Source: a virus
Virus record (IMG/VR): IMGVR_UViG_3300010885_011774
Location: 1-31,883 of that record
Length of the DNA: 31,883 nucleotides
Direction: 5' to 3' (one strand)
Shown here: one piece after another, positions 1 through 31,883 of the stretch
How the letters are laid out: the number at the start of each line of letters is the position of its first letter
How positions within the stretch are numbered: position 1 is the stretch's first letter
Made by a program: the position numbers and the translations under genes
Notes under the pieces: model-generated
The model's input: only the letters and a program-made list of their open reading frames with translations
Told to the model about the DNA's origin: nothing
Database searches by the model: none

Positions 1-1
1 A

Positions 2-3000
2 AGCGGATACACGTTTGATCGTGATGTAAAACAAATATTCTATGATAGCGGTACAACTAAAACTAATATCGCGGCTAATGTTTATGGTAAGTACACTACA
101 CTTTCTGGTTTTATAACTGCTTCAACTACTACAATCACAGGTTCTTCTGGAACTGCATTCACTACGCAACTCAAAGTTGGTGATTACATTAGAACAATTA
201 ATTCGACTGCAGCATATGAATTCCGTAGAGTTACTGCAATTACAGACAGCGATACACTTACCATAGATTCAGCATTTAGCGGTACTGTATCTGGTGCAGT
301 TTATTCTAGAGTTGCTACTGAGATCAATGAACCCGGTGGTTTACCATTATTATTCCCACTTGCATATTCATTTATTAGAAATACACGTGGTGGTACTGGA
401 GACAGTGAACAAGCAACTACATATACTACAACACAACGCTTTGATGCATCAACTGGTGCAGGTCAAACGTCATTAACGTTTTCAGTAGGTTCTGCAACTA
501 GTCCTACTACTAGTGGCACAGAATTTAATCCAGCTGCAACTTCTACTGATTATATTTTAGTTAATAGGACAGATGGTACTATTGAATCACCAAGCGGTAT
601 AACACTTCAAAATAATGGTGTAGATGTATTAATCAGCGGGTTAACAGCTAGTAAAGCATATAGCTTATTAGCTCCGGTTCGTAAAGCTGGTTCTCCAGCA
701 CAAGAAAAGAAAAAGACTTTAATTGATAATGCAACAGCAGATTTTACAACACTAGCATCTGTAACACCGTTAACTTTATCATTAGGTAAAGCTGATGGTT
801 ATAGAATAGTTACTATAAGGATGGCTGCAGATTTCACAGCTGCATCATCTAATCCAGCGACCACGACTGACATCACGTCTTGGTTTACTTTTGATAATGG
901 GCAACGTGATACTCATTATGATGTAGCTACTATAACACGTAAAGATGGTTATCCAGTTCCAAGTGGAGCTGTTCGCGTCATATTTGATTATTTTGATCAT
1001 AGTATTGGTACAGCTGGCGATTATTTCACAGTTAATTCATATAGCGGTGAAGTTCCCTATAATAAAATCCCCTATTATATTTCTTCAACAGGCGTAGTAG
1101 CTTTGTCTGATGTCATGGACTTCCGTCCTCGTATTGGAGATGCTGGTGCTTTATTTTCTGGAACTGGTGCTTCGCAAACTGAAATTCCTAAAATTGGTTT
1201 CGAAACTTCTGCAAGCTACTCATACTACTTACCCCGCTCAGACAAATTAGCATTAAATATAGATGGCTCATTCTTCTCAGTTGATGGAGTTGCAAGTTTA
1301 TCACCTGAACAACCAAAAGATCCAAACTTAGGTATGTTGATTGCTAAGTTGCACATATCCGCTTTCACATTATTCCCATCTCAAGGTTCTATTCAAATAG
1401 AAACGATTGATACTAAACGATATACTATGCGTGATATCGGTAAACTTGATAAGCGTATTGAAAATCTTGAATACTATACAGCTCTATCATTATTAGAGCA
1501 AGAAACTAAATCATTAACTATTCAAGATGAATTAGGTCTTGATCGTTTCAAAAATGGATTTATCGTTGATAGCTTTAAAGGCTCTGATCTTGGAGATACA
1601 GCTTCTATAGATTATCGCTGTTCTATTGATATGTCATTGCAAGAACTAAGACCATTCTATACAATGGATAATATAAATTTATTAGAAGTAAATCAATCTG
1701 ATGCGGCACGTGATACTGATGGATATGCATTAACTGGCGATATTATCACATTGCCATACGAAGAGCGAGAATTAATAAAACAACAATTTGCATCTCGCAC
1801 AGAAAACGTAAACCCATTCGCTATCTTTACTTTCTTAGGAAGTATGACGTTAAATCCTCCTTCAGATGAATGGTTTGAAGTTGATCGTAGACCAGATATT
1901 GTAAACAATATTGAAGGTAACTTTACCGCAGTGCAAACTGCGCTTGAAGCAACTGGTGCATTAGGTACAGTTTGGGGTGCTTGGGAAACTAATTGGGTTG
2001 GACAAACACGAAATATTGATCGTTTAGTTGTAACACGCGGATTTGATAGTCGCGATTATGGTCTTGGAGCTGCACGTTGGTCAGATCGTCGTACATTTAC
2101 TCAAGCAGAATTGCAAGCTATTGGTGGCGATGCTAGTAATTTCGGCGATGCTTCTGCGGGTGCTCGTGTTCTCACATTTCAAACTCAAGCTACAACAGTT
2201 GGTCAATCACGCACAGGCATTCAAACATCAGTTACACCAAAAATAGATTATCAAGTACTTGAAGATAGGGTATTACAATCAGCTCTTATACCATATATTA
2301 GATCTAGAGATTTATTATTTGTGTGTAAAGGTTTAAAACCAAATACAAAACTATTCCCGTTCTTCGATGATACTGATATCTCTTTATTTGTAACTCCAGC
2401 AACTAAGATAAACTTAACACCAACAGTTGGAAGCACTTCTCAATTTAATGTTGAAACTAACGTTGGTGGTGCAGCAGAAGAATTTGCTAGACAAGTCGAC
2501 GGTAAAGCAGAAGTTTCATATAATAAAGGTGATGTCGTTTTTGTTAAGCTCCGTGGAGCTACAACATATAATACACAAGCCGTTTCTCCTGGAACTGGTA
2601 TAGCGGTATTAGTTGAAAGACAAAGTACTGGCACTGAAGATGAAGCTGTTTATCTAATGAACATCAAAGGTTCTTTCCAAGATGGAGATATTTTAAAAGG
2701 TTCTATTTCTGGAACAGAATATGAAGTTAACGGAAGTGTAATAGTAGCTACAGCAGGCGATGATATTATAACAAATTTTAATGGTTCTACTGCTGGTATA
2801 TTTAAGATTCCAAATACTGATTCAATTCGTTTTAGAACTGGCATTAGAGAATTTAAGCTATCTGATAGTAATACAGGATCTTTAGATTTCACTACCCAAG
2901 GTCGCGGTCAATATCGTGCACAAGGTATATTAGAGACTAAACAAAAAACTATTAATGCAGTTAGAAATGCAGAAATATCAACTCAACAAGTTTCTGAATC

Positions 3001-4834
3001 TCAAACTACAGAAGTTTATTCAGACGAACGTTTAACTCGTGATAGCGGATGGTATGATCCATTAGCACAAACTTTCTTAGTACAATCAACCGGTGGTGCA
3101 TTTATTACCAGCGTTGATGTATTCTTTGCAACAAAAGATATTGGCATTCCAGTAACTATGCAAATTCGTGAAGTCGTAAATGGTTATCCTGGTCAACGTG
3201 TATTACCATTCTCAAGAGTTACAATGACACCTGACAATATTAATGTCGACCCAGAAATTGGTGCAGAACCTACTACATTTAGATTTGAATCTCCTGTATT
3301 TTTACAAGATTTGACAGAATACTGTATCGTATTATTGTCTGATTCAAATAATTATAGAGTTTGGATTGCACAACTCGGAGAAAAAGCTGTTAATACAGAT
3401 CGTTTCATATCTGAACAACCCTATGCTGGCGTATTGTTTAAATCCCAAAATGCTTCTACATGGACAGCAAATCAAGAACAAGATTTGAAGTTTACAATTC
3501 GTTCCGCAGTATTTGATATTGCACAATATCCAGTAATTGAATTTAATAATGAACCGCTTCCTCCAATTATATTAGAAACTGATCCGTTTCAAACAAAAGC
3601 CGGAACAGATAAAGTGCGCGTATTTGCTAAAAACCATGCTATGCCAAATAATTCTTCAGTTATCATTTCTAATGTGGCTGCAGGAACATATAACGGTATA
3701 GTTACAACATCAACTACTGGACTAAATGGAACATTCACTATTGTAGATAGTGAAGTAGATTCTTTCGTAATTGATCTTGCAAGTAATGCTACTAATAGCG
3801 GTTTTGTTGGTGGAGAAAATGTAATTGCCACTGTTAACATTGGATATGATGCAGTAAACTTTATTGCTCAATCACAAGTATTTTCAGAAACTACATTAGC
3901 ATTTGGTATGACGCCTATTAATGAGTCATATAGTGCAGCTTCCGCAGAAACTTCTTTAATTCCAAATGTTACTACTTACTTTGATAATAAGAATATTGTA
4001 GCTTCTCAGACTAATGAAAACTTATCTGCGCTTTCTGGCAATAAATCATTAGTTGTAACTGCAAGATTGACATCTGAAAATGAAAATTTATCTCCTGTTA
4101 TCGATACTTCTAGAATGTCATTAACTACAATCTCCAATAAGATTGACACATACACGTATTCAACTAAAAATAATGATGATCTAGATTATAAAACAGTATT
4201 AACGACAGCTGGAAACAATGTAGCGTATGCCGGAAATATTATTAGTATCACAAATACTGGCACTTTAAGAAGTGATGCTACGGGTATTGCAGTTGGCAAA
4301 TATATTGATATAAGCGGTACAGGATCTGGAACTAATAATACCACAGATCCAATATTAGTGACAGCTGTTGCTTCAGATGGTTCTACCATTACTTGCGATC
4401 ATACATTTACAACGCAATCAGCAACCACCACTACTATTACTTTATTAGACAACTTCGTTAATGAGATTGCTCCTACTGGTGGCTCTTCTGAATCTAAATA
4501 TGTTACACGAGTGGTTAACTTAGCAAATTCTTCAACTTTCTTGAAGATTATGTTTGGTGCTAATATTCCAGCAGTAACTGGTTCAGATATAGAAGTTTAT
4601 TACAAACTATTACCTGCTGGTTCTACTACTGATATTACTAAATTCAATTTTGTAAAAGCTACTCCTATCGCTAATTTAGTTAAAACATCTAATCGCAATA
4701 CGTTTACTGATGTTGCATATGAATTAGAAAACTTACCTGTGTTCGATGCAGTTGTAATTAAGATTGTATTTAAAACTGGTAATTCTGCTCAAGTACCTAG
4801 AGTTAAAGATTTAAGGGTGATTGCTTGTGCTTAA
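2..4834 (+). CDS. Large DUF4815-type virion structural protein (5' end outside window)
   Basis: The frame is open without a stop from base 2 to the TAA at 4832-4834, so 1610 residues are visible and the true start lies upstream. The in-frame ATG at 821 is internal, not the start. The middle carries the DUF4815 signature of T4-like marine phage structural proteins: DFRPR (from about base 1121), YYLPRSDKLAL, KRYTMRDIGKLDKRIENLEYY near 1410-1475, and the following LSLLEQE. The N-terminal visible part has short beta-rich repeats (a GDYI/TAITDSDTLTID-like module) and a fibronectin-like piece (VLISGLTASKAY). The C-terminal half is Ser/Thr/Asn-rich with Ig-like beta modules, as in large tail or baseplate proteins. 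It is followed by fibre genes in the same direction. Family membership is a confident recognition; the exact place in the virion is not known. Confidence 0.88.
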   Translation, partial: SGYTFDRDVKQIFYDSGTTKTNIAANVYGKYTTLSGFITASTTTITGSSGTAFTTQLKVGDYIRTINSTAAYEFRRVTAITDSDTLTIDSAFSGTVSGAVYSRVATEINEPGGLPLLFPLAYSFIRNTRGGTGDSEQATTYTTTQRFDASTGAGQTSLTFSVGSATSPTTSGTEFNPAATSTDYILVNRTDGTIESPSGITLQNNGVDVLISGLTASKAYSLLAPVRKAGSPAQEKKKTLIDNATADFTTLASVTPLTLSLGKADGYRIVTIRMAADFTAASSNPATTTDITSWFTFDNGQRDTHYDVATITRKDGYPVPSGAVRVIFDYFDHSIGTAGDYFTVNSYSGEVPYNKIPYYISSTGVVALSDVMDFRPRIGDAGALFSGTGASQTEIPKIGFETSASYSYYLPRSDKLALNIDGSFFSVDGVASLSPEQPKDPNLGMLIAKLHISAFTLFPSQGSIQIETIDTKRYTMRDIGKLDKRIENLEYYTALSLLEQETKSLTIQDELGLDRFKNGFIVDSFKGSDLGDTASIDYRCSIDMSLQELRPFYTMDNINLLEVNQSDAARDTDGYALTGDIITLPYEERELIKQQFASRTENVNPFAIFTFLGSMTLNPPSDEWFEVDRRPDIVNNIEGNFTAVQTALEATGALGTVWGAWETNWVGQTRNIDRLVVTRGFDSRDYGLGAARWSDRRTFTQAELQAIGGDASNFGDASAGARVLTFQTQATTVGQSRTGIQTSVTPKIDYQVLEDRVLQSALIPYIRSRDLLFVCKGLKPNTKLFPFFDDTDISLFVTPATKINLTPTVGSTSQFNVETNVGGAAEEFARQVDGKAEVSYNKGDVVFVKLRGATTYNTQAVSPGTGIAVLVERQSTGTEDEAVYLMNIKGSFQDGDILKGSISGTEYEVNGSVIVATAGDDIITNFNGSTAGIFKIPNTDSIRFRTGIREFKLSDSNTGSLDFTTQGRGQYRAQGILETKQKTINAVRNAEISTQQVSESQTTEVYSDERLTRDSGWYDPLAQTFLVQSTGGAFITSVDVFFATKDIGIPVTMQIREVVNGYPGQRVLPFSRVTMTPDNINVDPEIGAEPTTFRFESPVFLQDLTEYCIVLLSDSNNYRVWIAQLGEKAVNTDRFISEQPYAGVLFKSQNASTWTANQEQDLKFTIRSAVFDIAQYPVIEFNNEPLPPIILETDPFQTKAGTDKVRVFAKNHAMPNNSSVIISNVAAGTYNGIVTTSTTGLNGTFTIVDSEVDSFVIDLASNATNSGFVGGENVIATVNIGYDAVNFIAQSQVFSETTLAFGMTPINESYSAASAETSLIPNVTTYFDNKNIVASQTNENLSALSGNKSLVVTARLTSENENLSPVIDTSRMSLTTISNKIDTYTYSTKNNDDLDYKTVLTTAGNNVAYAGNIISITNTGTLRSDATGIAVGKYIDISGTGSGTNNTTDPILVTAVASDGSTITCDHTFTTQSATTTTITLLDNFVNEIAPTGGSSESKYVTRVVNLANSSTFLKIMFGANIPAVTGSDIEVYYKLLPAGSTTDITKFNFVKATPIANLVKTSNRNTFTDVAYELENLPVFDAVVIKIVFKTGNSAQVPRVKDLRVIACA

Positions 4835-5066
4835 TGAACCTTTGATGAAAGTAGAAAACGAAATAGGATTATATCGAGATCCTGTTTCAAAGGTTATCAT
4901 AAATAAAGATGACATCTCATATAATAAATATTTACAAAATAGACAAAGATTAATTAATGCGCAACATCAGGTTGAAAAAAATACTACTGATATCAATGAT
5001 ATCAAAAACGAAGTAAGTGAAATTAAAAGTATGTTAGTTACTATTCTTGCTAACATTAAAAAATAG
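4827..5066 (+). CDS. Small coiled-coil virion-associated protein
   Basis: This is a 79-aa protein if read from GTG 4827, which sits 9 nt after an AAGGG ribosome-binding sequence at 4813-4817. The in-frame alternatives are TTG 4821 (too close to that site) and ATG 4845 (73 aa, no visible site). The start overlaps the stop of the DUF4815 gene by 8 nt, suggesting translational coupling. The N-terminal part contains LYRDPVSKVIINKD; the C-terminal half (from about NAQHQVEKN) is a heptad-like helix ending in a run of lysines. Short proteins of this form (a 'YRD' head and a coiled-coil tail) occur beside fibre genes in marine T4-like phages. A role in tail or fibre assembly is inferred only from position. 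Confidence 0.72.
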   Translation: MLNEPLMKVENEIGLYRDPVSKVIINKDDISYNKYLQNRQRLINAQHQVEKNTTDINDIKNEVSEIKSMLVTILANIKK

Positions 5067-5076
5067 AGAGATATAA

Positions 5077-6174
5077 ATGGCAGCTATTAATGTAAATCTA
5101 AGCGACACGTTTAACGGGTGGAGATTAAAAACTAATCAGATCGGTGATTTCGTAGGAGACACCACTGGTTTATTAACTGATGCAACGAATGTAGTTGCAG
5201 CTATTAATGAATTAAGATCTGCAGGTCATATTGACGGTGTTATTTCTACTGATGGTAATGAGTTTAAAGTAAATGTAGATTCACCAGATACATTTGAACT
5301 TGTATTAACCGCTGCTGGAAATTTATCTGTTACTGGCGAAATGACTTCAACAAAGTTTAATGGCCCATTAACAGGCAATGTAACAGGAAATTTAACTGGT
5401 GCTGTTACTGGTAATGCATCAACTGCTACAACGCTACTAACTGCGCGCACAATCAATGGTGCTTCTTTTAATGGTTCTGCAAATATAACATTCAATACAG
5501 ATGCAACTGCAGAAGGTAGTACTAATCTTTATTTCACGAATGCGCGTGCTAGATCAGCAATAAGTATTGCCGCTACAGGCGGTAATATTACATATAACTC
5601 AACGAGTGGTGAATTTAGTTTAACTAATGCTAATGTGGTTGCAGCTCTTGGTTATACGCCTTGGCATTCAGGAAATGATGGAGCAAGCTCTGGTCTTGAT
5701 GCTGACTTATTAGACGGTATGAATAGCGCTACAGCTGCAACTAATTCTACTATCGCAGCACGTGATAGTTCAGGCAATTTAACAGCAAATGTGTTTAACG
5801 GTGTTGCAACATCAGCTAGATACGCTGACTTAGCAGAAAAATATACTACTGATAAAGAATATGCAATTGGTACAGTCATAGTAGTTGCTATGGGTGGAGA
5901 TTCTGAATGTACTGCATCTTATTCTCCTGGACAAATTGCTGTTGGTGTAGTCTCTGAAAATCCAGCATTCTTAATGAATAAAGATGCTGAAGGTCAAGCA
6001 ATTGCTCTTCGCGGTCGAGTGCCAGTCAGAGTAATTGGACCAATTACAAAAGGTCAAACTGTAATTGCTAGTCTTGATGGCAAAGCAATTTATGGTGTTT
6101 TAAATCCTATTGCAATAGCTCTTGAAACAAGTCAAGAGTTTAAAGAAAAATTAGTTGAGTGCGTAATACTATAA
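5077..6174 (+). CDS. Tail fibre protein with C-terminal chaperone/peptidase-like domain
   Basis: 365 aa, ATG preceded by AGAGAG at 5065-5070. The centre has the glycine/asparagine fibre repeats LTGNVTGNLTGAVTGNAST, then ARTINGASFNGSANITF and TNLYFTNARARSAIS, which are standard shaft elements of T4-like marine phage fibres. From about residue 248 (ARYADLAEKY) the sequence changes to GTVIVV, AVGVVSENPAFLMN, ALRGRVPVRVIGPITKGQ. This C-terminal module is found at the end of many such fibres and resembles the intramolecular chaperone/peptidase G2-type endings. The role is a trimeric shaft with a self-assembly end. The family call is strong; chaperone self-cleavage is not shown by the sequence. Confidence 0.85.
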   Translation: MAAINVNLSDTFNGWRLKTNQIGDFVGDTTGLLTDATNVVAAINELRSAGHIDGVISTDGNEFKVNVDSPDTFELVLTAAGNLSVTGEMTSTKFNGPLTGNVTGNLTGAVTGNASTATTLLTARTINGASFNGSANITFNTDATAEGSTNLYFTNARARSAISIAATGGNITYNSTSGEFSLTNANVVAALGYTPWHSGNDGASSGLDADLLDGMNSATAATNSTIAARDSSGNLTANVFNGVATSARYADLAEKYTTDKEYAIGTVIVVAMGGDSECTASYSPGQIAVGVVSENPAFLMNKDAEGQAIALRGRVPVRVIGPITKGQTVIASLDGKAIYGVLNPIAIALETSQEFKEKLVECVIL

Positions 6175-6575
6175 TGACACACGAAGAAGTATTCTTTAAT
6201 TTTGTTATTAAGCATGACATATTAAATCATCTTGTGTTTGGTGACAAACCAGATGGGCAACAAGTAATTGCAATTGTTGGAGCTGATGATACTGCAATAC
6301 CATATATTGGAGATCTATTGAAGATTTCTAGTAATACAGTAATTGATCCTAATTGGGATGAAATTTATGAGAGTTTTATTAATATAGATCACGAGAAAGA
6401 ATCTGTAGATTATATACAATCTTTATTAGAATCTTATGATATTGATGAAACACAAACTTATATTGATGGTTTAGTTAAGAAGATGATCGAAAAGGGTATT
6501 GTAGCAAATAAAGTGTATGTACGAATACCTCCTACAGCAGATAAATCTTTTTATGACGAAGTCATAGAGGTATAA
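6174..6575 (+). CDS. Unknown protein within the tail gene block
   Basis: 133 aa from ATG 6174, which overlaps the preceding TAA in a TAATG arrangement; an upstream in-frame GTG at 6159 would add five residues. I do not recognise a family. The protein is acidic, begins THEEVFFNFVIKHD, has a hydrophobic beta-like segment (QQVIAIVGADD) and ends in a helical Lys-rich part followed by VYVRIPP. There is no signal peptide or membrane segment. Its coupled position between a fibre gene and the HxH protein suggests a tail or assembly role, but nothing in the sequence proves it. Confidence 0.7.
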   Translation: MTHEEVFFNFVIKHDILNHLVFGDKPDGQQVIAIVGADDTAIPYIGDLLKISSNTVIDPNWDEIYESFINIDHEKESVDYIQSLLESYDIDETQTYIDGLVKKMIEKGIVANKVYVRIPPTADKSFYDEVIEV

Positions 6576-6576
6576 G

Positions 6577-6942
6577 ATGGCAACAACAGAACGTAGTCCT
6601 AAAGCTAATACATTTGCAGATAACAGTCCGATAACTGGTTTGAGAAATAATATTGCCGCTGGAAATAATATTAATGCCAGCGACATCACTTCTTTGATCA
6701 ACTTAACTAATAGTTGGTTAGGTCATTTCCATACGTATGACGATGCGTGGCAACTTGCTACTTATGGTAATAATGGTGATAGAAATGACTACTATGAAGA
6801 TAAAAATACTGCAACGATTGGTGGAAGTATTGCAGCCATTGACAATACAACGACGATATTAGCTACTAAACATAACGAGTTGAGAAATACTATTAATACT
6901 CTAGGTCATCATACACACACGATCGATGATCGTACTGGTTAA
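6577..6942 (+). CDS. Small virion-type protein with two HxH motifs
   Basis: 121 aa; GAGG at 6567-6570 lies 6 nt before the ATG. Residues 33-49 form an amphipathic segment (NASDITSLINLTNSWLG) followed by H50-F-H52 and TYDD. A second HxH (H112-T-H114) followed by TIDDRTG is at the C-terminus. HxH motifs that bind metal in trimeric spikes and fibres are known from T4-type long tail fibre tips and other phage spikes, so a trimeric virion protein is likely. The first helix-HxH-YDD unit resembles the 68-aa cysteine-tailed peptide at 9142, which matters for interpreting that peptide. The stop codon overlaps the 3' end of the opposite-strand aminotransferase gene. Confidence 0.75.
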   Translation: MATTERSPKANTFADNSPITGLRNNIAAGNNINASDITSLINLTNSWLGHFHTYDDAWQLATYGNNGDRNDYYEDKNTATIGGSIAAIDNTTTILATKHNELRNTINTLGHHTHTIDDRTG

Positions 6943-8165
6943 CGCAATAATGCAGGGTCTTCTACGACTCTGCTAACTTTTTCTTTAAGCTCATCAAAGA
7001 ATTGTTTTTCAGCATTTAGAGGTATTAGTCCTCTAGCAATAGCATCATACTTAAACGTTGTCAATTGAAGGTCATGTTTAAGAGCAACTGATGCGAACCT
7101 AACGCCAACATCTCGGCGCCACTTCCTAGATTTCATATCAAAAGCAAAGAAGTTACCAACTTGTCTAGTTGATGTAATGTCGTGCTCACTCACTAACCAA
7201 TCTAAAAACTCTTCTACGAGTGCATGATTATCGTAATCGTTTTCTTCATATAAGTTTAATGCTTCGTTAGCCGCAGCAAGACCAATGACAGATCCACTAT
7301 TAGTCCATCCATGTACTATCCATTCATTTTCCAGCTGATTCCAAATTTGATTATGGATGGCAACAGCAGATAGCGGTACGTATCCCGCAGTAATGCTCTT
7401 AGATAGTATGATAAATGTTGGTTCTATTGGTAGTGCATAGTAATGAAATGGAGATCCAGTTTTAAAAAATCCAGAAGCTGATTCATCTAATATTAGGTGA
7501 ATATCATTGACTATACAAAAATAGTTTAACTCGTCCCAGAATTCATATGAACATTGTAGTACTCCTGACAAATAAGTAAATGGCTCTATAACGATAGAAC
7601 TAATCTTACACACATCTAATTTTGCTAGCTCATTTAATGTGGCTTGACCATCATTACCAAATGGAGATGATAACTTAATATTCTCTGGCCAATCGGGCAA
7701 GTGTTGTCCTAATCCACCTAAATCGCTTATAGCTCCTGTTAACCAAGTAGATCCGTGATAAGATCCCTTGAATGTAATTATCTTCGTCTTATCGCTCTTT
7801 TGTTTTAATCGTGCCATGTAAGATAATCTTAAAGCCGATTCTACTGCATCTGACCCAGAACTTCCAAAGAAAAATTTCTGGTGATGTGAAAAATATCCTG
7901 CCAATCTCTTTGAATACGTTACGCCGATCTCAGCCAACATACTATTATTATGTCTGCTGAATGGCAATTGCTTGGATGCATTATAAATAGCATTGGATAT
8001 TGAATGTTGAGAGTACCCCAGGTTGCAATTGATGTTGCCACACTGGGCATCTAGGATCCGCTGACCAGACTTCGTAATCAAATGGAAGTCCTCAGCGGAA
8101 CTGATGATTAATGGTTCAAGATCCGAGTGATTGGTGTAAGGAAGAACATAATTATAATTAAACAT
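6939..8165 (-). CDS. Class-III PLP-dependent aminotransferase
   Basis: 408 aa from the minus-strand ATG at 8165; a TTG 14 codons upstream (8207) is less likely because it would run into the divergent gene. All fold-type I class-III landmarks are present in order: GSSGSDAVE (101-109, cofactor phosphate), GSYHGS around H138, IEPF (193-196), the pyridine-nitrogen aspartate in LILDE (D227) and the Schiff-base lysine in SKSITAGYVPLSAV (K256). The length is normal, so it should be an active enzyme that moves an amino group to a keto or aldehyde substrate. Relatives include BioA, omega-transaminases and glutamate-1-semialdehyde aminomutase; the substrate cannot be read from the sequence. It is the only minus-strand gene in the window. 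It overlaps the tail-gene stop by 4 nt and starts 6-9 nt from the divergent gene, which looks like a later insertion. Confidence 0.9.
   Translation of the reverse strand: MFNYNYVLPYTNHSDLEPLIISSAEDFHLITKSGQRILDAQCGNINCNLGYSQHSISNAIYNASKQLPFSRHNNSMLAEIGVTYSKRLAGYFSHHQKFFFGSSGSDAVESALRLSYMARLKQKSDKTKIITFKGSYHGSTWLTGAISDLGGLGQHLPDWPENIKLSSPFGNDGQATLNELAKLDVCKISSIVIEPFTYLSGVLQCSYEFWDELNYFCIVNDIHLILDESASGFFKTGSPFHYYALPIEPTFIILSKSITAGYVPLSAVAIHNQIWNQLENEWIVHGWTNSGSVIGLAAANEALNLYEENDYDNHALVEEFLDWLVSEHDITSTRQVGNFFAFDMKSRKWRRDVGVRFASVALKHDLQLTTFKYDAIARGLIPLNAEKQFFDELKEKVSRVVEDPALLR
6952..6986 (+). terminator. Rho-independent terminator for the upstream tail operon
   Basis: GCAGGGTC (6952-6959) pairs with GACTCTGC (6966-6973) across a 6-nt loop: an 8-bp stem with one G-T pair. 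It is followed by the T-rich stretch TAACTTTTTCTTT. It starts 10 nt after the stop of the last + strand structural gene. It lies inside the 3' coding end of the minus-strand aminotransferase, so the same bases serve both strands. A separate short palindrome (ACGATC, GAT, GATCGT at 6919-6933) precedes it but has no T-tract. Confidence 0.65.
7982..7989 (+). promoter_or_regulatory. Candidate T4-type late promoter for the radical SAM operon
   Basis: An exact TATAAATA box on the + strand lies inside the minus-strand aminotransferase gene, 186 nt before the start of the 321-aa gene at 8175. The operon needs a + strand promoter here because the preceding operon ends in a terminator. The octamer also encodes part of the aminotransferase, and in AT-rich DNA a chance match is possible, so the call is tentative. 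Confidence 0.4.
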
Positions 8166-8174
8166 GGAGATATG

Positions 8175-9140
8175 ATGAAACCTATAGTATTTTTTCAATG
8201 TGGTCAAACAAAAAGTACCCCATGGTTAGATGCTGTCCAAACATGGAATTCTGATTATGACAATAAAGGTTTTTGGATAAACCCAAAGGAACCACAATCT
8301 TATCTATATCACTTCGAAAAGAAAGAGAATAAGATTGTATTTAATAAGAATAATGATTATGTAGAAGATGCTGTCGACTTTGTACTTACTAAACAGTTTG
8401 TACAACCCGGCATGGACATGAATAAGTCCGTAACGCGCGCAATTAATATAGATTTTGTAATTGATTGGTTAGATAAAAACCAAGAAAAGTCATTGGGATT
8501 TGGAACTTTCATGAATGGTGGAACACACACTGATATTATTCAGAATAGTGTGTTCTATACTAGAAATCCTTGGATGGGTGGACACCTTTATAATGTAGAG
8601 AAAGATGAATTTATAACCGAAGATTCAAATAAGCATATTAGTACTGTGACATGGTTCTATGCTTATAAAATGAAAGATGCTCCAATATATCTAGTGGTGT
8701 TTAATCCTTCGGTATTAGTATTAGGCGATGATGTAGAGTTTGAAACACATAAAGCGAGATTTAGAAATCTCGATGCGCACATGGGAGATTTTGCTACTCA
8801 GTTCTTAAAACCTAAGATGAGTAAGAATGCATATCCGCTTGAAGATAAGTGGTATGTAGTAAAGGGCAATGAGTTTGATATGGATATTGGTGCATTAGGT
8901 ATTCTTAGACAAGCACTAGATGAAAATATAGATCCATCATTAATAAAAATTGCATCTGACTTAAATATTGATAATTTGGGATCTAATAAATACAAAGTAC
9001 GATTTAAAAATGGACAACAAAGTGGCTATATTAGTTTAAGACTAAATACTGGAAATACCATGGATTGGACATTTATTAATAGTGGAAACCGTTTAGTATA
9101 CAACATCAAAGTTACTAAACATTACGAAGAGGTAAATTAA
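8175..9140 (+). CDS. Unknown 321-aa protein, first gene of the radical SAM operon
   Basis: The start is set by GGAG at 8166-8169, 5 nt before ATG 8175 (a second ATG is at 8172; an upstream GTG at 8127 lacks support and would overlap the divergent gene). I do not recognise a family. It begins MKPIVFFQCGQTKSTPWLDA, has aromatic-rich stretches (GFWINP, WMGGHLYNV, TWFYAYKM) and a C-terminal beta-like part (YKVRFKNGQQSGYISLRLNT). There is no signal peptide, membrane helix or cofactor motif. Only one nucleotide separates it from the cysteine-tailed peptide gene, so it is probably co-expressed with and may act with that peptide, for example as a virion partner or carrier. This function is conjecture. 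Confidence 0.75.
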   Translation: MKPIVFFQCGQTKSTPWLDAVQTWNSDYDNKGFWINPKEPQSYLYHFEKKENKIVFNKNNDYVEDAVDFVLTKQFVQPGMDMNKSVTRAINIDFVIDWLDKNQEKSLGFGTFMNGGTHTDIIQNSVFYTRNPWMGGHLYNVEKDEFITEDSNKHISTVTWFYAYKMKDAPIYLVVFNPSVLVLGDDVEFETHKARFRNLDAHMGDFATQFLKPKMSKNAYPLEDKWYVVKGNEFDMDIGALGILRQALDENIDPSLIKIASDLNIDNLGSNKYKVRFKNGQQSGYISLRLNTGNTMDWTFINSGNRLVYNIKVTKHYEEVN

Positions 9141-9141
9141 G

Positions 9142-9348
9142 ATGGGTGTAGAAAATACAAGTCAGTTTGATACGGGTATAGCAACTCCGGCAGAAAAGGC
9201 CGCAGCAGATACCGTTTCTGCTGATACATTTAGACAAATGCTGGATGTGCTAGAATCATTAGCATCTCACAGCCACATATTTTATGATGATTATAACACT
9301 GTCTGTGAATGTCAGTGTGCTTGCGCTTGTGGCCGTGGGACTGTATGA
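9142..9348 (+). CDS. Cysteine-tailed small protein, candidate RiPP precursor / modified virion peptide
   Basis: 68 aa; AGAGG at 9128-9132 precedes the ATG. Residues 15-25 are Ala-rich (TPAEKAAADTV), residues 26-42 form an amphipathic helix (SADTFRQMLDVLESLAS), then H43-S-H45, IFYDDYNT, and the tail CECQCACACGRGTV with cysteines at 55, 57, 59, 61 and 63. The helix-HxH-YDD part resembles the structural protein at 6577. Four radical SAM genes and a DUF3050 gene follow, and the ATG of the first overlaps this TGA (ATGA), so the peptide and enzyme are translationally coupled. This matches the organisation of RiPP loci, with residues 1-54 as leader or scaffold and the Cys tail as core. Alternatives are an unmodified metal-binding tail (metallothionein-like) or a virion tip with Cys clusters. 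That it is a real gene is well supported; the precursor role is inference. Confidence 0.82.
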   Translation: MGVENTSQFDTGIATPAEKAAADTVSADTFRQMLDVLESLASHSHIFYDDYNTVCECQCACACGRGTV

Positions 9349-11066
9349 AGACGATTTGGTTAAAAACCGAAGCTCAAAGACAAAGACAAGAAGATCATAA
9401 AGCCTCAGTAGTTGAGACTGATGGTCAGTTTCAATTTCTTAGTGAGAAGATTATCACTCCTAAGGGATTGGACAAAATTAACAAGTTAATCTCAGTCGTT
9501 CCGAAGGAAGACGAGACAATACTTAATATAAGCAATACAAAATATCTGTTCAGTGAGTTGAAACAGATGAACCTTATATTAACGAATGCCTGTAATTTAT
9601 CATGTTCTTATTGTTATGAGCAGCACAAGAAAGACTTTGGTAGGTTTACCAATGAGTCTCTCTTAACTGCGTATAGATTCTTAAAAGATGCAAATACTAA
9701 TCAAAAGAAAGTATTTCAATTCTTTGGTGGTGAGCCTCTTATCCACAAAGATATCATCTTAGATTTCCTCCGTAAGAATACAACAGAATTAGAAGTTAAC
9801 TCTCGCGGTGAAAGTAATACTGTCATCGGCATAGTAACTAACGGGTTATTATTAACTCAAGAACTAGTCGATGAATATTTCTCGCATGACTTTACATATA
9901 TGCTTATCTCGCTGGATACCGATAAGTCAGAGGTCGATCATAGAGAGATCGGTCAAGATAAGATAAACAAGCTCATGGATCAGATCCAAAACATCCCAGA
10001 AGAGCCCAAATTCCAAAAACGAGTGACTGTACGTTGTACACTTGCAAGAGAGAATGCACCATACTTTGCAGAGTTTGTTGATAATTTATATGAGCGAGGA
10101 ATTCGTCGCTTAGTTGTTCATCCTCTTATATTAGATTCTGCGCGTGGATTTATTCAATGGAGCGAACAAGAATGGAATATTTTACATAAAGATATCCTTA
10201 ATTCATTAGATAAGTATGAAGACTTACAAATACATTTCAGTGAAGGTGTTGGTAAAAAAGGTGAAGAGAATTGCATGATAGGTTCAGATATGATTGCAAT
10301 CGATGCAAGCGGTGATTTTTCTGGTTGTTACTTTTTTACAAACCAAAAAGGTGGATCAACTGCTGATACTATATTAGGTAATATATTCAATAATACCATT
10401 TACATTGATCGTTATAAACACTTCCAAAAAGAATATGCTAAAATGTTTGAAGAGGAAGAGCAATGTAAGACATGCGATTATAAAAATGCATGTTATCAAT
10501 GTCCTGCTGGTAATTTAGATACTGGTACGCGTATGTTTAGACCAGATGATATGTGCCAAAAGATTGTTAAGTTATATGTCGATTTGCAAGAAGATATTGC
10601 TAAGAAACAATTTAAGATTAAATATGATACTTTAGTTCGTGCTTTACACACTGAAGGGTATGAACAGACATTCTTAAAAGCTATAAGTTATATGTTATTT
10701 TATTATGTTTATCAATATCACCCATCACTCGATAAAGTCCACAATGATCTAATTAACAAATTTAAGACTCCGCAAAAAATGCTTGGATTTTGGTCAGAGA
10801 TCATGGAAGGTAAACATAAAGAACTTGATAAAGTTCAGCCAGAAGAATTCCTTGACGCAATAGAACATTTAATAGGCGATAAACAAATAAGTATTGATGA
10901 TTTTTATTATCAAATTTTAGCTAAGAGAAATATGCCAACTGGCAGAATAGTTAAAGTAGAAAACCAAACACAAGAAGTATTTTTCTTAGCATTACTCCAC
11001 GTATTGATATTAGCCTCTGATGACCGAGCTTTAGATGATGCAATCAGCTATAAACTTCTACAATAA
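9345..11066 (+). CDS. Radical SAM/SPASM peptide maturase with extra C-terminal domain
   Basis: 573 aa from ATG 9345, coupled through ATGA to the peptide gene; an in-frame ATG at 9309 inside the peptide gene is unlikely. The radical SAM cluster motif is C83-x3-C87-x2-C90 (NACNLSCSYCYEQ), with GGEP at 128-131 in the SAM-binding region. The SPASM domain has C310-x12-G-x4-C328, C374-x2-C377, C383-x2-C386 and C404, enough for two auxiliary 4Fe-4S clusters, as in sulfatase- and RiPP-maturating enzymes. These enzymes abstract hydrogen from peptide residues and commonly make thioether or C-C links. About 160 further residues follow (from about 413), helical and of no known family; they could bind the peptide. 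The likely substrate is the adjacent 68-aa Cys-tailed peptide (inferred from linkage). Confidence 0.9.
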   Translation: MKTIWLKTEAQRQRQEDHKASVVETDGQFQFLSEKIITPKGLDKINKLISVVPKEDETILNISNTKYLFSELKQMNLILTNACNLSCSYCYEQHKKDFGRFTNESLLTAYRFLKDANTNQKKVFQFFGGEPLIHKDIILDFLRKNTTELEVNSRGESNTVIGIVTNGLLLTQELVDEYFSHDFTYMLISLDTDKSEVDHREIGQDKINKLMDQIQNIPEEPKFQKRVTVRCTLARENAPYFAEFVDNLYERGIRRLVVHPLILDSARGFIQWSEQEWNILHKDILNSLDKYEDLQIHFSEGVGKKGEENCMIGSDMIAIDASGDFSGCYFFTNQKGGSTADTILGNIFNNTIYIDRYKHFQKEYAKMFEEEEQCKTCDYKNACYQCPAGNLDTGTRMFRPDDMCQKIVKLYVDLQEDIAKKQFKIKYDTLVRALHTEGYEQTFLKAISYMLFYYVYQYHPSLDKVHNDLINKFKTPQKMLGFWSEIMEGKHKELDKVQPEEFLDAIEHLIGDKQISIDDFYYQILAKRNMPTGRIVKVENQTQEVFFLALLHVLILASDDRALDDAISYKLLQ

Positions 11067-12153
11067 AAGAGAAAAGCCTCTTAATAATGTTAAGATGCTT
11101 ATCATTTATCTTGGGAATAAATGTAACTTCGATTGTGTATATTGTGATCGAGGTTATATCGAATCTCTCGGTGGACAATCATTAAATGGCAATACAACTC
11201 AAGAGTTGCAAGATTTTTTCTTGTGGGCAGAAAAACAAGAAAATATAGTTGAGTGGATATCTTTCCACGGTGGAGAACCTTTATTATTTGCTAAACGTAT
11301 GGAGCAATGTTTAGAATGGCTGATGCCTATCGCAGAGCGCAATAGTTGGAAAGTTGGCATGACTACTAATGGTTCATTAGTTAAAGAGAATGAGCATATA
11401 TTCCAAAAGTATTCTGGTAAACTTGGTGCAACTATTAGTTATGATTTTATGTTCCAAGAAGAAAATCGTGATAAACTGAATGTGATAGAAATGGCAGAAG
11501 TATTAAATCAACATTGTTTTGATTGGAAATGGCAATATGTATTACCTATTGAAGATAAGCGAGCATTCTCATTTGAAAATATCCAATCAATAATTGATAC
11601 ATGCTATAAGACTGGATGCAAGACTGTTAATATAATCCCGCTTAGACACCATCGAGGTGAAGATAAGTTTGACGTTATCATTGATAGAATTAATCTTCCT
11701 CAATTCTTTGGTGCATTCTTAGAATTTATACAGATACTTTATATTAAGAAGTTAAATGTATTCATAGATGGTAACTATGATAAGATTGATAAAGCATATT
11801 TTGCAGAACATAATAAGGTGATACTATCTCCTGATGGTTATTTGTATCCAGAGTTTGATTTCTTAGAATATAGAGTTGAGAATACTCGCATCGGTAAGTG
11901 GCAAGGTGGAGTAGAAGTTTGGGAACCTTTAGGTGATAAAGGTAGGATCCAAGATTCTTGTAATACATGTGAACAAAAACCAAGTTGTGGTTTAAAGTAC
12001 CTTTATAAATTATTTGATAGACAACCGCAGGGAAGTTGTAAAAACTTCTATAAGTTTGTTGATGTGGCAATCATGCATAATGCTGAATTGAAAAAAGAAA
12101 AAAGTCTATTCCAAAGGATAGGTATAGATAATCAATTCAAGGTTAATATATGA
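11035..12153 (+). CDS. Radical SAM enzyme with a single-cluster (twitch-like) C-terminus
   Basis: 372 aa; ATG 11035 (or 11038) overlaps the previous gene by 32 nt. An ATG at 11095 would cut off the first beta strand of the barrel. The 4Fe-4S motif is C30-x3-C34-x2-C37 (GNKCNFDCVYCDRG), with GGEP at 79-82 and TTNGS around 110-114. The C-terminus has ILSPDGYLYPEF, the usual turn before a SPASM cysteine but with no cysteine there, then C309-x2-C312-x5-C318 and C335. This fits one auxiliary cluster rather than two. It is a probable second maturase acting on the same peptide or on the product of the first. The family is certain; the reaction is unknown. Confidence 0.88.
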   Translation: MMQSAINFYNKREKPLNNVKMLIIYLGNKCNFDCVYCDRGYIESLGGQSLNGNTTQELQDFFLWAEKQENIVEWISFHGGEPLLFAKRMEQCLEWLMPIAERNSWKVGMTTNGSLVKENEHIFQKYSGKLGATISYDFMFQEENRDKLNVIEMAEVLNQHCFDWKWQYVLPIEDKRAFSFENIQSIIDTCYKTGCKTVNIIPLRHHRGEDKFDVIIDRINLPQFFGAFLEFIQILYIKKLNVFIDGNYDKIDKAYFAEHNKVILSPDGYLYPEFDFLEYRVENTRIGKWQGGVEVWEPLGDKGRIQDSCNTCEQKPSCGLKYLYKLFDRQPQGSCKNFYKFVDVAIMHNAELKKEKSLFQRIGIDNQFKVNI

Positions 12154-13211
12154 TTACTGAAGATTTTGAAAAGGCCAATAATTTACACGAGTATTGGTTG
12201 ACTCAGGACGCACTACATCCAGTTAACTATGATGTATATTTTAGTTTAGGCACTAGATACTATTGTGCAGCTGGTTGTAAGATATGCTATATCGATAAAA
12301 ACTTTAAAAGCATAAAACCAAACTTAAACACATACTTCCCAAAGATAACACAAAAATATGAAGATATGTGGCAAGAAGTGTTTTCACATTTCTTGGTAGT
12401 TCGTACTAACGACGATATGTTATTCTTAAAGTTAAATTATCCTGACGCATATAGATGGTATCAGGAGAATGCACATAACTTAGAATATTGTTTTACTGAT
12501 AATGCCATATTTAGAACTGCTAAGATACTTGATACAATTAAATTTAAAGCTTTAGCAAATATTAGTATAAGTTCAACCTTTTTAAAATCCGTTAATCCCA
12601 ATAAGTTGATGGATGCATTAGAAAGATTAAACGATAAATCTCCTATCTTAAAACTTAAGTTTATAGATGATGGATATCCAGAATTGTTTGCTCCATATAT
12701 TGAGTTGGCAAATAAGCATAATATGGATAATATAGTTCATCACAACTTTCTGGGTGATAGAGAAGTATTAGAACACGAATGGGCTCAAGAACAAACTACT
12801 TGGGTTGATAGTGATGAAGATGGTTTGATGCAGATTTATAGAGAATCTGTGCATCTATACTTCGATCGGTGGTATTATTCTAGTGATGATGCAAGTGATT
12901 TGAATGAAGAAGCGTTTCATCATGTAGAAGATAATTTTGATAGAGAAGCATTCCTAACAGATTTATTGTTAGGCAAACAGAAAGCTTATAAAAAGTGGGC
13001 CAATAGGACAAAGAATCCTAAATTTAAGGATTACTTTAATCTTGTTGGAGAATACAATATTAATCCTAAATTTAATTTTATTCCTGGATTGATGATCCCA
13101 CCGTATAGTAAATACTGTTATAAGTTATTAGAAAATGGATGGGTGAAGACTAAATTCGGTTTAGTCAAACCTAATGAAGGCACCATTGTGCCAATTTTGG
13201 GGATAAAATGA
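12150..13211 (+). CDS. Divergent radical SAM protein without GGE or SPASM
   Basis: 353 aa, coupled to the previous gene by ATGA. It has a radical SAM cysteine triad C39-x3-C43-x2-C46 (YYCAAGCKICYID), placed after a hydrophobic strand (VYFSLGTR) as in true family members. The usual GGE motif is not recognisable at the expected place (VVRTNDDMLFL stands there) and there is no clustered C-terminal cysteine set. The later part is acidic and aromatic-rich (a DSDEDG stretch and YFDRWYYSSDDASD). It may be a catalytically distinct enzyme, or a partner protein derived from a radical SAM fold that binds a cluster and helps the others. Membership rests on the triad and the neighbourhood, so the function is open. 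Confidence 0.8.
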   Translation: MITEDFEKANNLHEYWLTQDALHPVNYDVYFSLGTRYYCAAGCKICYIDKNFKSIKPNLNTYFPKITQKYEDMWQEVFSHFLVVRTNDDMLFLKLNYPDAYRWYQENAHNLEYCFTDNAIFRTAKILDTIKFKALANISISSTFLKSVNPNKLMDALERLNDKSPILKLKFIDDGYPELFAPYIELANKHNMDNIVHHNFLGDREVLEHEWAQEQTTWVDSDEDGLMQIYRESVHLYFDRWYYSSDDASDLNEEAFHHVEDNFDREAFLTDLLLGKQKAYKKWANRTKNPKFKDYFNLVGEYNINPKFNFIPGLMIPPYSKYCYKLLENGWVKTKFGLVKPNEGTIVPILGIK

Positions 13212-14539
13212 GTTTTAGTAAATTCAAAACAGAGTCTGGTAAAGTATTCTATTATAGAAATTTAGATAACAGCCTTCACAATGATAAGGGCGAGATACTA
13301 TCTTTGCCTCCAAAGGAAGGATACGAGTTCTTTGAATCTGTGCAACACAACTTTGGTGTACAGCATAAGACTAATAAACCAACCGCGTTGCGCATCTTAT
13401 TGGGGCATGCATGCAATTACTCATGCACATATTGTATGCAAAAAGACATTGGTAATCCCGACGAAAGACCACAAAACTTTTGGCTTGAATCATTTGTAGA
13501 ATCTGTAAACAAATATCTCGATCTTGAAAATTTAGAACGCATCGAACTTTGGGGTGGAGAACCATTCCTGTATTGGAATGATATGATGCCAATTATGAAA
13601 TTGCTTGACGGTCCAGGTAGACATTTTTATATCTCTACAAATGCATCTCCACTAAGACAAAAACATGTAGATTTCTTTAAGACATTAACTGCTAGTGTAA
13701 TGATGGGCATTTCGCACGATGGACCAGGGCATGAAAGACTTCGTGGTGAAGATATTTTCAATAGAAAAAACGTTGTCGATGTTATCAAACAATTTGATGA
13801 TATGAGTCCTAAAATACAATATAGTTTTAATGCAGTAGTCTCTGCAACCAATTATGATTTATTTGAGATCAATGATTATTTTAAATCCATAAAAGATAAA
13901 TTGGGTTTAAAGCATGCTAGAATTAGTTATATTCCTGCACGAGTTTATGATGACACAGATTCTAAAAATTCTGCTGAACATGTCATTAAAGGCGATGACT
14001 TACCAAAGTTTAAAACAATAGTGCATGATTATATTAAAGCTGCCATTAAGCAATTGAAAGAAGGTGGAGATCGCATTTTAAATTCCAATGTAATTGATGG
14101 AGATGCTGGAGTTCTTAAATATGCTGCTTTAACTCGACATCAAATACCAATTACTATGACTTCAAATTGCGGAGCTGATGCTGCAGATATCCTTTCTATG
14201 GATATTATGGGACAAGTTAGATTATGCCCACATACCTCTGAGAAATTTAAAGGAGGTCATATTAAAGATATTAAAAGCGTTAAGATTATACAATTAGATT
14301 TAGATAGAAAACACGAGCATTGCTATACATGTCCAGTTAGAAGACTTTGTAAGTCTAGTTGTCCTATTAAATTTCCCGATGAAGTGTTTATGCATAATTG
14401 TAGAGTAGAAAAAATTTGGTATTCTGCCATTCAACAAAATGCATTTTCATTATTGTTTAATGAACCCATAGAATTATTAGAAACTGGATTAAATGAAATT
14501 AGACCTAAAGAAGATACAAGAACACCGATCTCAGCTTGA
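13208..14539 (+). CDS. Radical SAM/SPASM maturase (anaerobic sulfatase-maturase type architecture)
   Basis: 443 aa, joined to the previous gene by ATGA. An N-terminal extension of about 60 residues (KFKTESGKVFYYRNLDNSL and onward) precedes the barrel and might hold the substrate. The cluster motif is C69-x3-C73-x2-C76 (GHACNYSCTYCMQKD), with GGEP at 116-119 and ISTNAS at 142-147. The SPASM domain is canonical: C321-x13-G-x4-C340, then C372-x2-C375-x5-C381-x3-C385 and C398, all seven cysteines in place for two auxiliary clusters. Of the four radical SAM genes this is the closest to textbook SPASM peptide maturases. Its substrate is inferred to be the peptide at 9142. Confidence 0.91.
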   Translation: MSFSKFKTESGKVFYYRNLDNSLHNDKGEILSLPPKEGYEFFESVQHNFGVQHKTNKPTALRILLGHACNYSCTYCMQKDIGNPDERPQNFWLESFVESVNKYLDLENLERIELWGGEPFLYWNDMMPIMKLLDGPGRHFYISTNASPLRQKHVDFFKTLTASVMMGISHDGPGHERLRGEDIFNRKNVVDVIKQFDDMSPKIQYSFNAVVSATNYDLFEINDYFKSIKDKLGLKHARISYIPARVYDDTDSKNSAEHVIKGDDLPKFKTIVHDYIKAAIKQLKEGGDRILNSNVIDGDAGVLKYAALTRHQIPITMTSNCGADAADILSMDIMGQVRLCPHTSEKFKGGHIKDIKSVKIIQLDLDRKHEHCYTCPVRRLCKSSCPIKFPDEVFMHNCRVEKIWYSAIQQNAFSLLFNEPIELLETGLNEIRPKEDTRTPISA

Positions 14540-15248
14540 GAATCATTCTCTTCTTGTAACTAATACTATACAATCTATTGAAGATCTTAGAATCTTCATG
14601 AAATATCATGTATTTGCTGTATGGGATTTCATGAGTTTATTGAAAACTATACAACATAATGTGGTGCCAACTAGTAACATGTGGTTACCAACTGCCGGAA
14701 CAAGATCTGATATTGCTAGAATGATCAATGAAATAGTACTCTGTGAGGAATCTGATATATCACCAGATGGAAAATCATCTATAAGCCATTTCGATTTATA
14801 TTTACAAGCAATGATGGAAGTAAATGCTGATACAATGCCGGTTCGAAATTACTTAGATGTTGTTAGTAAATTTAATTCACATATAGATTGTGAATTTGTT
14901 CCAAAAGCTTCTATGGATTTTGTAAAAAGCACATTTGAAACTATAAAAATGGGACCTCATTGCGCTGCAGCATCATTTTGTTATGGTAGAGAATCAGTAA
15001 TTCCGGCAATGTTTAAAAGATTACTTAAACAGATCGATATATCAGAGACCGATGCTCCCAAGTTTCACTACTATTTAGAAAGACATATACAAGTTGATGG
15101 CGAAAGCCATGGACCCATGTCTGAGCATCTAGTTAATTATTTTTGTAAAGACGATCCATTTTTAATTCATGAGGCTGAACAAGCCGCGATTATAGCCATC
15201 AAAGCACGAATTAAACTATTTGATGACATAGAATCGCAACTCATATAA
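14493..15248 (+). CDS. DUF3050 protein, haem-oxygenase-like fold
   Basis: 251 aa; ATG 14493 lies 47 nt inside the radical SAM gene before it, and the N-terminal R-x2-L-x2-H segment of the family is only kept with this start. It matches DUF3050 end to end: FMKYHVFAVWDFMSLLK (35-51), INEIVLCEESD (78-88), SHFDLYLQAM (98-107), CYGRESVIPAMF (163-174), YYLERHIQVDGESHGP (193-208). The conserved H39, E86, H99, E167, H198, D202 and H206 could be metal ligands, as in haem-oxygenase-like dimetal oxidases. This is inferred from the fold, since no DUF3050 activity is known to me. It closes the radical SAM operon, so it probably acts in the same pathway, as the related-fold PqqC does after the radical SAM enzyme PqqE. 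Confidence 0.85.
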   Translation: MKLDLKKIQEHRSQLENHSLLVTNTIQSIEDLRIFMKYHVFAVWDFMSLLKTIQHNVVPTSNMWLPTAGTRSDIARMINEIVLCEESDISPDGKSSISHFDLYLQAMMEVNADTMPVRNYLDVVSKFNSHIDCEFVPKASMDFVKSTFETIKMGPHCAAASFCYGRESVIPAMFKRLLKQIDISETDAPKFHYYLERHIQVDGESHGPMSEHLVNYFCKDDPFLIHEAEQAAIIAIKARIKLFDDIESQLI

Positions 15249-15251
15249 ATA
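15244..15251 (+). promoter_or_regulatory. T4-type late promoter for the second tail operon
   Basis: A perfect TATAAATA box overlaps the stop codon of the DUF3050 gene. It is the only such box in the 40-nt space before the run of tail genes starting at 15289, giving an expected leader of about 30 nt. A T8 run follows at about 15267-15274. T4-like phages use exactly this octamer for sigma-gp55-dependent late transcription, which fits structural genes downstream. Confidence 0.7.
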
Positions 15252-15288
15252 AAGCCAGAATAACTCTTTTTTTTGGATTTTGCCATAA

Positions 15289-15624
15289 ATGTCTCAGTTA
15301 GTTAACCTAGTTATAGATCAAGGCTCAGACTTTGTGGCCACATTGGACATTGAAGATTCCATTGGTACTCCAATCAATCTTACGCCCTATACAGTTCGTG
15401 GCCAGATTAGAAAAACATATTCGTCTTCCTCAGCTGTAGTAATTGGCTGTGCAAAGACTACCAATCAGGGTGAAGTAAAATTGACTTTGACAGCAATACA
15501 AACTAGCGCAATGCGCGACGGTCGTTATGTCTATGATATAGAAATTGTTCATTCAACGCTTGGCACAGTTATCCGAGTTGTTGAAGGGCAAGTAACAGTA
15601 ACACCAAGAGCAACTAGACCTTAA
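15289..15624 (+). CDS. Small virion protein with Ig/BppU-like beta domain
   Basis: 111 aa. The opening pattern is a beta strand, then DQGSDFVATLDIEDSIGTPINLTPYTVRGQIR. It resembles the N-terminal beta-sandwich module seen in phage tail-tip and baseplate proteins (dQGsdF...L.d..G.piNLTgYt..gqiR). The rest is also beta-rich, ending GQVTVTPRATRP. It is the first gene after the late promoter, which fits a structural role. No strong ribosome-binding site is visible. The fold call is moderate and the exact position in the virion unknown. Confidence 0.75.
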   Translation: MSQLVNLVIDQGSDFVATLDIEDSIGTPINLTPYTVRGQIRKTYSSSSAVVIGCAKTTNQGEVKLTLTAIQTSAMRDGRYVYDIEIVHSTLGTVIRVVEGQVTVTPRATRP

Positions 15625-15634
15625 GGATTTGTAG

Positions 15635-15862
15635 ATGTCTACCGCGTTAAGATCAAAGATTAAACTTGACACACCAATTACAGTGCGTACGTTTGCTTTA
15701 GGTATTACGTCACTTAATTTATTAGACTTAAATGATATTGATGCTACCGAACTAGAAGACGGTGCAATGATGATATATGATGCTGATACTGCAAAATTTA
15801 AATTAACAGCTACGGTTGATCACCCCAGATCAAAGGTTAAAATCATCGGAGGAAAGTACTAA
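15635..15862 (+). CDS. Small virion-type protein
   Basis: 75 aa, with AAGGA just upstream. It contains LNLLDLNDIDATELEDGAMMIYDADTAKFKL, a module (DL.dvd.....dG..L.yd....kf) found near the start of many tail fibre proteins of T4-like marine phages, here as a stand-alone protein. It is placed between two tail proteins, with gaps of 10 nt before and 3 nt after. It is probably a small fibre or adaptor subunit; I cannot name it. Confidence 0.72.
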   Translation: MSTALRSKIKLDTPITVRTFALGITSLNLLDLNDIDATELEDGAMMIYDADTAKFKLTATVDHPRSKVKIIGGKY

Positions 15863-15865
15863 GCC

Positions 15866-17251
15866 ATGGCAACTATTATTAAAATCAAAAACTCGGGTTT
15901 AAGTGGGTCGCCAAGCACACTTGCAACCGGTGAGTTAGCATACTCATATTTACAACAGCTACCAATTGAAGGCGTCGTAAGTACCACTGGAGGCGATCGT
16001 CTCTATATTGGTACAGGTACAGAAACTGCAGGTGAAGCGAATGATATCGTTCATATCGGTGGTAAGTACTTCATGGATATGTTGGACCATGAAAACGGGG
16101 TATTAAGCCCAAATTCAGCAATCATAACAGATTCAAATAGTAAAGTTAATCAATTAAATATTGATAACCTTCGATTAGATGGTAATACTTTATCTGTTAC
16201 ACAAACAAATGCTAACTTAAATCTTGAAGCTAACGGTACTGGTACAATTAGTTTTAATTCTGATGTAGACTTAACTAATATTAACGTTGATACTATATCA
16301 TCTTCAAGAACTGATGGTAAGATCTTCATTGCACCATCTGGTACTGGCTACTTACAAATAACCAGCACAAACGCTGTACGTGTTCCTGTTGGTAATACTG
16401 CATCACGCGATGCATCACCTCTCCAAGGTATGTTCCGCTTTAACACGACAACAAGCGTGTTTGAAGGTTATGACGGCATTGCATGGAATGCTATTGGTTC
16501 TCGTTTACAAGATATTGATGGTAACACATATGTTTCTCCAGAAAATTCTCCTGGTGCAAACAACAATCAATTACGTATGTTTACAGATGGTCTTGAAAGA
16601 TTAAGAGTAGACAACGACGGTGCATCAAAATTCTCAGCTGACTTAACAGCAGCAACGCCAATTGGTACAAAGATCTTAAATAATAAGATCTCTACATTCG
16701 GCGCCGATATCCTTTACTTAGATCCATCAACTGGTGGTTCAAATACTGGTTCTGTTGTTATTGAAGGTAATTTGACAATTAAAGGTACTACGACGACCGT
16801 CAATTCTGCATCTGTTCAATCAAATAATCCAACTTTGATTTTAGGTATGCAATCTAATTCTGAAGGTACAGAAACTGCACTTACTGCGCCAGATGGTTTA
16901 GATAAAGGTATGGAATTTAGATGGCACAATGGAACAGCTGCTAAATCAGGTTTCTTCGGTTATGACACTTCTGCAAATAGATTTACATTTATTGAAGATG
17001 CAACTAACACTAGCGATACTTTTTCTGGTACAGCATCAGATGTACGTTTTGGTAATGCATTATTAACAGAATTATCATTCTCAACATTTGTCGCTGATTC
17101 AATCCCTTGGATTAACGTAGATGGCGATACTGGTTTTATCACAGGCGATGATGAAAGCATTTACAATGGTGGAGATACAACTGGTCAAATATTACAGATG
17201 AATGCATCTGGTTTGCCAGTGTTCAAACACATTGACTGTGGTACATATTAA
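15866..17251 (+). CDS. Tail fibre / virion structural protein
   Basis: 461 aa; GGAGG at 15848-15852. The N-terminus (TIIKIKNSGLSGSPSTLATGELAYSY) is the typical attachment module of marine T4-like fibres. DRLYIGTG and IHIGGKYF-like elements follow, then beta-repeat shaft sequence (LNLEANGTGTISF, IFIAPSGTGYLQI), a GMFRFNTTTSVFEGYDGIAW unit, and a second shaft with VIEGNLTIKGTTTTVNS. These pieces are standard for long trimeric fibres. The C-terminal domain (MEFRWHNGTAAKSGFFGYD) is also common to this class. The receptor is unknown. Confidence 0.84.
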   Translation: MATIIKIKNSGLSGSPSTLATGELAYSYLQQLPIEGVVSTTGGDRLYIGTGTETAGEANDIVHIGGKYFMDMLDHENGVLSPNSAIITDSNSKVNQLNIDNLRLDGNTLSVTQTNANLNLEANGTGTISFNSDVDLTNINVDTISSSRTDGKIFIAPSGTGYLQITSTNAVRVPVGNTASRDASPLQGMFRFNTTTSVFEGYDGIAWNAIGSRLQDIDGNTYVSPENSPGANNNQLRMFTDGLERLRVDNDGASKFSADLTAATPIGTKILNNKISTFGADILYLDPSTGGSNTGSVVIEGNLTIKGTTTTVNSASVQSNNPTLILGMQSNSEGTETALTAPDGLDKGMEFRWHNGTAAKSGFFGYDTSANRFTFIEDATNTSDTFSGTASDVRFGNALLTELSFSTFVADSIPWINVDGDTGFITGDDESIYNGGDTTGQILQMNASGLPVFKHIDCGTY

Positions 17252-17271
17252 TTAAATTATAAGGATATATT

Positions 17272-17469
17272 ATGGCTATTGAAGCGAGTCAAGAATTTGT
17301 GAATAAGTTTGTAGAGCGTCAACAAAGAGCAATTGCAGATCTAATGAATAAAGTTATTTTATTAGAAACACAATTAGCAGTTGCTCAAGATCGTTTAGCA
17401 ATTTTAGAAGCAGACAAAAAAGAAGATACAACTGAAGAAGATTTTAAATCTTCAGAAATTAAAGAATAA
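17272..17469 (+). CDS. Small coiled-coil protein
   Basis: 65 aa; AAGGA precedes the ATG. Residues 1-47 form one long predicted helix with regular hydrophobic spacing (FVERQQRAIADLMNKVILLETQLAV...LAIL), followed by an acidic, lysine-rich end. This looks like a short coiled-coil oligomer or chaperone for the neighbouring fibre. It has no enzyme motif or membrane segment. Its position between fibre genes is the only clue to function. Confidence 0.7.
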   Translation: MAIEASQEFVNKFVERQQRAIADLMNKVILLETQLAVAQDRLAILEADKKEDTTEEDFKSSEIKE

Positions 17470-17472
17470 TAA

Positions 17473-17979
17473 ATGGCAAACGGTACAATAGTTCAGCTTC
17501 GCAGGAATAGCGCACAGGATGCCGCTCCTGATGGCACAGTGTTGTATGATGGAGAAGTTGCTATCAATACATTCAATCGCAAGCTTTATACGCGAGTGGC
17601 TGAAGGGGAACAAGTAGTTGAAGGCATACCGTTTGGTGTATTAGAATCAAATCAGTTGAGTTGGAATCATGCCACTCAACAAACAGTCAACTTGGATTCC
17701 TTTGATACCTCGTTGCATAAGACAGCCAAATATTTCATTGAAATAGAAAGCAGCGGAGCAACGCCTCAACCATATTATCAAGCGATGGAAGTCATTGCTA
17801 TTCATAATACCGTTAATGCATTTGTTACTAGATATGGTATAATAGATACAAATGGTGAGATAGCAACAGTAACAGTTGATATCAATGGTGGAAGCCTAAG
17901 GTTAAGAGTTACAAGTACTCCTGTAAATTCTAATACAAACTATAACGCTAAATTTGTACGTATCATGCAGCAATTATAA
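17473..17979 (+). CDS. Tail/baseplate-associated structural protein
   Basis: 168 aa. The N-terminus is GTIVQLRRNSAQDAAPDGTVLYDGEVAINTFNRKLYT. It corresponds to the attachment motif (q.RRgt......l..GE.g.dt...kLyig) found at the start of many phage fibre and hyaluronidase-type tail proteins. The rest is a beta-rich domain (YFIEIESS, AMEVIAIHNT, INGGSLRLRVTST) that resembles small receptor-binding or dit-like modules. It is only 3 nt from the preceding gene. The structural call is good; the exact role is not known. Confidence 0.76.
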   Translation: MANGTIVQLRRNSAQDAAPDGTVLYDGEVAINTFNRKLYTRVAEGEQVVEGIPFGVLESNQLSWNHATQQTVNLDSFDTSLHKTAKYFIEIESSGATPQPYYQAMEVIAIHNTVNAFVTRYGIIDTNGEIATVTVDINGGSLRLRVTSTPVNSNTNYNAKFVRIMQQL

Positions 17980-17982
17980 ATA
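17975..17982 (+). promoter_or_regulatory. Possible second late promoter box
   Basis: A perfect TATAAATA includes the stop codon of the preceding gene and ends 7 nt before the ATG at 17990. If used, transcription would begin within about 2 nt of that ATG, giving a nearly leaderless message for that gene and normal leaders for later ones. It could equally be a chance match in an AT-rich gene end. Confidence 0.35.
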
Positions 17983-17989
17983 GACTAAT

Positions 17990-18253
17990 ATGACAACAAT
18001 TAGTAAACCATTTTTAGTAAAAGACGATTTCATAATCGACAATGCTGTCGGCAGATCATTTGTGATCCCTCATGGAACTGGTTTTGAAAGACCAACCTCT
18101 CCAATAAAAGGCGCAATGCGTTATAGCGATGATTCTGAGGTATGCGAAATATACAATGGCACTGAATGGCAAAACGTTGCACAGGTTGGTGAATCAGTAA
18201 CACAATCTGGTGCAGAAGAAATCGCACTAGTTCAATCTATTATTTTTGGATAA
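17990..18253 (+). CDS. Small tail protein (fibre-like module)
   Basis: 87 aa. The core PIKGAMRYSDDSEVCEIYNGTEWQNVA is the well-known 'G.iRyN......E.YnG..W' module that ends or joins many marine T4-like fibres, here as a free-standing small protein. No ribosome-binding sequence is obvious before the ATG, and the TATAAATA box lies immediately upstream. It is likely a fibre or adaptor component. Confidence 0.74.
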   Translation: MTTISKPFLVKDDFIIDNAVGRSFVIPHGTGFERPTSPIKGAMRYSDDSEVCEIYNGTEWQNVAQVGESVTQSGAEEIALVQSIIFG

Positions 18254-18256
18254 GAT

Positions 18257-18598
18257 ATGGCATCAGTTAGTAATATTACAAATAAAGTAATAAAAAATTT
18301 AGGTAAAACTGAAGAGACACTTGTAACTACGACTAGTGCACAAAAAGCTGCATGCGTAGGATTAAGTCTTGCAAATATTACTAATACAGTTGTTAAAGCT
18401 TCAATATTCGTAACAGATGCTAGTTCTATTAAAGGTTATTATATAAAAGATTTAGAAATAGCTCCGCAAAGTAGTGCTAGAATTATTAACGGTGGAGAAA
18501 AATTGCTTTTAGCTCCAACTAACTCAGTAAGCATAGTATGTGATACAACTGATGGACTAGATGCTATATTTAGTTTAGTTGTTATAACATACTCATAA
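18257..18598 (+). CDS. Small beta-rich tail protein
   Basis: 113 aa, 3 nt after the previous stop. Beta-rich with features of a phage virion module: VCLxxL-like strand (KAACVGLSLANIT), VKASIFVTD, YYIKDLEIAPQSSARIINGGEKLLLAPTNSVSIV. The pattern 'i.pgssl..i.G.KlvL..gDsi.v' is typical of small head-tail or tail-decoration proteins of T4-like marine phages. The function is assigned only as structural. Confidence 0.72.
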   Translation: MASVSNITNKVIKNLGKTEETLVTTTSAQKAACVGLSLANITNTVVKASIFVTDASSIKGYYIKDLEIAPQSSARIINGGEKLLLAPTNSVSIVCDTTDGLDAIFSLVVITYS

Positions 18599-18606
18599 AG
18601 GTTAAT

Positions 18607-19392
18607 ATGACTACTCCATATATCTTAGGCAAATCTGTAGCGGAATTCAATGAACCGTCAACTACTTTTTTATATGCGCTTAGACGTACTGAAGAAGGTG
18701 ATTTGTATCTATTAAAAGTTAATGAAAACGATAAGTCAAACGTAAATTTATTTGGTGAAACTATCCCATCTCAATTTACTGACTATGCATTAGGCGATGA
18801 TTTTTTTGAAGGTAGAGGCGAAGATCACGTATTAGATTATACAACTGCTGATGTTAAATATGAACAATGGAAATTTGTAAATAGCGAACAAACGTATTAT
18901 ATTGATTCTGATGGTTATTTCACATTAGATACTTCTAATTTACAGTTATCAGAAATAGAAGATATTCAAATTCCAGGTGGTCATCAACAATCATTTACAA
19001 TATCAGGCGAAAACTATAACGTCAATCTATTTACTAAATTAATTGAAATGGGATGGAATGGATTATCTCAAGTTGCGCTTACAATTAATGGTAATATTGG
19101 TTCTACGCATCCTAGAAAAGCAGCATTAACGATTGATAAGCCATTTAAGAACGGGTTGACTATCATAAATAATGGTAATATTATAGGTTGTAATGGTAAT
19201 TTAGAAAATGATCCAGTTACTAATAGAAATTTTGGTATAGCTATAAGTGTAGAAGTTACTGTTACACAATTTACAAACAATGGACTTGTCAAAGCCGGCG
19301 TATTTAATTCACAATATGCTAATACATTCAGAGGTAAGAGTAATATTACTACTTGGATAAATAACGGCACATGGACAGGCTATGACGATTAA
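18607..19392 (+). CDS. Tail protein with glycine/asparagine beta-solenoid-like C-terminus
   Basis: 261 aa. The N-terminal half holds ILGKSVAEFNEPSTTFLYALRRTEEGDLYLLKVN, a tail attachment-like module. The second half (QSFTISGENYNVNLFTKLIEMGWNG and then VALTINGNIGSTHPRKAALTI, GLTIINNGNIIGCNGN) matches the 'nyN..l...gWnG..pv..tv..g..igs......al....f..gs.l.linnG.I.G' unit widespread in tail-tip and central-fibre proteins. That unit is usually followed by a glycine-rich region, which is missing here, so this may be a shortened form. Confidence 0.75.
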   Translation: MTTPYILGKSVAEFNEPSTTFLYALRRTEEGDLYLLKVNENDKSNVNLFGETIPSQFTDYALGDDFFEGRGEDHVLDYTTADVKYEQWKFVNSEQTYYIDSDGYFTLDTSNLQLSEIEDIQIPGGHQQSFTISGENYNVNLFTKLIEMGWNGLSQVALTINGNIGSTHPRKAALTIDKPFKNGLTIINNGNIIGCNGNLENDPVTNRNFGIAISVEVTVTQFTNNGLVKAGVFNSQYANTFRGKSNITTWINNGTWTGYDD

Positions 19393-19426
19393 TAAGCATT
19401 TAATTGCAATTCAAAGGAAATAACAA

Positions 19427-22400
19427 ATGGCAGAGTTTAAATTAGGTAGACTTAAATTTGTATGGAAAGGTGCATGGACGGCGTCTGCTACATATGTAAA
19501 AGATGACATCGTAAGACACGGTGGAAAATCATATGTGTGTGTGCAAGGACACGTTGCTGGCGGTACCTTATATTCGGACGATGCCAAATGGCAATTGATG
19601 AATGACGGTTTTTCATGGAAAAACGTATACACTGTAGCAACATATTATAAAGTAAATGATATCGTAGCATACGGTGGTTCAACATACATTTGTACAACAG
19701 CACATACAGCAGCTGGTGGCGGAATATTAAATCCAAGTTATTGGGATATATTCGCTAAAGGTGTTGAAGTAGAAGAATCTTGGGATTCAACTGTTGATTA
19801 CCAAATTGGCGATGTTGTTTCATATGGCGGTTATACTTATTACGCATTAGAAGCAAATGATGACGTTGTACCTACTTCAGATGTTACTGTTTGGAGACCT
19901 TTTGTTGAAGGTCTAAATAATCGTGGAAATTGGGTTGCATCAGGTTCTGGTGTATTACCATATAGAACTGGTGATTTAGTTCGCTTTGGTGGTAATCAAT
20001 ATTTAAATATTGCAGACTCTACAACACAAAATCCGTATAATGCTAGTTATTGGGAATTATTTAGTCAAGGTTTTGCTTGGCTAGGAAACTGGACTAGCGG
20101 AGTTGCTTATAAATTAAACGAAGCTATTAAGTTTAGCGGATCAACATATATTTGTATTCAAGCACATACTGCTAGCGGAGCAAATGATCCTGGCGCTGAT
20201 ACAGTTCATGCTTATTGGAATATATTAGCTGACGGTGCTGCTGCATCAGTCGTGACTACACGAGGTGATACAGTTTATCGTGATGCTAGCGGTGCTGCAC
20301 GACTTCCAATCGGAACATTAGGTGCTTCACACACAGATCATGATGGATCTACTCATCAAATTCAACCAATCTTAGTAGTTAATCCAGCTGGTACAGAACC
20401 AGAATGGAGCGATGATGCTCATATTGGCGTAGAAACAATTCACGTTCAAGATCATGTCATTGTTGGTGAGACTGCTGGTACTAGTGCTTCAGCTACTGTT
20501 TTCGTAGGTGAAGATGCACAACTTTATTTAACAGACGATCATCAATATGTAGGGTTTGTTGGTTTGACAGATACAAAGTTCTTAGCTATATCAGATGTTG
20601 ATGCATTCGCACAAATGTCACTAAAGAATATTAATGCCGGTTCTGCAGCATCAACTGATTTAATTTGTTACACCGATGATGGTGATAACGATTCAGGTTG
20701 GATGGATATGGGTATCACATCTTCTGGATTTGATATTACGTCTGGTTACGGTATTACTGGTGTTCATGATGGTTATATTTTCATGAATGCTCCAGTTGGT
20801 TCAACTGGTCTTGGTAATTTAGTAATCGCAACTGGCGATAATGGTATTGAAAAAGATATCGTATTCGTTACAGGCGGTTTTGATCCTGCGGTTAATACAG
20901 ATGCTGAAAAAATGCGTATTATCGGCGAAGGTCGTAGCGGTGCTGTATTTACTGGTTCAATAGCAGGCAACGTATTAACAGTTACTGCAAAAGCAAGCGG
21001 AACAATCGTATTCGACGGCACAAAAACAATTACTGGTACTGGTATTGTTAACGGAACTACTATTACTAGTCAACTTACAGGTACTGCTGGTGGAACTGGA
21101 ACGTATAGCGTAGATCAAAGACAAACTCTTACATCAAGAACAATTACACAACAAAAAGATCCAGCTGGTATTGAAGTCTATATTAACACTGCTTCATACA
21201 ATCCATTTACTGGTGCATTAAGAGTACAGGGCGGTGTGGGTGTTCAAGGCAATATCAATTTAGACGGTGAGATCCAAGCTTATGGTGGAGCAATCTATCA
21301 AGGGCGTGATGGTGAAGTCACTGCTAAACAGCTTACACAAGATGATACAGTATATCCAGGTTATACCGGCCTAACAAATGCTTCTGCAGTGTTTACTGGT
21401 CATGCTGATGACTTTGTACAAGTAGCTTTAAAGAACTTTAATAGCGGTACAGGTGCTTCAACAGACATGATCGTGTATGCATCCAATGGTGATAATGAAT
21501 CAGGTTGGATGGATATGGGTATCACCTCTGAAAACTATAATGATGCAACGTTTACTGTTACTGGTCCATCGACTGGTTACATATTCATGTCAGCGCCAGC
21601 GGGATCATTATCTTCTGGCAATATGTTGATTGGTACTGATGAAACTGGAACACAAAATGATATCGTATTCTTCACTAATGGCTTTGATGCTGGTAATGAA
21701 AAATTACGTATCATTGGAGAATCTCGTGCAGGTCACGCAGAAGGTGTAGAAGTTTATGCAAATACTGAAGCTACTAGTGTAACTACTGGTGCTTTACGAG
21801 TTGATGGTGGTGTTGGTGTTCAAGGTAACTTGTATGTTGGTGGTAACGTTAATATTACAGGTGCAATTTCTATCGGTGGTGCTGGTTCATCACTAGAAAC
21901 TTCAACGCTTGCAGTTTCAGATCCTATGATTAGAATGGGTACTGGTAACTCAACAGATGCAGTCGACTTAGGTTTCTATGGAATCTATAGCTCAAAAGCA
22001 ACTACTATCAACGTTGTTGGTGGTATCAATGCATCAACGACTACTATTACTGTAGTAAGCACAGCTGCATTTGGTGCTACTGGTCATTTATATATCGGTA
22101 GTGAAGAAATAACATACACAGGTAAAACAAGTACAACATTTACTGGATGTACTCGTGGTGCAAATGGTACAACAGCTGCTATTGCAGCAAATGGTGCGAC
22201 GGTTTACCAACCAAACTTTGCTGGTATAGTTCGTGATGCATCAGACGGTGCATTTAAAATATTCAGTGGTTTAGATACAGTTGCTCCTTTATCAACTGTA
22301 CCGTTTGGTGGTGCTGGATTAGTATATTCACCATTGACTGTTGGCGCAATAACTTGTGGTAGTATAACTTCTAGTGGCGATCTCGCAGTAAATGATGGCG

Positions 22401-22912
22401 ATATCACAACTACTTCAACTGGTACAGTAACACTATTCAACACAAATGCAACAACAGCAAATGCTTTTGGAGCTGCTACTACAATTAATATTGGTGCTGC
22501 GACTGGTACAACTACTATTAATAATAACTTACAAGTTAATGGTATCACTAACGTTGAATCTATTGCTGAAGTGATGGATTCTAAAACTGCTGCGACAGGT
22601 ACAGTAGTACATGATTTCACTACTACTGACGTATTCTATCATTCTAGTATAAGTGCAAGCTTTACTGCTAACTTTACTAACGTGCCTACAACATCTGGTA
22701 GAATTATGTCTGTTACATTAGTTCTAGCACAAGGTGGTACTGGATACTTACCTACAGCTGTACAAATTAATGGAGTATCACAAACAATTAAATGGGCGGG
22801 TAACACACAACCTACACCTCAAGCAAACAAGACAGACGTTGTTGTATTCACATTGATTAGAACTGGCGCTGGTGCTTGGGTTGTTTTAGGTCAAATGTCT
22901 TCATACGGTTAA
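19427..22912 (+). CDS. Long tail fibre with five N-terminal carbohydrate-binding-like repeats
   Basis: 1161 aa; AAAGGA upstream. Residues about 3-270 are five imperfect repeats of roughly 52 aa, each with W...G.W.....Y..gDiV..gg..Y.c......... YW.....G, the pattern of chitin-binding/CBM5/12-type modules, so a glycan-binding role is likely. Two copies of a virion module follow (around 380-500 and 640-770) sharing GDN(D/E)[10 protein letters not shown] and GYIFM(N/S)AP. Next come shaft elements ([32 protein letters not shown]), a DPMIRMG module and a C-terminal trimer domain ending [25 protein letters not shown]...GQMSSYG, the standard end of these fibres. It is the most complex receptor-interaction candidate in the window. 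Confidence 0.88.
19430..20235 (+). repeat. Five tandem coding repeats, carbohydrate-binding-like
   Basis: The 5' part of the long fibre gene encodes five consecutive units of about 50-55 residues, each ending in a W/YW-x(3-5)-G turn (QLMNDG, DIFAKG, PFVEG, ELFSQG, NILADG). The units differ clearly in DNA sequence, so they are old duplications rather than a recent expansion. Confidence 0.75.
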
Positions 22913-22925
22913 TAAGGATTAAAGA

Positions 22926-24563
22926 ATGGCCTTTAGTGGAACCATTGGTGGGAGTAATACCAAAACTGGCCGTGGAGCATATCACCCCGGAGTAGGTCCA
23001 GTCGACATCAATTATCCAGTCTCAGTGAGTACTGGAACTGAGTTGGCATCTCCAGTTAATGGATTGCAACTTAGAATTGATGCAGCACAGACTATTTGGA
23101 CAACATATCAAAATTTACCAACACACTTAACGGGTGTTGGTAAAGTTACTTCTACTGTTATTAATGAAACTGATAGCGGCACATTTACTGTAACACAACC
23201 TTGTAGAGTTTGGTTGCTTAGATCACCGGCATGGAATGCTGTAGATGTTTCCGCATATACTTTATACTCCACTGGAAATACTCTTGGGCTTGATGGAGCT
23301 AATACTTCAATCTATTATCGAGATGTTACTCCAGGTACATATCCATATGATAACAACTCTGCGATGTATATTTGGGCGTTCGATACTCCTGTTTCAGAAG
23401 TAAGCGGTACATTAGGTACAACTGTAGTTAATGGCACAGGTGATACAACCGCTAACACAAGTTCAACTCGTATCTCTGGTCAACGAGGTACATATGATCC
23501 ATTTTTCCAAGGTCCTATAACATATTCGATCTCATCTGGTTCATTACCTCCAGGTTTTACGCTAGATTCTTCAAGCGGTCAAATCACTGGTACATATACT
23601 GCATCAGGTATTAATACTGACGGTCAAGTGTATTCGTTCACTGTTCGTGCTACTGATAATTCTCCAGGTGCAAAATCAACCTCAGACAGAAGTTATACAA
23701 TAACACTATCAGTACCATGGTTATATCGTCAAATCATCACAACATTGTATATGGTTGGTGGCTATAAAGATGCAGATGCATGGTCTAATGCTAATAGATT
23801 CCCAAGATCTACTGAGACATGTACAAACTTAGGTGACGGTAAGATTGACAACTATAATTATAAATCTGGTATGTGTAGCGATAATAACGGTTATATGTTC
23901 GGCGCTGGCGGTGGCCACGCCACCTCTTTAAATCAAACATCTAAATTTAGCCATAGAACAGAAGTTAAAGTGTCAAATCCTGGAGCTCCAGGATATTCGT
24001 GTGGCAATACTGCTACAGCATTCGCGCCAGATCGTAATAGATCATTCACTGTAGGTGAAGGTGTTTCTAACTGTTTTAGATTTACTGCTTCGACTGAAGC
24101 ATACACTACTCTTGGTGGTGGACAAGGCGGAAATGCTTGCCAAGTTTCTGGTGAAAATAAAGGTATTTTCTGGGGTGATGCTAATAGATCTATCAACTTT
24201 AGTACAGAAGGACAAGCTACTATCAGTATGGCTGGTGGAGCACATGGTCAACAAAAAGGTTTGTCTGCAAAAACTGGTTTCGGATATGGTGGTAATGAAG
24301 GCACATATAACGGCGGATACAACCATCGTAAAATAAATATTACTAATGAAACTTATGGCACTATCACAAAGATATTACCAGATTGCGGAGAAGAAAACTA
24401 CGCTATGTCACAAGATCGTGGCTATATTTTAGGTGAGTATAACGGAGCGCAAAATAATAATTGCGGAAGACTTATATACGCTACTGATGCACGCGCTGCA
24501 TTAGCAACATCAGTACAAGGCCACAATGGATCTTCATCCGGCCATTGTTTCTGGAGAGATTAA
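22926..24563 (+). CDS. Adhesin-like tail protein, copy 1 (with insert)
   Basis: 545 aa. The N-terminus is FSGTIGGSNTKTGRGAYHPG. Residues about 30-155 are a domain absent from copy 2 (QTIWTTYQNLPTHLTGVGKVTSTV and onward). An Ig-like 'putative Ig' repeat follows (ITYSISSGSLPPGFTLDSSSGQITG), then a C-terminal domain starting PWLYRQIITTLYMVGGYKD, with repeated asparagine/glycine-rich blades (TCTNLGDGKIDNYNYKSGMC, SVSNCFRFTAST, ATISMAGGAHGQQKG, NHRKINITNETYGT) and an end SSGHCFWRD. The repeated blades suggest a beta-propeller or similar receptor-binding head. It has a close paralogue immediately downstream. Confidence 0.8.
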   Translation: MAFSGTIGGSNTKTGRGAYHPGVGPVDINYPVSVSTGTELASPVNGLQLRIDAAQTIWTTYQNLPTHLTGVGKVTSTVINETDSGTFTVTQPCRVWLLRSPAWNAVDVSAYTLYSTGNTLGLDGANTSIYYRDVTPGTYPYDNNSAMYIWAFDTPVSEVSGTLGTTVVNGTGDTTANTSSTRISGQRGTYDPFFQGPITYSISSGSLPPGFTLDSSSGQITGTYTASGINTDGQVYSFTVRATDNSPGAKSTSDRSYTITLSVPWLYRQIITTLYMVGGYKDADAWSNANRFPRSTETCTNLGDGKIDNYNYKSGMCSDNNGYMFGAGGGHATSLNQTSKFSHRTEVKVSNPGAPGYSCGNTATAFAPDRNRSFTVGEGVSNCFRFTASTEAYTTLGGGQGGNACQVSGENKGIFWGDANRSINFSTEGQATISMAGGAHGQQKGLSAKTGFGYGGNEGTYNGGYNHRKINITNETYGTITKILPDCGEENYAMSQDRGYILGEYNGAQNNNCGRLIYATDARAALATSVQGHNGSSSGHCFWRD

Positions 24564-24566
24564 TAA

Positions 24567-25814
24567 ATGGCAGCATTTGGAACTAAAGGCGGAAATAATA
24601 GAAATAGCGGTAGGGGTGGGTTTCATCCTGGAGCTATCAATGATACTTCTTTATCTGCACCATCGGGTTCATTGGGTACTTCTACAGTAAACGGGACTGG
24701 CGACACTATTGCTAATACTGGTTCTACGTCCGTTTCAGGTCAACGGCAAGTATTTGATCCGTGGCACAACGGTATTACATACTCTATCGTTTCTGGTTCT
24801 TTACCTCCTGGTTTTTCTTTAAACTCTTCGACTGGTCAAATTACTGGTGCATATTCTGCATCTGGTGTTAACACTGATGGGTTAGTGTATAACTTTACTG
24901 TTCGAGCCAGTGATAATTCTCCTGGCGCACAAACCGTGTCTGATCGTTCATATAGTGTAACTCTTTCAGTGCCTTGGTTATATCGCCAAATCATTACAAC
25001 GTTGTATATGGCTGGTGGATATAAAGATGCCTCTCTTTGGTCAAACGTAAACAGATTCCCAAGATCTACTGAGACATGTACAAACTTAGGTGACGGGAAG
25101 ATTGATAATTATCATTATAAATCTGGTATGTGCGACACTGATCGCGGTCATGTTTGGAATGGTAATTCTACTACAACTTTTAACATGCGTAACGAAACCA
25201 AAGTGAATGGAGTAGGCGGTTGTGGTTTTGCAACTACTAACACTGGTACAGTATTTGCGCCTGATCGTAATAGATCTTTTACAGTTGGTGAAGGCGTAGG
25301 TAATTGTTTTAGATTTACCGCTAGTACAAATGCATTTTCTACTCTTGGTGGTGGTAATGACGGACACGCTGCTGGTGTATCTGGAGAGAATAAAGGTATT
25401 TGGTGGGGTCATGGTGGTACAAACCAAAACAGATCAATCAACTTCTCAACAGAAGCACAAGCTACTATCAGTATGGCCGGTGGAGCACATGGCCAACAAA
25501 AAGGTATGTCTGCAAAAACTGGATTTGGATATGGTGGTAATGAAGGCACTTATGCTGGTGGTTATAACTACAGAAAAATTAACATCACTAATGAAACATA
25601 TGGCACAGTATCTAAGATGTGGGGTAACTGTGGTGAAGAAAATTACGGAATGTCACAAGATCGTGGTTATGTAATCGGTCAATACGATGATGCGATTGGC
25701 CAAAATAATAGATGTGGTAGACACATCTATGCTACAGATGCGGGTGCACAATTAGGCACTACTGTACAAGGACATGATGGAGCTTCCTCTGGACATTGTT
25801 TCTGGAGAGACTAA
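24567..25814 (+). CDS. Adhesin-like tail protein, copy 2
   Basis: 415 aa, starting 3 nt after copy 1. It shares with copy 1 the N-terminal GTKGGNNRNSGRGGFHPG-type head, the Ig-like unit (ITYSIVSGSLPPGFSLNSSTGQITG), and the whole C-terminal blade domain up to SSGHCFWRD, but lacks the ~125-residue insert. The regions that differ most are in the middle of the blades (for example WNGNSTTTFNMRNETKV against the copy 1 segment), which may be the binding surface. Alternative receptor-binding tips are a plausible reading; nothing proves that both are in the virion. Confidence 0.8.
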   Translation: MAAFGTKGGNNRNSGRGGFHPGAINDTSLSAPSGSLGTSTVNGTGDTIANTGSTSVSGQRQVFDPWHNGITYSIVSGSLPPGFSLNSSTGQITGAYSASGVNTDGLVYNFTVRASDNSPGAQTVSDRSYSVTLSVPWLYRQIITTLYMAGGYKDASLWSNVNRFPRSTETCTNLGDGKIDNYHYKSGMCDTDRGHVWNGNSTTTFNMRNETKVNGVGGCGFATTNTGTVFAPDRNRSFTVGEGVGNCFRFTASTNAFSTLGGGNDGHAAGVSGENKGIWWGHGGTNQNRSINFSTEAQATISMAGGAHGQQKGMSAKTGFGYGGNEGTYAGGYNYRKINITNETYGTVSKMWGNCGEENYGMSQDRGYVIGQYDDAIGQNNRCGRHIYATDAGAQLGTTVQGHDGASSGHCFWRD

Positions 25815-25857
25815 TAAATAGTAATAGTTAAATAATTTTTTTGTTAAAGGTAAAAAA

Positions 25858-26772
25858 ATGACTGATATCGTAGAGTATGGAAAATATAAGTATGAAAATC
25901 ACTTCCCTAAAAAGAAGATTTCAACTGATGTTTCTTTGATCCCTAAAAAATCCCAAGAATTAATAGAGTTTTCATATAACAACTATTGGAGTACTCCAAA
26001 GTTTAAACTAAAGTGGTTTGTGGGTCAAGCTGAATATACCCCATTCCATATCATCCGTCAATATCTTCTTGAACTTCGTGCGCGCGAAGACTCTTTAGAG
26101 TTACAAGAATACGAGTTGAAAAAGATCGAGATTGAATTAAAGATGGCAATCAGAGATCGCGATGAGGCAACTGATGAATTAGTTAGAGAAATGCTAGATT
26201 TAGAAGTAAATAAAAAAACTAATGGTGTTGCTTCAACTCGCACTAGAGTCAAAGATCTTTACATTGAACGGCAATTCTTCTTAGAACTAGTCGAAGAATT
26301 TTTAAACGGTCCACACGGCAAAACCCCAGATGGTAGGCCATTGACCGCTGTGTTAGGCACCGAAGAAGAAGAGTTATACGAAAAACAATATTGGACAGTT
26401 CGATTAGCACGTCAAGGCGCTATGGATTTGTGTGCATTTGGAAGAATTGGATCTGGCAATTTAGATGCTATTATGCAATTAGGAGCTGAACAAAGAGAAG
26501 AATGTCTTGCTCTTGCGCATACAGTTAACTTAGCCGTAGAACAACAACAAACTACATTGCGTCAAGAGGCTGCGAAGTCTTTACAACTTACTAATGATGG
26601 CAAGATGCAATATATTGGTTCATTGAATCCAGAACTTATTAATAATGCAATTAATGCAGACTTAGAACTTATGAAAGCTGCAAGTGCTAGATTAAATTTA
26701 GATAATAAAAATTCAAATGAGCCTCCTCCTCCAACTTTGCCAAAAGAATTTAATGAAATATATAACCTTTGA
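25858..26772 (+). CDS. Unknown coiled-coil protein
   Basis: 304 aa; AAAGG at 25846-25850 lies 7 nt before the ATG, and a near-match late box (AATAAATA, 25813-25820) lies in the 43-nt gap before it. I do not recognise a named family. The N-terminus (KYKYENHFPKKK) is followed by a long charged helix around 70-120 (LRAREDSLELQEYELKKIEIELKMA and so on), a conserved-looking middle (DLCAFGRIGSGNLDAIMQL), and a proline run (EPPPPTLP) near the end. Proteins of this kind follow tail genes in marine T4-like phages. It has no membrane segment or enzyme motif. Confidence 0.7.
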   Translation: MTDIVEYGKYKYENHFPKKKISTDVSLIPKKSQELIEFSYNNYWSTPKFKLKWFVGQAEYTPFHIIRQYLLELRAREDSLELQEYELKKIEIELKMAIRDRDEATDELVREMLDLEVNKKTNGVASTRTRVKDLYIERQFFLELVEEFLNGPHGKTPDGRPLTAVLGTEEEELYEKQYWTVRLARQGAMDLCAFGRIGSGNLDAIMQLGAEQREECLALAHTVNLAVEQQQTTLRQEAAKSLQLTNDGKMQYIGSLNPELINNAINADLELMKAASARLNLDNKNSNEPPPPTLPKEFNEIYNL

Positions 26773-27475
26773 AAAATCTGAGTATCACAAAAATCTATTA
26801 AATAAACTAGAATACAAATCTATAACTAGTTTTTGGATATATGATGTCTATCAGATAGAATGTGATATTAATGATTTGCCTAAAGAATTGCAGGAAACGT
26901 TAGTTGAATTACCCGAAAGCGTAGCTAGAGGTTCATGGTTTTCGCATATTAATTTAAATGAACGAAAAACTATGAATATAAAGGTGGAGCAACAGGCTTT
27001 TGAATGGGTTAAACACACTTTTGATATACCTGCAAATAAGAAATTAAATCCTAGAGATAAATTTACATATACAATAACTGAAGAAGATGAAAAGAATTCT
27101 GTAGAATTCATTAGGACTATTCTTTTACAATACTTACAGAAGCACTATGACTCTCTGTCAGAAGGTAACAAGTTAAGATATAATAAAAAAATAAACAAGC
27201 TAGCAGATAATATTCGAGAATGTAATACCAACCGCGAATGTCATGTTATAATGCACAATCATTATAATCATCCACTGTTAGTGGTTGAAAATAAACTTGG
27301 AAGATCTCTTCCTGGTGCAAAATGGAACTTATCACGTGATCATGGTTCAAGAAATCCGGTACGAGAAGAAGAAATCACTGAAGAAGCTTTAGATCCTGGA
27401 CCTACTATACATACTATAAGCTCTGATGTATTTACATTGAAATGGGAAATAGGCGAGCCAGTAAAAATAGAGTAA
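26753..27475 (+). CDS. Unknown protein
   Basis: 240 aa from ATG 26753, which overlaps the previous gene by 20 nt; a non-ATG start at 26717 would give 12 extra residues with no supporting site. No family is recognised. It contains WFSHINLNERKTMNIKVEQQ, a charged helical middle, a His-rich piece (CHVIMHNHYNHPLLVVE) and a C-terminal TLKWEIGEPVKIE. The His cluster could bind metal, but that is only a remark. It sits between the coiled-coil protein and the U32/methyltransferase gene. Confidence 0.65.
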   Translation: MKYITFEKSEYHKNLLNKLEYKSITSFWIYDVYQIECDINDLPKELQETLVELPESVARGSWFSHINLNERKTMNIKVEQQAFEWVKHTFDIPANKKLNPRDKFTYTITEEDEKNSVEFIRTILLQYLQKHYDSLSEGNKLRYNKKINKLADNIRECNTNRECHVIMHNHYNHPLLVVENKLGRSLPGAKWNLSRDHGSRNPVREEEITEEALDPGPTIHTISSDVFTLKWEIGEPVKIE

Positions 27476-27490
27476 TATAATAACTATAGG

Positions 27491-29179
27491 ATGAATAAGG
27501 TGACTCCGAAAAAAATATTTAGTATTCCAATCAATCCTAAACTTTCACAAGAAGAGTTTACGGCATTTTATCATTGGCTTTCAGAATACAAAGACTGGAT
27601 TGCTGATGTATACTTTACATCTAGAATAAACCCGTTCAATCAAGATGCAATGGGTGACGTCGTTATGTTTAATCAAGATAAGGTTAATCTTATCGAGACA
27701 GCATTAAACATTCAAAAATATCTTGGAATTAAAGCATCTGCAACCTTTAATAATATCCAAGTAGCTCCAACGCAAACAAATTTAGATACTTTTATTGTCA
27801 ACTTTAAACCGTTGTACGATGCAGGTATTCGTGTAGCAACTATTCCTCATACACATTGGATGGCCACTGGTCAAATTAAAGCTGCATTCCCAGAGTTATT
27901 TGTTAAAAATACCATACTAAGAAACGTAAGAAGACCTGCTGAAGTAGTAGCACTAGCCAAAGAAGGGTTTGATTATATTAACTTAGATCGTGATCTAATG
28001 CGCGATAGAGATGCTTTAGTTAGACTACAAGAAGCTAAGAAGTGGATTAAAATAAACTTAGGTAAAGACATTCAATATAGTCTATTGGCTAATGAAGGTT
28101 GCTTAGGTGAGTGCCATATGATGGATGAACACTTTGAATATAATAATACTCGTGGAGAAAAAGATCCATCTTACTTTAATTCTCCAATAAGTCGTGTAAG
28201 TTGCCCAAAATGGGACGTTGAAGATCCAGCAGTTTATTTAAAGACTGCAAACTTTTCTCCATGGAAAGCAGATTGGGATGAATACTTAGATTTGGGTATT
28301 GATGTGTTTAAGATGCATGGAAGAGAAAGCATTGCGCGCTTAGGCGAGACTATGCGAAAGATTGAAAGATACGCTGCTAATGCAGAAATACTAGATGACA
28401 ACTTCGATAGTTTTATTAATAAAGCTCAATTATCTGGTAAACCTATTAATGTATGGCGAGAAAAGATAAAGACTTGTAAATTCGATTGTTGGGAATGTCA
28501 ATATTGTGATAAGATTGAAGAGAAAAAAGATGTCTATGATTACACTGATATAACTAAACACGTCGTAGATTCTATTGCAAAGAGTGGTATTCCAAAGGTT
28601 AATATTAATATCAGTGGCTTAACTAGTTCGCGTGTTCAAACATTATTAAATGCACTAGCTTCCAAGTGTGGTTCTTATCTAGAAGTTGGATCTTATTTGG
28701 GTGCAACTGCGGCCGCAGTACTATATAAGAACCCCATTAAAGCATATTTTATTGATAGATGGGAACAACAAATTCAACCTGCTAATGATAACTTTCAAAC
28801 GGAAGCTAATGATTATGACACCTTTCTTTTGAATATTACCCCGTATGTAGATAAATCTGATGTAAAGATCTTTAGAGAAGACATGTTGAATGTTAACTTG
28901 AATGAAATAGATTCTAAAGTTGATATGTTCATGTATGATGGTCCACATGATGCTAAATCTACGAGTGATGCAATTAAATACTATTGGCCAGTCTTAGCTA
29001 ATGAAGCTATCTTAATTTTTGATGATGCAAATTGGGAGACAGTTATTCAAGGAGTTAGAGACGGATTGAATGAAGTCGATGCTAAAGTAATCTATGAAAA
29101 GATGATATTGAATTCTGAAGAGAATCCACGAGAATGGTGGAATGGTTTATATATTTTGGTGATTAGAAAAAATGATTAA
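27491..29179 (+). CDS. Peptidase-U32-like TIM-barrel fused to a class I methyltransferase
   Basis: 562 aa. Residues 8-310 follow the U32 family pattern: FSIPI start, GIRVATIPH, YINLDRDLMRDRDAL, LLANEGCLGEC (C204, C208), ISRVSCPKWD (C238) and DVFKMHGRES in place of the family's 'KIEGR'. C329, C333, C336 and C339 (CKFDCWECQYC) follow. U32 proteins such as UbiU/V, RlhA and TrhP carry a 4Fe-4S cluster and act in hydroxylation, so the name 'peptidase' should not be taken literally. Residues about 380-562 are a Rossmann methyltransferase: LEVGSYLGATAA (397-408, SAM), FIDRWEQQ, MFMYDGPHD, AILIFDDANW. The fusion suggests coupled hydroxylation and methylation or two steps on one substrate (inference). 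A TATAAT hexamer at 27476-27481 lies upstream but is very near the start. Confidence 0.82.
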   Translation: MNKVTPKKIFSIPINPKLSQEEFTAFYHWLSEYKDWIADVYFTSRINPFNQDAMGDVVMFNQDKVNLIETALNIQKYLGIKASATFNNIQVAPTQTNLDTFIVNFKPLYDAGIRVATIPHTHWMATGQIKAAFPELFVKNTILRNVRRPAEVVALAKEGFDYINLDRDLMRDRDALVRLQEAKKWIKINLGKDIQYSLLANEGCLGECHMMDEHFEYNNTRGEKDPSYFNSPISRVSCPKWDVEDPAVYLKTANFSPWKADWDEYLDLGIDVFKMHGRESIARLGETMRKIERYAANAEILDDNFDSFINKAQLSGKPINVWREKIKTCKFDCWECQYCDKIEEKKDVYDYTDITKHVVDSIAKSGIPKVNINISGLTSSRVQTLLNALASKCGSYLEVGSYLGATAAAVLYKNPIKAYFIDRWEQQIQPANDNFQTEANDYDTFLLNITPYVDKSDVKIFREDMLNVNLNEIDSKVDMFMYDGPHDAKSTSDAIKYYWPVLANEAILIFDDANWETVIQGVRDGLNEVDAKVIYEKMILNSEENPREWWNGLYILVIRKND

Positions 29180-30701
29180 AAAAATAAAACACATTGTAAT
29201 ATTTGGTGGTGGAACTAGTGGTTGGTTGACTGCTGCTTATATGACAAAAAATTTAAATTTTCCATGCCATATTACTTTAATTGAAAGTAAAGTAATGGGT
29301 CCAATCGGGGTTGGAGAAGGCACACAGCCTTTTACATCAAGATTTTTATATGAAGCTGGTTTAACGCCACAACAATGGATGAAACCCTCATATGCTGCAT
29401 TTAAATATGGTGTATTATTGTCTGGATGGAATAAAGAACCATATTTTGTTGATAATGATTTTGTAGAAAATCACATTATAGGCCCAGGTTTTTATGCTCA
29501 TGATTATTTTATTCACAAATCAAATGAAGAATGGGTAAAATGGCAACCAGCATGTAGACTTGCTATGGCAAATAAAAGCCCGAAATTAGCTGGTTTTGAT
29601 CATGCGTTATCTCTCAGAAGTTTTAGTGAATGGGGAGCTGTGCATTTTTCAGCGCTTGATATGGTAGATACCATTCATGATCTTATCAAAGATAGAATCG
29701 ATTATTTTGATACTAAAATTATAGAGATAAAAACTAATAATGATGGCATTGAATGTTTAATCGATGAACAAGGACGAAAACATACTGCAGATTTATTCAT
29801 TGATTGTACAGGATTTCAAGCAGAATTAATTAATAAATCATTAAAAGTGCCTTTTATTGATATATCTTCTATTCTTCCGTGTGATAGTGCTGTTGCTATG
29901 CCAACTCAATTTAAAGATCCAATCAATGAATGCCATCCATACACTAAAGCAACCACTATGACTGCGGGTTGGAGATGGACAATTCCAACATTTAAACAAA
30001 TTGGCAATGGCTATGTTTATTCTTCTAAGCATATATCACCTGAAGATGCAGAAAAAGAATTAAGAGATAGCATAGGTGAATATGATGTTAAAGCTAGACA
30101 TTTGAAAATGCGGTGCGGAGCATCTGAAAAAGTTGCATATAAAAATGTAATCGCCGTTGGTTTATCTGCAGGTTTTGTTGAACCATTAGAAGCTACTGGT
30201 ATTACATTTACGACTAAGATCGTTGAGGCATTAACTAACGGTTTAAATCATCATAGCGGTATTTGGAATCGTAATATAATAGATGCATTTAATGGTGCTT
30301 ATACGAATATGGTCGTAGAAATAGTTGGGTTTGTTTGGGCACATTATCATTATAGCGATAGAGATGATACTCCGTTTTGGAAAGAAATACGAAACCAAAA
30401 GATTGAAGATGCTCCAACATACATACAAGAAATGTTTTCTAATTTTTATCCAACGATGCATAGACAGTTTTATTTGGATGAAAGAACTTCAGGGTTTCAT
30501 ACTGGCCATTGGTTTAGTATGTTGCATGCCAATCGCGTTTATGATAATGTCGAAAAACCCAAATTAAGTGAAGCTGAGTTAAAATATGCTGAATATTATG
30601 TTAAAGCTAAAACTGCTGAAGTAGATTATGCTATAGAATATTTTCCTAATCATTATGAATTTTTGAAAGAATGGTATGCGACAACCAGTAGCACTTTTTA
30701 A
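29172..30701 (+). CDS. prnA: Flavin-dependent tryptophan halogenase
   Basis: 509 aa, overlapping the previous gene by 8 nt. All PrnA/RebH-type features are visible: the FAD-binding GGGTSGW (12-18), GVGEGTQP (46-53), the catalytic lysine K78 in AAFKYG (PrnA K79), the WxWxIP motif W267-R-W269-T-I-P (which separates halogenases from monooxygenases), and E340 in EPLEATGITF (PrnA E346). The length is near the family norm of about 510-540. Such enzymes use FADH2, O2 and chloride or bromide to make hypohalous acid that reacts at Lys to halogenate indole rings. Whether the target is free tryptophan, a peptide or another indole cannot be told. It needs a flavin reductase, not seen here. Halogenase genes of this type are known from T4-like cyanophages. 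Confidence 0.93.
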   Translation: MIKKIKHIVIFGGGTSGWLTAAYMTKNLNFPCHITLIESKVMGPIGVGEGTQPFTSRFLYEAGLTPQQWMKPSYAAFKYGVLLSGWNKEPYFVDNDFVENHIIGPGFYAHDYFIHKSNEEWVKWQPACRLAMANKSPKLAGFDHALSLRSFSEWGAVHFSALDMVDTIHDLIKDRIDYFDTKIIEIKTNNDGIECLIDEQGRKHTADLFIDCTGFQAELINKSLKVPFIDISSILPCDSAVAMPTQFKDPINECHPYTKATTMTAGWRWTIPTFKQIGNGYVYSSKHISPEDAEKELRDSIGEYDVKARHLKMRCGASEKVAYKNVIAVGLSAGFVEPLEATGITFTTKIVEALTNGLNHHSGIWNRNIIDAFNGAYTNMVVEIVGFVWAHYHYSDRDDTPFWKEIRNQKIEDAPTYIQEMFSNFYPTMHRQFYLDERTSGFHTGHWFSMLHANRVYDNVEKPKLSEAELKYAEYYVKAKTAEVDYAIEYFPNHYEFLKEWYATTSSTF

Positions 30702-31284
30702 AGCTGACTTATTTAGTTATGCAAATGTAGGTACACCAGAGCAGAGGCAAGAGTTAATCGACAGATTGTTAGCTCTTAAAGCTTCTGGTGCTAGGGATAT
30801 TAACGAATTAACTAATAACGAAGGTTGTTGGAGATATTCTTTTCCAGTAACAGATTGTGAATGGTTAAATAATGCATTAAGCGTTATAATGAATGACGCA
30901 TTCACATATTATGCAAATCAACCCGGTAGCAGAATCAGAACACCAACTGAAGAAAACAAAATAAAACTTGGGAGTTGGTGTAATATTAATGAGAAATATG
31001 CTAGGAACGTTTATCATGCACACAAAGGTTCTATATTCTCATGTGTATATTATTTACAGGCCACAGACACTGGTAGATTAATCCTTAGCAATCCTGCTAA
31101 TGTGTTAAATGATTGTAGTGATTTTGCTCCGTACACTAGAGACTTTTTCTTTCTCCCCAAAGATGGTGATTTAATCCTTTGGCCTTCATGGATTCCGCAT
31201 GAAGTAGAACCCAATATGTCAGATAGACAACGAATTAATATAGCGTTTGATATTGATGTGCCTTTCATATATGAACCAAAGTGA
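30676..31284 (+). CDS. 2OG-Fe(II) oxygenase (TIGR02466-like)
   Basis: 202 aa; ATG 30676 lies 26 nt inside the halogenase gene. The pattern is of the phage 2OG-Fe(II) oxygenase family (PF13759/TIGR02466): VYHAHKGSIFSCVYYLQA with H114 and H116, GRLILSNPAN, GDLILWPSWIPHEVEPN with the distal iron ligand H175, and RQRINIAFDI with R186 as 2-oxoglutarate anchor. It is a double-stranded beta-helix enzyme that hydroxylates a protein or small-molecule substrate using O2 and 2-oxoglutarate. Coupling with the halogenase suggests a shared pathway. The substrate is unknown. Confidence 0.85.
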   Translation: MRQPVALFKADLFSYANVGTPEQRQELIDRLLALKASGARDINELTNNEGCWRYSFPVTDCEWLNNALSVIMNDAFTYYANQPGSRIRTPTEENKIKLGSWCNINEKYARNVYHAHKGSIFSCVYYLQATDTGRLILSNPANVLNDCSDFAPYTRDFFFLPKDGDLILWPSWIPHEVEPNMSDRQRINIAFDIDVPFIYEPK

Positions 31285-31762
31285 GATATTATTTCCTGTT
31301 GAAATATTTTTTGGAAAAATAACATTAGATGATCGTATATTATACGATTTTAAAAAATGGTTAGAGATCCAAAAGCTATTAGAAGATGATATCAGTGCTA
31401 TAAGCACAACGATGAATGGTTGGCAGTATGCATTCAAACAACACGATATTCAACCAGAATGGCATAAAAATATAGTATCACAAATTGATACTGACTTCTA
31501 TATAAAAGAAAAAAGTAGTTGGGTGGTTGACTATGATGTTGGTGGATACCAAGATCCGCATATTCATAAAAGCAGTAAAGGCACTACTATAATTAATATT
31601 GTTGGCAGCGGGGATTTATTATTATACGATACTCGACCAATTGGTGGATTTGAAGTTAAGACTTTGAATCCCGGGGATTGGATATATATTCCAGGTTGGT
31701 TGATGCACTCTAGTCGGCCGTGTAAAGATAAACGAAGTATATTGGTGATTGATTATAGATGA
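31271..31762 (+). CDS. Second, distinct 2OG-Fe(II) oxygenase
   Basis: 163 aa from ATG 31271 (an ATG at 31256 would add five residues), overlapping the previous stop by 14 nt. It has the same jelly-roll plan: QDPHIHKSSKGTTIINIVG with H97/H99, SGDLLLYDTRP, NPGDWIYIPGWLMHSSRP with the distal H146, and R155 in KDKRSILVIDYR. It is shorter and clearly different from the preceding oxygenase, so it is not a simple duplicate. Iron ligand positions are inferred from pattern, not tested. Confidence 0.8.
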   Translation: MNQSEILFPVEIFFGKITLDDRILYDFKKWLEIQKLLEDDISAISTTMNGWQYAFKQHDIQPEWHKNIVSQIDTDFYIKEKSSWVVDYDVGGYQDPHIHKSSKGTTIINIVGSGDLLLYDTRPIGGFEVKTLNPGDWIYIPGWLMHSSRPCKDKRSILVIDYR

Positions 31763-31883
31763 TGAAGATTGAGTTTTTTTCTAGCATAGACGGAGTTGCA
31801 GAATCTACTCCAATTTTGGAAGCTAAAGATTTTCAACAAGCTTGGTTTTCGCAATCGCGTGAAGACTATATTAAACGTCTAAA
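31759..31883 (+). CDS. Start of a further phage gene (cut by the right edge)
   Basis: ATG at 31759 overlaps the oxygenase stop (ATGA); a second ATG follows at once at 31762. The frame is open to the edge and reads MMKIEFFSSIDGVAESTPI, then EAKDFQQAWFSQSREDY. Short openings of this type (KIEFFS...GV...P...) occur in unnamed proteins of marine T4-like phages that lie near oxygenase genes. No function can be given from 41 residues. Confidence 0.6.
   Translation, partial: MMKIEFFSSIDGVAESTPILEAKDFQQAWFSQSREDYIKRL

What the first reader, a model, noticed from the sequence alone, without database searches (positions are those of the whole stretch)
9142..15248. RiPP-like locus in the tail region of a T4-like phage: peptide, four radical SAM genes, DUF3050 gene
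Seen: a 68-aa Cys-tailed peptide gene followed by four radical SAM genes (three with GGEP and auxiliary-cluster cysteines, one divergent) and a DUF3050 gene. All are on one strand and joined by ATGA or 32-47 nt overlaps. Known: short precursor plus SPASM maturases is the signature of radical SAM RiPP loci such as sactipeptides, ranthipeptides and PQQ. Inferred: the phage builds a post-translationally crosslinked peptide, and the position among tail genes with likely late transcription suggests a virion part rather than a secreted toxin. I know of no described phage system of this composition.
Basis: partly seen in the sequence, partly recalled or inferred. Interest (0 to 1): 0.93.

Follow-up and report, generated by a model that had tools for sequence, protein, structure and literature searches.

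The report
Phage cysteine peptide with radical enzymes
Diverse bacterial viruses carry a string of radical enzymes beside a tiny cysteine-tailed protein that looks like a part of the virus tail, which suggests that these viruses may chemically toughen a piece of their own particle in a way I have not found described.

Summary
The window (an IMG/VR phage fragment) encodes a 68-aa peptide (PEP), four radical SAM enzymes and a DUF3050 protein on one strand; the "divergent" third gene is a radical SAM protein by motif and predicted fold. A scan with the first enzyme's profile returned 61 loci; 53 hold a close homologue and 51 of these have the peptide within 10 kb, the other two being cut by contig ends (47 of the 53 were already known from peptide searches). 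Peptides share HxHxxxDDY, then 3-6 cysteines at every second residue with only Q/N/A/E/D between, then RG. Their N-terminal half is related to a module of a neighbouring phage protein; in a distant phage a cysteine ladder runs straight into a tail-spike-type C-terminus. Several neighbours are tail or virion genes, and no C39 peptidase or ABC membrane domain was found in 26 records. Best reading: the enzymes crosslink the cysteine tail of a small virion (tail-tip) protein. The association is strong; chemistry and virion location are inferred. Phage radical SAM genes are noted in print, but ten searches of an open-access library found no description of this system.

The parts
9142..9348 (+). PEP: 68-aa peptide; N-terminal helix-type stretch + HxHxxxDDY, then C-terminal CxCxCxCxC ladder and RG
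   Evidence: (41 distinct peptides: H, H, first D, R, G in 41/41)
9345..11066 (+). RS1: radical SAM with SPASM-like C-terminal cysteines; likely start 9345 (ATGA), ORF also open from 9309
   Evidence: PF04055 6.6e-17; CX3CX2C plus 7 more Cys in 42/42; best NCBIfam PapB 114.9 bits, under cut-off 340
11035..12153 (+). RS2: radical SAM, CX3CX2C plus 4 invariant auxiliary Cys
   Evidence: PF04055 2.6e-9; 7 Cys in 37/37
12150..13211 (+). X3: divergent radical SAM protein, CX3CX2C and no other invariant Cys
   Evidence: 3 Cys in 37/37; AF2 pLDDT 94.5; VIA-align top rows MoaA, SuiB, SkfB, ChlB, Z 9.7-11.1
13208..14539 (+). RS4: radical SAM with SPASM-spaced cysteines (CX2CX5CX3C)
   Evidence: PF04055 1.3e-11; 9 Cys in 38/38
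14493..15248 (+). DUF3050 heme-oxygenase-like, probable di-iron protein; accessory, not in every cassette
   Evidence: PF11251 3.3e-76; E85/E86, H99, E167, H198, D202, H206 in 24/24; in 26 of 50 records
8172..9140 (+). U8160: ~322-aa conserved partner directly upstream (start inferred from homologues), function unknown
   Evidence: a homologue within 3 kb of the peptide in 44 of 47 loci; model pLDDT 77.6; only strong fold match is a protein of Ralstonia phage RP12
6577..6942 (+). HxH partner: 121-aa protein with two helix-HxH-DD modules related to the peptide's N-terminal half
   Evidence: such a partner within 8 kb in 43 of 47 loci

Best explanation
PEP is a small phage particle protein, most likely a subunit at the tip of a tail fibre, spike or baseplate appendage. 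Its N-terminal half is one copy of a helix-HxH-DDY module that also occurs, twice, in a neighbouring phage protein. Its C-terminal half is an alternating cysteine ladder that is the substrate of the radical SAM enzymes (usually four) beside it. The enzymes recognise the conserved module, which stays on as part of the mature protein, and link the cysteine sulfurs to nearby side chains (Asp/Asn/Glu/Gln, by analogy with PapB), giving a rigid, thiol-free strand; DUF3050 or B12-type radical SAM enzymes add further changes in some phages. Shown: gene content, order, conservation, co-occurrence, motif and fold of the enzymes, homology of the module. Inferred: substrate relation, thioether chemistry, virion location, stiff-tip function.
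For: RS1-profile scan: 51 of 53 close-homologue loci carry the peptide within 10 kb; the two without are cut by contig ends. Peptide-seeded: radical SAM matches in 50 of 50 records searched, 49 over the cut-off (2 of my 52 contigs were left out for the cap). Gene order varies (enzymes on the other strand in L095/L104, peptide after enzymes in L109, DUF3050 moved in L101/L107/L088), so linkage is not just one inherited segment. In the 41 distinct peptides all Cys lie in the last 25 residues, 3-6 of them at every second residue, with only Q45/N44/A29/E21/D14 between. RS1's closest curated family is the Cys-Asp/Glu thioether maturase PapB, which accepts Cys-Xn-Asp with n 0-6 and nested links (PMC9413430, abstract). 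An HMM built only from neighbour HxH modules hits 41 of 47 peptide ORFs (85 hits in 4930 ORFs in all, against 0 reversed and 1 shuffled); the window peptide itself E 0.007, or 0.002 when its nearest partners are left out. Tail/baseplate/virion neighbours. In L189 a 12-Cys ladder runs straight into SDERLKTNI, and the next ORF matches tail-spike/tail-fibre C-termini. No C39 peptidase or ABC membrane domain in 26 phage records. Enzyme Fe-S ligands fully conserved; Fe-S assembly genes (NifU_N, two Fe-S_biosyn) follow one cassette. An intein sits inside the Cys ladder of L085 (TIGR01445 over cut-off); inteins favour essential sites (recalled).
Against: No modification has been observed. No virion evidence: 32 virion proteins were identified in PhiRP31 (PMC5468394, sections read) but the list is in a supplement I could not open. 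The RS1 profile was itself built from 14 loci that I had reached through the peptide, and 47 of its 53 close hits were contigs already in hand; of the six new ones four have the peptide and two are cut at contig ends (confidence set to 0.60, not 0.62, for this). L173, one of the two, has 10 kb on its open side without a peptide. The module match is weak for the window's own peptide (E 0.007), and 6 of 47 peptides are missed. CxC spacing differs from the CX3D/E of PapA. L087 shows only RS4 and a 695-aa CX3CX2C protein in its 19.9 kb, so the enzyme set is not fixed. 4 of 10 neighbours and 4 of 10 had no tail or virion match. U8160 function is unknown.
Confidence: 0.6

Rival explanations
1. The cysteine ladder is a metal-binding (zinc, iron or Fe-S) strand in the virion tip; the radical SAM enzymes modify other residues (for example the H, F/Y, D, Y of HIFYDDY, into cyclophanes or epimers) and the cysteines stay free to hold metal.
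For: HxH and alternating Cys could both bind metal; H, H, D are as conserved as the Cys ladder; cyclophane and epimerase radical SAM families appear among the weaker relatives of RS2, RS4 and X3.
Against: HxH is also conserved in the partner proteins that lack the ladder, so it need not be a modification site; RS1 is nearest PapB, a Cys thioether maturase; the residues between Cys are limited to Q/N/A/E/D.
Confidence: 0.18
2. A classical phage-borne RiPP: the peptide is modified, cut and released as a toxin, signal or superinfection-exclusion factor acting on bacteria.
For: A short precursor beside SPASM-type maturases is the usual layout of radical SAM RiPP loci.
Against: No C39 peptidase or ABC membrane domain in 26 phage records, seven of them over 150 kb; the peptide's N-terminal half is related to a module of a neighbouring phage protein; cassette sits near tail genes. 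I did not search for immunity genes.
Confidence: 0.1
3. The peptide is a consumed precursor for a small redox cofactor (PQQ or mycofactocin-like) used by phage or host.
For: PQQ synthesis pairs a peptide, a SPASM radical SAM enzyme and a heme-oxygenase-like enzyme (recalled); DUF3050 has the di-iron ligand pattern (PMC4520260 passages).
Against: DUF3050 is absent from 24 of 50 records, some of them short fragments; ladder length varies from 3 to 6 Cys; no PqqD-like domain was reported by Pfam for the six window proteins.
Confidence: 0.06
4. The genes are a hitch-hiking metabolic cassette whose neighbours in the tail region are incidental.
For: Tail regions of T4-like marine phages are hypervariable and hold many auxiliary genes (PMC7029224, passages).
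Against: The peptide-enzyme pairing recurs in phages with different backbones, incl. PhiRP12, a 379-kb record and, in divergent form, a 543-kb record, with tail or virion genes beside it in several; module homology.
Confidence: 0.05

Closest known systems
PapA/PapB ranthipeptide system (NF047865)
   Same: Cys-rich ribosomal peptide next to a SPASM radical SAM enzyme; RS1 of the window and of PhiRP12 and the double enzyme of L085 have PapB as best NCBIfam hit
   Different: 114.9-166.2 bits against a cut-off of 340; CxC ladder instead of CX3D/E; usually four enzymes; phage tail-region context; no C39 or ABC membrane domain found
SCIFF/CteB and CXXX-repeat radical SAM maturases
   Same: thioether-type maturases among the next NCBIfam hits; profile of RS1 matches PDB 5wgg best (its name CteB is recalled)
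   Different: well under equivalog cut-offs; substrates differ
PQQ biosynthesis (PqqA-E)
   Same: peptide + radical SAM/SPASM + heme-oxygenase-like enzyme (recalled)
   Different: no PqqD-like match in the window proteins, several radical SAM enzymes, a Cys ladder
Phage tail fibre/spike tips with HxH metal sites or C-terminal chaperones (T4 gp37/gp12, S74 type; recalled)
   Same: HxH motif; in L189 a Cys ladder precedes a C-terminus matching tail spikes and tail fibres
   Different: PEP is 68 aa with no fibre domain; a sequence relation to gp37 or gp12 was not tested
Radical SAM genes noted in phages: PhiRP12/PhiRP31 (PMC5468394), Aeromonas phage 332-Vera (PMC12390700), FLC6/S13 (PMC8066314, PMC11898562), pelagimyophages (PMC7029224)
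   Same: PhiRP12 ORFs 76, 77, 79, 80 (radical SAM, Fe-S oxidoreductase, MoaA, MgoB) correspond by order to RS1, RS2, RS4 and DUF3050 in the 279,845-bp record
   Different: listed as miscellaneous genes; peptide, third enzyme and a maturation role are not described in the passages and sections I read; for 332-Vera, FLC6, S13 and the pelagimyophages I did not see the sequences

Membership tests
Radical SAM superfamily (all four enzymes) | CX3CX2C motif for the catalytic [4Fe-4S] cluster | tested here: met
   invariant in RS1 42/42, RS2 37/37, X3 37/37, RS4 38/38 distinct sequences
Radical SAM superfamily (X3) | PF04055 over cut-off | tested here: not met
   no Pfam family at E<=1; RS1, RS2, RS4 are over the cut-off
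Radical SAM superfamily (X3) | radical SAM barrel fold | tested here: met
   model pLDDT 94.5; the 35 best VIA rows are radical SAM enzymes by title or recall, top MoaA Z 11.1, rmsd 4.2, 246 aligned; Foldseek alone gave no E<=0.001 match
SPASM domain | seven-Cys pattern CX9-15GX4C..CX2CX5CX3C..C (recalled) | tested here: inconclusive
   RS1 has seven auxiliary Cys but CX2CX5CX2C; RS4 has CX2CX5CX3C with six invariant; RS2 four; X3 none. PF13186 in RS1 21.0 bits vs cut-off 21.5; TIGR04085 in RS4 25.1 vs 27
PapB ranthipeptide maturase (NF047865) | equivalog cut-off 340 bits | tested here: not met
   RS1 114.9, RS2 50.8, RS4 47.9 bits
Ranthipeptide precursor (PapA type) | repeated CX3D/E motifs | tested here: not met
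   peptides have CxCxC ladders; no Cys before the last 25 residues
RiPP (general) | short gene-encoded precursor linked to maturases | tested here: met
   51 of 53 close RS1 loci; 50 of 50 peptide records with radical SAM
RiPP (general) | chemical modification of the core | not testable with these tools
   needs mass spectrometry
Secreted leader-cleaved RiPP | C39 protease and/or ABC exporter | tested here: not met
   0 of 26 phage records for PF03412 and PF00664 (many records are fragments); other protease and exporter families not tested
DUF3050 / heme-oxygenase-like di-iron | PF11251 and E-H-E-H-D-H ligands (PMC4520260) | tested here: met
   256 bits vs cut-off 22.2; ligand residues 24/24; PDB 9vwb match E 5e-55
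Phage HxH-module family (neighbour proteins, phrog_31780) | helix followed by HxH and D, found by an HMM of neighbour modules only | tested here: met
   41 of 47 peptide ORFs hit; controls 0 and 1 hit; window peptide only E 0.007
Virion structural protein | present in purified particles | not testable with these tools
   the PhiRP31 list is in a supplement that could not be opened; raw data named PXD006355

The most novel reading that the evidence does not exclude
A widespread, undescribed route of virion maturation: phages of several lineages use dedicated radical SAM enzymes to turn cysteine-rich strands of tail-tip proteins into covalently crosslinked, thiol-free needles, from 3-6 Cys ladders (window type) to 12-14-Cys tails in large phage records (L185, L189, L190).
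Probability: 0.5. Interest if true: 0.96.

Novelty: new variant of a known kind. Interest (0 to 1): 0.91.

Why it matters
Radical SAM peptide chemistry is known from bacterial natural products and cofactors. Here the probable substrate is related to a phage tail-region protein, and the enzymes travel with it across different phages, including one that matches the cultured phage PhiRP12. If confirmed, it would be an enzymatic crosslinking step in building a virus particle, a new substrate class for radical SAM enzymes, and an explanation for strings of radical SAM genes in phages, which authors have called 'highly unusual' (PMC12390700, passage). It is directly testable by co-expression and mass spectrometry, and by re-reading deposited virion proteomics.

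Tried and rejected
Direct tblastn of the peptide, enzymes and HxH partner in the annotated phage collection gave nothing useful (no match, or weak matches of 20-50% identity); that collection says near records may be left out, and the PhiRP12/PhiRP31 accessions are not in it, so absence there means little.

Secreted toxin/bacteriocin: not my first choice because no C39 or ABC membrane domain was found. PQQ-like cofactor: kept as a low rival. Origin of the cassette: not pursued. Three bacterial assemblies carry it (Bdellovibrio MAG, Alteromonadales MAG, Ewingella americana E4 scaffold); the Ewingella one sits near tail/baseplate genes on a 253-kb scaffold whose sampled pieces have GC 0.40-0.42 and looks like a co-assembled phage (inference); two further pattern hits (L114, L116) look like chance ORFs.

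U8160 fold: Foldseek gave no trustworthy PDB match; VIA rows with Ig-like domains over residues ~209-325 at Z 7.4 or less are within the noise level stated by the tool. PDB sequence profiles gave nothing significant for the HxH partner, U8160 or X3. Late-promoter-like ATAAATA: 10 matches against 21 expected, though all 10 on the coding strand; not used as evidence. Pfam did not recognise the intein that NCBIfam did. A scan with the window's HxH partner found only its own near-copy.

Negative or awkward results: the eight most distant RS1-scan loci had no PEP by my regular expression. On reading them, L185 and L190 have HxH modules with 12 and 14 Cys after them and L189 has module-like repeats without the HxH letters before its 12-Cys ladder; the other five show no such module. 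Pfam found nothing in these three proteins. The L130 (Bdellovibrio), L087 and L094 neighbours tested had no tail or virion match of named function.
Full report
What is there. Between a tail-fibre-like gene (5077-6174) and the gene at 15289 lie, on +, an HxH protein (6577-6942), U8160 (about 8172-9140), PEP (9142-9348), RS1, RS2, X3, RS4 and DUF3050. A class-III aminotransferase (6939-8207) lies between on the other strand; it was not followed further.

The enzymes. RS1, RS2 and RS4 pass the Radical_SAM cut-off. X3 does not match Pfam, but CX3CX2C is invariant in 37 of 37 distinct homologues and its AF2 model (pLDDT 94.5, pTM 0.91) aligns best with MoaA, SuiB, SkfB, ChlB, viperin and EpeE (Z 9.2-11.1, rmsd 3.8-5.0); plain Foldseek gave no E<=0.001 match. 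Auxiliary cysteines are invariant: seven in RS1 (42/42), four in RS2 (37/37), six in RS4 (38/38), none in X3. NCBIfam places RS1 nearest PapB, far under the cut-off; the same holds for PhiRP12's RS1 and for a double-headed enzyme in L085. DUF3050 keeps the di-iron ligand pattern described in PMC4520260 (passages).

The peptide. Relatives were found in 18 viral loci. A DNA pattern for HxHx[F/Y]xDxYxxxCxCxC gave 51 stretches in viral contigs. I examined 50 pieces (the 51st, L011, was already in hand): 45 of 50 had an RS1 homologue in the same piece; L038, L040, L047, L055 and L061 did not. Radical SAM domains were found in 50 of 50 whole records searched, 49 over the cut-off (50 of the 52 contigs then in hand), DUF3050 in 26 of 50 (in G028 it lies some 45 kb away). 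I then scanned with an RS1 profile: 61 loci, 53 with RS1 over 200 bits, 51 of these with the peptide within 10 kb. This is less biased than the pattern but not independent: the profile came from 14 peptide-bearing loci, the peptide was recognised by an HMM of known ones, and only six of the 53 contigs were new. Of these six, L147, L168, L172 and L179 have the peptide; L154 begins 52 nt before RS1; in L173 the contig ends inside RS1, with 10 kb of its other side free of a peptide. From the 51 loci 41 distinct peptides were aligned: both H, the first D, R, G and two ladder Cys are in 41/41, the second D and the Y in 40/41; the ladder has 5 Cys in 32, 4 in 4, 3 in 4 and 6 in 1; no Cys lies before the last 25 residues (three peptides have one more as the last residue); the residues between Cys are Q45, N44, A29, E21, D14.

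Architecture. In 47 mapped loci (near-duplicates and the three bacterial assemblies included) a U8160 homologue lies within 3 kb of the peptide in 44 and an HxH partner within 8 kb in 43. Order is mostly U8160/PEP (either order) then RS1-RS2-X3-RS4, but the enzymes may be on the other strand (L095, L104), the peptide may follow them (L109), DUF3050 may move or be lost, and a long radical SAM gene with a B12-binding-like domain joins in several (L084, L082 and L095 tested by Pfam, each domain near or over its cut-off; others by motif and size only). L087 shows only RS4 and a 695-aa CX3CX2C protein. L085 has an intein in the ladder (TIGR01445 27.2 bits, cut-off 24.5) and one 758-aa protein with two radical SAM stretches. 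L029 has NifU_N and two Fe-S_biosyn genes soon after the cassette.

Why a virion part. The HxH partner consists of two helix-HxH-D modules. An HMM of those modules only, no peptide included, hits 41 of 47 peptide ORFs; in all it made 85 hits among 4930 ORFs, against 0 with reversed and 1 with shuffled proteins. The window peptide scores E 0.007, or 0.002 with an HMM lacking its nearest partners. In L094, L090 and L101 such modules form parts of 294-452-aa proteins. In the Ewingella scaffold one 122-aa protein has two weak module matches and the ladder. Of 10 neighbours tested, six (from PhiRP12, L107 and the Ewingella scaffold) match tail, baseplate or virion structural families and four do not; it was six of 10 (around L185, L190, L189 and L155). 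The most distant loci of the RS1 scan are telling: L185 has five radical SAM-type genes, an HxH protein and a 127-aa HxH protein with 12 Cys after the module; L190 a 207-aa HxH protein ending in a 14-Cys ladder, some 4 kb after a baseplate wedge gene; L189 a 12-Cys ladder followed at once by SDERLKTNI (a tail-fibre chaperone signature, recalled), with the next ORF matching tail-spike and tail-fibre C-termini. The other five distant loci show no such module.

Against export. PF03412 and PF00664 were absent from 26 of 26 phage records, seven of them 160-379 kb long. Other exporters and proteases were not tested.

A cultured carrier. Record G050 has 279,845 bp, the length given for PhiRP12 (PMC5468394, section 12), and its gene series corresponds to ORF76, 77, 79 and 80 named there (section 14). 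The identification rests on length and gene order, not on an accession match; MgoB is taken as the DUF3050 gene by its place. That paper identified 32 virion proteins of PhiRP31 by MS but the list is in a supplement I could not read.

Mechanism. Inferred sequence: the peptide is made with tail proteins; the module docks with the enzymes; radical chemistry links Cys sulfurs to neighbouring side chains; the strand, now rigid and without free thiols, assembles as a tip with HxH partner and U8160. PapB's tolerance of Cys-Xn-Asp with n 0-6 and nested links (PMC9413430, abstract) makes this feasible for a CxCxC ladder. None of these steps was tested.

Prior art. Searches of an open-access library found mentions of radical SAM genes in phages (PMC5468394, three sections read; PMC12390700, PMC8066314, PMC11898562 and PMC7029224, passages) and a study of marine prokaryote RiPPs linked to phages by co-expression (PMC11118758, section 8 read), but no peptide-enzyme system of this kind; most subscription papers and all bioRxiv preprints are missing from that library.

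Noticed in passing
window 6939-8207 (-): Class-III aminotransferase (PF00202) on the opposite strand between the HxH partner and U8160; a gap of about the same size is seen in the closest relatives, its content was not checked there.
   Followed up: no
window 29172-31762: Tryptophan-halogenase-like gene (phrog_2928) and two 2OG-Fe(II) oxygenase-like genes (phrog_81) at the end of the window.
   Followed up: no
window 19427-22912: Tail fibre with three stretches of CBM5/12 carbohydrate-binding module.
   Followed up: no
L085 5549-6172: An intein (TIGR01445 over cut-off) lies inside the Cys ladder of a ladder peptide.
   Followed up: partly
L029 16150-19758: A weak JmjC_2 match (under its cut-off), NifU_N and two Fe-S_biosyn genes soon after the cassette in a phage, followed by ORFs that look like fatty-acid desaturases (desaturase by my reading).
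   Followed up: partly
L100 3773-13254 (same record as L099): Five more CX3CX2C ORFs in the same 36-kb phage record, which has nine radical SAM matches.
   Followed up: no
L186 11184-11876; L188 12-5803: Very Cys-rich ORFs (33 Cys in 230 aa; several with 35-57 Cys) near other radical SAM-type genes in phage contigs.
   Followed up: no
L117 (NZ_RCZD01000008.1), L113, L115: The cassette occurs in assemblies labelled Ewingella americana E4, Bdellovibrio and Alteromonadales; the Ewingella scaffold looks like a co-assembled large phage.
   Followed up: partly
window, 10 sites: ATAAATA (T4-type late promoter core, recalled) occurs 10 times, all on +, fewer than expected in total.
   Followed up: no
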